Positions 1 to 64,000 of a DNA stretch of 64,000 nucleotides are shown in pieces. This DNA is from Phaeocystidibacter marisrubri. Its GTDB lineage: Bacteria > Bacteroidota > Bacteroidia > Flavobacteriales > Schleiferiaceae. The translations under genes and the position numbers were made by a program. Numbering within the stretch: the first letter of the stretch is position 1; the number at the start of each line of letters is the position of its first letter. Location: contig NZ_WBVQ01000002.1 in assembly GCF_008933165.1 (NCBI RefSeq), positions 271,569-335,568 of the forward strand. The letters are read 5' to 3'. The notes under the pieces are model-generated. The model saw nothing but the letters and a program-made list of their open reading frames with translations, did no database searches and was not told the origin of the DNA.

Positions 1-1
1 A

Positions 2-154
2 GCAGTGGAAGTGGTTATTGAGGCAAAAGACAACAACGACGAGCTCTTCTTAAACGAAGTGGCTGATCTCACCTATCACTTGATTGTACTGCTCAAAGCG
101 AAAGGATTTACCTTGGGCGACATTGAAACGGTTCTCCGTGCAAGGTCTAAGTAA
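2..154 (+). CDS. hisE: Phosphoribosyl-ATP pyrophosphatase domain (HisE), 3' end only
   Basis: Only the last 50 codons are in the window, ending in TAA at 152-154. The visible residues include AVEVVIEAKDNNDELFLNE followed by ADLTYHLIVLL, the metal-binding helix pair of the HisE (MazG-like, all-alpha) fold that hydrolyses phosphoribosyl-ATP to phosphoribosyl-AMP in the second step of histidine synthesis. In this phylum the domain is usually the C-terminal half of a bifunctional HisIE protein, so the complete gene may be hisIE; the missing 5' part would decide. It converges on the minus-strand gene at 166-690 with only 11 bases between stop codons. Confidence 0.85.
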   Translation, partial: AVEVVIEAKDNNDELFLNEVADLTYHLIVLLKAKGFTLGDIETVLRARSK

Positions 155-165
155 GGCTTTTGCGA

Positions 166-690
166 CTATCGACTTCTGGAATCGAGCTCACGAAGCTCCT
201 TGGAAATCCAAAGGATGAGTTCACCTTGATCACTTACATCCACCAGTTGATCCAAAGTGGGGTCTGTCTTTAGCTGTTCCTTATGGGTAGAATAAAATTG
301 AACGCATGAAGTAAGTGCGGCATCGGTGCAATTCAATTCATTCCCTCTAGCCTCAGGATGATGGATGGCAAATCGAATCCACCCCGCCAAGTACACGCTC
401 ATCAGAACGGGATTCTTCTTCATGAAGCCCGTAAGCTCTGTGCGCATTCGAATGGGAAATTCATTGGTATGCCGCGCCCAGTTGAGAATAAAGCCACTCA
501 TTTGGTCCCAAGTGGGATCATTCGGGTTGTAAGAGCTGGTCAGAATCCAATCTGCACACTCTTCTACGGTTTCCAATTCATCATGAGCATCTTCGGCATT
601 CCGGATCACAATATCTTCAATATCCGGTTGCGCCATAATGTTCATGGACACTAGGCTAAATGCATACAGGAGAATGGACTTCATCTTCAT
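166..690 (-). CDS. Small secreted protein of unknown function, paralogue A
   Basis: A 174-residue protein with an N-terminal signal peptide (basic MKMK, hydrophobic ILLYAFSLVSMNIMAQ, cleavage probably after the first MAQ). The mature part is mostly predicted helix, with an acidic first 40 residues and Trp-containing segments (ECADWIL, FILNWARHT, LAGWIRFAIHH). It aligns along its length with the product of 764-1276: (D/K)WLxSSxxxPxxxxW near residue 50 of both, then a W/A-rich helix, a central A-W-I/G-H motif, and a GEL-x-x-W near the C terminus. I do not recognise a named family. The likely location is periplasmic or outer-membrane associated. The second Met (M3) is an alternative start. Confidence 0.75.
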   Translation of the reverse strand: MKMKSILLYAFSLVSMNIMAQPDIEDIVIRNAEDAHDELETVEECADWILTSSYNPNDPTWDQMSGFILNWARHTNEFPIRMRTELTGFMKKNPVLMSVYLAGWIRFAIHHPEARGNELNCTDAALTSCVQFYSTHKEQLKTDPTLDQLVDVSDQGELILWISKELRELDSRSR

Positions 691-763
691 AATTACAAAA
701 TTGTAGGAGACATCTCTTTAACCTCACCTCTTCCCATCATCCCATAGAGTGATGTGGTTGAAG

Positions 764-1276
764 CTACCTCTTGGGAATTACATCCACAGCCCATTCCTCC
801 AATTCGCCTTTGCGCTGCAAACGTTGAAGTTTGCGCAAGCTACGAGAATTCTCAAGGCTACTCTCATTGGATTCTGCATAGTCTAATACTACCGTAATCG
901 CAGCAAAACAGCATGCAGCGGGATCATCTAAGTCTTCCGGGTTCTCCAAAGCATGAATTCCCCAAGCAGCAGTGAAGATCAAAAGTAAAGATGAATTGTC
1001 CTCTGAGAAAGACAGCATCTCTTGCGAAAGAGTAACTCCAAACGAATCGGTAGCCGAAATCCAAGCTAAGGTATAAGCGCCCACTTTCTTCCAATCAGAA
1101 TTGTCTGGATCATGAGGAGAGCTAATTAACCATTTGGCAGCAGTAAGATAGTTCTCCGTTGCTGCCGTAACATCTGCCGTAGTTTCAAAATTCGGTTCCA
1201 ATTCAAAATCGAAATCTTGAGAATAAAGCGGAAAAGTCGAAATCAGAAGTAACCCTGTTAGGATAAAGTTTTTCAT
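764..1276 (-). CDS. Small secreted protein of unknown function, paralogue B
   Basis: A 170-residue protein with signal peptide MKNFILTGLLLISTFPLYSQ and an acidic mature N terminus (DFDFELEPNFE). It shares segment order with the protein encoded at 166-690: AKWLISSPHDPDNSDW, a helix ending in W, AAWGIHALENPE, and KGELEEWAVDV at the end. The two genes lie in tandem 73 bases apart and look like a local duplication followed by divergence. A Cys pair (AACCFAA) occurs near residue 123, where paralogue A has single cysteines. No family is recognised. The pair may form one transcript running from 1276 to 166. Confidence 0.75.
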   Translation of the reverse strand: MKNFILTGLLLISTFPLYSQDFDFELEPNFETTADVTAATENYLTAAKWLISSPHDPDNSDWKKVGAYTLAWISATDSFGVTLSQEMLSFSEDNSSLLLIFTAAWGIHALENPEDLDDPAACCFAAITVVLDYAESNESSLENSRSLRKLQRLQRKGELEEWAVDVIPKR

Positions 1277-1386
1277 TGAAAGAGAGTTGAATTGAATCTT
1301 GAAAGTACAACTTGAGATGTTACGTTCAAATATCTAGTGCTTCAAGTTCTGTTTATCAATCCACTTCCAGAAAGCTGAACAGCACA

Positions 1387-1421
1387 AAAAAACCCCTCGA
1401 CTTTCATCGAAGGGTTTCTAA
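1387..1421 (-). terminator. Rho-independent terminator of the carA-eno-citrate synthase unit
   Basis: Reading the minus strand, AAACCCTTCGA pairs with TCGAGGGGTTT around a short loop and is followed by a run of Ts (the A run at 1387-1393 on the plus strand). It begins about 18 bases after the citrate synthase stop codon. Confidence 0.8.
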
Positions 1422-1438
1422 TATGTCTAATTCGAAAA

Positions 1439-2743
1439 TTACTTACCGAATTTGTCTTTCAAAAGTGCAGTGGTTGTAGAACCTGGACGCTCGATTGGGA
1501 AACCAAGTGCACGGTCCCAAATCAAGTTCGCCATGGTTCCTAGTGCACGAGAAACACCGAACAATACAGTGTAGAAATCGTACTCTGTCAAACCGTAATG
1601 CATCAACAACTGACCAGAGTGTGCATCCACGTTTGGCCAAGGGTTCTTGATCTTACCTGTAGAGCTAAGAATCTCTGGAACCACTTCGTAAATACGGCTC
1701 ACAATCAAGAACATCTCGTCATGTGGCATGTGTTCCAAAGCGAACTTGCGTTGTGCTTCGTAACGTGGGTCGGTTTTGCGCAATACAGCGTGACCAAATC
1801 CTGGAATCACTTTACCATCGGCAAGCGTCTTGCGTACGTAGTTTGCAATTTGCTCTTTAGAAGGAAGTCCTCCACCCAACTCATCGCGCATAGCGAGAGT
1901 CCAGCGAATTACCTCTTGGTTAGCCAATCCATGAAGTGGACCTGCCAAACCGTTCATTCCCGCAGAGAAGCTCAAATAAGCATCACTGAGTGCAGAACCT
2001 ACAAGCTTCACAGCGTGTGCAGAAACGTTACCGCCTTCGTGATCTGAGTGGATGGTCATGTACAAACGCATCAACTCTTTGAACTCCTCGTTATCGAAGC
2101 CTAGCATGTGAGCAAAGTTACCGGCCCAGTCCAACTTCGGATCTGGTTCGATGTGCTCGCCATTGTGGTAAACGCGACGATAGATATATGCAGCCACACG
2201 CGGAAGGCGTGCGATAAGGTTCATTGCATCCTCGTAGTTCGGCATCCAGTATTCACTCTTGTGGATACCTGCGCGGTAAGCACGAGAGAATTCACTTTCC
2301 GTACGAAGTGCCATGATACCAGCAACGAACTGAGTCATTGGGTGAGCACTTTGAGGAAGTGAATCAATCACTTTGAATACGTGAGGAGGAACGATAGAAC
2401 GACGAGCCCAGTTGTTGCTCAAGCGACGAACTTGCTCATCATCTGGAACTTCATTCATCAACATCAGGTGGAAGATACCTTCTGGAAGAGGCTCTTTGCC
2501 ACCTGGCATTTTAGGAAGCTTTTCTTGTAGTTCAGGGATAGAATAACCGCGGAAACGGATACCCTCTTCTGGATCGAGCTTAGAAGTCTCACAGATAAGG
2601 GCAGGCATACCGCGCATACCTTGATAAAGCTGCGACACTTTGATCTCACCAATTACTTCATCACCGTGTTCAGCGACGAAGTCACGAACTTCTTTTTGTG
2701 CGTCTGCAACTTTTGATTGAAAATGTTCTTTGATACGATCCAT
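1439..2743 (-). CDS. gltA: Citrate synthase, eukaryotic (mitochondrial)-like form
   Basis: A 434-residue enzyme condensing oxaloacetate with acetyl-CoA, the entry step of the TCA cycle. The catalytic set is visible: the His-rich HSDHEGGN segment (residues 232-239), H271 in GPLHGLAN, H318 in [13 protein letters not shown] and D373 in VDAHSG. The last three fall within three residues of the pig-heart numbering (H274, H320, D375). The overall pattern, including [14 protein letters not shown] and the N-terminal helical extension, is that of the mitochondrial type rather than the NADH-regulated hexameric enzyme of enterics. It lies 9 bases downstream of eno and is probably the last gene of a carA-eno-gltA transcript. 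Confidence 0.95.
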
Positions 2744-2752
2744 GTCGAGCTA

Positions 2753-4054
<1,302 letters not shown>

Positions 4055-5167
4055 TTAGGCGTTAACCGCCGACTTCATATTGTCAACAAATTGGTCAAAC
4101 AAATATCGTGCATCGTGCGGACCTGGCCCTGCTTCTGGGTGATATTGTACAGAGAAAACTGGAACATCAGTTCGTCGAATTCCTGCTACGGTACCATCGT
4201 TGAGGTGGACATGGGTCAATTCCACAATCTCCGAAGCTTCCACATCTTCCATCTTCACAGCAAAGCCGTGGTTCTGAGATGTGATTTCACCGTTTCCGGT
4301 AAGGATATTTTTGATAGGATGGTTAATCCCGCGGTGACCATTGTGCATCTTATAAGTGCTCAGACCAGATGCCAATGAGATCATTTGATGACCGAGACAG
4401 ATACCAAAGATGGGTAAACCTGATTCGATCAATTTCTTCACTTCGTCCACCACACCTGGCATCGCAGCTGGGTCACCCGGACCATTCGACAAGAACAATC
4501 CATCTGCATTTAATGCAAGGAGAGTAGACGCTGGTGTATTCCAAGGGTAAACGTGAACTTGACATCCGCGTTCTGCGAGGTTGCGAAGGATATTCTTCTT
4601 GATTCCCAAATCGAGGGCAGCCACTTTGAACGGAGCATTCTCGTCACCATACACAAATGGTTCTGTAGTACTCACTTTAGAAGAGAGCTCTAGACCTTCC
4701 ATGCTAGGAACTTTGGCCAACTCCGCTTTAAGGTCGTCGATTTGGGTAATCTCTGTAGAAATAATCGCATTCATTGCCCCGCTATCGCGGATGTGACGTA
4801 CCAATGCGCGAGTATCCACATCACAAATGGCCACCTTGTTATTGGCCTTAAAGTAATCATACAACGTATGATCAGCAGCTGGGCGACTTTGATGAGTAGA
4901 GAAGTTCTTACAGATCAAGCCTGCAATCTTCACGCCGTCGCTTTCCACCTCCTCTTCAAAGGTTCCATAATTACCGATATGCGCAGTAGCGGTAACCATC
5001 AATTGACCGAAATAACTAGGATCTGTAAAGATCTCTTGATAGCCGGTCATACCCGTGTTAAAACAAATTTCACCCCATGCTGTACCATCCAATCCAGTAG
5101 ATCGTCCGTAAAAAACGGTTCCGTCTTCAAGAAGGAGAATTGCTGGTTTACGGTGTTCGTATGCCAT
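4055..5167 (-). CDS. carA: Carbamoyl-phosphate synthase small (glutaminase) subunit
   Basis: A 370-residue class I glutamine amidotransferase subunit that supplies ammonia to CarB for carbamoyl phosphate, feeding pyrimidine and arginine synthesis. The N-terminal CarA domain starts MAYEHRKPAILLLEDGTVFYG. The C-terminal amidotransferase domain has the nucleophile Cys in FGICLGHQMISLA and the His/Glu pair in VQYHPEAGPGPHD. The frame opens upstream to 5209, but that region is the terminator of the ribosomal operon, so the ATG at 5165-5167 is the sensible start. carB is not adjacent. It is probably first in a carA-eno-gltA unit. Confidence 0.96.
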   Translation of the reverse strand: MAYEHRKPAILLLEDGTVFYGRSTGLDGTAWGEICFNTGMTGYQEIFTDPSYFGQLMVTATAHIGNYGTFEEEVESDGVKIAGLICKNFSTHQSRPAADHTLYDYFKANNKVAICDVDTRALVRHIRDSGAMNAIISTEITQIDDLKAELAKVPSMEGLELSSKVSTTEPFVYGDENAPFKVAALDLGIKKNILRNLAERGCQVHVYPWNTPASTLLALNADGLFLSNGPGDPAAMPGVVDEVKKLIESGLPIFGICLGHQMISLASGLSTYKMHNGHRGINHPIKNILTGNGEITSQNHGFAVKMEDVEASEIVELTHVHLNDGTVAGIRRTDVPVFSVQYHPEAGPGPHDARYLFDQFVDNMKSAVNA

Positions 5168-5207
5168 GGAATCTGCTCTTTTTGTGTAAGTTACGTTCTT
5201 AGATTGC

Positions 5208-5243
5208 AAAAAAAAAGGATAAGACAGGCGTCTTATCCTTTTT
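5208..5243 (-). terminator. Rho-independent terminator of the ribosomal superoperon
   Basis: AAAAAGGATAAGA and TCTTATCCTTTTT form a near-perfect stem with a 6-base loop, followed on the minus strand by a long T run (As at 5208-5216 on the plus strand). It lies 25 bases after the rplQ stop and immediately upstream of carA. Confidence 0.88.
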
Positions 5244-5268
5244 CAGTTATGCTAAAGTCATAGGATGA

Positions 5269-5793
5269 TCACTCACCTTTTGCTTCTTCACCAGCTTCGT
5301 TGGTATCAACGTCTGCTGAGTTTTCAACTTCTTTAGCTGGTGCTTCTTCAGCTGCAGGAGCTGCTTCAACTTTCTTACCAGCACGACGAGTAGACTTCTT
5401 CTTAGATGAAGTTGACTTTTCGTTCGTGTATAGTTCGTTAAAGTCCACCAACTCGATCATTGCCATATCGGCATTATCACCAAGACGGTTACCCGTTTTA
5501 ATGATACGAGTGTATCCACCAGGACGGTCACCTACTTTCACGCTCACTTCGCGGAAAAGTTCAGTAACAGCGTTCTTATCTTGAAGGTAACGGAATACAA
5601 CACGACGGTTGTGAGTGCTATCTTCTTTAGAACGAGTGATCAAAGGCTCAACGAACTTCTTAAGTTCACGTGCCTTCGCCACGGTGGTGTTAATGCGCTT
5701 GTGTTCGATCAACGAGCAAGCCATGTTTGATAGCATCGCCTTACGGTGAGCCGACTTTCTGCCCAGGTGATTGAATTTCTTACCGTGTCTCAT
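5269..5793 (-). CDS. rplQ: 50S ribosomal protein L17 with acidic C-terminal tail
   Basis: The first ~120 residues ([21 protein letters not shown] onward, with [27 protein letters not shown]) are a canonical L17, which sits near the peptide exit of the large subunit. The protein then continues with a low-complexity Lys-rich and Ala/Glu-rich tail (residues ~128-174), giving 174 residues against about 127 in E. coli. Tails of this kind are familiar in Bacteroidota L17. It is the last gene of the superoperon, 6 bases after rpoA. Confidence 0.97.
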
Positions 5794-5799
5794 TTCTAC

Positions 5800-6792
5800 T
5801 TACTCCTTGTCCAATTTATACTTTGTGATGTCCATACCGAACTCTAGGCCCTTGTTGTGTACAAGCTCATCAAGTTCAGTGAGAGACTTCTTACCGAAGT
5901 TGCGGAACTTCATAAGGTCAGCCTTAGTGTAAGTCACTAGGTCACCCAAAGTCTCAACTTCAGCTGCTTTCAAACAGTTCAATGCACGAACTGACAAATC
6001 AAGGTCAGTCAACTTCGTCTTCAAGAGCTGACGCATGTGGAGGATTTCCTCGTCGTATGTATCAGTTTCTTTGCTCTCTTGGTCTTCCAAAGTAATGCGC
6101 TCATCGCTGAACAACATAAAGTGGTGGATCAAGATGTTTGAAGCGTCAGTCAACGCATCTTTAGGATGAATTGAACCGTCAGTCGTAATCTCGATAAGAA
6201 GCTTTTCGTAGTCAGTCTTCTGTTCTACACGGAAGTTTTCGATACTGTAACGAACGTTCTTAATCGGAGTATAGATAGCATCGATAGCAATAGTACCCAT
6301 CGCTGCATCCGACTTTTTGTTCTCTTCAGCTGGAACGTAACCGCGACCTTTTTCGATTGTCAATTCAATCTCAAGTTTCACGCTTGGCTCCATGTGACAG
6401 ATTACCAAGTCAGGGTTCAACACTTGGAAAGCGCTGATAGACCCGGCGATATCACCGGCAGTAAGAACGTCTTTACCTGTAAGAGTTACCTTAACAGTTT
6501 CGCTCTCTTGCTCTTCAATTTGACGCTTAAAGCGAACCTGCTTCAAGTTCAAAATGATCTCGGTAACATCCTCAACAACTCCTTTGATTGTTGAGAATTC
6601 GTGCTCTACTCCGCTAATCTTCACTGACGTGAAGGCAAAGCCCTCAAGAGAGGACAGGAGGACGCGGCGCAACGCGTTTCCGATGGTAAGTCCATAACCC
6701 GGTTCAAGAGGACGGAATTCGAATTGACCTTCAGTTTCGGTCGATGAATTCATAATTACCTTGTCGGGCTTCTGGAAATTGAGGATGGCCAT
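5800..6792 (-). CDS. rpoA: DNA-directed RNA polymerase subunit alpha
   Basis: A 330-residue alpha subunit that nucleates RNA polymerase assembly and contacts promoters and activators. The N-terminal assembly domain shows [22 protein letters not shown], and the C-terminal domain shows [23 protein letters not shown] and [16 protein letters not shown], the DNA- and activator-binding helix-hairpin-helix. The reading frame begins at a GTG (6798), but the ATG two codons downstream ([14 protein letters not shown]) is the family start. It lies between rpsD and rplQ, as in most alpha operons. Confidence 0.98.
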
Positions 6793-6814
6793 ATGCACGA
6801 TGGGATTAATGTGA

Positions 6815-7420
6815 TTACTTCGAGTACAATTCTACGATCAACTGCTCCTTAATGTTCTCAGGGATCATTTCGCGCTGAGGAACACTAACAAATGTACCAG
6901 TCAATGTATTGTCGTTAAACTCGATCCACTCAAAGTCATTTCTGCGGCTAGAAACCGTGTTTTGAATAACCTCTAGTGATTTAGATTTTTCACGAACGGA
7001 GATCTTATCTCCAGGCTTCACGCTGAAGCTAGGAATGTTAACGATATCGCCGTTCACTAGAATGTGACGGTGACCCACCAACTGACGTGCAGCACGACGA
7101 GTTGGAGCGATTCCCATGCGGAATACTACGTTGTCCAATCGAGACTCACAGTATTGCAACAACACTTCACCGGTAATTCCCTTAGAACGAGAAGCTTTCT
7201 CGAACAAGTTGCGGAATTGACGCTCTAGAATACCGTAAGTGTACTTCGCTTTTTGCTTTTCTGCCAATTGAACCGCGTATTCTGATTTCTTACCACGCTT
7301 GCGTGCGAAACCGTGCTGTCCAGGAGGATATTGACGCTTTTCGTAAGCGCTGTCCGGGCCGAAAATCGGCTCGCCAAATCGACGTGCGATCTTGGTAACG
7401 GGACCTCTATATCTTGCCAT
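6815..7420 (-). CDS. rpsD: 30S ribosomal protein S4
   Basis: A 201-residue S4, a primary 16S rRNA binder that starts small-subunit assembly and in many bacteria also represses the alpha operon. It begins [21 protein letters not shown] and has the S4 RNA-binding fold [31 protein letters not shown]. It lacks the N-terminal zinc-binding Cys cluster of C+ forms. It is followed by rpoA after 22 bases. Confidence 0.98.
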
Positions 7421-7444
7421 TTCGTTGGTCTTTTTCTAGTTCGA

Positions 7445-7834
7445 TTATACTCTTCTGCGTTTCGGAGGGCGGCATCCGTTGTGTGGGATCGGAGTGATAT
7501 CTACGATCTCAGTAACTTCGATACCGGCGTTGTGAAGTGAACGGATAGCGCTCTCGCGACCATTACCTGGACCTTTCACATAAACCTTTACCTTCTTAAG
7601 GCCGGCTTCCATTGCGCGACCTGCGCAATCCTCAGCAGCAGTTTGAGCAGCGTAAGGAGTGTTCTTCTTAGATCCTCTAAAGCCCATCTTACCAGCTGAT
7701 GACCAAGAGATCACTTGACCAGTAGTATTGGTTAGAGAAATAATGATGTTGTTGAAAGTAGCGCTGATGTGAGCTTCCCCTACCGGGTCCACTTTCACTT
7801 TTCTCTTCTTTACGCTCTTTGTTGACTTTGCCAT
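7445..7834 (-). CDS. rpsK: 30S ribosomal protein S11
   Basis: A 129-residue S11, part of the small-subunit platform next to the mRNA exit. Visible family landmarks are [37 protein letters not shown] read in two adjoining blocks, then [24 protein letters not shown] and the basic tail [12 protein letters not shown]. It sits between rpsM and rpsD. Confidence 0.98.
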
Positions 7835-7847
7835 GACTCCCTACTTA

Positions 7848-8225
7848 TTATTTCGTAGCCTTCTTCTTATTTGCAACAGTCTTACGCTTACCCTTACGAG
7901 TACGAGAGTTATTCTTCGTACGTTGTCCACGTAGTGGTAAACCTAGACGGTGACGGATACCGCGGATCGCTCCGATGTCCATCAAACGCTTGATGTTAAG
8001 CTGTACCTCTGAACGAAGTTCGCCTTCCACCTTGTATCCATCTGAGATAACGGTGCGGATCGCAGTAAGCTGATCGTCATTCCAATCCTGCACTTTAGTG
8101 TCAAAATCTACACCCGCTTGGGTAAGGATTTCACGTGCGCGGCTACGGCCAATGCCGAAGATATAGGTCAAGCCGATCTCGCCTCGCTTGTTCTTTGGTA
8201 AGTCAATACCAGCAATTCTCGCCAT
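7848..8225 (-). CDS. rpsM: 30S ribosomal protein S13
   Basis: A 125-residue S13 of the small-subunit head, which contacts L5 in an intersubunit bridge and the P-site t[29 protein letters not shown] and the signature [19 protein letters not shown] are present, followed by a Lys/Arg-rich tail. It is 13 bases upstream of rpsK. Confidence 0.98.
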
Positions 8226-8246
8226 AATTCCTTTGAATTAATTCTT

Positions 8247-8363
8247 TTAACCCTGACGTTGTTTAAACTTCGGGTTCTTTTTGTTGATCACGTACAAGCG
8301 GCCTTTGCGGCGTACAATCTTGCAGTCCGCGCTTCTCTTTTTGATAGAGGCTCTTACTTTCAT
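8247..8363 (-). CDS. rpmJ: 50S ribosomal protein L36, zinc-free form
   Basis: A 38-codon gene between infA and rpsM. It begins [15 protein letters not shown] and ends KFKQRQG, the characteristic L36 ends. Of the Cys3-His zinc ligands of the C+ form only one Cys (C14) remains: the first Cys position is Ser/Ala and the third is Asn. This is therefore a C- type L36 that should not bind zinc. ATG is at 8361-8363 and TAA at 8247-8249. Confidence 0.95.
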
Positions 8364-8377
8364 CGCTCTGGTCTGTT

Positions 8378-8593
8378 TTAGTATCGATATACGATACGTC
8401 CTTTGGTCAAATCGTATGGGCTCAATTCGAGCTTAACTCTGTCTCCCGGAAGAAGTTTGATGTAGTGCATTCTCATCTTTCCGGAAATATGTGCAGTCAC
8501 TACGTGGCCGTTCTCTAGTTCTACGCGGAACATCGCATTCGACAATGCTTCTGTGATGGTTCCGTCCTGTTCAATTGCTCCTTGCTTAGCCAT
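8378..8593 (-). CDS. infA: Translation initiation factor IF-1
   Basis: A 71-residue single OB-fold protein that occupies the A site during initiation and helps IF-2 and IF-3. [30 protein letters not shown] and [30 protein letters not shown] match the family along its full length. It is 3 bases downstream of secY and 14 bases upstream of rpmJ, its usual place in this phylum. Confidence 0.98.
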
Positions 8594-8596
8594 TAC

Positions 8597-9937
8597 TTAG
8601 ATTGCATTAGCAGTTGAACGCCCTTTCAAACGACCCGTTTTCATCAAACCATCGTAGTGACGGTTTAACAAGTAGCTCTCAATTTGCATGAGGGTATCCA
8701 ATACCACACCTACAATAATCAAGAGAGAAGTACCTCCGTAGAACTGAGCCCATTGCTGCGTCATACCTGTCATCATTGCAATTGCTGGCAAAATTGCTAG
8801 AACTGCTAGAAGGAATGCACCTGGCAAGGTGATACGACTCAATATCTCGTCAAGGTATTCGGCAGTAGACCGCCCTGGCTTAACGCCCGGTACGAAACCA
8901 CCGTTTCTTTTCAAATCGTCAGCAATGTTGTTGGTGTTAACCTGAATTGCTGTATAGAAATATGTAAAGAGAATAATCAAGAGCGCAAAGGTAAGGTTAT
9001 ACCAAACACCTTGAATATCTCCGAAGAAGTTGCGTACCCAAGACATGCTTTCCGACTGATTGAAGGAAGCCACTGAAATAGGAATGAACATGATGGCTTG
9101 AGCGAAGATGATCGGCATTACACCGGCTGCATTCACTCGGAGTGGCAAATAATCACGTCCAAGAGGACGGCCTGCTACTGCTCCACCTGCCGCGGTGCGT
9201 TTTGCATACTGCAAAGGCACTTTTCGAACTGCTTGTGTGAGAGCGATAGCAAACATGATTACAAGGTAGATAGCGGCCATCTCAAGGATGAATACTACCC
9301 AGCCACCTGAATCTTGTTCAACTTTAGCAACCAACTCTTGCATGAATGCTTGAGGTAGGTTAGCAATGATACCCACCATAATCAATAGGGAGATACCATT
9401 TCCGATACCTTTATCGGTAATACGTTCACCCAACCACATGGCAAAGATGGTACCTGCAATCAAGGTAGCAATAGAAAGAACCCAGAAGAGGTTCTGTGGA
9501 AGCGTGTAGCCCACATTTTGCATACCAAGGTTAGCGATGTACGCCGGTGCCTGAGCCGCACAAATGGCGATAGTCAGGTAGCGAGTCATCTGCGTCAATT
9601 TAGTACGGCCGCTCTCGCCGTCCTTTTGAAGCTTCTGAATAGCAGGAACCGCAAGACCCAATAGTTGGATTACGATCGAAGCTGAGATGTAAGGCATAAT
9701 ACCCAATCCGAGGATTGATGCATTTGAAAATGCACCACCGGTAAAGGCATCTAGCAATCCCATAAGACCTCCGGCTGCTTGATCCTTCAATCCTTCTAGA
9801 CTTGCGATGTCGATTCCTGGTAGTGGCACGTTAGACCCTACACGGTATACTAAGAGTAAACCAAGAGTGAGGAGAATCTTCTCTCTCAACTCTTTGATTC
9901 TCCAAATATTTCTCAGCGTTTCGATGAAGTTTTTCAT
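8597..9937 (-). CDS. secY: Protein translocase subunit SecY
   Basis: A 446-residue inner-membrane channel of the Sec translocon. About ten hydrophobic helices are visible, starting with ILLTLGLLLVYRVGSNVPLPGI. The plug region after TM1 (GGLMGLLDAFTGGAFSNASILGLGIMPYISASI) and the cytoplasmic loop RTAAGGAVAGRPLGRDYLPLRVN are canonical. It follows rplO by 15 bases, as in the spc operon. Confidence 0.98.
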   Translation of the reverse strand: MKNFIETLRNIWRIKELREKILLTLGLLLVYRVGSNVPLPGIDIASLEGLKDQAAGGLMGLLDAFTGGAFSNASILGLGIMPYISASIVIQLLGLAVPAIQKLQKDGESGRTKLTQMTRYLTIAICAAQAPAYIANLGMQNVGYTLPQNLFWVLSIATLIAGTIFAMWLGERITDKGIGNGISLLIMVGIIANLPQAFMQELVAKVEQDSGGWVVFILEMAAIYLVIMFAIALTQAVRKVPLQYAKRTAAGGAVAGRPLGRDYLPLRVNAAGVMPIIFAQAIMFIPISVASFNQSESMSWVRNFFGDIQGVWYNLTFALLIILFTYFYTAIQVNTNNIADDLKRNGGFVPGVKPGRSTAEYLDEILSRITLPGAFLLAVLAILPAIAMMTGMTQQWAQFYGGTSLLIIVGVVLDTLMQIESYLLNRHYDGLMKTGRLKGRSTANAI

Positions 9938-9952
9938 GCGGTAAATAGGCGC

Positions 9953-10402
9953 TTAGAGCGTCTCAGCCACTCCACCTAGAGCTTCGATGGCTGATTTTGC
10001 TGTTTCACTGAACTTGTTTGCTTTGATGGTCAATTTAGCTTTCAATTCGCCACGACCCAAAATTTTGATAAGGTCCTTTTTATCGGCCAAACCATTTGCA
10101 ACAAGTACTTCTCTGTCTACCGTATCGGTAACAATCTTATTATCAACGAGTGCCTGAATTGCGTCGAGGTTAATCGAACGGTATTCAACACGGTTAATAT
10201 TTTTGAAACCGAATTTTGGTACGCGGCGTTGAAGTGGCATTTGACCACCTTCAAAACCAATCTTACGAGAGTAACCCGAACGTGACTTTGCACCTTTGTG
10301 ACCACGTGTTGAAGTGCCCCCTTTACCGGAACCTTCACCGCGACCAATGCGGATACCCTTATGCGTAGAACCCTCTGCGGGTCTGAGATTACTAAGATCC
10401 AT
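9953..10402 (-). CDS. rplO: 50S ribosomal protein L15
   Basis: A 149-residue L15. It begins [22 protein letters not shown] and has the glycine- and basic-rich N-terminal extension [43 protein letters not shown] (read as adjoining segments) that penetrates 23S rRNA. The C-terminal globular domain ends GGVAETL. It lies between rpmD and secY. Confidence 0.98.
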
Positions 10403-10425
10403 TGCTTTGATCCTTTATACTGTTG

Positions 10426-10608
10426 TTACTGTACTTCTTCTACAGTCACAAGGTGCGCCACTTTCGTGATCATACCTTTAATCTGTTCTGTGGCTTCGTG
10501 CTCTACAGTTTGATTCATCTTACGCAAGCCAAGAGCCTCGAGGGTTTTCTTTTGGCGGCCTGGGCGATTGATCGCGCTGCGCACTTGGGTGATCTTTACT
10601 TTCGACAT
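10426..10608 (-). CDS. rpmD: 50S ribosomal protein L30
   Basis: A 60-residue L30: MSKVKITQVRSAINRPGRQKKTLEALGLRKMN, the compact bacterial form lacking the archaeal/eukaryotic C-terminal extension. It is flanked by rpsE and rplO. Confidence 0.96.
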   Translation of the reverse strand: MSKVKITQVRSAINRPGRQKKTLEALGLRKMNQTVEHEATEQIKGMITKVAHLVTVEEVQ

Positions 10609-10628
10609 CTTTCGTTGTATTTATCGGA

Positions 10629-11153
10629 TCAACCGTTGAACACTTTGCTCATACTCACTCCGCGTTGACGAGCAACTTCACGTGCATCACGCATTTTCAA
10701 AAGAGCAACGAAAGTTGCCTTTACCAAGTTGTGTGGGTTAGAAGACCCTTTCGACTTGGCCAATACGTCATGAACACCTGCACTCTCCAACACGTGACGC
10801 ATAGCACCCCCGGCAATTACACCGGTACCATGCGCAGCGGGGCGCAAAAATACTCTAGCTCCACCGAATTTTCCAACTTCTTCGTGAGGAACTGTTGTTC
10901 CATTTAGTGGAATACGGTATAAATTCTTCTTCGCGTCCTCGATTCCCTTGGTGATCGCCTCAGAAACTTCCTTAGATTTTCCGAGTCCGTAACCAGCGAT
11001 TCCGTTCTCATTTCCTACAACCACCATGGCTGAGAAAGCGAAAGTACGTCCACCTTTGGTCACTTTAGTTACACGCTGAATACCTACTAGGCGGTCAACG
11101 AGTTCCAAACCTGATGGCTTAACGGTCTTTACGTTCTTGATACCTTTCAACAT
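10629..11153 (-). CDS. rpsE: 30S ribosomal protein S5
   Basis: A 174-residue S5, involved in decoding fidelity at the mRNA entrance. The double-stranded-RNA-binding-like N domain contains [21 protein letters not shown] and [10 protein letters not shown]; the C domain contains [20 protein letters not shown]. The frame opens at a TTG (11159), but the ATG at 11151-11153 ([11 protein letters not shown]) is the likelier start. The rplR stop lies just upstream (11160-11162). Confidence 0.97.
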
Positions 11154-11159
11154 GGTCAA

Positions 11160-11516
11160 TTAGAATTTGAGTCCGGCTTCTCTAGCTCCTTCAGCCAAAG
11201 ACTTTACACGTCCGTGATACAAATAACCGCCACGGTCGAATGAACAAGCGTTGATTCCAGCTTCTAGAGCCTTTTCAGCGATTGCCTTACCAACGAGCTT
11301 GGCTTTATCTGATTTAGTTCCTTCTGCTCCTGTGATCTCTTTTGCAAGAGAAGACGCAGATGCAAGCGTTTTTCCAGTAACGTCGTCGATCAACTGAGCG
11401 TAGATCTCCTTGTTGCTACGGAAAACAGCAAGGCGTGGGCTATCCGCAGTACCCGCGATATTCTTGCGGATGCGACGGCGGATGCGATTTCTTCTTTCGA
11501 TCTTAGTGAGTGCCAT
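11160..11516 (-). CDS. rplR: 50S ribosomal protein L18
   Basis: A 118-residue L18, the 5S rRNA-binding protein of the central protuberance. [47 protein letters not shown] and the end [28 protein letters not shown] are typical. It is 7 bases after rplF and immediately upstream of rpsE. Confidence 0.98.
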
Positions 11517-11523
11517 TGCCTAC

Positions 11524-12081
11524 TTATTTTTTAGCTGCAGATTTACCAGCTTTTCTACGAATGTGCTCACCAACAAAGCGAATACCTTTTCCTTTGTACG
11601 GCTCCGGCTTGCGGAACGAACGGATCTTCGCTGCAACAGCTCCGAGAAGCTGCTTGTCGTGAGATGTGAGAGTGATCAAAGGGTTCTTACCCTTATCCGA
11701 CTTCGTTTCAACTTTGATTTCACTTGGAAGCTCAAACACGATATTGTGTGAGTAACCTACTGAGATATCAAGAAGTTGACCTTGGTTGGCAGCGCGGTAA
11801 CCTACACCGACCAATTCTAGTTCTTTCTTAAAGCCCTCTGAAACACCAACAACCATGTTGTTGATCAAAGCGCGATACAATCCGTGCTGAGCACGTGTAG
11901 GTTTTTCGTCGTTTGCACGCTCAACGTTGATAACTCCTTCTTCAACAGAAGCTGAGATATTCGGCTCAGAAATTACCTGAGTCAACTCTCCGAGTTTACC
12001 TTTTACAGTCACAACGTTTCCGTTCACCTGCACTTCGACGCCTTGGGGAATGGCGATGGGAGCCTTACCTATCCTTGACAT
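11524..12081 (-). CDS. rplF: 50S ribosomal protein L6
   Basis: A 185-residue L6 with two repeated alpha/beta domains near the GTPase-associated centre. MSRIGKAPIAIPQGVEV begins the first; the second contains ELVGVGYRAANQG and ends with the signature PEPYKGKGIRFVGEHIRRKAGKSA. It follows rpsH by 18 bases. Confidence 0.98.
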   Translation of the reverse strand: MSRIGKAPIAIPQGVEVQVNGNVVTVKGKLGELTQVISEPNISASVEEGVINVERANDEKPTRAQHGLYRALINNMVVGVSEGFKKELELVGVGYRAANQGQLLDISVGYSHNIVFELPSEIKVETKSDKGKNPLITLTSHDKQLLGAVAAKIRSFRKPEPYKGKGIRFVGEHIRRKAGKSAAKK

Positions 12082-12099
12082 GGTCTTATTCTTTGCAGA

Positions 12100-12498
12100 T
12101 TAATAAACGTAGCATAATACTTCACCACCTACGTTGTTGGCACGAGCTTGCTTATCGGTCATCACTCCTTTAGAAGTGCTCACGATAGCTACACCCAAAC
12201 CGTTCTTCACACGTGGCATAGTTTCTACATTGGTGTACTGGCGCAGACCTGGCTTAGACACACGGTGAAGACCGCGGAATGCTGGTTGCTTGGTTAGCGC
12301 ATCGTACTTTAGGGCGATCTTGATGGTGCCTTGAGGACCGTCTTCCGCTACCTTGTAGCTAAGCGCATATCCTTGATCCACCAGGATCTTAGTCATTTCG
12401 ATCTTCAGCTTAGACGCTGGGATCTCAACCACTTTATGGCCGGCCTTGGCAGCGTTCCTAACACGAGTTAGGAAATCGGCGATTGGGTCAGTGATCAT
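12100..12498 (-). CDS. rpsH: 30S ribosomal protein S8
   Basis: A 132-residue S8, a primary binder of the 16S central domain and, in E. coli, the translational repressor of the spc operon. MITDPIADFLTRVRNAAKAGH and the C-terminal VSTSKGVMTDKQARANNVGGEVLCYVY are diagnostic. No separate operator hairpin was identified here. Confidence 0.98.
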   Translation of the reverse strand: MITDPIADFLTRVRNAAKAGHKVVEIPASKLKIEMTKILVDQGYALSYKVAEDGPQGTIKIALKYDALTKQPAFRGLHRVSKPGLRQYTNVETMPRVKNGLGVAIVSTSKGVMTDKQARANNVGGEVLCYVY

Positions 12499-12517
12499 CT
12501 CTTTCGCTTTATTCTTT

Positions 12518-12787
12518 TTACCAACTAGCTTTCTTCACACCTGGGATCAATCCCTTGTTTGCCATTTCACGGAACATTACACGTGAAAGACCAAACTGAC
12601 GCATGTAACCACGTGGACGTCCGGTCAACTTGCAACGATTGTGAAGACGAACTGGAGAAGCGTTCTTAGGAAGCTTCTGTAGTCCTTCATAATCTCCTGC
12701 TGCTTTTAGAGCGGCACGCTTCTCAGCGTACTTCGCAGCGAGTTTTTCGCGCTTGACCTCGCGGGCCTTCATTGATTCTTTAGCCAT
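12518..12787 (-). CDS. rpsN: 30S ribosomal protein S14, zinc-free long form
   Basis: An 89-residue S14. [20 protein letters not shown] and the conserved [20 protein letters not shown] followed by [11 protein letters not shown] are present. It has only one Cys in the region where short C+ forms have a Cys4 zinc finger, so it is the zinc-independent type. It lies between rplE and rpsH. Confidence 0.98.
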
Positions 12788-12793
12788 CTTCGC

Positions 12794-13339
12794 TTACTTT
12801 TTAAAAGGTAATCCGAAAGCTTTCAACAAGGCCTTAGCTTCCTTGTCAGTCTTCGCGGTTGTTACGAATGTGATATCCATACCGGTGATGTTATTCACCT
12901 TGTCGATGTCGATTTCAGGGAAGATGATTTGCTCAGTGATACCCATTGTGTAGTTACCACGGCCATCAAAACCGTCCTTGATCCCTTGGAAGTCGCGGAT
13001 ACGCGGTAGAGATACCGATACCAAACGATCCAAGAACTCCAACATACGGTCACTACGTAGAGTAACACGTGCTCCGATCGGCATGCCTTTACGGAGTTTG
13101 AAGTTAGAGATATCCTTCTTCGATTTTGTCATCACGGCCTTTTGACCTGCGATGATTGTCATTTCATCAACCGCGTATTCAATCATCTTCTTATCAGCAA
13201 CCGCACCACCAACACCTTGGCTAAGTACGATTTTCTGAAGACGTGGAACCTCCATTTGGTTCTTATAACCAAATTCTTCGGTCAACGCCGAAACGATATT
13301 CTCGCGGTAAACGCTTTTAAGTCTTGGTTGCATATCCAT
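12794..13339 (-). CDS. rplE: 50S ribosomal protein L5
   Basis: A 181-residue L5, a 5S rRNA binder that bridges to S13 and touches the P-site tRNA. It shows [58 protein letters not shown] and [12 protein letters not shown]. The ATG at 13337-13339 overlaps the rplX stop (TAATG); the second ATG, at 13331-13333, is an alternative start two codons in. Confidence 0.98.
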
Positions 13340-13656
13340 TACTTGATTACCTCACCTGATTTCTTCGCATAACGAACGATCTTGCCGTCTTCTACGCGAC
13401 GTCCAACACGTGTAGGAACGTTCTCTTTAGGATCAATCAACATCAAATTAGAGATGTGGATTGGAGCCTCCATTTTTACAATACCCCCTTGCGGGTTAGA
13501 AGCACTAGGCTTCTGGTGCTTTGAAACCATGTTCACGCCTTCTACGACGGCACGGTTTTGCTTTGGGATCATACGAATAACGCGTCCAGTCTCTCCTTTA
13601 GAGTTACCGGCGATTACCGTTACGTTGTCTCCCTTCTTGATATGAAACTTTGCCAT
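13339..13656 (-). CDS. rplX: 50S ribosomal protein L24
   Basis: A 105-residue L24, an assembly initiator with a KOW motif ([20 protein letters not shown]). [30 protein letters not shown] is the typical second half. The frame runs up to 13704 inside rplN, but the ATG at 13654-13656 ([10 protein letters not shown]) gives the family N terminus and leaves 19 bases after rplN. A GAGAGAAG purine tract precedes it. Confidence 0.96.
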
Positions 13657-13675
13657 TGCTTCTCTCATTATTCGA

Positions 13676-14044
13676 TTAAAGCACCTCAGGCGCAAGAGAT
13701 ACAATCTTCATGAACTGACGATCGCGCAACTCACGAGCAACAGGACCGAATACACGTGTACCGCGCATTTCACCCGTTGCACCCAAGAGTACACAAGCGT
13801 TATCATCAAAACGGATGTATGATCCGTCTGGACGACGTACTTCTTTCTTTGTGCGAACTACAACCGCTGTAGAAACTGAACCCTTCTTCACGTTTCCGCT
13901 AGGGGTTGCTTGTTTCACAGTAACAACGATCTTGTCGCCTACAGAAGCGTAACGACGCTTCGTGCCACCTAGCACGCGGATGCAAAGCACCTCTTTCGCG
14001 CCAGTGTTATCGGCTACTTTTAGTCTCGATTCTTGTTGTACCAT
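13676..14044 (-). CDS. rplN: 50S ribosomal protein L14
   Basis: A 122-residue L14, an intersubunit-bridge protein. [27 protein letters not shown] and the C-terminal [29 protein letters not shown] are the complete family pattern. It is 1 base downstream of rpsQ. Confidence 0.98.
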
Positions 14045-14045
14045 C

Positions 14046-14306
14046 TTACTTAGCCCTTTCGATGATTTCGACTACTCTCCACTTCTTAGTCTTGCTGAGT
14101 GGACGTGTTTCCATGATGCGTACGGTGTCGCCTTCGTTGCAATCGTTTGTTTCATCATGTGCGTGAAACTTCTTGCTGAAGTTGACAAACTTACCGTACA
14201 ATGGGTGCTTAACGCGACGATGCACGTTTACCGTAACGGTTTTGTTCATCTTGGAGCTAGTTACAACCCCAATACGCTCTTTACGGAGATTTCTCTTTGT
14301 TTCCAT
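14046..14306 (-). CDS. rpsQ: 30S ribosomal protein S17
   Basis: An 86-residue OB-fold S17. [34 protein letters not shown] and the [26 protein letters not shown] block are diagnostic. It lies between rpmC and rplN. Confidence 0.98.
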
Positions 14307-14312
14307 CGCGTG

Positions 14313-14519
14313 TTATGCTTTTGCTGAAGCTTCTGTTTCTCTCTTCGCTAGTTCAGTCTTCATGCGAGCAATATCGCGACGAGTTGATCTCAAGCTCATC
14401 GGATTCTCCAACGGACTGATGTGGTGTGTCATTCGCATTTTGGTGAGGTTCATTTCGAACTCTACCAATTGCTCCTGAAGCTCCTCGGTCGTTAGACCAG
14501 TGATTTCTGACTGTTTCAT
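14313..14519 (-). CDS. rpmC: 50S ribosomal protein L29
   Basis: A 68-residue helical L29, at the peptide exit site where chaperones and SRP dock. MKQSEITGLTTEELQEQLVEFEMNLTKMR and STRRDIARMKTEL are typical. A longer frame starting with TTG at 14534 would overlap rplP; the ATG at 14517-14519 gives the normal N terminus. Confidence 0.96.
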   Translation of the reverse strand: MKQSEITGLTTEELQEQLVEFEMNLTKMRMTHHISPLENPMSLRSTRRDIARMKTELAKRETEASAKA

Positions 14520-14523
14520 CGTA

Positions 14524-14943
14524 TTAAGCTTCAAAATCTCGTCTGACTACAAACTTCGTACGTACCGGCAACTTCTGTGCTGCTAGGCGCAAGGCTTCTT
14601 TAGCGATCTCGTATGGAACACCATCGAGTTCAAAGAGCATGCGACCTGGCTTAACCACGGCTGCCCAATATTCAGGAGCACCTTTACCCTTACCCATACG
14701 TACCTCGAGAGGCTTCTTCGTAATAGGCTTGTCTGGGAAAATGCGAATCCACAATTGACCTTCACGTTTCATATAACGTGTTGCGGCGATACGGGCGGCC
14801 TCGATCTGACGAGAGGTCATCCATACTGAGTCAAGGGACTTGATACCAAATGACCCGTAAGCCAATTGAGTACCTCTTTGGGCATTGCCCTTCATTTTGC
14901 CCTTGAACGTTTTTCTATGCTTCGTCCGTTTCGGTGATAACAT
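14524..14943 (-). CDS. rplP: 50S ribosomal protein L16
   Basis: A 139-residue L16, which organises the A-site tRNA-binding region of 23S r[56 protein letters not shown] and [24 protein letters not shown] are diagnostic blocks. It follows rpsC by 26 bases. Confidence 0.98.
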
Positions 14944-14969
14944 CGGTACGACGATTTAATATCCTCTGA

Positions 14970-15689
14970 TTACTTCTTTCCACCTCTGCGCTTTGGAGAA
15001 CCACCTTTCTGGTTTCCGCCGCCGGTTTTCTTCACATTGCCGAGCATGTTAGACAAGTCACGCTTGCCATACACCTCGCCTTTCATGATCCAAACCTTCA
15101 CCCCAATACGACCGTAAGTCGTGTGAGCTTCAGATTGATGATAGTCGATGTCCGCACGGAATGTGTGCAGTGGAGTACGACCATCTTTGAACATTTCAGA
15201 ACGTGACATCTCTGCGCCGTTCAAACGTCCAGATACTTGGATCTTGATTCCTTCAGCTCCCATGCGCATTGCTGCACCAACGGCCATTTTCACAGCACGA
15301 CGGAAAGAGATACGTCCTTCCAATTGGCGGGCAACACTGTCAGCTACCAACTTGGCATCCAACTCAGGTCGCTTAATCTCGTGAATGTTGATTTGAACCT
15401 CCTTTTTAGTGAGTTTCTTCAACTCTTCACGTAGCTTGTCTACTTCTTGACCACCTTTCCCGATGATAATACCCGGACGAGCCGTAGTGATTGTCACGGT
15501 AACGAGCTTCAAGGTGCGCTCAATAATGATGCGCGACACACTCGCTTTTGTTAGTCTGGCGTAGAGATACTTACGGATTTTTGCATCTTCAGCGAGCTTA
15601 TCGCCGTAGTTACGTCCTCCGTACCAGTTGCTCTCCCAGCCACGAATGTATCCAAGTCGGTTCCCGATAGGGTTCGTCTTTTGTCCCAT
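14970..15689 (-). CDS. rpsC: 30S ribosomal protein S3
   Basis: A 239-residue S3, part of the mRNA helicase at the entry channel. [20 protein letters not shown] is followed by the KH domain ([17 protein letters not shown]) and the C-terminal [30 protein letters not shown] region. It has a Gly/Lys-rich tail ([17 protein letters not shown]). Confidence 0.98.
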
Positions 15690-15697
15690 TGTCTCGT

Positions 15698-16126
15698 TTA
15701 TTTGGCTTCAGTAGTCTCGTTCACATCAGTAGCAGCAGCGCTTCCCACAACAAGTGTTACGTGGTTTGAACGCTTGCGGATTCGGTGAGCACGTCCTTGC
15801 GGAGCAGCTTGAATTCGCTTCAACATTCTTCCACTATCCACTTGAATTTCTTGTACAATCAAGTTGTGGTCTTCCAAGCGCTGTCCTTCATTCTTAGCTT
15901 CCCAATTGGCCAAGGCAGAACGAAGCAATTTCTCCAAGCGGCTAGCAGCCTCTTTCGGTGAATGCTTCAACATGAACATTGCTTTCTCAACTTCCACTCC
16001 ACGGATCATATCCGCTACCAAGCGCATTTTGCGCGGAGATGTAGGACAATTGTTTAAACTTGCAATCGCCTTCTCCTTCTTGGCTGCCTTCAGAGCAATC
16101 GCTCTGTTTTTCTTACGTACACCCAT
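15698..16126 (-). CDS. rplV: 50S ribosomal protein L22
   Basis: A 142-residue L22, whose beta hairpin lines the peptide exit tunnel and is a site of macrolide-resistance mutations. [28 protein letters not shown] and the hairpin segment [29 protein letters not shown] are present. Short N- and C-terminal extensions ([19 protein letters not shown] at the start) exceed the 110 residues of E. coli. Confidence 0.98.
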
Positions 16127-16138
16127 TTCGTTTGTCGA

Positions 16139-16420
16139 TTATCGTTTGCCTTTGTCCTTTTTGTTACCTCCGTGGCCACGGAAAGTACGCGTTGGTGCGA
16201 ATTCTCCGAGTTTGTGACCTACCATGTTCTCCGTTACATACACCGGCACGAAAGTGCGTCCGTTGTGAACGGCGATGGTCTGTCCAACAAATTCTGGAGA
16301 GATCATCGAAGCTCTTGACCAAGTTTTGATCACCGTCTTCTTACCCGACTCAACATTCGCGAGAACTTTCTTCTCGAGTTTGTAGTGGATGTAGGGTCCT
16401 TTTTTCAGCGAACGAGCCAT
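16139..16420 (-). CDS. rpsS: 30S ribosomal protein S19
   Basis: A 93-residue S19 of the small-subunit head. [19 protein letters not shown], the [29 protein letters not shown] block and [14 protein letters not shown] are diagnostic. It lies between rplB and rplV. Confidence 0.98.
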
Positions 16421-16430
16421 ATCCCTTTAA

Positions 16431-17255
<825 letters not shown>

Positions 17256-17260
17256 GGCTA

Positions 17261-17554
17261 TTAGATATTGCTGTAGATATCAATCATTTCTCCTTCGCGT
17301 ACGTCCACGATGGCTTTCTTGTATGCAGACTTTGATCCTTGGATCATTCCTGCCTTGGTGTAACGACTCATCTTGCGAGCTGGAACAACTTGAGTGCGAA
17401 CCGCATCTACGTTAACTCCGTAGAACGATTCAATCGCTTTCTTGATCTCCACTTTGTTGGCGTCACGACGTACAACAAACGAGTAACGATTGCGCTCCTC
17501 GCTGTCTGCTGATGCCTTCTCTGTGATGATCGGACGGATTAAAATATTCTCCAT
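17261..17554 (-). CDS. rplW: 50S ribosomal protein L23
   Basis: A 97-residue L23, a docking site for trigger factor and SRP at the tunnel exit. [15 protein letters not shown] and the [21 protein letters not shown] block are typical. Start ATG at 17552-17554 overlaps the rplD TGA by one base, so the two are translationally coupled; a GTG one codon upstream is less likely. Confidence 0.96.
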
Positions 17555-18186
17555 CACTTTTCGCTTAATACGTTCTCAATTCTCTCAATCGAACCTTCTG
17601 TAAGTACTAGCGTTCCCGCGTTCATAATCTGATAAGTACTTAAATCAGAGGCTGTTACAACTTTCGACCCCTCAAAATTTCGGGACGACAAATATACGTT
17701 TTTATTTGTATCTCCTACAACTACAACGCTTTTTTTGTCGTTAAGTCCCAAAGCTTTAAGGATTTCCGCATACTGCTTGGTCTTAGGAGCATCGAAGTTC
17801 AAGTCTTCCAAAAAGATAACTTGATCATTCTTCACTTTCATACTCAAAGCAGAGCGGCGAGCCAAAGTCTTAACTTTCTTATTCAATTTGAAACCGTAGT
17901 CACGTGGTTCAGGACCGAAAGCCGTTCCACCTCCGCGGTGCAATGGACCTTTCAATGAACCGTAACGTGCTCCACCAGTTCCTTTTTGCTTGTGGTGCTT
18001 CTTGGTCGTACGAGATACTTCCGCACGAGCCTTCACCTTGTGCGTACCTTGACGCTGATTAGCGAGGTACTGCTTAACGTCCAAGTAAATCGCGTGCTCA
18101 TTTGGTTCGATAGAGAATACTCCATCGTTGAGTACGATCTTACGTCCGGAGTCTTTTCCTTGGGTATTGATGACCGTGCGTTCCAT
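17554..18186 (-). CDS. rplD: 50S ribosomal protein L4
   Basis: A 210-residue L4, with a long loop reaching the exit tunnel. The conserved loop RQGTHKVKARAEV, HKQKGTGGARYGS and FGPEPRDYGFKLNKKVK are intact. In E. coli L4 also represses the S10 operon; no equivalent leader was identified. The ATG overlaps the rplC stop (TAATG). Confidence 0.97.
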   Translation of the reverse strand: MERTVINTQGKDSGRKIVLNDGVFSIEPNEHAIYLDVKQYLANQRQGTHKVKARAEVSRTTKKHHKQKGTGGARYGSLKGPLHRGGGTAFGPEPRDYGFKLNKKVKTLARRSALSMKVKNDQVIFLEDLNFDAPKTKQYAEILKALGLNDKKSVVVVGDTNKNVYLSSRNFEGSKVVTASDLSTYQIMNAGTLVLTEGSIERIENVLSEK

Positions 18187-18800
18187 TACTTCTCTACGAT
18201 TACGAATGAGTTTTTCGCTCCCGGCACTGAGCCCTTCACAATAAGAAGGTTCTTTTCAGTGTCGACCTTCAACACTTGAAGGTTTTGAATCTTGGTGCGG
18301 TCACCACCCATCTGACCAGCCATGCGAATTCCTTTGAATACGCGTGAAGGATCTGAACCGGCACCGATTGAACCCGGTGCACGTAGGCGGTTATGCTGAC
18401 CGTGGGTAGCTTGTCCAACACCACCAAAACCGTGGCGCTTAACAACACCCTGGAAACCCTTCCCTTTGGAAGTTCCCACGATGTCGACAAATTCACCTTC
18501 GGCGAACATGTCTACATTCAATGTTTCACCCAACTTAACTGAATCTGCAGCGAAGTCGCGGAATTCCACGTACTTTCTCTTTGCAGTTGTTCCAGCTTTC
18601 TTGGCATGGCCGGCGGCAGGTTGTGAGGCGTGTTTCTTCTCGCCAAATCCAATCTGCACGGCACTGTAACCATCGACATCTTCAGTTTTCACTTGAGTAA
18701 CCACACATGGGCCAAGCTCAAGTACCGTACAAGGCAAGTTTTTGCCTTCCGGGCTGAAAATGCTGGTCATTCCGATTTTTTTACCAATCAATCCAGGCAT
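18186..18800 (-). CDS. rplC: 50S ribosomal protein L3
   Basis: A 204-residue L3, next to the peptidyl transferase centre. [20 protein letters not shown], the [38 protein letters not shown] region (read as adjoining blocks, with the glutamine that is methylated in some species) and [13 protein letters not shown] are present. Confidence 0.98.
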
Positions 18801-18824
18801 CTCAACTATTGATTAATGCGTCCG

Positions 18825-19130
18825 TTAAACTTTAATCTCTACTTCAACCCCACTAGGAAGCTCGAGCTTCATCAAAGCGTCGATCGTCTTAGACGACGAG
18901 CTATAGATGTCGAGCAAACGCTTGTATGAGCTAAGCTCAAACTGTTCGCGGGCTTTCTTATTCACGTGTGGTGAGCGGAGCACTGTGAAAATACGCTTGT
19001 TTGTAGGCAATGGAATTGGACCATTTACTACTGCGCCTGTGCTCTTCACCGTCTTAACGATCTTCTCAGCAGACTTGTCTACCAAGTTGTGGTCGTAAGA
19101 CTTCAATTTGATTCTGATCTTCTGGCTCAT
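18825..19130 (-). CDS. rpsJ: 30S ribosomal protein S10
   Basis: A 101-residue S10, shared between the ribosome and NusG/NusB antitermination complexes. [40 protein letters not shown] and [29 protein letters not shown] are diagnostic. The frame extends into fusA, but the ATG at 19128-19130 gives the family N terminus 13 bases after fusA. tuf, found between fusA and rpsJ in E. coli, is absent. Confidence 0.97.
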
Positions 19131-19143
19131 TTGATGAACTCTA

Positions 19144-21246
19144 TTAAGCTTTTCTTCCTTTAACCTCAGCAATTACCTCGTCAGCGATGTTCTTAGGTGT
19201 CTCAGAGAAGTGTGAGAACTCCATAGTTGATGTCGCACGACCTGACGTGATAGTACGCAAGTCCGTTACATAACCGAACATTTCAGACAATGGTACTTTA
19301 GCCTTGATAACTTGAGAACCGTTACGGCTATCCATACCTTCTACTTGACCGCGACGCTTGTTCAAGTCACCTACTACGTCACCCATGTTCTCCTCTGGAG
19401 TAAGAACTTCGAGTTTCATGATAGGCTCGAGCAAAATAGGTGAAGCCTTTGGAAGAGCTTCTCTATACGCCATTTTCGCTGCCAATTCAAATGAAAGTTG
19501 GTCGGAATCCACAGGGTGGAATGAACCGTCTTTCAAAGTAACTTTCAAACTATCTACAGGGAATCCTGCCAATACACCGTTTGACATCGCGTCCTTGAAT
19601 CCTTTCTCTACTGAAGGAATGAATTCACGAGGTACGTTACCACCTTTCACTTCGTTTACGAAGATCAAACCTGGCTTGTCTTCCTCACCTGGCTCGATAA
19701 CTACAACGATATCGGCGAATTTACCACGACCACCCGTTTGCTTCTTGTAAACCTCACGGTGATCAACAGTGCCTTTAATAGTCTCTTTGTAAGATACCTG
19801 TGGAGCACCTTGGTTAACCTCAACCTTGAACTCGCGCTTAAGGCGGTCCATGATGATGTCCAAGTGAAGCTCACCCATACCACTGATTACAGTCTGACCT
19901 GAATCTTCGTCGGTCTTAACTTGGAAGGTTGGATCCTCTTCAGCCAATTTAGCTAGAGCTACACCCAACTTGTCCACGTCAGCTTTCGACTTAGGCTCAA
20001 TTGCCAAACCGATAACCGGATCTGGGAAGTCCATTGATTCCAAAACGATTGGCGACTTCTCATCACAAAGTGTGTCACCAGTCTTGATATCTTTAAATCC
20101 AACCAATGCAGCGATATCACCAGCACCCAAAGAATCAATCTGGTTTTGCTTGTTCGCGTGCATTTGGAAAATACGTGAGATACGCTCTTTCTTACCCGTA
20201 CGAGTGTTCAATACATATGAACCAGACTCAAGGATACCTGAGTATGCACGAGTGAAGCAAAGACGTCCTACGAATGGATCTGTTGCAATTTTAAATGCGA
20301 GTGCTGCGAATGGAGATTCGAAGCTAGGCTTGCGAGACTCCTCTTCTTCAGTCTTAGGGTTTGTTCCGCGAATTGCGTCAACGTCAAGTGGAGAAGGAAG
20401 GATTTCCATCACCATGTCAAGCATAGCCTGAACACCTTTGTTCTTGAACGCGGAACCACACATCATTGGAACTACTTTACCAGCGATAGTAGCCTCACGC
20501 AATGCGTTAAGGATCTCACGCTCAGAAAGTGATTCTGGATCTTCGAAGTACTTCTCCATAAGAGTATCGTCGAACTCAGCTACTGCTTCCAACAATTTCT
20601 CACGGTACTCCGTAGCTTCGTCAAGAAGGTCAGCTGGGATTTCAACTTCCTCGAAAGTCATACCCATATCTTCCTCGTTCCAAACGATACCACGGAAGTT
20701 AATCAAGTCGATAACCCCTTTGAAGTCCGCTTCAGCTCCGATTGGAATCTGAAGTGGCAACGCGTGGCTACCCAACATATCTTTTACCTGACGAGTTACG
20801 TTCAAGAAATCGGCACCTTGACGGTCCATCTTGTTAACGAAACCAATACGAGGTACGTTGTAGTTGTTTGCTAGTCTCCAGTTGGTCTCAGACTGTGGTT
20901 CAACACCGTCTACCGCACTGAACAAGAATACCAAACCATCCAACACACGAAGGGAACGGTTAACCTCAACAGTAAAGTCAACGTGACCCGGAGTGTCAAT
21001 GATGTTTACGTGGTAATTGTCTCCACGGTATGGCCAGTTCAATGTAGTAGCGGCAGAGGTGATCGTGATACCACGCTCTTGCTCTTGCTCCATCCAGTCC
21101 ATAGTAGCTGCACCATCGTGCACCTCACCAATTTTATGACTCACACCACCGTAGTAAAGAATACGCTCGGTGGTCGTTGTTTTACCAGCATCGATGTGTG
21201 CAGCGATACCGATATTTCTTGTGTATTTGAGATCTCTGTTTGCCAT
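19144..21246 (-). CDS. fusA: Translation elongation factor G
   Basis: A 700-residue translocation GTPase. G1 ([20 protein letters not shown]), the switch region [20 protein letters not shown] and NKMDRQGAD are all intact, followed by domains II-V (for example [18 protein letters not shown] and the tip region of domain IV). It is a single standard-length copy, 14 bases after rpsG. Confidence 0.98.
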
Positions 21247-21260
21247 GATTTTCTAAAGAT

Positions 21261-21731
21261 TTAGAATCGGAAGTGTGAGAATGCTTTGTTAGCTTCAGCC
21301 ATTCTGTGCGTATCAATACGCTTCTTAACTGCTGCACCTTCCTCTTTAGAAGCGGCAACGATCTCAGCAGCCAAACGAGCTGCCATTGTCTTCTCGTTAC
21401 GTGAACGTGAATATTGAATCAACCACTTCATCGCCATGGAGATTTTACGCTCTGGGCGAATCTGCATAGGGATTTGGAAGGTTGAACCACCTACACGGCG
21501 GCTACGCACTTCTACGTGCGGCATTACATTTGTCAATGCTTCCTTCCAAACGTCAAGACCGTTAGCGCTTTCCGTCTTCTCCGCTACGATTTCTAGTGCA
21601 TCGTAGAAGATACTGAAGGCAACACTCTTCTTGCCGTCGTACATCAAGTTATTCACAAACCTTGTTACCAATGGATCATTGAACTTTGGATCCGGTAAAA
21701 GGATTCTCTTTTTAGCTCTGGTCTTTCTCAT
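21261..21731 (-). CDS. rpsG: 30S ribosomal protein S7
   Basis: A 156-residue S7, the primary binder of the 3' major domain of 16S rRNA. MRKTRAKKRILLPDPKFNDPLVTRFVN, NVMPHVEVRSRRVGGSTFQIP and KKRIDTHRMAEANKAFSHFRF are diagnostic. Confidence 0.98.
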   Translation of the reverse strand: MRKTRAKKRILLPDPKFNDPLVTRFVNNLMYDGKKSVAFSIFYDALEIVAEKTESANGLDVWKEALTNVMPHVEVRSRRVGGSTFQIPMQIRPERKISMAMKWLIQYSRSRNEKTMAARLAAEIVAASKEEGAAVKKRIDTHRMAEANKAFSHFRF

Positions 21732-21756
21732 GTCGCAATGAAATGATTACTGCTTT

Positions 21757-22137
21757 TTACTTCTTAGCTTTTGGACGCTTAGTTCCGTACTTCGAGCGAC
21801 GTTGGTTACGACCTTCTACACCGGCAGTGTCTAATGCACCACGAACAATGTGATAGCGTACACCTGGTAAGTCCTTAACACGACCACCGCGCACTAATAC
21901 AATACTGTGTTCCTGAAGGTTGTGACCTTCACCTGGAATGTAGGCGTTCACCTCATTCCCATTCGTCAAGCGGACACGGGCTACCTTACGCATTGCCGAG
22001 TTTGGCTTCTTTGGTGTAGTCGTGTAAACACGAGTACACACGCCACGGCGTTGCGGGCAGGCATCCAGAGCGGCCGACTTGCTCTTCTTCTCAATTTTCG
22101 TTCTGCCTTTGCGAACTAACTGTTGAATCGTTGGCAT
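21757..22137 (-). CDS. rpsL: 30S ribosomal protein S12
   Basis: A 126-residue S12, central to decoding accuracy. [12 protein letters not shown], the [17 protein letters not shown] loop and [15 protein letters not shown] are intact, with Lys at both positions where substitutions give streptomycin resistance (K in PKKPNS and K in RVKDLP), so the allele looks sensitive. It is the first gene of the superoperon, about 57 bases after the predicted start of transcription. Confidence 0.98.
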
Positions 22138-22200
22138 CTGTTACCTTATTGCGTTGATAATCTTGCAAATACGTAATTATCCCCTATTTTTTAGGGACTG

Positions 22201-22230
22201 CAAATGTAGAACAAAAAACCTATCCCACAA
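22201..22230 (-). promoter_or_regulatory. Predicted Bacteroidota-type promoter of the ribosomal superoperon
   Basis: On the minus strand, TTG (22230-22228) and TACATTTG (22208-22201) are 19 bases apart, matching the -33 TTG / -7 TAnnTTTG consensus. Transcription should start near 22195. The leader contains a small CCCTA-loop-TAGGG hairpin around 22182-22197 (near the start of the transcript) that may be structural. Confidence 0.6.
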
Positions 22231-22287
22231 TGGTTTACGTGAAAATGTTACTGATAATCTGACATTTGGCTCCCGCCTGATGAGAAA

Positions 22288-22315
22288 TGAAAAAGTCGAT
22301 CAAAATGACCGACTC
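22288..22315 (-). terminator. Rho-independent terminator after the first T9SS cargo gene
   Basis: Reading the minus strand, AGTCGGTCA pairs with TGATCGACT (one G-U) around a TTT loop and is followed by TTTTTC. It lies about 45 bases after the stop codon at 22360 and separates that gene from the ribosomal promoter. Confidence 0.75.
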
Positions 22316-22359
22316 TCCCCTCTACTTTATAACATTATTATATAGCCCCTTCATTTGGG

Positions 22360-23676
22360 CTATTTCACAATAACCCATTTGACATGACGCACCCGGTTTT
22401 CACTTCCATAAACCAAAAGGTGATAAACGCCTTCGGGAAGTTCTAAATCAAGATCTTCTATCGAACCTGGATTCTCTACTAGCTGGTCCAGTAGCACTCG
22501 TCCAAATCCATCCACTAACTGGTAGCTATGATCTCCTCTTTCGGTCGCTATATGCAATTCTCCACCGCTGGGATTTGGATAGACCACTGCGGCCTCTAAG
22601 CCCCACTCTTTCAAGCCGATTCCGGTTTTCGCAAACATCCAAACCACCTCATCGTAACGCGAAGCTCCGATTTGCGTGCGAACAACCATGGGAATCCTAT
22701 AACCGACTTCTGGCGTACTGGGATTCCACTGGAAACTAACCACAGCGCTATCCCCAGCTATTCCCAATGAATCTCTAAATAAGGCTTGTTGCAGATGGAT
22801 TGGCAAATAGTTCTTCGCATTCGCCAAAGGAGTACTCCCCACTACCCAACGCACACTGTCTAACTTTCCGCTTGTCCATTGATGAAATCGATCAGTGATC
22901 TTTGCACCGGGACGAACCCGAATCTCAACATCCTGGGACGAAAACCCCAACACCGATTCCAGCCGAACATACCCATTGGAAGTGCCGCTAGCATCCAAGG
23001 AATTCACTTGAATAACATAGGCAAATATGCCGTCTTGTTCTACGCGATCTCCACGTAAAATTCCGTTGGCGTCTACCGTGAAGGGATTGGAAGTCGTTCC
23101 TTGAATAATCTGAAATGGAGCTGCCGTTGAATCGTCAATCATAGGGAAACTCATGGCGTATAGGAGCGAGTCGTGATCTCTGTCGTACATCGTTAAGGCA
23201 GCCTGACCAATAGTTGCACTCCAGTTCGGATTGAGCGGAGCCACCAACTCAGGCAGACTGTTACAACTTCCTCCTGTTTCTAAATAAGCATGGATATACA
23301 CACTATCGGTAGAAGTCACATTTTGAACCAAAGAACTCCTACAGCACTCTTGCCACTCTAACCAATAGGCTGAGTAGTCCGCGAACAACAATGTATCTCC
23401 ATACTGAATAAACTCCAGCGGAGCCATGGTATTGGGAATCAAGTAGGAGTAAGCAAGCGGCAACGCGAATACGGAATCGTTGATATAGATATCACTAGTA
23501 TTGGTGATCGACGAGCCGTGATCTCGAATGATATTGATCTCCACGTAATACTCCCGCTGTGGGGTTGCAGGATCATCTACACACACCGCTTTGATCGTCC
23601 CTCCAAGAACACTGCCATGCGACAACATAGGCGACATCACCAAAATGGTAAGGAGTAATCGAATACTTGTAATCAT
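22360..23676 (-). CDS. T9SS cargo protein with type A sorting domain
   Basis: A 438-residue secreted protein. The chosen ATG (23674-23676) starts a signal peptide MITSIRLLLTILVMSPMLSHGS; the frame upstream of it has no hydrophobic leader. The N-terminal module (VLGGTIKAVC, then INIIRDHG, EWQECCRSS, a C-N-S-x-P motif, and DRDHDSLLYA) matches the layout of the products of 23909-25258 and 32434-34365. The last ~80 residues (VVYPNPSGGELHI ... GVYHLLVYGSENRVRHVKWVIVK) are a Por secretion system type A signal, so the protein is exported by T9SS and then cleaved or anchored at the surface. Function is unknown. A candidate -7 element TAAATTTG lies at 23692-23699. Confidence 0.85.
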   Translation of the reverse strand: MITSIRLLLTILVMSPMLSHGSVLGGTIKAVCVDDPATPQREYYVEINIIRDHGSSITNTSDIYINDSVFALPLAYSYLIPNTMAPLEFIQYGDTLLFADYSAYWLEWQECCRSSLVQNVTSTDSVYIHAYLETGGSCNSLPELVAPLNPNWSATIGQAALTMYDRDHDSLLYAMSFPMIDDSTAAPFQIIQGTTSNPFTVDANGILRGDRVEQDGIFAYVIQVNSLDASGTSNGYVRLESVLGFSSQDVEIRVRPGAKITDRFHQWTSGKLDSVRWVVGSTPLANAKNYLPIHLQQALFRDSLGIAGDSAVVSFQWNPSTPEVGYRIPMVVRTQIGASRYDEVVWMFAKTGIGLKEWGLEAAVVYPNPSGGELHIATERGDHSYQLVDGFGRVLLDQLVENPGSIEDLDLELPEGVYHLLVYGSENRVRHVKWVIVK

Positions 23677-23856
23677 CAATCTAGTATTTCTCAAATTTAG
23701 AGGCGAAGATACACACCTCTTGAACAACCGCTCCCGCAATGCAAAAGTTAACCTACAACGTCATCAAAACATCCACTCTCGAACATTCCCATGGGCTCTG
23801 TCTTTCGTACAGTGGAGACACCTTCTAAGAGAAATCTTGGAAGTCGAGCAGCTATC

Positions 23857-23887
23857 AAAAAAAAGTCCCGACCGAAGTCGAGACTTT
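23857..23887 (-). terminator. Rho-independent terminator after the second T9SS cargo gene
   Basis: Minus strand: AAAGTCTCGAC-TTCG-GTCGGGACTTT followed by Ts. It is an 11-bp stem closed by a UUCG tetraloop, about 22 bases past the stop at 23909. Confidence 0.88.
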
Positions 23888-23908
23888 AAAGTGAGGATAA
23901 TTAATAAC

Positions 23909-25258
23909 TTATTGAATGATCAATGGCTCTGTCCAGCTCACTCCGTTTGCATCGGTAAGATTTACAAAGTAAATACCGGCGCGGAGTTGGAGGTCACTAG
24001 ACCATTCACCTACTACTTTAGATAGATCAGCCTCTGCCACTACTCTACCTGTAGCATCTACCATTCGGATAGAAGACATAGGAGAATCAAAGGCCACTGT
24101 AATTTTATCTTTGGCAGGATTCGGGAAGATGTAAGCTTGACCATGTTCTAGGGTTTCAAGCCCCACATCGGTTTTAGCTCCAACGTAGAACACTTCATCC
24201 CAAGTTAGATCACCACCTTCAAAACGAACGACCACTGGGAATTCGGTTCCGATATCGCTCATGGTTGGACGATAGGTGAAGAACACATCTGCACTATCGG
24301 CAAACTTGTATTGGTTGACCCAGAAATCAATTTTGGATACATCCACAAAATCAGGCACGTGGTACGATGCTGTAATTCCACCATCACATGCGGCTTGGAA
24401 CACCAATGTATCTGGATTACCCACTACCCAGTCGTGATGCGGATTATTGATTGGAAGCGCAGGAACTACTTTAATCGGGCTTCCTGGAATTGGAATAACT
24501 TCTAAGTAGAGGTCGCGACGAACGATAGCATTCACCACCCCATTGGCATCACGGGCTGTAATTTCATAAACCAAACTGTATGAACCTGGTCCATCTGCTA
24601 CATATTGGAAAAGACCATTGGTAGAATCGACATTAGGCTGACCACCTGGCAATGAGCTCGGCATGGTGTATCCTGCATTTGGTGTACCTGCTTGGCCATA
24701 TGGAACATCTAATCCATATGTGAGAGCATCACCGTCAAAGTCGAATGCAGCGATTGAGCCCATCCAAGAAATTTGATTCGGCCATACTAGTAAAGGCGGA
24801 GCCACAAATTGTGGAGTACTATTGCAAGACGATCCCGTATTGATCTGCGCCCAATAATGCATAGATTGACCGACGCTGTTCGGAATGTTCAAAACACCCA
24901 TGGGACGACAGCAAGAATTCCAAGACAAAGTATAATTCGTATTAGGCTGTAGCGTGGCCGATCCTTCATACCAAACAATTTCAATTTGGCGCGAACCGAT
25001 TGCAAACGTAATGCTGTTGGCTTGAGTCACAGTGGTATTCATGGCCGACCCTCCAGCTGGAGCGATTTCAATATTTTGAGTTGGCCCCAAGCCCACTCCG
25101 TTTGCATCACGAATGATAACAAAGGAGATATCGTACTCAAAACCAGACGTATTAGGATCGTCGTTACATTGTGCAGATAATTGACCGCCCAATAAGTGGG
25201 AGGCACTCAGACTAACCGAGAAAAATAGGCTAATCCCCAAGAATAATAATTTTTTCAT
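23909..25258 (-). CDS. T9SS cargo protein with type A sorting domain
   Basis: A 449-residue secreted protein starting at the ATG 25256-25258, with signal peptide MKKLLFLGISLFFSVSLSAS. The mature protein opens HLLGGQLSAQCNDDP, followed by ISFVIIRDANG, SWNSCCRP, CNSTPQFVAP and DFDGDALTYGLD. The C-terminal ~80 residues (AYIFPNPAKDKITVAFDSP ... LRAGIYFVNLTDANG) are a type A T9SS signal. The domain order equals that of the neighbouring gene at 22360-23676, so the two are paralogues in tandem, but each has its own terminator. Role unknown; probably a surface or released extracellular protein. Confidence 0.87.
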   Translation of the reverse strand: MKKLLFLGISLFFSVSLSASHLLGGQLSAQCNDDPNTSGFEYDISFVIIRDANGVGLGPTQNIEIAPAGGSAMNTTVTQANSITFAIGSRQIEIVWYEGSATLQPNTNYTLSWNSCCRPMGVLNIPNSVGQSMHYWAQINTGSSCNSTPQFVAPPLLVWPNQISWMGSIAAFDFDGDALTYGLDVPYGQAGTPNAGYTMPSSLPGGQPNVDSTNGLFQYVADGPGSYSLVYEITARDANGVVNAIVRRDLYLEVIPIPGSPIKVVPALPINNPHHDWVVGNPDTLVFQAACDGGITASYHVPDFVDVSKIDFWVNQYKFADSADVFFTYRPTMSDIGTEFPVVVRFEGGDLTWDEVFYVGAKTDVGLETLEHGQAYIFPNPAKDKITVAFDSPMSSIRMVDATGRVVAEADLSKVVGEWSSDLQLRAGIYFVNLTDANGVSWTEPLIIQ

Positions 25259-25480
25259 CAGACGAGAGTTTGTGTTAGGTGGAGGAATGTCTTGATAAAT
25301 TGTCAATACCACAACAGCAAAGAGTAGAACGGGTATGGACAAGGAGTGAAATCCCCTTTACAAATAGTTACCGATGAAATGAAGATAAATCAAACACCTC
25401 ATTTGGATGAATGAATCGCCATGGGTAAGTACGATATCCATCTATATTCATGTGAAGCGTAATTTCCCGAGTGAGTACTC

Positions 25481-25510
25481 TTTGAGCGCCAATGTGTTTC
25501 CTTATTTTTG
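25481..25510 (+). promoter_or_regulatory. Predicted promoter of the uvrD-DUF4290-murA-tlpA unit
   Basis: TTTG at 25481-25484 and TATTTTTG at 25503-25510 with an 18-base spacer match the -33/-7 pattern of this phylum. The predicted start of transcription is near 25516, which excludes a translation start at 25508. Confidence 0.6.
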
Positions 25511-25540
25511 TCGTCCTTCACTTTACAAAATCCACTCCTT

Positions 25541-27904
25541 TTGAGTTCATATATCGATCAACTTAACGACGCTCAAAAACAAGCCGTTCTCGCAACGGAA
25601 GGTCCAATGATGGTGATAGCTGGTGCTGGCTCGGGCAAAACCCGTGTCCTTACCTATCGCATTGCTCACCTCATGGAAAAAGGCGTTGATTCCTTTCAAA
25701 TTCTATCTCTTACATTTACCAACAAGGCCGCTCGAGAAATGAAAGAGCGTATTGCCAAGATTGTAGGTGAAAGCGAAGCTAAAAACCTCTGGATGGGAAC
25801 CTTCCACTCGGTTTTTGCCAAGATTCTTAGAATTGAAGGGAGTCGATTGGGCTATCCGTCCAATTTCACGATTTACGACAGTGAAGACTCCCTAAAGGTG
25901 ATTTCACAAATCATCAAAGAGAACAATCTCGACAAGGAGATTTACAAACCGAAATCTGTTCAAGGACGTATCTCGTCGTACAAGAACAATCTAATTACTC
26001 CAAAAGCGTACGCGAATCGCGCTGATTTGCAAGAGAATGACGCAGCGGCAAAAATGCCAATGCTCGGCAACATCTATAAGGCCTACACCGAAAAGTGTTT
26101 CCGTTCAGGAGCGATGGATTTTGATGATCTTCTCTTAAAGACCAATGAACTCCTGCACCTATTCCCCGACGTACTCGCCAAGTATCAAGAGCGATTCAAA
26201 TACATCTTGGTGGACGAGTATCAGGATACAAACCACAGTCAGTATCTGATTGTAAAAGCACTTGCTAGCAAGTACGAAAACGTATGCGTGGTAGGTGATG
26301 ACGCTCAGTCAATCTACGCCTTCCGTGGGGCCAACATTCGCAACATTCTCAATTTCCAGCAGGATTACCCGGATGCCAAGACCTTTAAACTCGAACAGAA
26401 TTACCGCTCTACCTCCAACATTGTAGAAGCGGCTAACAGCATCATCTCGAAGAACAAAGACCAGCTCGAGAAGAACGTTTGGACTTCTAATGATCGCGGT
26501 GAAAAAATTGTCGTTCACAAAGCTGTGAGCGATTCTGATGAAGGGAACTACGTATCCTCAAACATCTTTGAACTCCATCAACAAAATCGCGAAGCGTGGA
26601 ATTCCTTCTGTATCCTTTATCGCACCAACTCTCAGAGTAGAGCGTTTGAGGACGCATTGAGAAAGCGAAACATCCCCTACCGAATTTACGGTGGTGTTTC
26701 CTTCTATCAACGCAAGGAAATCAAAGACCTATTGGCCTACTTTCGCTTGGCGATCAACCCCATTGACGAAGAAGCTTTCAAGCGCGTGATCAACTACCCT
26801 GCAAGAGGAATTGGTCAGACAACCATCGACCGATTGATCAATGTTGCCAACGCCCAGGAGAAGAGCATGTGGGAGATTGCAGAAAACATCTACCTCTACC
26901 CAACAGGCATCAACAAACCTACGCAGCAACGCATCCTCGACTTTGTTGAACGCATTAAGAGTTACTCTGTCTTAGCCTCCAAGCACGACGCTTTTGAAGT
27001 AGCGGCACACATAGCCAAAACCTCTGGCCTCATCAAGAGCATATCTGAAGACAAGACGCCTGAAGGGGTTTCGAGATATGAAAACATTCAAGAATTGCTA
27101 AACGGCATCAAGGACTTTAGCGAGCAGCAGCAGCAAATTGAAGATGGAGACGCATCGCTTTCGTATTACTTGGAAGACATTGCCTTGTTGACTGATGCCG
27201 ATAAAGACAATCCTGAAGATGTGAACAAGGTCAATTTGATGACCATCCACCTTGCAAAAGGTCTTGAATTCCCATATGTGTACATCGTGGGGATGGAAGA
27301 AAACCTGTTCCCTTCTATGATGTCCATGAACACGCGTTCTGAACTGGAGGAAGAAAGACGACTCTTCTACGTGGCCTTAACCCGTGCTGAGAAGCAAGCC
27401 TTCCTCACCTATGCTCATGTTCGTTATCGCTGGGGAAAACTAATCGATTGTGAACCGAGTCGCTTTATTGAAGAGATAGACGAAAAGTACTTAGATATCC
27501 GCGTTCCTGAGTTCGGAGGATTCTATTCCCCCCCTGATGAAGTGCGCAATGCTTTCGAAGCACCAAAAAGCAATGTCGTTTCAAAAGGAAACGATAACTT
27601 TGGAGGGCGACCTAAGTTTGAAAAGAAAACGAAGTCTGAACCCACACATCGACCTGTTCCTCCTCGCAAGCATCAAAAGCTCAGAAGCATTTCCGATGCC
27701 AATCAGAACTTGCAAGGCGTAGAAAAGGGAGCTCCAGAAGACTTAGCGCAAGGCGAGCGCGTTATTCATGATCGTTTTGGATTGGGCACCGTTAAAGAAG
27801 TTATTGGACAAGGAGCCGATAGAAAAGCGGTCATCCATTTTGATAACGCTGGGGAAAAACGCCTCTTATTGAAGTTTGCTAAATTGCAGAAGGCGAGAGC
27901 CTAA
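25541..27904 (+). CDS. uvrD: UvrD/PcrA-type superfamily 1 DNA helicase
   Basis: A 787-residue 3'-5' helicase of DNA repair and conflict resolution. In order: Q-motif region LNDAQKQAVLATEGP, Walker A AGAGSGKTRVLTYRI, LTFTNKAAREMKERI, VDEYQDTNHSQY (DExx box), VGDDAQSIYAFRGA, LEQNYRS, then MTIHLAKGLEFPYVYIVGMEE and RRLFYVALTRAE. The Lys-rich C-terminal tail ends in a Tudor-like GERVIHDRFGLGTVKEVIG segment, as in PcrA. No ATG precedes the Q motif. The frame opens with TTG at 25508, but that codon lies inside the -7 element, so the TTG at 25541 (SSYIDQLNDAQ) is preferred. Confidence 0.93.
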   Translation: MSSYIDQLNDAQKQAVLATEGPMMVIAGAGSGKTRVLTYRIAHLMEKGVDSFQILSLTFTNKAAREMKERIAKIVGESEAKNLWMGTFHSVFAKILRIEGSRLGYPSNFTIYDSEDSLKVISQIIKENNLDKEIYKPKSVQGRISSYKNNLITPKAYANRADLQENDAAAKMPMLGNIYKAYTEKCFRSGAMDFDDLLLKTNELLHLFPDVLAKYQERFKYILVDEYQDTNHSQYLIVKALASKYENVCVVGDDAQSIYAFRGANIRNILNFQQDYPDAKTFKLEQNYRSTSNIVEAANSIISKNKDQLEKNVWTSNDRGEKIVVHKAVSDSDEGNYVSSNIFELHQQNREAWNSFCILYRTNSQSRAFEDALRKRNIPYRIYGGVSFYQRKEIKDLLAYFRLAINPIDEEAFKRVINYPARGIGQTTIDRLINVANAQEKSMWEIAENIYLYPTGINKPTQQRILDFVERIKSYSVLASKHDAFEVAAHIAKTSGLIKSISEDKTPEGVSRYENIQELLNGIKDFSEQQQQIEDGDASLSYYLEDIALLTDADKDNPEDVNKVNLMTIHLAKGLEFPYVYIVGMEENLFPSMMSMNTRSELEEERRLFYVALTRAEKQAFLTYAHVRYRWGKLIDCEPSRFIEEIDEKYLDIRVPEFGGFYSPPDEVRNAFEAPKSNVVSKGNDNFGGRPKFEKKTKSEPTHRPVPPRKHQKLRSISDANQNLQGVEKGAPEDLAQGERVIHDRFGLGTVKEVIGQGADRKAVIHFDNAGEKRLLLKFAKLQKARA

Positions 27905-27916
27905 TTTCCGCATAAC

Positions 27917-28588
27917 ATGACGAAAGATTTATCACATATTCCCGACGTGGAATACAATACCGACCGACCGGACCTAAAAATTCCGGAATACGGTCGTAAT
28001 GTTCACCGCATGGTAGAACACTGCCTTACGATTGATGACAAAGAAAAGCGGAATGCCGTTGCCCAAAGCATCATTGATGTAATCGGCAACTTGAACCCTC
28101 ACTTGAGAGATACCCCTGATTTCAAGCACAAGCTTTGGGATCACCTCTTTATTATGAGTGACTTCAAACTGGACGTAGACTCTCCCTACCCCATTCCTAC
28201 TGCAGACACGTTCGCAGGTCTTCCCGACCAAATTGAGTACCCATCTCGCAACTACCGCATGCGCCATTACGGCAACATCGTTCGAGATATGATTCAAGAG
28301 GCTATTAAGCGTGAAGATGGGGAGGAAAAACGAGAATTGGTGCGTCAAATCGCCAATCAGATGAAGAAGAGTTACCTCACCTGGAACAAAGACACGGTAG
28401 ATGATAGTGTGATCCTTCAGGAGTTGAACACACTTGCAGAGGGTAAGCTAGATCTAGAGGGGATTGAACTCTCCAACGAGCTCATTCTTCCAACACATAC
28501 GGGTGCAAGCTCTTCCTCCAACAACAGAAAGAGAAAAAAGAGCAAGGCACGCAAACGCCCAAGTGGCAGCAACAATAACAAGAAGTAA
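27917..28588 (+). CDS. DUF4290 domain protein
   Basis: A 223-residue soluble protein typical of Bacteroidota (DUF4290): YNTDRPDLKIPEYGRNVHRMVEHC, then NLNPHLRDTPDFKHKLWDHLFIMSDF and LPDQIEYPSRNYRMRHYGNIVRDMI. The C terminus is a low-complexity Ser/Asn then Lys/Arg-rich tail (SSSNNRKRKKSKARKRP), which suggests nucleic acid or ribosome contact, although this is inference. It lies 12 bases after the helicase and 24 bases before murA, an arrangement I recall from other flavobacteria. Biochemical function is unknown. Confidence 0.85.
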   Translation: MTKDLSHIPDVEYNTDRPDLKIPEYGRNVHRMVEHCLTIDDKEKRNAVAQSIIDVIGNLNPHLRDTPDFKHKLWDHLFIMSDFKLDVDSPYPIPTADTFAGLPDQIEYPSRNYRMRHYGNIVRDMIQEAIKREDGEEKRELVRQIANQMKKSYLTWNKDTVDDSVILQELNTLAEGKLDLEGIELSNELILPTHTGASSSSNNRKRKKSKARKRPSGSNNNKK

Positions 28589-28612
28589 TCACCTTCCAAT
28601 CCCGATTGCCTG

Positions 28613-29923
28613 ATGGCTACATTCCAAATTCGCGGCGGCAAAAAGCTACACGGATCAATTACTCCACAAGGAGCGAAAAACGAAGCGCTTCAAATCCTTT
28701 GTGCCGTTCTACTCACCGATGAGGAAATCACCATATCCAATATACCCGACATTCGCGATGTCAATAAACTCATCGACATCCTAGAAGATCTCGGTGTGAA
28801 GATTCGCAAAAAGGGTCCGGGTGAATACACCTTCCAATCAGACGACATCAACATCGACTACCTATTCTCTAAGGAGTTTAAGGAAAGAGGTGGTGCCCTT
28901 CGTGGTTCCATCATGATTGTGGGACCGCTCCTCGCTCGCTTTGGCAAGGGATACATTCCTAAGCCAGGTGGCGACAAAATCGGTAGACGAAGATTGGACA
29001 CCCACTTTATCGGATTCCAAAAGTTAGGCGCAAAATTCGTTTACGAGGAAGAGTCGGAATTCTACGGCGTAGAAGCTCCAGAAGGACTCAAGGGCGAGTA
29101 CATGTTGTTGGATGAAGCCTCCGTAACGGGTACAGCCAACATTGTTATGGCAGCGGTATTAGCCGAAGGAGTTACTACCATATACAATGCCGCATGTGAG
29201 CCTTACCTCCAACAGCTTTGTAAAATGTTGGTGCGCATGGGAGCACAGATTGAGGGCATCGGCTCCAATCTCCTAAAGATTACCGGAGTTGAAAAACTCG
29301 GTGGTTGCGATCACAGATGTCTACCTGACATGATTGAAGTGGGATCGTGGATTGGCTTGGCAGCCATGACCAAGAGTGAGCTCACGATCAAGAATGTTGA
29401 ATACGACGAATTAGGAGTGATTCCCGAAGTTTTCAAAAAACTGGGGATTCAACTCGAGCGCAGAGGGGAAGACATCTTTATTCCATCACAGGATATCTAC
29501 GCCATTGATACGTTTATTGACGGAAGTATATTGACGATTTCCGACGCACCTTGGCCGGGGTTCACACCCGACCTATTGAGTATTATTCTCGTAGTGGCTA
29601 CGCAAGCTAAAGGAAGTGTTCTCGTTCATCAAAAGATGTTCGAAAGCCGACTTTTCTTCGTGGATAAACTGATCGACATGGGAGCTCAAATCATCTTATG
29701 CGACCCTCACCGTGCCACCGTAATTGGTCTCGAGCGTAAGTATTCACTTCGAGCTACGACTATGACTTCACCAGACATTCGTGCAGGTATTTCACTTTTG
29801 ATTGCCGCATTGAGTGCTGAAGGAACCAGTACCATTCACAACATCGAACAAATTGATCGCGGATACGAGCGCATTGACGAGCGCTTGAGAAACATTGGCG
29901 CAGAGATTGTTAGATTGGACTAA
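28613..29923 (+). CDS. murA: UDP-N-acetylglucosamine 1-carboxyvinyltransferase with Asp at the fosfomycin-target position
   Basis: A 436-residue enzyme for the first committed step of peptidoglycan synthesis (enolpyruvyl transfer to UDP-GlcNAc). The catalytic Lys-Asn pair is in GAKNEALQ (K22, N23). In the mobile active-site loop, KPGGDKIGRRRLD, Asp121 replaces the Cys (C115 in E. coli) that fosfomycin alkylates. The conserved GTANIVMAAVLAEG, the PDMIEVGSWIGLAA block, PWPGFTPDL and the C-terminal DIRAGISLLIAALSAEG are present. The sequence predicts intrinsic fosfomycin insensitivity with retained activity, as in MurA enzymes of Mycobacterium and Chlamydia. Confidence 0.96.
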   Translation: MATFQIRGGKKLHGSITPQGAKNEALQILCAVLLTDEEITISNIPDIRDVNKLIDILEDLGVKIRKKGPGEYTFQSDDINIDYLFSKEFKERGGALRGSIMIVGPLLARFGKGYIPKPGGDKIGRRRLDTHFIGFQKLGAKFVYEEESEFYGVEAPEGLKGEYMLLDEASVTGTANIVMAAVLAEGVTTIYNAACEPYLQQLCKMLVRMGAQIEGIGSNLLKITGVEKLGGCDHRCLPDMIEVGSWIGLAAMTKSELTIKNVEYDELGVIPEVFKKLGIQLERRGEDIFIPSQDIYAIDTFIDGSILTISDAPWPGFTPDLLSIILVVATQAKGSVLVHQKMFESRLFFVDKLIDMGAQIILCDPHRATVIGLERKYSLRATTMTSPDIRAGISLLIAALSAEGTSTIHNIEQIDRGYERIDERLRNIGAEIVRLD

Positions 29924-29935
29924 AACGCAAACGAC

Positions 29936-30505
29936 ATGAAAGCAAATAAACTATTTAGCATTGTCCCTTTTGTAGCTCTATTGGCCTACGGAGGGTACAG
30001 TGAATTCGCAAGCTCAGAAGAAGTTTCTACTCCAGTAGAAAACGCCGAATCCAATCAAATCTTCAGCATTGGAGAACGCGTTCCAGAAATTGTGGGAAGA
30101 ACCCCATCTGGTGACACCCTTCGCTTGAGTGATTTACGTGGAAAAGTAGTTTATATTGATTTCTGGGCGTCATGGTGTGGCCCGTGTAAAGCAACCATGC
30201 CTCAAGCTGTTGCGGCGTACGACAAATACAACAAATCGCAATTTGCCAATGGAGAGAACGGGTTTACTATTTTCTCAGTTTCATTGGATCGAAACATCAG
30301 CTCTTGGAAAAAGGGGATTGAAGACCTCGATCAAAAATGGCCAAATCACGTAAGTGACTTGAGAGGATGGCGTTCGAACATTGCGGCACTCTACCAAATT
30401 AATGCGATTCCAACAGGCTTCTTGATTGATGGTGAAGGTAAATTGATCAGTCAACATCTCCACGTTGGTCGCCTTGAATACGAGCTTGAAAAGCTGAAAC
30501 GCTGA
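29936..30505 (+). CDS. TlpA/ResA-family thiol-disulfide protein
   Basis: A 189-residue exported thioredoxin-like protein. The N-terminal hydrophobic stretch (KLFSIVPFVALLAYGGYSEFA) is a signal peptide or anchor. The thioredoxin fold begins GERVPEIVGRTPSGDTLRLSDLRGKVVYIDFWASWCGPC, with the redox pair C81/C84, and has the cis-Pro segment NAIPTGFLIDGEGK. It probably works in periplasmic disulfide reduction or cytochrome maturation; the substrate is unknown. It is 12 bases downstream of murA and probably ends that transcript: a small GCTGA-CACC-TCAGC hairpin spans its stop codon. Confidence 0.9.
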   Translation: MKANKLFSIVPFVALLAYGGYSEFASSEEVSTPVENAESNQIFSIGERVPEIVGRTPSGDTLRLSDLRGKVVYIDFWASWCGPCKATMPQAVAAYDKYNKSQFANGENGFTIFSVSLDRNISSWKKGIEDLDQKWPNHVSDLRGWRSNIAALYQINAIPTGFLIDGEGKLISQHLHVGRLEYELEKLKR

Positions 30506-30553
30506 CACCTCAGCACAACTCTTGTCATTTCCCTTTATTTCTCTTCTGTCAGA

Positions 30554-30585
30554 TTGGCGTAATCTGTTGGATGGCACTACCTTTG
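30554..30585 (+). promoter_or_regulatory. Predicted promoter of grpE-dnaJ
   Basis: TTG at 30554-30556 and TACCTTTG at 30578-30585 with 21 bases between. The leader contains a hairpin CGCGT-GTAGA-ACGCG at 30599-30613, ending 14 bases before the grpE ATG. No CIRCE-like inverted repeat was seen. Confidence 0.55.
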
Positions 30586-30627
30586 CCAACCTTTTGATCG
30601 CGTGTAGAACGCGTAAAACAGCAGAAA

Positions 30628-31224
30628 ATGACCAAGAAAAGCGAAGAGACAAAAGCAGCAGCCTCTCAGGAAGAGAAGGTGGTTGACAATGCAGCTACAG
30701 AAGTTGTTGAAAACGAAGAAACTAACGTTGAAGCTTCTGAAGGTGACAATGCCTCTGACGAGATAGGAAAGCTCAAAAGCGAAATTGAGGAGTTGAAGAA
30801 CCAAAACCTTCGCCTCTACGCTGAGTTTGAGAACTTCCGTAAGCGCAATGCGCGCGAACGAGTTGAGCTTTCTACCACAGCCAATCGCGAGGTATTGAAT
30901 GCCATGCTTCCTGTGTTGGACGATTTCCAACGCGCGCTAAAGAACATTAGCGAAGCAGAAGCTGACAGCGAAAGCACCAAGGGAATCACCCTTATCTACA
31001 ACAAATTAAACGACACCTTGAAGCAAAAGGGCCTCAAGCCAATGGAAAACACCGTTGGTAAGAAGTTCGATGTTGACTTCATGGAAGCCATCACTAAAAT
31101 TCCTGCCTCTACACCAGATATGGCAGGTAAGGTGATTGATGAAATTGAACCGGGTTACTACATCGGAGAAAAGATTCTTCGCTATGCCAAAGTGGTTGTA
31201 GCCGATGGTGAACCACAAAGCTAA
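30628..31224 (+). CDS. grpE: GrpE nucleotide exchange factor
   Basis: A 198-residue co-chaperone that releases ADP from DnaK. The acidic N-terminal region (~residues 1-50) is followed by a long coiled coil ([33 protein letters not shown]) and the C-terminal beta domain, ending [15 protein letters not shown] and [20 protein letters not shown]. It is 5 bases upstream of dnaJ; dnaK is not in the window. Confidence 0.97.
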
Positions 31225-31229
31225 GATCA

Positions 31230-32357
31230 ATGGCAAAGCGTGATTTTTATGACATACTCGGCGTAGGCAAAAGCGCTAGTCAGGATGAGATTAAGAAGGC
31301 TTACCGAAAGTTAGCCATCAAATATCACCCTGATAAGAACCCAGACGACGCAGAAGCGGAAGCCAAGTTCAAAGAGGCGGCAGAAGCTTACGAAGTTCTT
31401 GGAAACCCCGAGAAGCGTCAGAAATACGACCAGTTTGGTCACCAAGCCTTTGGCGCCGGCGGCGGCTTTGGCGGTGGTGGTATGAACATGGACGACATCT
31501 TCAGTCATTTTGGAGACATCTTTGGCGGCGCGTTTGGCGGCGGAGGTGGATTTGGAGGCTTCGGCGGTGGCGGCGGAGGCTCTCGTCACCAACGTGGTAG
31601 CAACCTTCGCGTTCGCGTAAAACTCACTCTTGAGGATATCGCTCATGGAGTGGAGAAGAAAATCAAGATTCGTCGCGCTACAGCAGCAGATGGCGTAAGC
31701 TATAAGACTTGTTCTACTTGTCACGGTTCGGGTCAAGTACAGCGCGTTCAAAACACCATTCTCGGTCAGATGAGAACGGCTAGCGCTTGTCCTACTTGTC
31801 ATGGTACAGGTAAAACCATCGATAAGAAGCCTGCTGGCGTAGGTGCCGATGGACTTGAGAGAAAAGAAGAGACCGTTAGCATTAAAATTCCTGCAGGGGT
31901 AGTTGACGGAATGCAGTTGCGCGTGAGCGGTAAGGGGAATGCAGGCCCAATGGGAGGCCCAGCAGGCGACCTTATGGTTCTCATCGAAGAAGAGGAACAT
32001 CCAACCTTGAAGCGCGATGGTAATAACCTACATTTTGATATGTACATCACCTTCCCTACTGCTGCCATGGGAGGAAGTGTTGAAATCCCTACGATCACTG
32101 GCAAAGCCCGCGTGAAAGTTGATGCCGGTACTCAAAGTGGTAAGGTTCTCCGCTTAAAGGGTAAAGGACTTCCAAGCGTTGAGGGGTATGGAACAGGCGA
32201 CTTGCTAGTTCACCTCAATGTGTGGACTCCTAAAAACCTCTCCAGTGAAGAGAAGAAGATTCTCGAACAACTTCAAAACTCCGACAACTTCCAGCCTCAT
32301 CCTGGCAAGAATGAAAAAGGATTTTTTGAACGTGTGAAAGACATGTTTGGTCAATAA
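31230..32357 (+). CDS. dnaJ: Chaperone DnaJ lacking zinc-centre I
   Basis: A 375-residue Hsp40. The J domain (residues 1-70) has the HPD motif at 33-35; a Gly/Phe-rich segment follows (residues 75-118). The zinc domain has only two of the usual four CxxCxGxG motifs: CSTCHGSG (C161/C164) and CPTCHGTG (C187/C190). These correspond to motifs 2 and 3, which together make zinc centre II. Motifs 1 and 4, which make centre I, are replaced by [12 protein letters not shown] and [16 protein letters not shown]. The C-terminal substrate-binding and dimerisation domains are complete. I recall the same reduction in other flavobacterial DnaJ proteins. It is co-transcribed with grpE and followed by a strong terminator. 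Confidence 0.96.
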
Positions 32358-32387
32358 AAAAAAGCCGCTCTTAGGAGCGGCTTTTTA
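32356..32387 (+). terminator. Strong terminator after dnaJ, probably bidirectional
   Basis: AAAAAGCCGCTC-TTAG-GAGCGGCTTTTT: a perfect 12-bp stem flanked by A and T runs on both sides. It could stop dnaJ transcripts from the left and those of the minus-strand gene ending at 32434 from the right. Confidence 0.92.
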
Positions 32388-32388
32388 T

Positions 32389-32437
32389 TTGTTTGGTGAC
32401 TGATGACTGGTGTCGGTGTCTGGAGACTCATGTCTAA
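32389..32437 (-). repeat. Degenerate copy of the CACCAGACATC-type intergenic repeat
   Basis: Read on the minus strand, this stretch contains AGACATGAGTCTCCAG, ACACCGACACCAG and TCATCAGTCACC. These are recognisable relatives of the 21-bp tandem repeat at 47636-47758 (core CACCAGACATCNGTC). It lies between the dnaJ terminator and the next convergent gene. Confidence 0.5.
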
Positions 32438-34365
32438 TCTCCATTCCGTATAATCGTCACTGGCGCTTTAAAGATTACATTCACCCCCTCTTGGATGATA
32501 TAGTAATACGTACCATCAGGTAAAGGATCTCCTCCATCGCTTTGTCCGTGCCACTGGCCGTCGTATTGATCTTCGTGATATACCTCTGTACCCCAACGGT
32601 TGATGAGAATAAACTTCACACTTCTACCGCGCGTGATTTCCTCTATGACGAGATAATCATTTAGTCCATCCCCATTGGGAGTAATCACATTCTGCAAATC
32701 TGAATAATCGGGATTGGGCCAGTTTGGCGGCACCTTAATGATGAGAAGCGAATCAATCCCCTCACATCCATCTGCCGTAGTGACTTCCACGTAGTACTTT
32801 GTGGTGTCTTCCACAGGACGAGTGAGTGTATTGGGATCCGTGTAATCCGAGAAGTAAACAGGGTGATCGGCGTACCAGCGGTATCGAACCCCGCCGGATG
32901 CATCCATGGTGGCATTTTCTCCCTCATAAATGATTTGATCAGGCCCTGCATCTACCACTTGATTGAATCGAACAATCTCTATGGTATCTACAATGGAATC
33001 CACACAAGTACTGGATTTCATCACTACTGTTACTGGATACTTCCCTGGTAACGGCCAAGTGATAGCCGGAGGGAATGCACCTTGGAAGTAGGTGATATTC
33101 GGCGCTGGATTACCACCAAAATACCATTCAAAAGTGGGGTTACGAGGAATGTTAATGCCGATGGCTCCGAAATAAATTTCCTGAACTTTAAAACACACAC
33201 TTCCACTTAATATCCCCCACTCCAATTCTGGATCTTCATAAACCTCAAAAACCTCAACCACCGTATCTGAACAACTTGTTCCTGGGTTCGCAATCAGCGT
33301 CACGTTATAAATGCCAGGTCGAGGGAAAGTATATGTTGGACTCATGGACCAAGAGGTATCGTTCACAGAAGTCGTATCCCCAAAATCCCAAAAAAGCGTA
33401 GTGGCATTGGCACTGGATTGATTGGTAAATGTGATTGTTCTACCCGCACAATAGAGTGAACTATCTTCGGCTTGAGTCACCATATCACTCACCACATTCC
33501 GCACACAACTGCTCACATTGAATTGAAAATCCCGACGAACTGTCGTTTCAAAAGTGCCATTCTTATAACTCGACACACATATTCCTACCACGTATTGTCC
33601 GAGAAGATTAGCCTCTCCTGTAATCAATCCCGTGTTTGGATCGATGGTAATCTGAGGACTACTTGGAATAGGATTGTCGAATGTTTGAGGAGCGTTGAAC
33701 GGAATCTTTTGATACGGCGGAGGACCAGGAGTTGGAGCCGGGTTATTCGGCGCACCTCCATGGAGAATCTCACAAAACTCGTAATACAGAGAATCTCCGT
33801 CTATATCTGTAGCCGAAGCATCAATACTCAAGGGCTCATTCAAACAAATAACCACAGGTGGGGTATTGGCAAATGAAGGTGCATTTGCACATGGGTCGTT
33901 TGGAGGAACATTGATGGTATAGGTATTCCCCCAGTTGCCCGGAGTGGGAATGTTAGAGATGGAGCTATTACGGCAACAACGCTGATAAGTGATTACATAT
34001 CCATTCGGTGAAGAAGGTAAGTTCACGGATGCCACATATTCGGTATACTCGATACACAGTCCGGCTGGCACCGTTAAACACGGATCACCTAAGTTGAGGG
34101 GTACATTTTGAACATTACCATGTGTGACTCCACTGATGGATTTCACCGTTGCATTCGTAATGGCGTCAAAAACCATGATGGTAATGGAGCCGTCAAAGCC
34201 AGCACCTCCGCCTGCACAGTCTCGATAGATGCGCAAGGTGACTTCATAGTTGCCTCCTCCTGTACATTCATAGGATATTTCACCACCTACTAGGTGGGCC
34301 GCTTTCGAAGTAAACGAAAGAGTAAAAAAGCAAATCCATAGCAGTACATTCTGGGCTCTAACCAT
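32434..34365 (-). CDS. Type B T9SS cargo protein with PKD domain (gliding-motility-associated C-terminal domain)
   Basis: A 643-residue secreted protein with signal peptide (VLLWICFFTLSFTSKA). The mature N-terminal module starts AHLVGGEISYECTGGG, with RIYRDCAGG, YQRCCRNSS and DIDGDSLYYEF; it matches the module of the two type A proteins at 22.4-25.3 kb. A PKD-like domain follows (TFTNQSSANATTLFWDFGD ... TYTFPRPGIYNVTLI, ~residues 305-380). An MBG-like segment (GPDQIIYEGENATMDASGG ... VEDTTKYYVEV) is near-duplicated in the protein at 36023-38146. The end (NVITPNGDGLNDYLVIEE ... LINRWGTEVY ... GTYYYII) is a CHU_C/type B sorting signal, which typically needs a SprF-type partner. That partner gene lies just upstream. 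Confidence 0.9.
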   Translation of the reverse strand: MVRAQNVLLWICFFTLSFTSKAAHLVGGEISYECTGGGNYEVTLRIYRDCAGGGAGFDGSITIMVFDAITNATVKSISGVTHGNVQNVPLNLGDPCLTVPAGLCIEYTEYVASVNLPSSPNGYVITYQRCCRNSSISNIPTPGNWGNTYTINVPPNDPCANAPSFANTPPVVICLNEPLSIDASATDIDGDSLYYEFCEILHGGAPNNPAPTPGPPPYQKIPFNAPQTFDNPIPSSPQITIDPNTGLITGEANLLGQYVVGICVSSYKNGTFETTVRRDFQFNVSSCVRNVVSDMVTQAEDSSLYCAGRTITFTNQSSANATTLFWDFGDTTSVNDTSWSMSPTYTFPRPGIYNVTLIANPGTSCSDTVVEVFEVYEDPELEWGILSGSVCFKVQEIYFGAIGINIPRNPTFEWYFGGNPAPNITYFQGAFPPAITWPLPGKYPVTVVMKSSTCVDSIVDTIEIVRFNQVVDAGPDQIIYEGENATMDASGGVRYRWYADHPVYFSDYTDPNTLTRPVEDTTKYYVEVTTADGCEGIDSLLIIKVPPNWPNPDYSDLQNVITPNGDGLNDYLVIEEITRGRSVKFILINRWGTEVYHEDQYDGQWHGQSDGGDPLPDGTYYYIIQEGVNVIFKAPVTIIRNGD

Positions 34366-34388
34366 GAGGGAGAGGGGTTTTTATTAGC

Positions 34389-34424
34389 CAAAAAAAGGGC
34401 CGCTTATACATAAACGGCCCTTTA
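34389..34424 (-). terminator. Terminator after the PorP/SprF-SPOR gene
   Basis: Minus strand: AAAGGGCCG and CGGCCCTTT form the stem around a ~12-base loop, followed by a T run (As at 34390-34396 on the plus strand). It sits between the sprF-like gene and the downstream cargo gene, so that gene may be expressed at a reduced level or from its own promoter. Confidence 0.8.
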
Positions 34425-34459
34425 GTCAATTCATAATCACTTTGTGTTTGGAGTGCAGA

Positions 34460-36016
34460 TTACTCTACAATCTTAATCCACAAACGACCATCATATCGTC
34501 CATTTAAGTTAGATGATTTCGCGTTGTCTGCACTGTTGTAATCATTGAATCTCAATAGATATACATAGTACATGTTGTTGACAGAGTCTTTGAAGATATT
34601 CACTTGCAATCCTTGACCCTGTAAACGCTCCATCAATCTACGGGCGTTGTTTTCATTTCCAAATACACCAGCTGTAACATAGTAGCCCGGTGATCCCGGA
34701 GCATAGCTTCCAGGAAGACTTTCGGTAGGGAATCCACCATTCTCAGTGCCTCCTGTGCCGGTTGTTTCACCAGTACGTGGATTGGTGGTACCAGGTTGCC
34801 CAGAAGTTCCCGGTTGACCCGAAGTTCCTGGTTGACCAGTTGCACCTGGTTGTCCCGTTGCACCCGGTTGTCTGCCGTCAGCACCTTGCTGCCCCGTTCT
34901 GCCTGGTTGTCCTGCTGTACCTTGACCATCACCTTGTTGACCCGGAACTGAAAGCGTCATTCCGTCAACCATTTCTTCGAGTTGACGCTTATTCTGAGCT
35001 TCCATTTCTTCCTTGAACTCTTCGAAGCGCTCTCTGAGTTCTTCGTCCATATCTTCCTTCTGACTGCGTTGGCTAGCCTTAATTCGGTTGATATCATTTT
35101 CGAGGCGTTCCATCTCGCGGTTCGAACCAAAGCGGTACGTCAAGATAAACTCATGAGAAGTTCCCAACTGAGAACCGTAAGTGTTGGTGCTGAAATCGTA
35201 TGCATAACCCACACTCAATTGCTCTGTTAGGTGAACACCAATATTCGCAGTGATAGCATAGTCAGAACGGAACATAGCTCCGATATAACCGTAGTCTTTC
35301 ATGTTGAACATGGCACCCGCATCAATTTGAGTTGGAACATTCGGTGCTGTACGAACCATAATCATCGGGCTCAATACACGCTTGTTTCCTTGAATCTCCC
35401 AATCGTACTGTGCGTTGAATACAAAGTGACGAATCAAACTGTACTCAACCGGACCACTGTAGTTGTTGGAATACTCAACCGGAGCTCCCAACAATTGTGG
35501 AACCGCAGCTCCTACTTGGAAGCTTCCAATGCGAAGGTTCACACCAAAGTTTAGGTCGAAATTACCGCGACGAAGATTTGGGAATAGAAGTGGATCGTAT
35601 TCCTCATGTACACGGATTTTGTCGAAATCGATGTTGTTATCCAAGTATCCAGCCGCCAAACCGAAACTCAAAGAGTTTTTGTCAGATAGGCGAACATGGT
35701 AGGCATAAGAGCCATAGATGGCGATGCGTTGGATAATATCTGTGCGGTCTTGATACCCGTAAATACTGTATCCAACCTTTTCACGATTCAACGCTCCATT
35801 AAGCGTGATGGCAGAAGTTTCTGGACCACCTTCAATGCCTGACCACTGACGACGGTGCATCATGCTGGCCTCCGTTACCCCCGTAGAGCCCGATTGAGCA
35901 GGGTTGTAAATAAATGGAGTGAAGAAGTAGTTGCTGTAGAGTGGAATTTGCTGAGCCTGCGATGCAGTTCCCATCACCAATCCCAATGTGAGCGTAAGTA
36001 AATATGACTTTTTCAT
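34460..36016 (-). CDS. PorP/SprF-family outer-membrane protein fused to a coiled coil, GQPG repeats and a SPOR domain
   Basis: A 518-residue protein. Residues 1-22 are a signal peptide ending SQAQ. Residues ~23-298 are a PorP/SprF domain (IPLYSNYFFTPFIYNPAQSGS ... GYAYDFSTN ... HEFILTYRFG), an outer-membrane protein associated with T9SS and with secretion of type B cargo. Residues ~300-350 form a charged coiled coil (REMERLENDINRIKASQ ... EEFKEEMEAQNKRQ). Residues ~356-412 are collagen-like GQPGxTG repeats. Residues ~443-518 form a SPOR-like domain (GYYVTAGVFGNENNARRLMERLQ ... YYVYLLRFNDYNSA ... GRLWIKIVE) that would bind peptidoglycan. Typical SprF proteins are about 310-340 residues, so the extension is unusual. 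It starts 6 bases after a type B cargo gene and is probably that gene's secretion partner. Confidence 0.9.
   Translation of the reverse strand: MKKSYLLTLTLGLVMGTASQAQQIPLYSNYFFTPFIYNPAQSGSTGVTEASMMHRRQWSGIEGGPETSAITLNGALNREKVGYSIYGYQDRTDIIQRIAIYGSYAYHVRLSDKNSLSFGLAAGYLDNNIDFDKIRVHEEYDPLLFPNLRRGNFDLNFGVNLRIGSFQVGAAVPQLLGAPVEYSNNYSGPVEYSLIRHFVFNAQYDWEIQGNKRVLSPMIMVRTAPNVPTQIDAGAMFNMKDYGYIGAMFRSDYAITANIGVHLTEQLSVGYAYDFSTNTYGSQLGTSHEFILTYRFGSNREMERLENDINRIKASQRSQKEDMDEELRERFEEFKEEMEAQNKRQLEEMVDGMTLSVPGQQGDGQGTAGQPGRTGQQGADGRQPGATGQPGATGQPGTSGQPGTSGQPGTTNPRTGETTGTGGTENGGFPTESLPGSYAPGSPGYYVTAGVFGNENNARRLMERLQGQGLQVNIFKDSVNNMYYVYLLRFNDYNSADNAKSSNLNGRYDGRLWIKIVE
34784..34945 (-). repeat. Collagen-like GQPG repeat region within the SprF-SPOR gene
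   Basis: This segment encodes about nine imperfect copies of a Gly-Gln-Pro-Gly-x-Thr/Ser-like unit, with an 18-bp period best seen at 34784-34870. The last five units (GQPGATGQPGATGQPGTSG onward) are nearly identical, so copy-number change by slippage is plausible. It links the coiled coil to the SPOR domain. Confidence 0.8.
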
Positions 36017-36022
36017 AGCGGC

Positions 36023-38146
36023 TTAGTCGTTATTGCGAATGAGAGTGATAGGTCCTTTGAAGCGTACTTCATCACCGCATGTTAATAGGAAGTAGTACGT
36101 ACCATCAGACAACTCATCGCCGCCATCATTGGTTCCACTCCATCCGTTTGAGTAATTCTCTTCAGTGTACACTGTGGCACCCCATCGGTTCATGATGGTC
36201 AATTCACAGTTGTCGGTCTTAATCACCTCGCTCAAATCGAGATAATCATTAATACCGTCACCGTTAGGAGTCATTACGTTTTGAACATTGCTCAAGTTCG
36301 GATTACCTCCAAATGGATCTTCAACATAAACCATCATGGAATCAATCGCCGTACAGCCATTTGCTCCGGTCACTTCAACATAATACTTGGTTGTATCCTC
36401 CACTGGACGAGAGAGCGTATTCGGATCTCTATCATCACTGAAGTAAACAGGCTTATCCGCATACCATCTGTACGTCACACCACCTGAAGCGGCCATCTGT
36501 ACATTGTCGCCAATACCAATGGTTTGATCTGGACCAGCGCTGGCATTAACTACCAACGGGTAAACAACCAAAGTATCGTAATATCTACAATGATTAACAC
36601 CTTGTGACTGTACCCACATCGAACCTGGAGTGCTTACATATCGGCTCTGACCAATAAATCCGTCAGACCAAGTGTACTGCAAACCATTACCGTTTACTGC
36701 TACGAGTACAGAGTCACCTGGACAAAGTGCCACAGAATCACCCGGTAAGAATTGGAAGAATGGATTCGGAACCACATTCACTTGAATTGGCACCGACCAA
36801 TAGGTACAGGTAAAGTTGTCAATTCGAAGTCGATATACAGCTGAATCAGGAACCAGAGCTGTGTCTACTTGTAGTTCTGGCAAAGTATCATTGATCAAAT
36901 TCTGCCATGAATTCCCCAATGGATATTGCACTTGCCACTGGTAGTGATAATCTGAACCTCCAATAGTATTGGCGCGGAAGAGAATACTGTCTTCAATACA
37001 GATAGTAGTTGGTGCACTAGTTTCACCTGGCCATGGAATGGCACTAAAATCTACATCTGGAATCGTATCCATAAAGAAGTAGCGAGGGAATTCTGAAACA
37101 GCGACACAACCTGAATTCAATTCTGTTACTTCTAAGTAGAACCTCATGTAATTAGGTACTACCGATTGATTGACAATGTCTGAAGTAATCCAGATACTAT
37201 CGTTCATTCCTCCCTTAATAGGCACGAGAGAATCGAAACCCATCGCATTGACAGAATCTCTCAACCAGCGATATTGGTAATCCTCAACCAGTGGGAAAGC
37301 TTCTGGCAATCCGTAAAGAAGCACTGAATCTGCTTCACAGAATTGGATACTATCGATTAACAAGTTGGCAGGATCATCCAACACTTCTACCCAAGGAGAA
37401 ATTTGAGTTTGAATAACAGGCGCAGGAATGTAATTCAGAATCAATTGATGTTCTGAAGTACCCGGACAAACCGGCCCTGAGCTCACTTCTACGTAGTAAT
37501 CACCTGGAGCATAAACCACCAATGAATCCAGACGATCATCCGTTCTACCCGGCTGGGCAATGCGAACTGGAACACCGTTCAAGTACCACTGGTAATTGAA
37601 ACCCGGGTTGGCATATAAAATCACGGTATCTGTTGTACATCTACCCCAGTCCGTTGTATCGCCTGGCGTATACACGTTGTCGAAACCACCTCGGATGGAA
37701 TCGATGCTCGCCGGGATGGTAACGTTCACAGCAACTTCGAATACGTTGTTACTGATGGTAGCAGGGTTATCCGACTCGATTCGAATGGAGTACGTACCAT
37801 TCGTAGTAATCGTTTCCGGAATAATCACCGTCAGTTGCTTGGTACCAGCATCATTCGTATCCGATGCAGGAAAACCTGTGTTGGGAATCCACTTAGCAAT
37901 CGGCAACTCCTCCGTTGCAGCATTTGTGAAATCCGCGGTTGCCGCATTTCCCGGGGTAAGGAATACTGAAAAACTGTTGTTTGCTAGATAGGTTGGAAAA
38001 ACCGTTAGCGTCATTGTGAGAGAATCTCCTGTACACACCGAAGCGTTAGGAGTTTGCGTAAATTGAGTGGCTTGGCCGAATGAAGCTGTGCCCGCCATAC
38101 TCATGATAGCTATAAATAGCCATCGCAGTTGTAGTGGTAATTTCAT
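36023..38146 (-). CDS. Large type B T9SS cargo protein (gliding-motility-associated C-terminal domain)
   Basis: A 707-residue secreted protein. Start ATG 38144-38146 (MKLPLQLRWLFIAIMSMAG, signal peptide ending ASFGQ) is preferred over an ATG 14 codons upstream that has no leader. The middle is a chain of Ig-like/MBG-like beta domains with regularly spaced Cys (VCTGDSLTMTL, CPGTSEHQLIL, CEADSVLLYG, CIEDSILFRA, CPGDSVLVAVNG). The last ~160 residues (GPDQTIGIGDN ... YRWYADKPVYFSD, then NVMTPNGDGINDYLDLSE ... MNRWGATVYTEE) closely match the end of the protein at 32434-34365. The terminal domain is a CHU_C/type B T9SS signal. A surface adhesin or motility role is inferred from architecture only. 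Confidence 0.9.
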   Translation of the reverse strand: MKLPLQLRWLFIAIMSMAGTASFGQATQFTQTPNASVCTGDSLTMTLTVFPTYLANNSFSVFLTPGNAATADFTNAATEELPIAKWIPNTGFPASDTNDAGTKQLTVIIPETITTNGTYSIRIESDNPATISNNVFEVAVNVTIPASIDSIRGGFDNVYTPGDTTDWGRCTTDTVILYANPGFNYQWYLNGVPVRIAQPGRTDDRLDSLVVYAPGDYYVEVSSGPVCPGTSEHQLILNYIPAPVIQTQISPWVEVLDDPANLLIDSIQFCEADSVLLYGLPEAFPLVEDYQYRWLRDSVNAMGFDSLVPIKGGMNDSIWITSDIVNQSVVPNYMRFYLEVTELNSGCVAVSEFPRYFFMDTIPDVDFSAIPWPGETSAPTTICIEDSILFRANTIGGSDYHYQWQVQYPLGNSWQNLINDTLPELQVDTALVPDSAVYRLRIDNFTCTYWSVPIQVNVVPNPFFQFLPGDSVALCPGDSVLVAVNGNGLQYTWSDGFIGQSRYVSTPGSMWVQSQGVNHCRYYDTLVVYPLVVNASAGPDQTIGIGDNVQMAASGGVTYRWYADKPVYFSDDRDPNTLSRPVEDTTKYYVEVTGANGCTAIDSMMVYVEDPFGGNPNLSNVQNVMTPNGDGINDYLDLSEVIKTDNCELTIMNRWGATVYTEENYSNGWSGTNDGGDELSDGTYYFLLTCGDEVRFKGPITLIRNND

Positions 38147-38300
38147 CGAATAGGGTTTATTCAGCGTGCAAATTAATGCATTTACCACTCTTATAATAAT
38201 ATGTTTCCATAAGGTTTCCTGTCGATTGGTAAATGTTGATTGTGAATGTTTGATTGTGCAACTTTGTTGATTATACGTTAAGAACTTAGTTACGGTTGGT

Positions 38301-38660
38301 ATGGTTTCAAAAAATTCGAGAATTCGCGCATTTGGCGTAGCCTTTAAAGGACTATTCTCCCTTTTTCGCGAATTTCACTTTAAAATCCACATCACCGCTC
38401 TCTTAACGGTCATTGTTGCCGGGTTCTACTTTCACATTAGTTCAGCTCACTGGGTTAATATTTTACTTATTTCCGCATTGGTGCTTTCGCTTGAAGCCGT
38501 TAACTCCGCTATCGAAAACCTCGCCGACGCTGTACATCCCGATCGCCATCCCCTTATTGGAAAATGTAAGGATATTGCTGCAGGAGCCGTTCTCATAGCG
38601 GCTATCTTTGCAGTGGCCATTGCCGCTATTATTTTCACACCCTACATTGTAGAAGCATGA
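38301..38660 (+). CDS. dgkA: Diacylglycerol kinase (DgkA family)
   Basis: A 119-residue inner-membrane enzyme that phosphorylates lipid substrates, either diacylglycerol as in E. coli or undecaprenol as in some Gram-positives. Three transmembrane helices are visible (ITALLTVIVAGFYFHI; WVNILLISALVLSLEAVNSAIENLAD; KDIAAGAVLIAAIFAVAIAAIIF). The active-site signature EAVNSAIENLADAVHPDRHPLIGKCKDIAAGAV is intact, with the catalytic Glu in SLEAVNSAIE. Its stop overlaps the start of the next gene (ATGA). Confidence 0.93.
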   Translation: MVSKNSRIRAFGVAFKGLFSLFREFHFKIHITALLTVIVAGFYFHISSAHWVNILLISALVLSLEAVNSAIENLADAVHPDRHPLIGKCKDIAAGAVLIAAIFAVAIAAIIFTPYIVEA

Positions 38661-39103
38661 ATTACACCGACATACTGAACCACGTACGAGAGATCATTCA
38701 AACCGAGGGTCAAAGTGGACTTAAAAATGTTTGTGAGACGCTTAAGTCGAGTGTTCGATATTACAACTGGGTCGGCATTTACTACATGAACGACGTCACA
38801 CAAATCTTGGAAATTGGTCCCTACGCTGGAGCCGAAACTGAACACACTCGCATTCCTTATGGCAAGGGAATCTGCGGTCAGGTGGCCGTATCTGGAGAGA
38901 CCTTTACTGTTCAAGATGTAAGTGAGCAAGACAATTACATCGCTTGCAGCATTGAGACGAAATCGGAAATTGTGGTTCCCATCCACAAGGGGCAAAAGCT
39001 AGTTGCCCAACTGGACATCGACTCTCATTACGCATCTCCTTTCACCAGCGAAGATGAAGATTTCCTCAACGCTGTATGTGCAGAAATTGCCATGGTACTT
39101 TGA
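38657..39103 (+). CDS. GAF-domain protein similar to free-methionine-(R)-sulfoxide reductase
   Basis: A 148-residue single GAF domain: YYNWVGIYYMND, LEIGPYAGAETEHTRIPYGKGICGQVA, VQDVSEQDNYIACSIETKSEIVVPI and AQLDIDSHYASPFTSEDEDFL. The blocks and spacing follow fRMsr (MsrC), which reduces free methionine-R-sulfoxide. Of the three family cysteines, two are kept (C73 in GICG, C97 in YIACS); the first, before the RIP motif, is replaced by Glu/His. Activity is therefore plausible with a C73-C97 disulfide but not assured. It overlaps dgkA by 4 bases. Confidence 0.82.
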   Translation: MNYTDILNHVREIIQTEGQSGLKNVCETLKSSVRYYNWVGIYYMNDVTQILEIGPYAGAETEHTRIPYGKGICGQVAVSGETFTVQDVSEQDNYIACSIETKSEIVVPIHKGQKLVAQLDIDSHYASPFTSEDEDFLNAVCAEIAMVL

Positions 39104-40342
39104 TCAATTCGCCCGCATTGCTTCCACCGGATCCTTCCTACTCGCAGTGAGCGCAGGAAATATTCCGAAAATCACCCCAATAAAAGCAGAGGTAAACACG
39201 CCGATCATAATGTTGTTGAACGACAGCACGAGTTCAATATCAAATTGTGCATTGACAATGGTTAGCACAAGGTAAGTGAGCGACAATCCAAAGAAGCCAC
39301 CGATCAAACTGAGAACTACCGCTTCTCCCAGAAATTGAGTGAGAATAAAACTGGAACGCGCGCCGAGCGCCTTCTGAACTCCAATCTGCGAGATTCGTTC
39401 GCTCACACTTACGAACATAATATTAGCCACACCAAAACCTCCGGCAATTAAGGCAAATCCGCCAATAATCACTCCTGCCCACCAAAGTACACTGAAGAGC
39501 ATTTCTGCTCCAGATTGAATCACGCTGATTTCGTTCAAAGCAAAATTGTCCTCAGCCTTAGGGCGAAGTCGACGTAATCCGCGCATCACTCCTTCCACTT
39601 CGGCTTTCATTTGATCTAAGGAAATTCCCTCCTTGGCCTTCAACATAATGGCCGCTCCTTGAATTTGGTGCTCATTAACTTTTCGACGCATGAAGTTCAC
39701 AGGAAGTAGTATGAGTTCGTCGTGACTCTGACCAATCATCTTACTCCCCTCCTTGGCGATCACTCCAATCACAGTCACCTTCTCTCCGAGCACGCGAATT
39801 TCACGTCCAATTGGGTCCAATGCTCCGAAGAGACCTTCCGCCACATCGTATCCCAACAAAACAACAGGCCGACCATTATTCGATTCCAATGGACTGAAAT
39901 ATCTACCATTGTCGATTTTCGTCTTCCAGATATCGATGTAATCAGCAGACACTCCCGTCATCTGCACGTTCTCCGTCACGTTATTCCGGTAATTCAAGTT
40001 ACCCGAAATCACCATCATAAAAGCCGCATATTCAGGAGTATTTAGACGATGCTGCAACTTCGTCAGTTCCTCATAGGTCGGTTCCGGACGTTGGAAATAC
40101 TTCCACCATTGTCCGCCGCCGCCGCCCCAAGGCCACTTTTGGATATACACTACATCGCTACCCACACTTTCCATGGAATCACGAATGGATTTGGTAAAAG
40201 TGTCAACGATGGAGAAAACCAAGATGATACTGAAAATCCCCAACGTCATTCCCATGAGAGACAGTACTGTACGGACTTTGTTAGCCACGAGAGACTCCCA
40301 TGCAAAGCGCACACTTTCGTTGGTGATCTGGAGAATGTTCAT
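39104..40342 (-). CDS. MacB/FtsX-type ABC transporter permease
   Basis: A 412-residue inner-membrane protein. ATG 40340-40342 (MNILQITNESVRFAWESL) is preferred. One N-terminal helix (VRTVLSLMGMTLGIFSIILVFSIV) is followed by a ~220-residue MacB-like periplasmic core (DVVYIQKWPWGGGGGQ ... GRYFSPLESNNGRPVVLLGYDVAEGLF ... VTVIGVIAKEGSKMIG). Three C-terminal helices make up the FtsX domain and end FGIFPALTASRKDPVEAMRAN. This is the MacB fold for macrolide, peptide or lipoprotein export. The ATPase and periplasmic adaptor are not adjacent, so the substrate cannot be inferred. Its stop abuts that of the GAF gene with no spacer. Confidence 0.9.
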   Translation of the reverse strand: MNILQITNESVRFAWESLVANKVRTVLSLMGMTLGIFSIILVFSIVDTFTKSIRDSMESVGSDVVYIQKWPWGGGGGQWWKYFQRPEPTYEELTKLQHRLNTPEYAAFMMVISGNLNYRNNVTENVQMTGVSADYIDIWKTKIDNGRYFSPLESNNGRPVVLLGYDVAEGLFGALDPIGREIRVLGEKVTVIGVIAKEGSKMIGQSHDELILLPVNFMRRKVNEHQIQGAAIMLKAKEGISLDQMKAEVEGVMRGLRRLRPKAEDNFALNEISVIQSGAEMLFSVLWWAGVIIGGFALIAGGFGVANIMFVSVSERISQIGVQKALGARSSFILTQFLGEAVVLSLIGGFFGLSLTYLVLTIVNAQFDIELVLSFNNIMIGVFTSAFIGVIFGIFPALTASRKDPVEAMRAN

Positions 40343-40392
40343 GTCGATTCTTTGAAAGTCGAAAGTACGATAAATCTGACTCAATAATTACC

Positions 40393-40423
40393 TTGCCACA
40401 CCCCCCGCATTTCACTACTTTTG
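40393..40423 (+). promoter_or_regulatory. Predicted promoter of the purH-mreBCD-PBP2-rodA operon
   Basis: TTG at 40393-40395 and TACTTTTG at 40416-40423 with a 20-base spacer. Transcription would start near 40430, leaving a leader of about 15 bases before the purH ATG at 40445. Confidence 0.6.
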
Positions 40424-40444
40424 CTCCTTTGTAAATCCCACCAC

Positions 40445-41971
40445 ATGAGCGGCAAGAAACGCATCAAGAGCGCACTACTTTCAGTTTTCTACAAAGATGG
40501 TCTTGAGCCCATCGCACGTAAACTCCACGAAGACGGAGTAATTCTCTATTCTACAGGAGGAACTCAATCCTTTTTAGAAGGTCTTGGGCTTCCCGTTATT
40601 CCAGTTGAAAGTCAGACGAATTACCCGAGCATTTTTGGCGGAAGAGTTAAAACGCTTCACCCTGCCATCTTCGGTGGGATCCTTCACCGTCGAGACAACG
40701 AGAACGACTTGGAAGAAAAAGCACAACACAACATTCCAGACATCGACATGGTGGTTGTGGACCTCTATCCTTTCGAGGAAACCGTTGCTTCTGGTGCTTC
40801 TCAGCAGGATATTATCGAGAAGATTGATATTGGCGGGATTTCATTGATTCGCGCCGCGGCAAAGAATTTTAAGGATGTATTGATCGTTCCATCTCGCGAG
40901 TACTACGCCGAGACTTTGGAAGTTCTTCAAGCGAACAACAGCGAAACCAATTTGGAAGAACGTTTCCGTTTTGCGGGATACGCCTTCGACATCTCATCGC
41001 ATTACGATACAGCCATCCACGGCTTCTTTGCTCCACAGAGCACTTCATTCAAGCGCAGCATCCGTAGCGGAAAAGCCCTTCGATACGGAGAGAACCCACA
41101 CCAACAAGGTTGGTTCCACGGAAATTTAGATGAAGCGTTTGAGCAACTTCACGGAAAAGAGTTAAGTTACAACAACCTTCTCGATGTAGACGCAGCCGCT
41201 CAATTGATCGCAGAATTCTGGAAGCAAGATCCTACCGTTGCGGTAATCAAACACAACAACGCTTGTGGATTGGCTCAGCGCAGCGATGTATTTACGGCAT
41301 GGACCGATGCTTTGGCGGGAGATCCAGTAAGTGCATTTGGTGGCATCATCGCTTCCAACGTAGAAATCGATGGAAAAACAGCAGAATCAGTAAACGATAT
41401 TTTCTTCGAAGTGATCTTAGCGCCTAGTTACACGACAGAGGCACTTGAGATTTTGAAGCAGAAGAAGAATCGCATCATTCTCGTTGTGAAAAATATTCGT
41501 CCGCAAGAATTTATTGCGCGTACGGCCCTAAACGGTGTGTTGGTTCAAGAACGCGATTACCACACAGACGCAGCGGAAGATTTGAAGACCGTTACCAAAG
41601 TTGAGCCTACTGAAGCTCAGGTAAAAGACTTACTTTTCGCTAGCGCACTTTGCAAGAATACCAAGTCGAACACCATCGTTCTCGTGAAAGACGGTCAGCT
41701 TCTCGCAAGCGGAACTGGTCAAACTTCACGCGTTGATGCTTTAAGACAGGCTATTCAAAAAGCAAAATCGTTTAACTTTGATTTGAACGGTGCCGTTATG
41801 GCATCGGATGCGTTCTTCCCTTTCCCTGACTGCGTTGAAATTGCACACGGTGAAGGAATCGATACGGTAATTCAACCGGGTGGCTCTATCAAAGACCAGT
41901 TGAGCATCGACTATTGCGACGCCAACAACATGGGCATGGTATTCACCGGTTACCGTCACTTTAAACACTGA
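40445..41971 (+). CDS. purH: Bifunctional AICAR formyltransferase / IMP cyclohydrolase
   Basis: A 508-residue enzyme for the last two steps of purine synthesis. The N-terminal MGS-like IMP cyclohydrolase domain contains SVFYKDGLEPIARKLHEDGVILYSTGGT, RVKTLHPAIFGGILHRR and DLYPFEETV. The C-terminal transformylase has LRYGENPHQQGWF, VIKHNNACGLA, SAFGGIIASN and the terminal AHGEGIDTVIQPGGSIKDQ. ATG at 40445 is chosen because upstream codons fall in the -7 element. mreB follows after 9 bases, so nucleotide synthesis and cell-shape genes share a transcript. Confidence 0.97.
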   Translation: MSGKKRIKSALLSVFYKDGLEPIARKLHEDGVILYSTGGTQSFLEGLGLPVIPVESQTNYPSIFGGRVKTLHPAIFGGILHRRDNENDLEEKAQHNIPDIDMVVVDLYPFEETVASGASQQDIIEKIDIGGISLIRAAAKNFKDVLIVPSREYYAETLEVLQANNSETNLEERFRFAGYAFDISSHYDTAIHGFFAPQSTSFKRSIRSGKALRYGENPHQQGWFHGNLDEAFEQLHGKELSYNNLLDVDAAAQLIAEFWKQDPTVAVIKHNNACGLAQRSDVFTAWTDALAGDPVSAFGGIIASNVEIDGKTAESVNDIFFEVILAPSYTTEALEILKQKKNRIILVVKNIRPQEFIARTALNGVLVQERDYHTDAAEDLKTVTKVEPTEAQVKDLLFASALCKNTKSNTIVLVKDGQLLASGTGQTSRVDALRQAIQKAKSFNFDLNGAVMASDAFFPFPDCVEIAHGEGIDTVIQPGGSIKDQLSIDYCDANNMGMVFTGYRHFKH

Positions 41972-41980
41972 TCCACACGA

Positions 41981-43009
41981 ATGGGACTCTTTGATTTTTT
42001 TGTTCAAGACATCGCCATCGACCTTGGTACGGCGAATACACTAATCATTCACAACGACAAGGTTGTTGTTGATGCTCCGTCTATCGTTGCGCTCGATCGC
42101 AGCACAAACGACATTATGGCCGTTGGTCATGCCGCGATGCAGATGCACGGTAAAACGCACGAGAACATCAAGACGATCCGTCCGTTGAAAGATGGTGTGA
42201 TTGCGGATTTCGTGGCTTCCGAGCACATGATCCGCGAAATGATCAAGAGCATCCCATCACTAAAAAGCAAGTACTTCTCTCCTACACTCCGCATGGTAAT
42301 CTGTATTCCAAGCGGTATTACCGAGGTTGAAAAACGCGCGGTAAAGGACTCTGCCGAGAAGGCCAATGCTAAAGAAGTATATCTCATCCACGAACCGATG
42401 GCTGCGGCCATTGGTATCGGGGTGGATGTCCTCGAACCAAAGGGGAACATGATTATTGATATCGGAGGTGGTACCACCGAGATTGCTGTCCTAGCCCTGG
42501 GAGGTATTGTTTGTGATAAGAGTATCAAAGTGGCCGGCGACGTGTTCACGAATGATATCTCATACTACATGCGAACCCAGCACAACCTTTACGTAGGTGA
42601 ACGCACGGCAGAGCAGATCAAAATTCAAGTGGGCTCAGCTCTTGATGACCTTCCCAATCCTCCGGATGATATGGATGTTCAAGGTCGTGACCTCCTTACC
42701 GGAAAACCGAAGCAAATCACGGTAACTTATAAGGAAATTGCTCGTGCTCTTGACAAGTCCATCACTCGTATCGAAGATGCAATTATGGAAGCTTTGTCGA
42801 TGACTCCACCAGAATTGGCAGCCGATATCTACAACAGCGGTATCTATATGGCCGGTGGGGGTTCACTCCTTCGCGGACTCGACAAGCGTGTGAGCATGAA
42901 AACCGATCTTCCTGTATACGTTGCTGAAGATCCACTTCGTGCCGTGGTTCGTGGAACGGGCATTACCTTGAAAAACCTAGATAAGTACCGTACGCTCTTA
43001 ATGCGATAA
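41981..43009 (+). CDS. mreB: Rod shape-determining protein MreB
   Basis: A 342-residue bacterial actin that forms membrane-bound filaments guiding lateral wall synthesis. Actin-fold phosphate loops are visible: DIAIDLGTANTLI, IDIGGGTTEIAVLALGGIV and GIYMAGGGSLLRGLDK. The N-terminal MGLFDFFVQ is a candidate membrane-inserting amphipathic segment. It is first of the mreBCD genes. Confidence 0.97.
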   Translation: MGLFDFFVQDIAIDLGTANTLIIHNDKVVVDAPSIVALDRSTNDIMAVGHAAMQMHGKTHENIKTIRPLKDGVIADFVASEHMIREMIKSIPSLKSKYFSPTLRMVICIPSGITEVEKRAVKDSAEKANAKEVYLIHEPMAAAIGIGVDVLEPKGNMIIDIGGGTTEIAVLALGGIVCDKSIKVAGDVFTNDISYYMRTQHNLYVGERTAEQIKIQVGSALDDLPNPPDDMDVQGRDLLTGKPKQITVTYKEIARALDKSITRIEDAIMEALSMTPPELAADIYNSGIYMAGGGSLLRGLDKRVSMKTDLPVYVAEDPLRAVVRGTGITLKNLDKYRTLLMR

Positions 43010-43015
43010 GATTAG

Positions 43016-43855
43016 ATGCAATATTTGCTGCAATTCTTTTGGAAGAGGCGGGTTCTCCTGCTGTTTATTGCCTTACAGGTTGTAGCATTGACGTTGATCG
43101 TTCGAGCGAATGCGTTTCACAAATCCGCAGTAGCTACTTCGGCGAATGCCGTATCGGGAAGCTTGTTGGAAAACTACCGCGCTGTTCGAGATTTCATCAA
43201 TCTCAGCGAAACCAACAGAAACCTCGCGTCAGAAAATGCCGCTCTTCGCTCTGCGCTGGAGTCATCCTACTTCTCACTTTATGTGGATAGAGATAGTATT
43301 GTTGATACGCTATACATTCAACAGTACAACTTTCTCGAAGCTCAGGTCATCAACAGCTCCATCAATAAGCGTAACAACTATCTGACCTTGAACCGAGGAA
43401 CCATCCATGGCGTTCAACCCGATATGGGTGTGATTTGTGGAGACGGTGCCGTGGGTTTGGTTACCGATGTTTCAGAGCACTTTTGCACCGTCATACCATT
43501 GATCCATAGCAGAACACGTCTATCTGGTAAGTTCATGAACGCTCCTTTCTTTGGATCCATCTCATGGCCTTCTAACATGAATTATCGCCATGTTCAGCTG
43601 AGCGATATTCCACATCAAGCAGATTTCCGCATAGGCGACACGGTAGTAACCGACACCCGATCAGGACTTTACCCATCAGGAATACCGATTGGAATAGTGG
43701 ACACCTTCTACATTGAACCACAAGATCAATTCTATGAAGTGGAGCTTACCTTGGCCACCGACTTCAGCGCATTGGATCATGTTTACATTGTAGTTGACTT
43801 ACTGAAAGGAGAACGAGAAGAATTGGAAAACCGAGAAGAACAAGACGATGAGTGA
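43016..43855 (+). CDS. mreC: Rod shape-determining protein MreC
   Basis: A 279-residue periplasmic scaffold protein of the elongasome. A single N-terminal TM helix (VLLLFIALQVVALTLIV) is followed by a coiled coil (LSETNRNLASENAALRSALE) and the beta-barrel MreC core (INKRNNYLTLNRGTIHGVQPDMGVICGDGAVGLVTDV; then RIGDTVVTDTRSGLYPSGIPIGIVD). A Glu-rich tail overlaps mreD by 8 bases. Confidence 0.95.
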   Translation: MQYLLQFFWKRRVLLLFIALQVVALTLIVRANAFHKSAVATSANAVSGSLLENYRAVRDFINLSETNRNLASENAALRSALESSYFSLYVDRDSIVDTLYIQQYNFLEAQVINSSINKRNNYLTLNRGTIHGVQPDMGVICGDGAVGLVTDVSEHFCTVIPLIHSRTRLSGKFMNAPFFGSISWPSNMNYRHVQLSDIPHQADFRIGDTVVTDTRSGLYPSGIPIGIVDTFYIEPQDQFYEVELTLATDFSALDHVYIVVDLLKGEREELENREEQDDE

Positions 43856-44354
43856 TACGCTGCGCACCATAGGGCGACTCCTCTTTTTGTCGCTTTTCCA
43901 AATTCTGATATTGAATCACATTCAACTTTCGGGGTATCTCAACCCGTATCTATACGTGCTATTTGTCCTTACTCTTCCGGCGGGAATGAGTAGAACAAAC
44001 TTGCTTTTCTGGGGATTTGCCTCGGGATTGATCATCGACATCTTTGAAAACTCTGGAGGGGCACACGCCTCTGCCACACTTTTACTCGCCTATCTCCGAC
44101 CGACCATTTTGCGACTGACGTATCCGCGCGCAGATGAAGACTTGAGTAGAGTTAGCCTATGGACCATGGGTAGCTCTCGCTTCTTTACTTACGTTTCAAT
44201 TGGCATCATTGTCCATCACTTTTGGCTTTTCCTCATGGAAGCCTTCCGAATTAGTGAGGTTCTTTCCGTCTTGTCACGTACATTTATCTCTGTGCCGGTT
44301 ACCCTAGTGATGATCTACATCACGCAATTATTCGTCTATCGGGAGGAGTCATGA
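43848..44354 (+). CDS. mreD: Rod shape-determining protein MreD
   Basis: A 168-residue integral membrane protein with about five hydrophobic segments (for example LFLSLFQILILNHIQL; LYVLFVLTLPAGMSRTNLLFWGFASGLIIDIFE). Sequence is weakly conserved across bacteria, so the call rests on topology and on its position between mreC and PBP2, overlapping both (8 and 4 bases). Confidence 0.9.
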   Translation: MSDTLRTIGRLLFLSLFQILILNHIQLSGYLNPYLYVLFVLTLPAGMSRTNLLFWGFASGLIIDIFENSGGAHASATLLLAYLRPTILRLTYPRADEDLSRVSLWTMGSSRFFTYVSIGIIVHHFWLFLMEAFRISEVLSVLSRTFISVPVTLVMIYITQLFVYREES

Positions 44355-46201
44355 GAAGAGACTTACTATTCTACTTTCTATTTGCCACCTTGGGAATCAT
44401 CTTCCTTTGGCGACTTTTCTCTATTCAGGTTTTAGACGCGACGTACAAGCTAAGCGCGGAAGACAACGCAAAACGCGAGGTGAAGCTCTATCCTTCCCGA
44501 GGGTATATTTACGACAGAAACGGTGAACTACTCGTAGCCAATCAAGTGGGCTATGACGTTATGGTCATTCCTCGTCAGGTTGAACCTTTTGACACGGCCT
44601 TACTTTGCAACTTATTGGATGTAGACACCACGTATGTCCTCAAATACCTCGATAAGGCACGTCGCTATTCTCCGTATCAACCTTCTGTTTTTTACGGGAT
44701 GATGTCGGATGATCGCTATGCCCGCATTCAAGAGGAGCTGTACAAATTCAAAGGATTCTATACCCAGAAAAGGGTTTTGAGAGATTACCCCATCCACGGT
44801 GCAGGCAATGTAGTTGGATTTATTGGGGAAGTAAACGAGCGCTTCATCCGAGCCAACCCGGGCTACAGTATGGGCGACCTAACTGGCCAAGGTGGTATTG
44901 ACAAGAGCTATGAAGAAGTTCTTCGAGGGAAAGCGGGTCGACGCTACATCCTCGTAGACAACCACAACCGAGAAGTGGGCAGTTTCATGGATGGAAAATA
45001 CGACACCCTTCCTGTCCCTGGGAAAGATGTGGTGAGCACCATCGACATCAAACTGCAACAACTGGGAGAGGAACTCATGCGAGGTAAGCGTGGCTCCATT
45101 GTGGCGATAGAACCTTCAACAGGAGAAATCCTCGCCCTTGTGAGTGCACCTACCTATGATCCCAACTTATTGGTAGGAAGACAGCGAAGTGTCAATTACA
45201 CGCGTCTCTATCGCGACAGCATTAACAAACCGCTCTTTGACCGTGGATTACTGGCTGAATATCCTCCAGGTTCCCCATTTAAAATCGTCAATGCCCTAAT
45301 TGGATTGCAGGAGGGAACGCTCCATCCATACACACACTACACCTGTCACGGTGGGTTCCATTTTGGTCGACTCCATGTAGGTTGCCACTGTGGAGGCGGA
45401 TCTATGGCATTGCGGAAATCCATCGAAAAGAGCTGCAACAACTATTACTGTAACGTCTTCAAGCGCATCATTGAAAACTATCCATCGGCACAAGAGGGCA
45501 TGAATGCCTGGAGCAATCACGTAAAGAGTTTTGGACTTGGACAATTCTTGAACAACGACTTACCGACGGGAAGGCGAGGATTAGTTCCCACAGCAGATTA
45601 CTACGATCGGGCCTTTGGCTATACCGGATGGAAAGCGGTGAGTACCATTTCCTTAGCAATTGGTCAAGGAGAGATGTTGGTGACTCCCATCCAACTTGCA
45701 AATATGACCGCTGCTGTAGCCAATCGAGGGTACTACTACACTCCACACATCGTTAAATCGGTAGACGGTCAGCCTCTTGATGATCCCCAATACACCGTTC
45801 CCAAATACACCACTGTAGACTCCGCGCATTTCCCCGTGGTTATTGAAGGGATGTTCGATGTATTTGAACACGGTACGGCAAGGGCCAGTAGAATTGAAAG
45901 CATTGAAATTTGTGGCAAAACGGGTACAGCCGAAAACCCTCACGGTCAGGATCACTCCATCTTTATTGCCTTCGCACCTAAAGACAATCCAAAAATTGCC
46001 ATAGCCATTGTAGTAGAAAACGGCTATTGGGGAAGCAGATGGGCTGCTCCTATTGCATCTCTCCTTACGGAATACTACCTCACGGGAGAAATCAGTAGAG
46101 AGAGCATGTACGAAAGAATGATTAACGGTTCTCTCAGCGAGGAATACCGCAAGCAGTTCATTGAGTTGTACGGGAACGATTCACTTTACGTAGAACCATG
46201 A
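44351..46201 (+). CDS. mrdA: Penicillin-binding protein 2 (elongasome transpeptidase)
   Basis: A 616-residue class B PBP that cross-links lateral peptidoglycan with RodA. One N-terminal TM helix, a pedestal domain (YPSRGYIYDRNGELLVANQ), then the transpeptidase: active-site S308 in PPGSPFKIVNA (S-x-x-K), SCN in KSCNNYYC, and KTG in CGKTGTAENPHG. PPGSPFK instead of the usual PPGSTFK is a small variation. A Cys/His-rich loop (TCHGGFHFGRLHVGCHCGGG) precedes the SxN motif. It overlaps mreD and rodA by 4 bases each, indicating translational coupling. Confidence 0.95.
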   Translation: MRRDLLFYFLFATLGIIFLWRLFSIQVLDATYKLSAEDNAKREVKLYPSRGYIYDRNGELLVANQVGYDVMVIPRQVEPFDTALLCNLLDVDTTYVLKYLDKARRYSPYQPSVFYGMMSDDRYARIQEELYKFKGFYTQKRVLRDYPIHGAGNVVGFIGEVNERFIRANPGYSMGDLTGQGGIDKSYEEVLRGKAGRRYILVDNHNREVGSFMDGKYDTLPVPGKDVVSTIDIKLQQLGEELMRGKRGSIVAIEPSTGEILALVSAPTYDPNLLVGRQRSVNYTRLYRDSINKPLFDRGLLAEYPPGSPFKIVNALIGLQEGTLHPYTHYTCHGGFHFGRLHVGCHCGGGSMALRKSIEKSCNNYYCNVFKRIIENYPSAQEGMNAWSNHVKSFGLGQFLNNDLPTGRRGLVPTADYYDRAFGYTGWKAVSTISLAIGQGEMLVTPIQLANMTAAVANRGYYYTPHIVKSVDGQPLDDPQYTVPKYTTVDSAHFPVVIEGMFDVFEHGTARASRIESIEICGKTGTAENPHGQDHSIFIAFAPKDNPKIAIAIVVENGYWGSRWAAPIASLLTEYYLTGEISRESMYERMINGSLSEEYRKQFIELYGNDSLYVEP

Positions 46202-47466
46202 GTGCACGAGCGAGATCTGGAAGTGTCTTTACCCGAATTGACAAGTGGACGGTCTTCTTGTATGCCGCGCTGGTATTCCTAGGCTGGATTAACATCTATG
46301 CCGCGGTTTACAGCGAGGAGCACAAAAGCATCATGGATACATCGCAGCAGTATGGCAAGCAGATGATCTGGATCTTTACCAGTGGTGTTCTCATCCTAGC
46401 CATTCTACTCAGCGACGTTCGATTGTACCACAACATCAGTTATCCCGTCTACGGCGCTACCCTACTCCTTCTCGTTCTAGTACTTATCATCGGTAAGGAG
46501 ATAGGAGGAAATAAGAGTTGGATTCAACTGGGATCCTTTAGTTTACAGCCTTCTGAATTTGCCAAGTTTGGTACCGCTCTGGCGATGTCGAAGTACTTGA
46601 GCACGCTTCAAGTAGACGTTAGAGAATGGAGATATAGGTGGTGGCCCATTGTGATTATGGGGCTCCCCATGTTGCTCATTCTAGCCCAACCGGATACAGG
46701 TTCGGCCTTGGTTTTTGTATCCTTCATGCTGGTTCTTTACCGAGAAGGTTTACCGGGCATGTATCTATTTCTAGCATTCTTAAGTGCGCTGGTCGCCATC
46801 CTCTCACTGGTCTTCCCTCCTATCTATGTTATTGGCGCCATCATCGTTACTGGAGGACTGGCCTACTGGACCTTGCGCAATCAAAAGCGAATCACCCTGA
46901 CCTTAATAGGCCTCGTATTCTACTCTTCCGTTGTAGCCTATGGAACCAGTTTTATGTTCAACAACGTATTACAAACACACCAACGCGATCGTATTAGCGT
47001 CCTCTTAGGGCTCAAAGACGACCCCATGGGCGTGGGTTACCACACACAGCAATCGCTGATCGCAATTGGCTCTGGTGGTCTTTCAGGGAAGGGTTTCTTA
47101 GAAGGAACCCAAACCAAGTTGAACTACGTACCCGAACAAAGTACCGATTACATCTTCTGTACGGTAGGCGAAGAGTGGGGATTTGTAGGGAGTAGCATCA
47201 CCGTATTACTCTTCCTAGGCTTACTAGGAAGGCTCACCTTCTTAGCCGAACGACAGAAAAGCAATTTCGCACGCATTTACGGTTATAGTGTCGTTGGCAT
47301 TCTCTTCATCCACTTTGCCGTCAACATCGCTATGACACTAGGCCTAGCGCCCGTAATTGGCATTCCTCTGCCTTTCTTTAGCTACGGGGGATCTTCTTTG
47401 TGGGGCTTTACCACCTTGCTCTTCATCTTTATACGCTTGGATGCGAATAGGTGGGATGAGTTGTGA
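46198..47466 (+). CDS. rodA: RodA SEDS glycosyltransferase
   Basis: A 422-residue polytopic membrane protein that polymerises lipid II glycan during elongation. SEDS features include SWIQLGSFSLQPSEFAKFGTALAMSKYL, LAQPDTGSALVFVSFMLVLYREG, the extracellular loop GVGYHTQQSLIAIGSGGLSGKGFLEGTQTKLNYVPEQSTDYIF (read as adjoining blocks) and GIPLPFFSYGGSSL. It is the last gene of the purH-mre-mrdA-rodA operon. Confidence 0.95.
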   Translation: MSARARSGSVFTRIDKWTVFLYAALVFLGWINIYAAVYSEEHKSIMDTSQQYGKQMIWIFTSGVLILAILLSDVRLYHNISYPVYGATLLLLVLVLIIGKEIGGNKSWIQLGSFSLQPSEFAKFGTALAMSKYLSTLQVDVREWRYRWWPIVIMGLPMLLILAQPDTGSALVFVSFMLVLYREGLPGMYLFLAFLSALVAILSLVFPPIYVIGAIIVTGGLAYWTLRNQKRITLTLIGLVFYSSVVAYGTSFMFNNVLQTHQRDRISVLLGLKDDPMGVGYHTQQSLIAIGSGGLSGKGFLEGTQTKLNYVPEQSTDYIFCTVGEEWGFVGSSITVLLFLGLLGRLTFLAERQKSNFARIYGYSVVGILFIHFAVNIAMTLGLAPVIGIPLPFFSYGGSSLWGFTTLLFIFIRLDANRWDEL

Positions 47467-47635
47467 GATGATGTGATTGATGATGAGATCGCCGGGTGAC
47501 TAATGCTGGATGTCTAGTGATCCATGTCCAACGTCATGCACCGAGTTCATGTAGACGTTAGCATCCAGACTGAACAATTGCTCGGTGTCTCCATTCGAAT
47601 CCATACGAGCACTTAGTGCCTGTGCAGACCCCCAT

Positions 47636-47758
47636 CAACAAACATCCGTCTCCCAACACCAGACATCAATCCTCCATCACCAAACATCCGTCTCCCGTCA
47701 CCAGACATCGGTCACCCGTCACCAGACATCAGTCCCCCGTCACCAAACACCCGTCCAC
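47636..47758 (+). repeat. 21-bp tandem repeat array, about six units
   Basis: Units begin at 47636, 47657, 47678, 47699, 47720 and 47741 (last partial). The core is CACCAGACATCNGTC followed by a C-rich CCCGT end; units differ by one to six bases, the middle ones being most alike. A related degenerate block lies at 32389-32437 on the opposite strand. There are no unique spacers, so it is not a CRISPR. Confidence 0.9.
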
Positions 47759-47797
47759 AAAAAAACCTCCCCCATGCATTGCACAGAGGAGGTTTCT
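47757..47797 (-). terminator. Terminator of the coaX-to-PpiD envelope cluster
   Basis: Minus strand: AAACCTCC pairs with GGAGGTTT around a ~17-base loop that itself contains a TGCAATGCA-type self-complement, followed by TTTTTTG. It lies about 41 bases past the stop at 47838. Confidence 0.8.
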
Positions 47798-47837
47798 ATA
47801 ACATAGTACTCGGCACCTAATACCTACCTAGTACTTA

Positions 47838-50024
47838 TCAATAAAATCTAATTCTATTGTCTTCCATTTCCGCCTCTTTCAAGAGAGCGTTGAGAAGTTG
47901 AGCGTTCACACGGCTCTTGATAGAGCTCGTTTGTGCGTTAGCTTCGTTGTTGTAATCGCCTTTGTCTTGGAATTCCGTTGCTGCGTTTTGCTGCCAAATG
48001 TAAACTCCTTGGTTGCCTGCAACTGGACCATAGATGGTTCCGGTTTGTGATGCTGACATTTGACCCACGACAGTAGGCTCTTGTCCCGCACCGGTAATAG
48101 CACCATTACCCAAACGAATCTGCTGGATGCTCATGTTGTATTCAGAAGCATTTGCGATGGCTTGGATGTTTTCTTTGCCTTCCATGTCCGCTTTAGCACG
48201 CTCCATGATAAGATCCGCTTTAGCGCGGTTGATCACCATTGGACGAATTTGCTCACGCACGCGCTCCAACGACTTCGTTCCTTTAGGAGCAACATCGGTC
48301 AATTGAACCACTACATAAGCAGTGTTGTCGTTGTTGATGAGTTCAATATCACCTACTTCAACACCACTTTCGCCTGTCGTTTGATTCATCATAGCGCCAT
48401 ACGCCCATTTCACAACTGGACGAGCTTGACCCAAACCTGGGATGTTATCGGCGTTCTCTTTCAGTTCTGTCATTGGACGAGCTACATACCCTCGCTCTTC
48501 TGCAACAGCAGCAAAATCACCTGTACCAACAGCTGCAGCAAATTCAGCAGCGCGGTTATAGATTTCTTTCTCCGTTTCGTTCGACATTACTACGTCTCTT
48601 GTCAACGTAGCCACACGAACAGCTTTAGAAGAACCTTTTTGGTCTTGAATTTCAATGATGTGGTAACCAAACTGGCTTGAAACAAGTCCGAGATCACCCA
48701 CTTCATTTTGGAAACAGTAGTTACCGAAAGAAGGAACCATTTGATTAGGACCAAAGAATCCAAGATCACCACCTTCAGCACCTGAACCTGGATCTTCAGA
48801 CATTTCTTTCGCCACGGTAGCAAACTCGCCTCTGTTCTCTTTCACGTACGCGAAAAGACTGTCGGCAATTGACTTTGCTTCTGCAGGAGGATGACCTTCT
48901 GGATTGCGCTCAGATTGAATGCCGATCAAAATGTGACGAGCTTCCACTGAGTCTGGCAACATGCGAACTTCCTGAAGCTTGGTTACTTTGTATGCACCTG
49001 CTTCTTCGTATGGACCATAGATGAATCCTGGCTCTGCGTTGAACATGATTGAATCCATGTTACCCAACTGTCCTTCTCTCCAGAAACCACTGCGGTATGG
49101 AAGAGAACTGTTGAGCATTACGAAGGTTGAATCATCTTTTGTATCCGCAAAACCTGGGATGCTATCGGTTTTACCGGTTTGATTGTTGTAAACTCCCTTT
49201 TTGTTGATCAAGCTAATCAACTCATTTCTAGCTGCGTCTTTATCGCGCTGTGCTGGTTCCAATGGGAAGTTTACGAAAATGATATCGCGAGACTCTGTAG
49301 GCTGGCTGTACTTGAACTTGTTCTCTTCGTAGTAAGATTTGAAATCGGCCTCTGTTACCTCTACCTCATCATCAGCGATGTCGGCGTAAGGATATTGAAC
49401 AAAAGCGATATCGTGAGACACATTGCCATACATGTAGTTGTGACGAGCTAGAGCTTTTGGAGTGTATACACCCAACTCAACAGCGTCGTTAAACTTGAAG
49501 GTAAGCGCTTGCTCTTTCACGTCTTGTTCAAAGCGAACCCATCCGTTCCACTGCTCAAGAGCTTGTTCGTTTTGCGATGCTTGTGCTTCGAGGTTATCCA
49601 ACATTTGAGACATCAACATTGGATCGAACATGCCATTCTGATTTTGGAAAGCAGGCATTTGGCGAATGTTCGGGTTGTTGATCACCTCTTGACTCAATTC
49701 GGCACCTGTTACTTTGAAGCCGAGTTCGTCATACATCTCACCCATCACAACCTCACGTGCCCAATTCTGCCAAACGATGTTTGCCAAAGCACTTGAAGCT
49801 AAATTAGAATAGGCTTGATCCACTTTGCGGATCTCCTCCATTCTACTGGAGAAGTCAGTGTTATCAATCGTCTGACCGTTGATTTCACCAACGATAGATT
49901 GATTTGCACTATTTAAAGTTGCGCCGCTGCCCAAAGCATCGGTCAACACGAATGCGCCTAGCGCCACGCCGATCAAGGTAATAACAAGACCTGATCGTTT
50001 ACGAATGTTATCCAAAGTAGCCAT
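47838..50024 (-). CDS. PpiD-like periplasmic peptidyl-prolyl isomerase/foldase
   Basis: A 728-residue membrane-anchored foldase. One N-terminal TM helix (SGLVITLIGVALGAFVLTDAL) is followed by a SurA-N/PpiD-like chaperone region (IVGEINGQTIDNTDFSSRMEEI). A parvulin domain begins VEARHILIGIQ (~residues 365-460), with EDPGSGAEGGDLGFFGPNQMVPSF and SQFGYHIIEI; a second degenerate parvulin-like half and a helical C terminus follow. It is expected to help fold envelope proteins emerging from Sec. It is last in the conserved run coaX-OMP-TPR-lptC-small membrane protein-CNNM, although 169 bases separate it from the CNNM gene. Confidence 0.92.
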   Translation of the reverse strand: MATLDNIRKRSGLVITLIGVALGAFVLTDALGSGATLNSANQSIVGEINGQTIDNTDFSSRMEEIRKVDQAYSNLASSALANIVWQNWAREVVMGEMYDELGFKVTGAELSQEVINNPNIRQMPAFQNQNGMFDPMLMSQMLDNLEAQASQNEQALEQWNGWVRFEQDVKEQALTFKFNDAVELGVYTPKALARHNYMYGNVSHDIAFVQYPYADIADDEVEVTEADFKSYYEENKFKYSQPTESRDIIFVNFPLEPAQRDKDAARNELISLINKKGVYNNQTGKTDSIPGFADTKDDSTFVMLNSSLPYRSGFWREGQLGNMDSIMFNAEPGFIYGPYEEAGAYKVTKLQEVRMLPDSVEARHILIGIQSERNPEGHPPAEAKSIADSLFAYVKENRGEFATVAKEMSEDPGSGAEGGDLGFFGPNQMVPSFGNYCFQNEVGDLGLVSSQFGYHIIEIQDQKGSSKAVRVATLTRDVVMSNETEKEIYNRAAEFAAAVGTGDFAAVAEERGYVARPMTELKENADNIPGLGQARPVVKWAYGAMMNQTTGESGVEVGDIELINNDNTAYVVVQLTDVAPKGTKSLERVREQIRPMVINRAKADLIMERAKADMEGKENIQAIANASEYNMSIQQIRLGNGAITGAGQEPTVVGQMSASQTGTIYGPVAGNQGVYIWQQNAATEFQDKGDYNNEANAQTSSIKSRVNAQLLNALLKEAEMEDNRIRFY

Positions 50025-50193
50025 GTACTCGAAGGAAGTTTTAGTTCAAGGTTGCGAATATACAAGTACAAGTGGAATAATGGGAGTATCGAGGGTAGAA
50101 TTTCGCCGGAATAATGATGTTATGTGCGCTGGTACTGAGGACGCGACGTCCATCGCACGGGCCACAGGTTCCAACCGAGCTGTAGACTTTCTA

Positions 50194-51438
50194 CTATCTC
50201 ACCAAAACCCGCACTTCCTCCAAGCGGTTGGAGCTGACATCGTGAACCTCCAAAATGTAATCATCTAGCGCTACTCGTTCGCCTTTCTCTGGGATGGATT
50301 CCAGCATATCGGTAACCAATCCACCTAGCGTGGTATAATTGTCACTTTCGGGGAGTGAAAAACGATACTCGTCATTGAGGTAATCGATTTCCAAACGAGC
50401 GGAAAATATGTATTCATTCGGACCTACCTGACGCTCCAGAAGCTCATCGGTATCGTGTTCATCATCAATATCTCCAAAGATTTCTTCAACGACATCTTCC
50501 AGCGTGATTAGACCAGCAGTGCCGCCAAACTCGTCGAGGACAATGGCCATATTGCGCTTATCGCGGGTAAAGAGGTTCAGGACATCATTAGCCGTCATCG
50601 TTTCTGGAATGAAACTAACGGGGCGGAGAATAGAGCGGATATTTTCAGGCTTTTTGAAAAGCTCGTAAGCATGAACGTACCCGATAATATTGTCGATGTT
50701 CTCGTTGTAAACGATGATTTTGGAATACCCAGTTTCAATAAATCTTCGGTGGAGTTCAGAAATGCCCTCTGCCTTTTCAGCAGCGAGAATCTCCGTGCGA
50801 GGAATCATGAATTCACGGGCTTTGATATCACTAAAATCCAAGGCATTTCGGAAAATCTCGATCTCGTGATCCACCTCTTCATCGTCGTTGTTGGTGTTCT
50901 CTTCGATGTAATGATCGATATCCACCTTCGAAAAAACGGGCTGATCAGAATCGAGGTTGGTTTTGAAAACCACGCGAAGGAGATACTTCGAGATAGACGT
51001 TATCCCTGAAACGATGGGATAGGTCAGCAAGTAGAATACCACCACTGGAATCGAAAAGGCTTTAAGGCCTTCGTTCGATCGAGCGCTAAAGAGCGCTTTT
51101 GGTAAGTATTCAGCCAAAAAGAGCACTACAACCGTAGAAATGATGGTCTGCAAAAGGAGTACGAGATACTCTGAGTCAGTCCACTGGAAATACGGACTGA
51201 GAATATCAGGTAGATAAAGACCAAAGAGGACAATGGCCACGTTGTTCCCCACCAACATTGTAGAGATAAAGCGCGTTGGGTGCTTTACCAAATACGATAT
51301 AATGATATTCGGAAGTCGGCGTTTCTTACTTTCCAGCTCAATCTGCAAGCGGTTGGCCGATAAAAATGCGATCTCCATTCCCGAAAAAAATGCGGAAGCG
51401 AGGAGCGCGAGAAGAATGACTATATAAGGCTCAGCCAT
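50194..51438 (-). CDS. CNNM/CorC-type membrane protein with CBS pair (hemolysin family)
   Basis: A 414-residue protein. The DUF21/CNNM membrane domain (residues 1-150) starts with a hydrophobic segment containing FFSGMEIAFLSANRL. A CBS pair follows (MIPRTEILAAEKAEGISELHRRF and FIPETMTANDVLNLFTRDKRNMAIVLDEFGGTAGLITLEDVVEEIFGDI). The C-terminal CorC_HlyC domain begins YIFSARLEIDYLNDEY. Relatives move or sense Mg2+; GldE of gliding bacteria belongs to the same superfamily, but the gld neighbours are absent here, so a plain CNNM assignment is safer. Confidence 0.9.
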   Translation of the reverse strand: MAEPYIVILLALLASAFFSGMEIAFLSANRLQIELESKKRRLPNIIISYLVKHPTRFISTMLVGNNVAIVLFGLYLPDILSPYFQWTDSEYLVLLLQTIISTVVVLFLAEYLPKALFSARSNEGLKAFSIPVVVFYLLTYPIVSGITSISKYLLRVVFKTNLDSDQPVFSKVDIDHYIEENTNNDDEEVDHEIEIFRNALDFSDIKAREFMIPRTEILAAEKAEGISELHRRFIETGYSKIIVYNENIDNIIGYVHAYELFKKPENIRSILRPVSFIPETMTANDVLNLFTRDKRNMAIVLDEFGGTAGLITLEDVVEEIFGDIDDEHDTDELLERQVGPNEYIFSARLEIDYLNDEYRFSLPESDNYTTLGGLVTDMLESIPEKGERVALDDYILEVHDVSSNRLEEVRVLVR

Positions 51439-51445
51439 ATAGGGA

Positions 51446-51640
51446 TTAGAGTTTTCTACGCTTCATACCCGTAGTTACGTACCTGAAGCCAGCGTACAAT
51501 CCCAAAAGTAACAAAATCAATCCTCTCGTGGTATCGCCACCCGAGAATGCTACATAGCATTCCACTACCATAACGGCAGCGGCAATCATCCAAAGGAACT
51601 CAAAGGTCCTCAGTAGTCGTTTCTGTCGAGTCTGATTCAT
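51446..51640 (-). CDS. Small two-helix membrane protein
   Basis: A 64-residue protein with basic ends (MNQTRQKRLLRTFEF; GMKRRKL) and two hydrophobic segments (LWMIAAAVMVVECYVAF and LILLLLGLYAGFRYV). Its start overlaps the 3' end of lptC by 41 bases and it ends 7 bases before the CNNM gene, so it is embedded in the operon. I do not recognise a named family; the position suggests a part in envelope assembly. Confidence 0.75.
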   Translation of the reverse strand: MNQTRQKRLLRTFEFLWMIAAAVMVVECYVAFSGGDTTRGLILLLLGLYAGFRYVTTGMKRRKL

Positions 51641-52199
51641 TTAAAAATATCGTTCCGAATACTTCGTGTATCTCGTATTCATTCATGTTTTCATCGGCCT
51701 CAAACCCCTTCCCCCATATCTTCGAATCGGGTGTTGTAATCGTCACTTGTTGATCAGACGAAATACGGTGGGTTTTCATATTCCAATATAACTTTTCCGT
51801 AGCAAGGGATTCCCCTTTTACGCTGTGTACTTGAACATCGCCTTCCGCTTCCCAACGCTGCTCATCAATAAATTGAATGGCAGAATTTGCGCGCAAGGTC
51901 GTTTCCACAGTTCCTGAGTCGGAAAAGAAGGTGACATCTACTCCATCTGGAAACTTCAGATAGGCATCTTCCTCGAGATGCGAATAATCCAGTGCGAGAG
52001 GTGCAACAAAATTCAATTTAACAATTCCACTATCCGTGTAGGTATAATCAACCTCCTTCTGAACGCGAAGCGGGCCATCGTATTCACTCACGGTTTCACG
52101 AACCTGTTTTTGATCATTCACACAAGCGGTGATAAACAAAAAGAGAGGGACAGCCAAAGCTATCCCCCTCATCCTATGATATGTCCGTGTGGAATTCAT
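51600..52199 (-). CDS. lptC: LptC-like LPS export protein, lipoprotein-type
   Basis: A 199-residue protein. The leader ends LFLFITAC, a lipobox, so it is probably a lipoprotein rather than TM-anchored like E. coli LptC. The body is a beta-rich LptC/OstA fold: VEFxxP-like FPDGVDVTFFSDSGTVETTLRANSAIQFIDEQRWEAEGDVQVHSVKGESLATEKLYWN (read as adjoining segments), with TTPDSKIWGKGFEADENMNEYEI. It would bridge LPS between LptB2FG and LptA. It is 3 bases downstream of the TPR gene. Confidence 0.9.
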   Translation of the reverse strand: MNSTRTYHRMRGIALAVPLFLFITACVNDQKQVRETVSEYDGPLRVQKEVDYTYTDSGIVKLNFVAPLALDYSHLEEDAYLKFPDGVDVTFFSDSGTVETTLRANSAIQFIDEQRWEAEGDVQVHSVKGESLATEKLYWNMKTHRISSDQQVTITTPDSKIWGKGFEADENMNEYEIHEVFGTIFLNESDSTETTTEDL

Positions 52200-52202
52200 C
52201 TC

Positions 52203-53639
52203 TTAGTTATAGAACTCGAAAGTAACGGTTTCGTTAATCCAACATCCTATAGTGTATTTCGTTCCTTCCGTTTTGCCAAGGTCGAATGCGACACGCTTGG
52301 TAGGTACACCTTTCTTGTAAGATGCAATGGCGCGGTTTGCCGCACTTCTCAAGCTAGGATCAAGGCTCACTGCAATGTTGGCCTTATCGATAGCAGCCCA
52401 GTAAACGGCGTTCTTCTCAACGGCATCAGAACCACAAACCCCAGCTGCACTAGCGTAGATTACTGAAAGTTGTAGGTAAGCCTGTCCTGTCTTATTCAAC
52501 GCAATTGACTGCATGATGCTAGACTTGGCATCTGCCAATCTGCCGAGTTGTTGCTGACAGTAAGCGTACTTCAACAAGTCGTCTGCTTTCAGAACTGGAT
52601 CCAACTCTTGGTTCATTGCTTCACCGAAGTACTGGAGTGCCTTGCTGTAATCCTTGCGAGCCAATGCTAGACGTCCCATGTTGCGAGCCGCTTCTGTAGA
52701 AGGATTCATTTGGTAAAGACGCTCAGTCATTTCAAAGAACAATGGGTTATCGCGACAAGATGCCACTTCACCACTATCATTTGTGTATTCTGCACCTAGG
52801 GTACGAACCGCACGGCGAATCCAAGTTTCGTTGTCCTTGTTCTCCGCGTAGCTTTCAGCGTTGTACACCAAAGCGATTTTGTCGCAAGAAGAAAGAATCG
52901 GACGAAGTTTGATATCGATGTTGCTCTTAACCGCTATGAAGTTGCGAAGGCTAAGTGAATCGCTTTGAAGGATACGAGCCCCTCTGGCGTCAAGCATACC
53001 TGAATCTCTCTTAGTTCTGAGTTCAGCAAGCTCAACGTTCAAATCATCCGTGTTGGCTGCAACCGCCTCATCAATTTGGTTGTAGATATCGAACACTTCA
53101 GAAAGCTCAAGAGCGTCTTCGTTAAACAATTTCACGGCTACGAAGAAGTAGCTCTGAATTTGAGTAGCTGACATCTCTTTTGGATCGATGGAAATCGCCT
53201 TCTCATACATTTGGTAGATCTCGTTCATAGAGCTATCCAAACGGTATTGATACAAAACGTATGCTTTAGCAGCAGTAACGTATGCCTCTTTACCTGGGAA
53301 GTACTTCATACGAGTATCGTATTGTGCAAGAAGTTGGTCAACGAGTGCATTCTTTGCAGCTTCATCACCTGCTTCTTCAACCTCCTTGAGCTTATACTTG
53401 ATAATGTTTGGCCCCATGATGTACAGGTTCTTGTGGTAACCTGGACAAGTGGTATAAACGATATCCCAAGATTCATACGCCTGAGCGTATTGTTTTGAAT
53501 TAAATAGAGAACCAGCAATGTTGTAGTTCTCAAAGCAACGGATGCTATCTGCATCATTTGCTCCGTAAGGGTTATCTTGACCGTAAACTGCTTGAGTCAT
53601 CAGACCCAAGGCTAAAATTGACAGTATCCGTTTCATCAT
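52203..53639 (-). CDS. Exported TPR protein
   Basis: A 478-residue protein. Tandem ATGs at 53637-53639 and 53634-53636 begin signal peptide KRILSILALGLMTQAVYGQ. TPR-like helix pairs follow (NYNIAGSLFNSKQYAQAYESWDIVY; AYVTAAKAYVLYQYRL; AARNMGRLALARKDYSKALQYFGEAMNQ; KYAYCQQQLGRLADAKSSIMQSIALN). The conserved C-terminal part includes ASAAGVCGSDAVEKNAVYWAAIDKANIAVSLDP. It is always neighboured in this phylum by the outer-membrane barrel and LptC genes, as I recall, so an envelope or LPS-related scaffold role is plausible but unproven. Confidence 0.85.
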   Translation of the reverse strand: MMKRILSILALGLMTQAVYGQDNPYGANDADSIRCFENYNIAGSLFNSKQYAQAYESWDIVYTTCPGYHKNLYIMGPNIIKYKLKEVEEAGDEAAKNALVDQLLAQYDTRMKYFPGKEAYVTAAKAYVLYQYRLDSSMNEIYQMYEKAISIDPKEMSATQIQSYFFVAVKLFNEDALELSEVFDIYNQIDEAVAANTDDLNVELAELRTKRDSGMLDARGARILQSDSLSLRNFIAVKSNIDIKLRPILSSCDKIALVYNAESYAENKDNETWIRRAVRTLGAEYTNDSGEVASCRDNPLFFEMTERLYQMNPSTEAARNMGRLALARKDYSKALQYFGEAMNQELDPVLKADDLLKYAYCQQQLGRLADAKSSIMQSIALNKTGQAYLQLSVIYASAAGVCGSDAVEKNAVYWAAIDKANIAVSLDPSLRSAANRAIASYKKGVPTKRVAFDLGKTEGTKYTIGCWINETVTFEFYN

Positions 53640-53646
53640 TTTGAAA

Positions 53647-54981
53647 TTAGCGGTACTTGAATTGAGTAAACCATTTATCATTCAACGTAAGTCCAACAAC
53701 GAACCTAGTATATGTTTCACTAATGTTGCCGGACGCCTCTGTGCCTCTACGTCCAACAATCATTCCAATATTTAATGTAGCCAGCTTTACATCGCCTGGC
53801 GCCTGTGTTCTTCTACCGATTGGAAGCCCCAATCCGATGGTTCCACCAAAGTCGTTAATCGCCTCACCTCCAACTACTAACCCTGTGTTCTCATAGAACG
53901 CTCCGAGTCGATAATCGATCTGAGAAAAATAATTTCCTCGGTTCATGTCAAACGTGTAATACGGAATCATTTGACCACCGATATTGGCACGGAACCCTTG
54001 CTGATACTCTCCTCGAATTTCTGTTGAGGCGGTAAGTTCATCTCTATTCATCAACTTATACCCTGCGCCAAAACTCCAAGCGTGCTGTACCAACTGTTCG
54101 TGACGGCCGCCAAAAGTAAACCCAAATGAGTAATTGGAGTTAAAGACAACGTTAACATTTTTGGCCTGCGTAGAATAAACGGTATCGTTGTAGAAACGAG
54201 TACCCGAAGCGTTTTGTGTAAAGGTGTATTGCAGATCATTCACTTCACCACTCATAGTGGTTTTTGGAGTGAACGTCGCTCCCAGAATCAAATCTCTATC
54301 GCCGCTAAAGTTCATTTGGTATTGCACGCCCGCATCCCAGCTAAAGCCTGAAGCCAAAATGTTCTCTTCGCGAGTAATGTGATAGAAATTGGTATTGTCA
54401 AACAAAACGGTCGTCAATCTTTCACTAGATCCAAAGTAGTAGCTACCGTTAGCACCAACAGATAAACCCTTATAAAGTTCCCAACCCAATCCAAAATAAG
54501 CTCTATCGAAACCACCTTCGCCCGAATATTGAACGTTGGCATCGCTAAAAGGAGTAGATGTACGGGCCTCAATATCGTACCCCACTTTGCTGTAAGGCAA
54601 GAGACCAATCGACATACCCAACTTCTCTCCGAGAGGAAATCCCAGACTTAGGTAATTAAAACCACCGCTATTGGTTTGAACTTGTTGAGCCCCATCGTTC
54701 AGGAACGTCTCTTGGTAGAAACCTCCTATTTCGATGGTGGTGTACAGCAAGGAAGAATACGAAGCAGGTTGAGAAATATTGATTTGGAGTGGATCTCGGA
54801 GTCCCGTGGAAATCCCGCCCATGCCCAATTGGTTGGCCAATTTTCCAGATTCGCGTTCACCGTTCCCAAAAATGGAATAGGGAGATACCGTCTGACCGGT
54901 AGCCGAAGCCGCGAAGAGAATCAATACAGAGAGGCCGAATAAACGGCGAAAGTCACTGCGCATGTTGTAAAAGGATCGCAT
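53647..54981 (-). CDS. Outer-membrane beta-barrel protein (FadL/OMPP1-like)
   Basis: A 444-residue protein with signal peptide FGLSVLILFAASATGQ; the ATG six codons in (54961-54963) is an alternative start. The mature protein begins VSPYSIFGNGERESGKLANQLGMGGISTGLRDPLQINISQPASYSSL, as in FadL-like channels. It continues as alternating amphipathic strands rich in Gly and Tyr/Phe, ending in an aromatic/basic strand (RFVVGLTLNDKWFTQFKYR). The substrate is unknown. Its start overlaps the end of coaX, and the TPR gene follows 7 bases later. Confidence 0.85.
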   Translation of the reverse strand: MRSFYNMRSDFRRLFGLSVLILFAASATGQTVSPYSIFGNGERESGKLANQLGMGGISTGLRDPLQINISQPASYSSLLYTTIEIGGFYQETFLNDGAQQVQTNSGGFNYLSLGFPLGEKLGMSIGLLPYSKVGYDIEARTSTPFSDANVQYSGEGGFDRAYFGLGWELYKGLSVGANGSYYFGSSERLTTVLFDNTNFYHITREENILASGFSWDAGVQYQMNFSGDRDLILGATFTPKTTMSGEVNDLQYTFTQNASGTRFYNDTVYSTQAKNVNVVFNSNYSFGFTFGGRHEQLVQHAWSFGAGYKLMNRDELTASTEIRGEYQQGFRANIGGQMIPYYTFDMNRGNYFSQIDYRLGAFYENTGLVVGGEAINDFGGTIGLGLPIGRRTQAPGDVKLATLNIGMIVGRRGTEASGNISETYTRFVVGLTLNDKWFTQFKYR

Positions 54982-55678
54982 TCAGTCCGTGTAGCGTATA
55001 ATTTTGACGTGCAAAGGTGGCTTTTTTTGCTTGAAGGTCAAAGGCCTCTGCATCTCCGCCCGTCAGTATTACATGAAGGTTGCTATAACGGGCTTCATAC
55101 TGACGTATTGTTTCCGTCAATTCATTCTTCATTCCATTATACGCTCCAGACTGCAAAGAAGTGAGGGTGTCAACTCCAATTAGATCTGTGGGAAGTGCCT
55201 CTACATGCGGTAAACTCGCGGTAAACTCGTGCATAGCACTCAATCTCATTTTCCATCCAGGGGCAATGCTTCCACCTTCGTGCACCCCTTCTGAATTTAG
55301 AATATCATAGGTAATGCAGGTCCCCATATCAATCACCAAAACATTTTTTTGAGGGAACTCAAAATAAGCGGCTTCCATATTTAGGATGCGATCTAACCCG
55401 AGGGTGTGCGGAGTTGCATACACAGAAGAGTGCGCCAATGTTGTTTGATGTGTAAACGGAGTCGCCTTCAAATCCTCAAAAAGGAGTCGTCCCGCCTCCG
55501 AAACCTCCCCTGAAGCCATCCATAGAATAGACGTTGGAGAGACATTTTGCAGGTAATCTGACAAAATTTTCACGACATCCGGACGATTATTTTCGATGTA
55601 GTCCACGCGCCGAAGTCGCTGACCCTCAAAAAGTCCGATCTTCACACGGGTATTTCCCCAATCCAAAGTGGCATTCAT
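54953..55678 (-). CDS. coaX: Type III pantothenate kinase
   Basis: A 241-residue kinase of the ASKHA fold for the first step of coenzyme A synthesis. ATG 55676-55678 gives MNATLDWGNTRVKIGLFEG, with the phosphate-binding DxGNTxxK motif; the open frame upstream runs into the tRNA promoter. TLGLDRILNMEAAYFEF, the second motif VIDMGTCITYDI and GGSIAPGWKMRLSAMHEFTASLP are diagnostic. It is first of the envelope cluster running leftwards. Confidence 0.95.
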   Translation of the reverse strand: MNATLDWGNTRVKIGLFEGQRLRRVDYIENNRPDVVKILSDYLQNVSPTSILWMASGEVSEAGRLLFEDLKATPFTHQTTLAHSSVYATPHTLGLDRILNMEAAYFEFPQKNVLVIDMGTCITYDILNSEGVHEGGSIAPGWKMRLSAMHEFTASLPHVEALPTDLIGVDTLTSLQSGAYNGMKNELTETIRQYEARYSNLHVILTGGDAEAFDLQAKKATFARQNYTLHGLNAILLQHAQ

Positions 55679-55703
55679 TCCGTAAAGGTAAGCACCAAAA
55701 ACT

Positions 55704-55734
55704 ATTGCAGAATAAAAATTATGGCTTACATTTG
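55704..55734 (+). promoter_or_regulatory. Predicted promoter of tRNA-Phe
   Basis: TTG at 55705-55707 and TACATTTG at 55727-55734 with a 19-base spacer. The -7 octamer is identical to that of the rpsL promoter. The predicted start is near 55741, about 38 bases before the tRNA. Confidence 0.6.
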
Positions 55735-55778
55735 CCGCCGCAACAGGGAAAAACGTTTCCCCTAGCAAATCTTCTACC

Positions 55779-55851
55779 GGTGCTGTAGCTCAGTTGGTAG
55801 AGCAAAGGATTGAAAATCCTTGTGTCGGCGGTTCGATTCCGTCCAGCACCA
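55779..55851 (+). tRNA. tRNA-Phe (anticodon GAA)
   Basis: A 73-base cloverleaf without encoded CCA. The acceptor stem is GGTGCTG/CAGCACC with discriminator A; the D arm contains AGCTCAGTTGGTAGAGC; the anticodon stem AAGGA/TCCTT encloses loop TTGAAAA; and the T arm contains GGTTCGATTCC. It stands at the boundary between the core envelope cluster and the restriction-modification island, a common integration site. Confidence 0.97.
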
Positions 55852-55862
55852 CAGCAGAAACG

Positions 55863-55896
55863 CAATAGCCCCGCATCTTTGATGCGGGGCTATTTT
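55863..55896 (+). terminator. Terminator after tRNA-Phe
   Basis: AATAGCCCCGCATC and GATGCGGGGCTATT form a 14-bp stem with a 3-base loop followed by TTCGTTT. It starts 12 bases after the tRNA. Confidence 0.85.
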
Positions 55897-55986
55897 CGTT
55901 TACAACTGAGCGAAGTTCACTTCAGCGAAGACGTAAATGAAAGTAGTCCCGATGGCTTTAGTCCGAGGCTATTGTGCTTCTGCAGC

Positions 55987-56190
55987 TTTGGGCCACCAGG
56001 AACTACCGAGCGAAGAATGAGCGAAGGTGAATCCGTTCAAGATATGTGCTATAGATATTTTTTGCTGCAGGGCATTTTTAGTTTAGGACTCTCGCAACGA
56101 ACGATGCGCATGAGCAATTAACTACGAATGGATCGTGGGTTTAGCTCAAAGCATTTATGGTTTTCTTTGGGCCACTAGGAACGAGCGAAG
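55987..56190 (+). repeat. Two diverged copies of a GGGCCAC(C/T)AGGAAC...GAGCGAAG element
   Basis: Copy 1 at 55987-56028 and copy 2 at 56166-56200 share CTTTGGGCCAC(C/T)AGGAAC followed, with a 4-base length difference, by GAGCGAAGAA(T/A)GAG-like sequence. Extra short GCGAAG units occur at 55909-55915 and 55924-55929. Their function is unknown. Confidence 0.55.
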
Positions 56191-56210
56191 AAAAAGTGAA
56201 GACGCTTGCA

Positions 56211-56444
56211 ATGAAACGACCGAATATTAGCAACCTCACTTCATGGATTATTCCACACATACAGAACTACTTAGCCCGTGAAGGAGGAGAGTCTATGTCC
56301 AAGAACAACATTGAAAAGATGTTGAGGAACCACCCAGCGTTTGCTGGGAGTGTGACGAGGTTTCAGGCAGGTAAGAATGAAGTAAGTGGACATGGGATAT
56401 TATTAAGTAGAGTTCCATTTAAAGTTCCAGTGTATGACCATTAA
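56211..56444 (+). CDS. Hypothetical small protein between tRNA-Phe and the restriction operon
   Basis: An open frame of 77 codons from ATG 56211 (MKRPNISNLTSWIIPHIQNYL...). A second in-frame ATG at 56295 (MSKNNIEKMLRNHPAFAGS..., 49 codons) is preceded by GGAGGAG, a strong Shine-Dalgarno-like tract 5 bases upstream, which is rare in this phylum. I recognise no family. The protein is basic with a plausible globular composition but could be a remnant of a larger gene; its upstream part lies in the repeat element. Confidence 0.35.
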   Translation: MKRPNISNLTSWIIPHIQNYLAREGGESMSKNNIEKMLRNHPAFAGSVTRFQAGKNEVSGHGILLSRVPFKVPVYDH

Positions 56445-56487
56445 CACCCCATCTCAACTTTAAAACACTTTATATCTCAATTTTCAA

Positions 56488-56502
56488 GATATCCAGGATA
56501 TT
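56488..56502. promoter_or_regulatory. Candidate operator for the XRE controller protein
   Basis: GATATCC-A-GGATATT is a near-perfect inverted repeat with 7-base half-sites and a 1-base centre, ending 30 bases before the start codon of the XRE gene. Size and position fit an autoregulatory site of a Cro/C1-type or R-M controller protein. Binding is inferred. Confidence 0.45.
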
Positions 56503-56532
56503 CAACTAACTTGCCATCAGACTCTGATCAAC

Positions 56533-56724
56533 ATGAACAGGATAAAAGAGATACTAGAAGAGAAGGGAATTAAGCAGACGTGGTTAGCTGAAAAGCTTGG
56601 AAAAAGCTACAACATGGTTAACGGCTATGTACAAAATAGACAGCAGCCACGACTCCAAATACTTTTCGAGATTGCCGAAATACTAGAAGTTAAACCGCAA
56701 GACTTACTAAAAGATAAAGAATGA
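56533..56724 (+). CDS. XRE-family helix-turn-helix regulator, probable controller of the R-M operon
   Basis: A 63-residue single-domain Cro/C1-type protein: [39 protein letters not shown], with the HTH at residues ~14-35, then [23 protein letters not shown]. Its stop overlaps the hsdM start (ATGA), so it is co-translated with the methylase subunit. By position and size it resembles C proteins that time expression of restriction after modification. It may act at the palindrome at 56488-56502. Confidence 0.88.
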
Positions 56725-58268
56725 CTAGCATAGCACAAAGACAGGAACTGCAAAATAAAATATGGAAAATCGCTAATGAAGTACGCGGTTCTGTTGATGG
56801 ATGGGACTTTAAACAGTTCGTTCTTGGGACGCTTTTCTATCGTTTCATAAGTGAAAATTTCACCAATTATATTGAAGGTGGAGATGAGAGTGTGAACTAT
56901 CCGAGTCTATCAGATGATGTAATCACACCTGAAATTAAAGACGATGCGATAAAGACCAAAGGTTACTTCATCTATCCAAGTCAACTCTTTGTCAACATTG
57001 CCAAAACTGCCAACACAAACCCTAATCTAAACACAGACTTAAAAGCCATTTTCGATTCCATTGAAAGTTCAGCAAATGGCTATCCGTCTGAGCAAGACAT
57101 TAAAGGGCTGTTTGCAGATTTCGACACAACAAGCACACGACTTGGCAATACGGTCGAAAACAAAAACAGCAGACTAGCTGCAGTTATTAAAGGTGTTGCT
57201 GAATTGAGTTTCGGAAATTTTGAAGACAACCAAATTGACCTTTTTGGTGATGCGTACGAATTCCTAATCTCCAACTATGCCGCCAACGCAGGAAAATCTG
57301 GTGGTGAGTTTTTCACGCCTCAGCACGTTTCCAAACTCATTGCTCAATTGGCAATGCATGGACAGTCAACAGTAAACAAGATTTATGACCCTGCAGCAGG
57401 CTCTGGTTCATTGCTTTTACAAGCTAAAAAACACTTCGACAATCACATCATAGAGCAAGGATTCTTCGGTCAAGAAGTAAATCACACCACCTACAATTTG
57501 GCACGTATGAACATGTTCTTGCACAACATCAATTACGATAAGTTTCACATTGTATTAGGCGACACACTTAGAGAACCACATTTAGGTGATGAAAAGCCTT
57601 TTGATGCTATTGTGTCAAATCCGCCTTATTCTGTAAAATGGGTTGGTGATGACGACCCAACCATGATCAATGATGACCGTTTTGCTCCTGCGGGTGTGCT
57701 TGCTCCAAAATCAAAAGCCGATTTTGCTTTTGTATTGCATGCTTTGAGTTATTTGTCAAGTAAAGGACGGGCAGCCATTGTGTGCTTTCCTGGCATCTTT
57801 TACCGAGGCGGTTCTGAACAAAAGATTCGAAAATATCTAGTGGATAATAACTATGTAGAAACCGTCATTTCTTTGGCTCCAAATCTTTTCTTTGGAACGA
57901 CAATAGCGGTCAACCTGTTAGTGCTCTCCAAGCATAAATCAGAGACAAAAACTCAATTTATTGATGCTAGCGGTGAGGATTTCTTTAAGAAAGTAACCAA
58001 TAACAATGTGATGACCGATAAGCACATTGCAAAGGTTATGGAACTCTTCGCTAACAAATTGGAAGTGGCCCATGTATCAATTTCCGTCGAGAATTCCAAG
58101 ATTTCGGAAAATGATTACAATCTTTCAGTAACCTCCTATGTAGAAGCGAAGGACAATCGAGAACCGATAAACATTTCTGAATTGAACGAGAAAGTTTCAA
58201 AAATTGTAGAGAACATCGATAAGCTACGTGCTGACATTAATGCCATTATTACAGAGATTGAAGGATGA
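56721..58268 (+). CDS. hsdM: Type I restriction-modification DNA methyltransferase subunit HsdM
   Basis: A 515-residue N6-adenine methyltransferase subunit. The N-terminal helical domain ([36 protein letters not shown]) is followed by the SAM-binding motif [12 protein letters not shown] (from D223) and catalytic motif IV NPPYS (from N300). The [20 protein letters not shown] block is typical of the family. Length and sequence suggest the type IC group (EcoR124I HsdM is about 520 residues). It overlaps the XRE gene upstream and hsdS downstream by 4 bases each. Confidence 0.97.
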
Positions 58269-59461
58269 GTTTTTTAAATAAACTACTAGAGGGCAAAGAA
58301 TTAGAGTGGTCAACTCTAGGCGATGAAAAGTACGTTATCATTGAAAACTCAGGTAGAAAACCAGTAAAGGCTTCGTTACGAGTACCGGGGGATACTCCTT
58401 ATTATGGAGCAAATAACATACAAGACTATGTGGATGGTTTCACCCATGAAGGCACCTATGTGTTGGTAGCCGAAGATGGATCTGCAAGTCTTGAAAATTA
58501 CTCAGTGCAATGGGCAATGGGTAAATTTTGGGCAAATAACCATGTTCATGTGTTGCGTGGAAGAACTAAGCTAGAGAATAGGTTCTTATTCCATTATTTA
58601 CGAATCGTGAATTATATTCCTTTCTTGTCGGGCGGCGGGAGAGCCAAATTGACTAAAGGTAGGCTGATGGAAATTCCAATACCTATTCCTGCACCTGCAG
58701 TTCAGGAAGAAATTGTGCGAATATTAGACTCTTTTACGGAGCTTGCAACGGAGCTTGCAACGGAGCTTGCAACGGAGCTTGTAGCACGAAATAAACAATA
58801 TAATTTCTACCGTGAGCTATTGTTCAATTTTCATGGGAGAGATATACCACATCTACCATTGGGACATGAGGATGTAGGTGAATTTCAAAGAGGTAAGCGT
58901 TTCGTAAAAACTGACATAATTTCAGCAGGCGTACCATGCATTCATTACGGTGAAATTTACACTCACTATGGTGTTTGGGCCAATGAAACGAAATCCTTCG
59001 TTAGCAGGGATTTAGTTGAGAAGAAAAACCTAAGAATTGCCGAAAAGAGAGATGTTGTAATCGTTGCAGCTGGTGAAACTATTGAAGATATCGGACAAGG
59101 AACTGCCTGGTTAGGTGATCAAGGCGTAGTTATACATGATGCTTGTTTCTCTTATAGAAGTAAATTAAATCCAAAGTACGTTGCATACTTCACACGCACA
59201 AGGCAGTTTCATGATCAAATAAGACAACATATTCGAACAGGTAAAATTTCTGCTATCAATTCAAAAGGGCTAGGCAAAGCAGTGATTCCTATCCCGTCCC
59301 CCAAAGAGCAAGAGAGCATAGTCTCTATCCTCGACAAATTTGACATGCTTACCAATTCTATCAGTGAAGGACTCCCAAAAGAGATTGAGTTAAGACAAAA
59401 ACAATATGAATATTACAGTGAAATGTTGTTAACCTTTCCCGAGGAAAATTTAGAAGCGTAA
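58265..59461 (+). CDS. hsdS: Type I restriction-modification specificity subunit HsdS
   Basis: A 398-residue subunit with two target recognition domains (residues ~15-150 and ~195-370). They are separated by a central conserved region ([17 protein letters not shown] then [14 protein letters not shown]) and followed by a matching distal one ([17 protein letters not shown] then [14 protein letters not shown]). The central region carries four tandem TELA units (residues 158-173) coded by a perfect 12-bp repeat. In EcoR124-type enzymes the number of TAEL-like units sets the spacing between half-sites of the DNA target. The target sequence itself cannot be read from the protein. The next gene starts 1 base after its stop. 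Confidence 0.95.
58736..58783 (+). repeat. 12-bp tandem repeat (four units) in hsdS
   Basis: Units ACGGAGCTTGCA start at 58736, 58748 and 58760 and are identical; the fourth, at 58772, differs in one base (GTA for GCA). They are in frame and encode Thr-Glu-Leu-Ala. Gain or loss of a unit would keep the frame and change the distance between the two recognition domains. Confidence 0.95.
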
Positions 59462-59462
59462 C

Positions 59463-60671
59463 ATGAGTAAGACTTTAACAGAAATTGCAACAACACTGAG
59501 AGATGCCAATAAAAAATTACAAGTAATTTATGCATTCAATGGATCTGGCAAGACTCGATTATCCAAGGAATTCAAAGAACTGATAGCACCTAAAGAAATT
59601 GAAACTGAGCCAGAAGAGGAGCCGAAACCTAAAGTGCTATATTACAACGCTTTCACAGAGGACTTGTTTTATTGGGATAATGATTTAGAGAACGACACTG
59701 ACAGAAAATTACAAATCCACCCCAATAAATACACTAAATGGATACTCATTGATCAAGGACAAGAACCCAATATTGCGAGGCACTTTCAACGCTATACCAA
59801 CGATAAATTGACTCCAACCTTTAATGAAGAATTTTCTGAGATTCGATTCTCATTTGAAACTGGAGATAATTCGATTCCGATTTTCAATGAGGATTCTCAA
59901 GAAATTCCTTCATCAACTGAGGAGGGCACAGAAGCTAAACCAGGAAATGTCAAGATTTCAAAGGGAGAAGAAAGTTGCTTTATCTGGAGCGTGTTTTACA
60001 GCCTCCTAGCTCAAACAGTCAATATTTTAAATGTAGCAGACGAAGCTGATCGAGAAACAGACCAATTCAATGATTTACAATACGTATTCATTGATGACCC
60101 TGTAAGTTCATTAGACGATACCCACTTAATTGAATTAGCTGTTGATATTGCTGATTTGATAAAATCGAGCACATCTGAATTGAAGTTCATTGTAACAACC
60201 CACAACCCACTATTTTACAATGTATTATTTAATGAATTCAGCAGAGAGAAAGGAACTAGAAAATGGCGGTTAGAAAAATATATAGACAGTACTTTTGATC
60301 TGATAGACCAACCTAAAGACTCACCTTTCTCGTATCATCTCACATTGCTAAAGGAACTTGAAAACGTGGCAGATTCTGGAGAAATTCAGAAATACCATTT
60401 TAATTTTTTAAGAAACGTATTAGAGAAGACCTCGACTTTCTTAGGATACAATAATTGGGAAGAGCTATTACCAGAAGATGGACGTCAATCCTATTACAAA
60501 CGCATCATCAACCTGTCGAGTCACTCTAAACACCACGGAGATGAAGTCTCGATACTCGAAGAGGACAATAAACGTATGCTAGGATTCTTAGTTAAAGAGG
60601 TAATAATCAAAATCTATCACTTTCACTCAACAGTAGTGAAAGTTGAAAATCAAGAAAATGCCACAGTATAA
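59463..60671 (+). CDS. prrC: PrrC-family anticodon nuclease (ABC-type NTPase plus tRNase domain)
   Basis: A 402-residue protein between hsdS and hsdR, the place of prrC in the E. coli prr locus (PrrC is 396 residues). The N-terminal ABC-type NTPase has Walker A AFNGSGKT (24-31), signature ISKGEES (165-171), Walker [11 protein letters not shown] (209-218) and switch His in TTHNP (H247). [18 protein letters not shown] (~58-75) matches a characteristic PrrC segment. The C-terminal domain keeps the catalytic triad pattern R317-x3-E321 ... H354, against R320, E324, H356 in Prr[10 protein letters not shown] (285-293) lines up with the PrrC tRNA-Lys anticodon-recognition segment, including its Asp. 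It is expected to be silenced by the R-M complex and to cleave a tRNA, probably tRNA-Lys, when a phage inhibits restriction. Confidence 0.9.
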
Positions 60672-63600
60672 GACTATAGCGGAATCAAATAACTTCATAG
60701 TACTTGAAAAGTATACGAAGTACTCAGATCTTCATGAGGCTCCGGTTATTTATCAGACAGAATCCGCGCTTGAGACTGAGTTTATCCAAGATTTGATTGA
60801 CCAAGGTTACATATACTCAAAAGAGATAAACACAAAGGAAGCTATGCTGGCTAATGTCCGAATCCAACTTCAGACATTGAACAGCATGGAGTTTAAAGAT
60901 AGTGAGTGGGCTCGCTTCGTTCAGGAGTATTTAGACAAGCCAGGAGATGGTATAATAGATAAGACCAGAAAAATTCACGACAACTATATCTATGACTTTG
61001 TATTTGATGATGGACATATCCAAAACATTTATCTGGTAGACAAGAATAATGTCCTGCGAAACAAACTACAAGTCATCTCACAATTTGAGCAGAAAGGAAC
61101 ACATTCCAATCGTTACGATGTAACCATTTTGGTCAATGGCATACCTCTAGTGCAGGTAGAACTTAAGAAGCGTGGAGTCGCTATTCGCGAGGCTTTTAAC
61201 CAAGTGCATCGCTATAGCAAGGAAAGCTTTAATAGTGACAATTCATTGTTCAAGTACTTGCAGGTTTTCGTTATATCAAATGGGACAGACAGCCGCTACT
61301 TCGCAAATACGGTAAGACGTGATAAGAACAGCTATGACTTCACCATGAACTGGGCGAAGGCTGATAATTCATTAATTAAGGATTTGAAGGATTTCACGGC
61401 TACATTCTTTGAGAAGGGTACCCTCCTTAAGGTATTGCTTACATATTCTGTATTTGACACAAGTGATACCCTCCTCATTATGAGGCCATATCAGATTGCA
61501 GCTACAGAACGGATTTTGTGGAAGATTAAGAGTTCATTCCATGCTAAAAAATGGTCAACCAATGAAAGCGGCGGTTTCATATGGCATACTACAGGATCAG
61601 GAAAAACCCTTACGAGCTTTAAAGCAGCGAGACTTGCAACCGAACTTGACTTCATAGATAAAGTTTTCTTTGTGGTTGATCGTAAGGACTTGGACTTTCA
61701 GACTATGAAAGAATACCAACGATTCTCTCCTGAAAGTGTAAATGGCTCTGAAAGTACAGCAGGTTTAAAGCGGAACATTGAACAAGATGATAACAAGATT
61801 ATCGTCACTACCATTCAGAAGCTGAACAACCTCATGAAAAATGAAGACGCATTACCTGTTTACCAGAAACAAGTGGTCTTTATTTTTGATGAAGCGCACC
61901 GCTCTCAATTCGGTGAAGCACAAAAGAACCTCAATAAAAAATTCAAAAAATTCTTTCAATTCGGATTCACTGGAACACCAATTTTTCCAGAGAATGCATT
62001 AGGAGCTGAAACCACGGCAAGTGTTTTTGGGAGAGAGTTACATTCTTATGTTATTACAGATGCCATTAGGGATGAAAAGGTTCTAAAATTCAAGGTAGAT
62101 TACAATGATGTTCGCCCCAAGTTTAAGAGCATTGAAACAGAAATAGATGAGAAAAAGCTAAGTGCCGCAGAGAATAAAAGCGCCCTGCTACACCCAATTC
62201 GCATCAAAGAGATTTCGCAGTACGTACTTCAAAACTTCAAACAAAAGACACATAGAACCAAAGGCGGAAACAGTGGCTTTAACGCAATGTTTGCGGTAAG
62301 TAGTGTTGACGCTGCAAAATGCTATTATGAAGAGCTCAATAAGCTTCAGGAGGAAAGCGAAAAGCCACTGAAGATAGCCACCATCTTTTCTTTTGCAGCA
62401 AACGAAGAACAAAATGCAATTGGAGAAATTGCCGACGAAACCTTTGAACCATCAGCTTTGGATCAAAGTGCAAAAGAGTTTTTGACCAATGCCATCTCTG
62501 ACTACAATTCGATGTTCAAAACCAGCTATGGCGTTGAAAGCAGAGAGTTCCAGAACTACTACAGAGACCTAGCAAAACGAGTTAAAAACAAAGAGATTGA
62601 CTTAATCATTGTAGTCGGCATGTTCCTTACTGGTTTTGATGCGCCAACTCTTAACACGTTGTTCGTCGACAAGAATCTCCGTTATCACGGTTTAATGCAA
62701 GCGTTCTCTCGAACCAATAGAATCTACGACGCTACTAAAACCTTCGGAAACATTATTACCTTTCGCGATTTAGAAAAAGCTACGGTTGATGCTATAACAC
62801 TTTTCGGAGATAAGAACACCAAAGATGTAGTTTTAGAAAAAAGCTTCAGGGAATATCTTGAAGGCTTCACAGATATTAATTCCGGTGATGCTCGAAGAGG
62901 CCTTATTGATGTAGTTAATGATCTCAATAAAAAATTCCCAAATCCTGATGAAATAGTCACGGAAAAGGACAAAAAAGAATTCGCCAAAATCTTTGGTGAA
63001 TATTTAAGAGTTGAGAACATTCTCCAAAACTATGATGAGTTCACCCACTTAAAAGCAATTCAAACTCTCGACGCTAGTGACCCAGATGCCGTCGAAGCTT
63101 TTAAGGATACGCATTTTATAAGCGATGAGAACATTGCGGCTTATCGCGATATTGATTTACCAACTGAGCGTAGAGTTCAAGATTATCGATCAACTTACAA
63201 TGACATTCGTGACTGGCTGAGAAAAGAACGCCGTGGCAAGGAAGCTGAGGAGTCAACCATTGATTGGGATGATGTGATCTTTGAGGTCGACCTGCTTAAG
63301 TCCCAAGAGATAAACCTCGATTATATCCTTGAACTCATCTTTGAACACAACAAGAAAACGAAGGACAAGGCTTCATTAATCGAAGAGATCAGAAGAGTTA
63401 TTCGTTCAAGTATAGGAAACAGAGCCAAGGAAAGCTTAATTGTAGATTTCATCAATGACACCGAACTTGATGAAATACAAGATAAAGCAAGTGTGATTGA
63501 TTCTTTCTTCTCCTATGCTCAACGCAAACAGAAAACTGAAGCAACGGAGCTCATCACCGAAGAAAATTTGAATGTAGAAGCGGCTAAGCGATACATTTCA

Positions 63601-63765
63601 GCTTCTTTAAGACGAGAATACGCAAGTGTGAATGGAACTGAACTCAATGCACTTTTACCAAAAATGAGTCCTTTGAATCCTCAGTACTTGACAAAAAAGC
63701 AAAGTGTATTTCAAAAGATATCTTCATTTGTGGACAAATTTAAAGGAGTGGGAGGGCAATTATAG
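60658..63765 (+). CDS. hsdR: Type I restriction endonuclease/translocase subunit HsdR
   Basis: A 1035-residue motor subunit (EcoR124I HsdR is about 1038). The N-terminal PD-(D/E)xK nuclease has D154, E168 and K170 ([21 protein letters not shown]), the same spacing as EcoR124I D151/E165/K167. The SF2 translocase follows: Walker A TTGSGKT (311-317), [38 protein letters not shown] and [10 protein letters not shown]. The C-terminal helical domain is complete. The ATG at 60658 overlaps the end of prrC by 14 bases; a start 5 codons upstream is less like the family. All catalytic motifs appear intact, so the system should be functional. Confidence 0.96.
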
Positions 63766-64000
63766 CTCTCCTCACCTATTCCAATACTCCGCCAACATCT
63801 CAGCCAATTTCTCATTACAAAAACTATTATGCATGAGGGAAGTTTTCCGGGAAAAGTACTTGCTAAAGTCTCAATAGTCGGAGTTAGCTTAATAACACCT
63901 TATACATACTTCATTAAGACGCTATCCTTTTGTCCCTGCGCAACTTTAATATGCCAATATTCTAAGGGAATTTGTGTTTTGTGTTTAAGCCTTCTTAGGT
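63766..64000. other. Region right of hsdR, no supported gene
   Basis: An AT-rich 235-base stretch to the window edge. A plus-strand frame from ATG 63829 (MHEGSFPGKVLAKVS...) stays open for 57 codons to the edge, with a hydrophobic segment and several Cys. It lacks a convincing start context and similarity I know, and may be chance. On the minus strand a short fragment ending in ...AEMLAEYWNR and a stop near 63772 might be a gene remnant. No copy of the tRNA-Phe 3' end is seen here. Confidence 0.3.

Follow-up and report, generated by a model that had tools for sequence, protein, structure and literature searches.

A prr-type restriction-modification operon with a PrrC anticodon nuclease gene in Phaeocystidibacter marisrubri

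The prr locus of E. coli joins the type IC restriction-modification (R-M) system EcoprrI to the anticodon nuclease PrrC and has the gene order hsdM-hsdS-prrC-hsdR (PMC3014915). The mechanism of E. coli PrrC is treated in PMC3014915 and PMC2610378, which also place a 15-residue 'PrrC box' in its N domain (PMC3014915) and give PrrC proteins a size range of 341-416 aa (PMC2610378). A second system is that of PrrC170 from Klebsiella quasipneumoniae, which goes with a type I R-M system and is reported to stop phages T1 and T7 and to target tRNA-Lys; PrrC170 is 35% identical to EcoPrrC, and HsdR is named first in its description (PMC11555353). Here, we analyse a 64,000-nucleotide stretch of the Phaeocystidibacter marisrubri genome, hereafter the window. 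It holds an intact type IC R-M operon that includes a prrC gene and resembles the prr locus of E. coli, and we consider it likely that the published PrrC mechanism applies to it. The locus joins a defence family that is already catalogued and is no novel kind of system.

Operon layout and the type IC partner

The ORF listing gives five intact genes that overlap or touch (Table 1). The original prediction placed hsdS, prrC and hsdR correctly, including the 402-residue gene between the other two, and it recognized the gene order of the E. coli locus, which is indeed the order found here. Its starting point at 56533, in turn, belongs to a regulator gene with a helix-turn-helix (HTH) that it had left unnamed, hsdM beginning at 56721. 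The stop of the HTH gene shares 4 nt (ATGA) with the start of hsdM, and the 3' end of prrC overlaps hsdR by 14 nt. Since the junctions overlap by 4, 4 and 14 nt, with one 1-nt gap between the hsdS stop and the prrC start, they suggest coupled translation. For hsdR there is an alternative start at TTG 60643, upstream of ATG 60658, which would give a protein of 1040 aa. The HTH gene probably tunes the expression of the operon. Among the 70 loci whose upstream sequence spans 600 bases or more, 9 have a similar gene at most 300 bases before hsdM, the window being counted in. Promoter- and terminator-like sites before the HTH gene showed no excess over shuffles in a scan whose models do not cover Bacteroidota promoters. 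An imperfect palindrome in the same region (arms 56479-56502) is a lead only.

Table 1. Positions in the window of the operon, its motifs and the neighbouring tRNA gene
Feature	Position	Strand	Evidence or remark
tRNA-Phe(GAA)	55779..55852	+	operon in the stretch behind it
HTH regulator, Cro/C1-type, 63 aa	56533..56724	+	PF01381, E 5.6e-11
hsdM, type I DNA methyltransferase subunit, 515 aa	56721..58268	+	TIGR00497, E 4.1e-195, over cut-off
hsdS, type I specificity subunit, 398 aa	58265..59461	+	PF01420, E 7.9e-40, two stretches; PADLOC Specificity_I, E 5.6e-104
12-bp tandem array ACGGAGCTTGCA, 3.8 copies, inside hsdS	58736..58781	+	100% match
prrC, ABC NTPase and HEPN-type anticodon nuclease, 402 aa	59463..60671	+	PADLOC PrrC PDLC02360, E 1.6e-137; PF13166, E 8.6e-18
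Walker A of PrrC, residues 24-31, AFNGSGKT	59532..59555	+	N26, K30 in 107/107
ABC signature of PrrC, residues 165-171, ISKGEES	59955..59975	+	S166 in 107/107, G168 in 105/107
Walker B and D loop of PrrC, residues 209-218	60087..60116	+	D211, D212 in 107/107
Counterpart of the E. coli tRNA-Lys recognition peptide, PrrC residues 284-291, PKDSPFSY	60312..60335	+	alignment
Catalytic R317, E321 of PrrC	60411..60425	+	aligned with R320/E324; R and E in 107/107
HEPN motif R347-x6-H354 of PrrC; H354 = catalytic H356	60501..60524	+	H354 in 107/107
hsdR, type I restriction subunit, 1035 aa	60658..63765	+	TIGR00348, E 9.2e-202; PF12008, E 5.3e-73

On sequence grounds the locus is a type IC prr locus, because HsdM shares 78% of its residues (over 515 residues) and HsdR 74% (over 1037 columns) with the corresponding proteins of an E. 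coli prrC locus (L035). The match of HsdR to PF12008 (EcoR124_C) is no proof of type IC, as divergent HsdRs match this family too. HsdS is only 29% identical to its L035 counterpart, and therefore the DNA target is probably different from that of the E. coli locus. In translation, the tandem array within hsdS encodes TELA repeats, placed between the two recognition domains and similar to the TAEL repeats in HsdS of type IC enzymes, whose role is discussed in PMC3874165. Comparable arrays also occur in hsdS of relatives.

The hsdM-hsdS-prrC-hsdR order was found in 80 of 88 loci, the remaining 8 being interrupted by contig ends, and the operon is conserved across phyla. A second PrrC branch has the order hsdR-hsdS-prrC-hsdM and a more distant type I system; PrrC170 probably falls within it. 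This divergent system may lie outside type IC, although its HsdR also matches EcoR124_C; the comparison by identity covered a single locus.

PrrC, its nuclease domain and its tRNA target

The PADLOC PrrC profile spans residues 3-399 of the 402-aa protein, and such a match, at E 1.6e-137, is not due to chance. The protein is 51% identical over 390 columns (BLASTP) to the 396-aa 'anticodon nuclease' of L035 and falls within the published size range. By these measures and its motifs it is a classical PrrC. Walker A, signature, Walker B and H247 all read as had been predicted, and translation and alignment show an ABC NTPase that lacks a coiled-coil insert. In the predicted model, residues 1-284 resemble Rad50 heads (Z 13.0, rmsd 3.9, 212 aligned); a search by sequence for a solved PrrC structure returned no chain up to E 1, and a second one only Rad50 5da9 (E 0.0076). 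The 15-residue stretch Y60-D74 of the N domain is conserved among PrrC relatives, and we take it to be the likely PrrC box. The residue counts given here refer to 107 PrrC proteins, a sample weighted towards the window protein, whose nearest named relatives in the tree are Bacteroidota. A search of 50,697 phage records for PrrC gave nothing at E 1e-5, and a literature search on PrrC and Flavobacterium gave, by title, no paper on this gene.

The alignment with L035 extends beyond the NTPase into the C domain, with BLASTP running to residue 363, and it bears out the proposed triad: R317, E321 and H354 match residues 320, 324 and 356 of L035, as counted off the alignment. Arg-Glu-His is preserved in all 107 proteins, and the HEPN motif is spaced as Rx6H in 77 of 78 and as Rx5H in the other. 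When the model of the C domain is compared with known structures, HEPN toxins come closest (Z 8.0, rmsd 3.7, 102 aligned) and make up all five top rows, at Z values (8.0-6.5) that are indecisive for helical bundles. Foldseek with the C domain alone listed 19 rows at E 10 or below; HEPN chains were not among them, and no row reached E 0.001. One might argue, given that PF13166 is common to other AAA_13 proteins, that the protein is an RloC or another ABC-HEPN protein lying beside R-M genes by chance. RloC proteins measure 658-897 aa and hold a coiled-coil/zinc-hook insert (PMC2610378), for which 402 aa are too few. Size, the span of the PrrC profile and the synteny across phyla rule this identity out, and we give it a negligible probability.

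The segment that corresponds to the E. coli recognition peptide (residues 284-294) had been described as one residue shorter. It is in fact two residues shorter, PKDS--PFSY in the window against YGDSNKSFSY in E. coli. A different tRNA target had been suggested as possible on this ground, and the difference could mean that a PrrC of the same architecture and silencing has a different or broader target; PMC3014915 does mention that PrrCs may differ in their substrates, given the variation in their recognition sequence. We regard such a change of target as rather improbable. The short form is common, occurring in 82 of the 107 PrrCs (the sample weighted towards the window protein). D286, the equivalent of Asp287, is kept, with D in 98 of 107, and the tRNA-Lys(UUU) of the genome, which has 38 tRNA matches (8 of them without an assigned type), shares the loop CTTTTAA and A73 with E. 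coli. Moreover, PrrC170, a more divergent PrrC, is reported to cut tRNA-Lys (PMC11555353), and if it belongs to the divergent branch it would bracket the window protein. We came upon no published substrate for a PrrC of the short form.

The long, E. coli-type segment is confined to one clade of 12 of the 107 proteins (support 100 in both trees). The claim that it arose inside the short form does not stand. The first tree nests the long form (in a set of 43 rows, 31 short and 12 long, with support 97), but once the segment columns are removed, a tree uniting the 82 short rows is not rejected (p-AU 0.801) and is even likelier. As the two residues are missing from the 13 outgroup rows as well, an insertion in the long form is the simpler reading. 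Work on tRNA specificity was done on the recognition peptide of E. coli, which belongs to this single clade, and the target of short-form PrrCs bears on whether tRNA-Lys specificity holds for other classical PrrCs. It is a speculative and rather improbable idea that short-form PrrCs, the most frequent form among the relatives compared, read the anticodon loop unlike E. coli PrrC and that an anti-restriction protein with no relation to T4 Stp acts as the trigger here. If true, the E. coli prototype with its two extra residues would be an unusual case and not the model of the family.

Silencing, release and import

The same two-tier anti-phage defence as in E. coli had been predicted for this bacterium, and it is the best inference, because PrrC identity, triad, ABC NTPase, gene order and type IC partner all point to it. 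HsdM2S would methylate host sites and, together with HsdR, cut unmodified DNA. If the protein behaves as its family does, PrrC would be kept silent inside the Hsd complex until a phage blocks the DNA cutter by anti-restriction; once released, it would cleave tRNA, presumably tRNA-Lys. By tblastn at E up to 1, Stp has matches in 772 of 50,697 phage records, and when these are grouped by the opening word of the organism name, none of the ten most frequent of 21 words names a Bacteroidota host. Together with published work that gives dTTP, DNA and GTP a role in PrrC activation (PMC3014915; PMC12707154), this fits a release that depends mainly on host-side signals (unmodified DNA, the dTTP pool, alleviation of restriction following DNA damage) instead of a phage peptide. 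Yet tblastn would miss a diverged 26-aa peptide, and the interface for Stp-like inhibitors is probably kept, since HsdM and HsdR are so close to their E. coli partners. Host-side release is hence possible but unlikely, and phage anti-restriction remains our preferred trigger.

The stretch behind tRNA-Phe that holds the operon differs in a genus mate. No second copy of the 3' end of this tRNA (at least 12 nt, same strand) was found within the joined 30,432 bases that would mark it as an integration site. The G+C content of the operon is 35.9-39.7% against 46.2% upstream, so it was probably imported. Import and presence in a single genome would also suit a decayed or silent copy, but the five ORFs are all open and all the catalytic and NTPase residues checked are kept, which makes decay very improbable. 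The locus adds an intact prr operon to a Bacteroidota genome. Judging by the identities to E. coli HsdM, HsdR and PrrC, the type IC cassette may pass from one phylum to another in one piece, together with prrC.

Comparison with known systems

The E. coli prr locus and the window locus have in common the gene order, close HsdM, HsdR and PrrC proteins, the triad, the NTPase motifs, Asp287 and HsdS repeats of the TAEL type. They differ in the recognition segment, in the diverged HsdS and in the HTH gene, which in the window is coupled before hsdM. The predicted C domain of PrrC is nearest to the HEPN toxins 7ae8 and 7bxo (Z 8.0 and 7.1), with which it shares the Rx6H motif. These toxins, which are paired with a nucleotidyltransferase antitoxin, stand alone without an ABC domain. 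RloC has an ABC NTPase and an Arg-Glu-His nuclease domain like the window PrrC, but has roughly double the length, carries a coiled-coil/zinc hook and seldom occurs linked to R-M genes (PMC2610378). PrrC170 resembles the window PrrC in being accompanied by a type I R-M system.

An intact prr operon and the predicted fold of its nuclease

ORF calling and translation of the window showed that all five genes of the operon are intact and lie on the + strand. The HTH gene and hsdM overlap by 4 nt, as do hsdM and hsdS; a single nucleotide separates the hsdS stop from the prrC start, and prrC overlaps hsdR by 14 nt. On translation of prrC, every motif listed in the original prediction was found at the residue proposed for it, and a search of NCBIfam profiles gave no match for the protein. 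An HTH-type gene precedes hsdM in 9 of 70 loci; the seven of these that could be assigned to an organism all belong to Bacteroidota. The window's gene, coupled to hsdM, may delay or limit expression of the toxin-bearing operon.

Positions of the operon genes, the hsdS repeat array and the loci of the divergent PrrC branch (window coordinates unless prefixed by a locus handle)
Feature	Position	Strand	Remarks
HTH regulator gene (Cro/C1-type)	56533-56724	+	intact ORF
hsdM	56721-58268	+	TIGR00497, E 4.1e-195
hsdS	58265-59461	+	PF01420, E 7.9e-40
12-bp array within hsdS	58736-58781		perfect, 3.8 copies; encodes TELA repeats
prrC	59463-60671	+	PADLOC PDLC02360, E 1.6e-137
hsdR	60658-63765	+	TIGR00348, E 9.2e-202; alternative upstream TTG 60643 possible
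Divergent-branch loci	L151-L157		7 host-phylum genomes
Divergent-branch locus	L158:1-9235
Divergent-branch locus	L159:2015-9211

The AlphaFold2 model of the window PrrC, built from 78 PrrCs, has a mean pLDDT of 81.8 and a pTM of 0.66, with residues 1-284 aligning to Rad50 heads (4ncj_C, Z 13.0, rmsd 3.9, 212 aligned). Modelled alone, the C domain (residues 283-402) is a helical bundle (pLDDT 82.3), and the five highest-ranked VIA-align rows for it are HEPN toxins (7ae8_C, Z 8.0; 7bxo_G, 7.1; 7ae6_B, 6.9; 8xdj_C, 6.6; 8yuf_B, 6.5). Foldseek with the same C-domain model returned nothing significant and no HEPN row, so the predicted fold supports membership of the HEPN superfamily, in which PrrC has been placed (PMC3710099), rather than proving it.

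The recognition segment and its probable tRNA

Residues 284-294 of E. coli PrrC are reported to bind the anticodon stem-loop of tRNA-Lys, and a contact between Asp287 and the modified wobble base has been proposed (PMC3014915). The window protein keeps the Asp287 equivalent (D286). Its segment is indeed shorter, as originally predicted, although by two residues and not one when aligned with the E. coli reference locus, L035.

We compared 107 PrrCs, namely the best 80 matches to the window protein among those listed by a scan of genome contigs (at least 592 pattern matches, 573 of those listed encoding relatives), 18 found when 296 genomes from the host's phylum were surveyed, eight named plasmid or E. 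coli rows, two of which are an identical protein, and the window's own. The best 80 come from Bacteroidota (35), Pseudomonadota (26), Bacillota (6), Verrucomicrobiota (3), Chloroflexota (3), Thermodesulfobacteriota (2) and three others with one each, two being unplaced. By pattern, the segment is short in 82 of the 107, long as in E. coli in 12 and of another form in 13; since the sampling is biased towards the window protein, and hence towards the short form, that form is common among the compared relatives and the count is not a global frequency. Among the six classical PrrCs of the host-phylum survey, five have the long segment and only the window's has the short one. The long form is a single clade (branch value 100 in both trees). 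The Asp287 equivalent is D in 98 of the 107, the nine exceptions being L011-L019.

The genome has 38 tRNA matches, and the 30 that were typed include one tRNA-Lys, with anticodon TTT. Its loop (CTTTTAA) and discriminator base (A) are as in E. coli lysT. With four A-T pairs and one G-C, its anticodon stem is weak, which fits the reported inhibition of PrrC by a stable stem (PMC3014915).

Conserved residues, gene order and a divergent branch

The catalytic residues R317, E321 and H354, as well as H247 and the NTPase residues N26, K30, S166, D211 and D212, are conserved in all 107 PrrCs. We scored gene order in 88 loci (the window, seven named and 80 scanned; L032 was omitted as it encodes the same protein as L038). 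The order hsdM-hsdS-prrC-hsdR was found in 80, and the other eight, all at contig ends, miss hsdM (7) or hsdM and hsdS (1); no different order was seen among the 88. This scoring disregards inserted genes, which do occur: between hsdM and hsdS, one prr operon carries what we take to be a RhuM-like gene (L041:4817-5824) and another presumably a second, unrelated nuclease-like gene (L099:4731-5807). In 50 loci prrC follows hsdS after a gap of exactly 1 nt.

The 296 host-phylum genomes gave 19 PrrC-strength matches (E below 1e-80), own genome included, of which 13 are only 30-35% identical to E. coli PrrC. A branch valued 99 in one tree and 97 in the other separates the 94 classical rows from these 13, which form two groups, of four and nine, in the former tree. 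Nine of the 13 lack the Asp287 equivalent. In all seven contexts examined, out of the 13, the order is hsdR-hsdS-prrC-hsdM, hsdS being confirmed by PF01420 in each. The same order is found on a Synechococcus plasmid and on a Klebsiella quasipneumoniae plasmid in which two additional genes separate hsdR from hsdS and whose PrrC is 32% identical to L035; K. quasipneumoniae also has a classical PrrC (L038). What both gene orders share is prrC directly behind hsdS. The published PrrC170 of K. quasipneumoniae, described with HsdR named first, 35% identity to EcoPrrC and a tRNA-Lys target (PMC11555353), is likely a member of the divergent branch, given that first position of HsdR, that identity and the shared species.

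Genomic site and relation to known systems

The operon has a G+C content of 35.9-39.7%, against 46.2% in 40,000-55,770. A search of 88 genomes from the host's family, its own among them, found this classical PrrC in the window's genome alone. Two others, G317 and G319, carry divergent PrrCs with hsdS before and hsdM after (57-63% identical to a divergent reference, 32-33% to E. coli PrrC), and the same search found no PrrC in the two genus mates of the host. One of these (L182) retains the genes ahead of tRNA-Phe and has unrelated DNA behind it, starting with a 338-aa gene that we read as TIR/SEFIR-like; hence the stretch behind tRNA-Phe is a variable site. The contig of the other genus mate stops there, and a search of the site for an attachment repeat found none. 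Behind hsdR, just downstream of the window (L149:669-15429), lie genes for a DUF6615 protein, for a GIY-YIG protein that PADLOC assigns to PDC-S14 (E 2.3e-87), for a DUF429 protein and for a PD-(D/E)XK protein that it assigns to PDC-S26 (E 4.6e-36), with a patatin match below cut-off. These genes are a candidate defence cluster.

PrrC was found by DefenseFinder in 705 of 22,803 RefSeq genomes (as cited in PMC11201134). It is uncommon in E. coli, where a distant blastn search using prrC of Klebsiella as query matched 21 of 5,426 genomes. Eight records of 38-50 kb Escherichia and Salmonella phages (H124-H131) show weak matches of 18-19 residues to the N-terminal part of Stp, one of them annotated as a putative activator of host endonuclease; these are possibly Stp relatives beyond T4-sized phages.

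Our E. coli reference, L035, is the 396-aa "anticodon nuclease" of strain B1 and not the original PrrC record; counted from the alignment, its Arg320, Glu324 and His356 sit at the published numbers. Over 390 alignment columns the window PrrC shares 51% identity with it, and the alignment extends across the C domain as far as residue 363. HsdS is only 29% identical to its E. coli counterpart, HsdM 78% and HsdR 74%. Enzymes from separate type I families resemble one another far less than these HsdMs and HsdRs do, and in L151, the one divergent locus compared, HsdM and HsdR are only 36% and 33% identical to the window's; the window's R-M system is therefore type IC. Divergent HsdR nevertheless matches EcoR124_C in both loci tested. 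PrrC has been described as linked without exception to type IC systems (PMC2610378), a statement that would have to be broadened should the divergent R-M system indeed lie outside type IC.

The TELA array of the window HsdS resembles the TAEL repeats that fix spacer length in EcoR124I and EcoR124II (PMC3874165). Four-residue units occur in two to four whole copies in 76 of 99 HsdS ORFs (none in 22, unreadable in one; L001 duplicates the window's and some are fragments). By analogy with EcoR124I/II, the spacing of the DNA target may switch with repeat number. The PrrC system has been described before, and the window holds an ordinary copy of it with an extra HTH gene.
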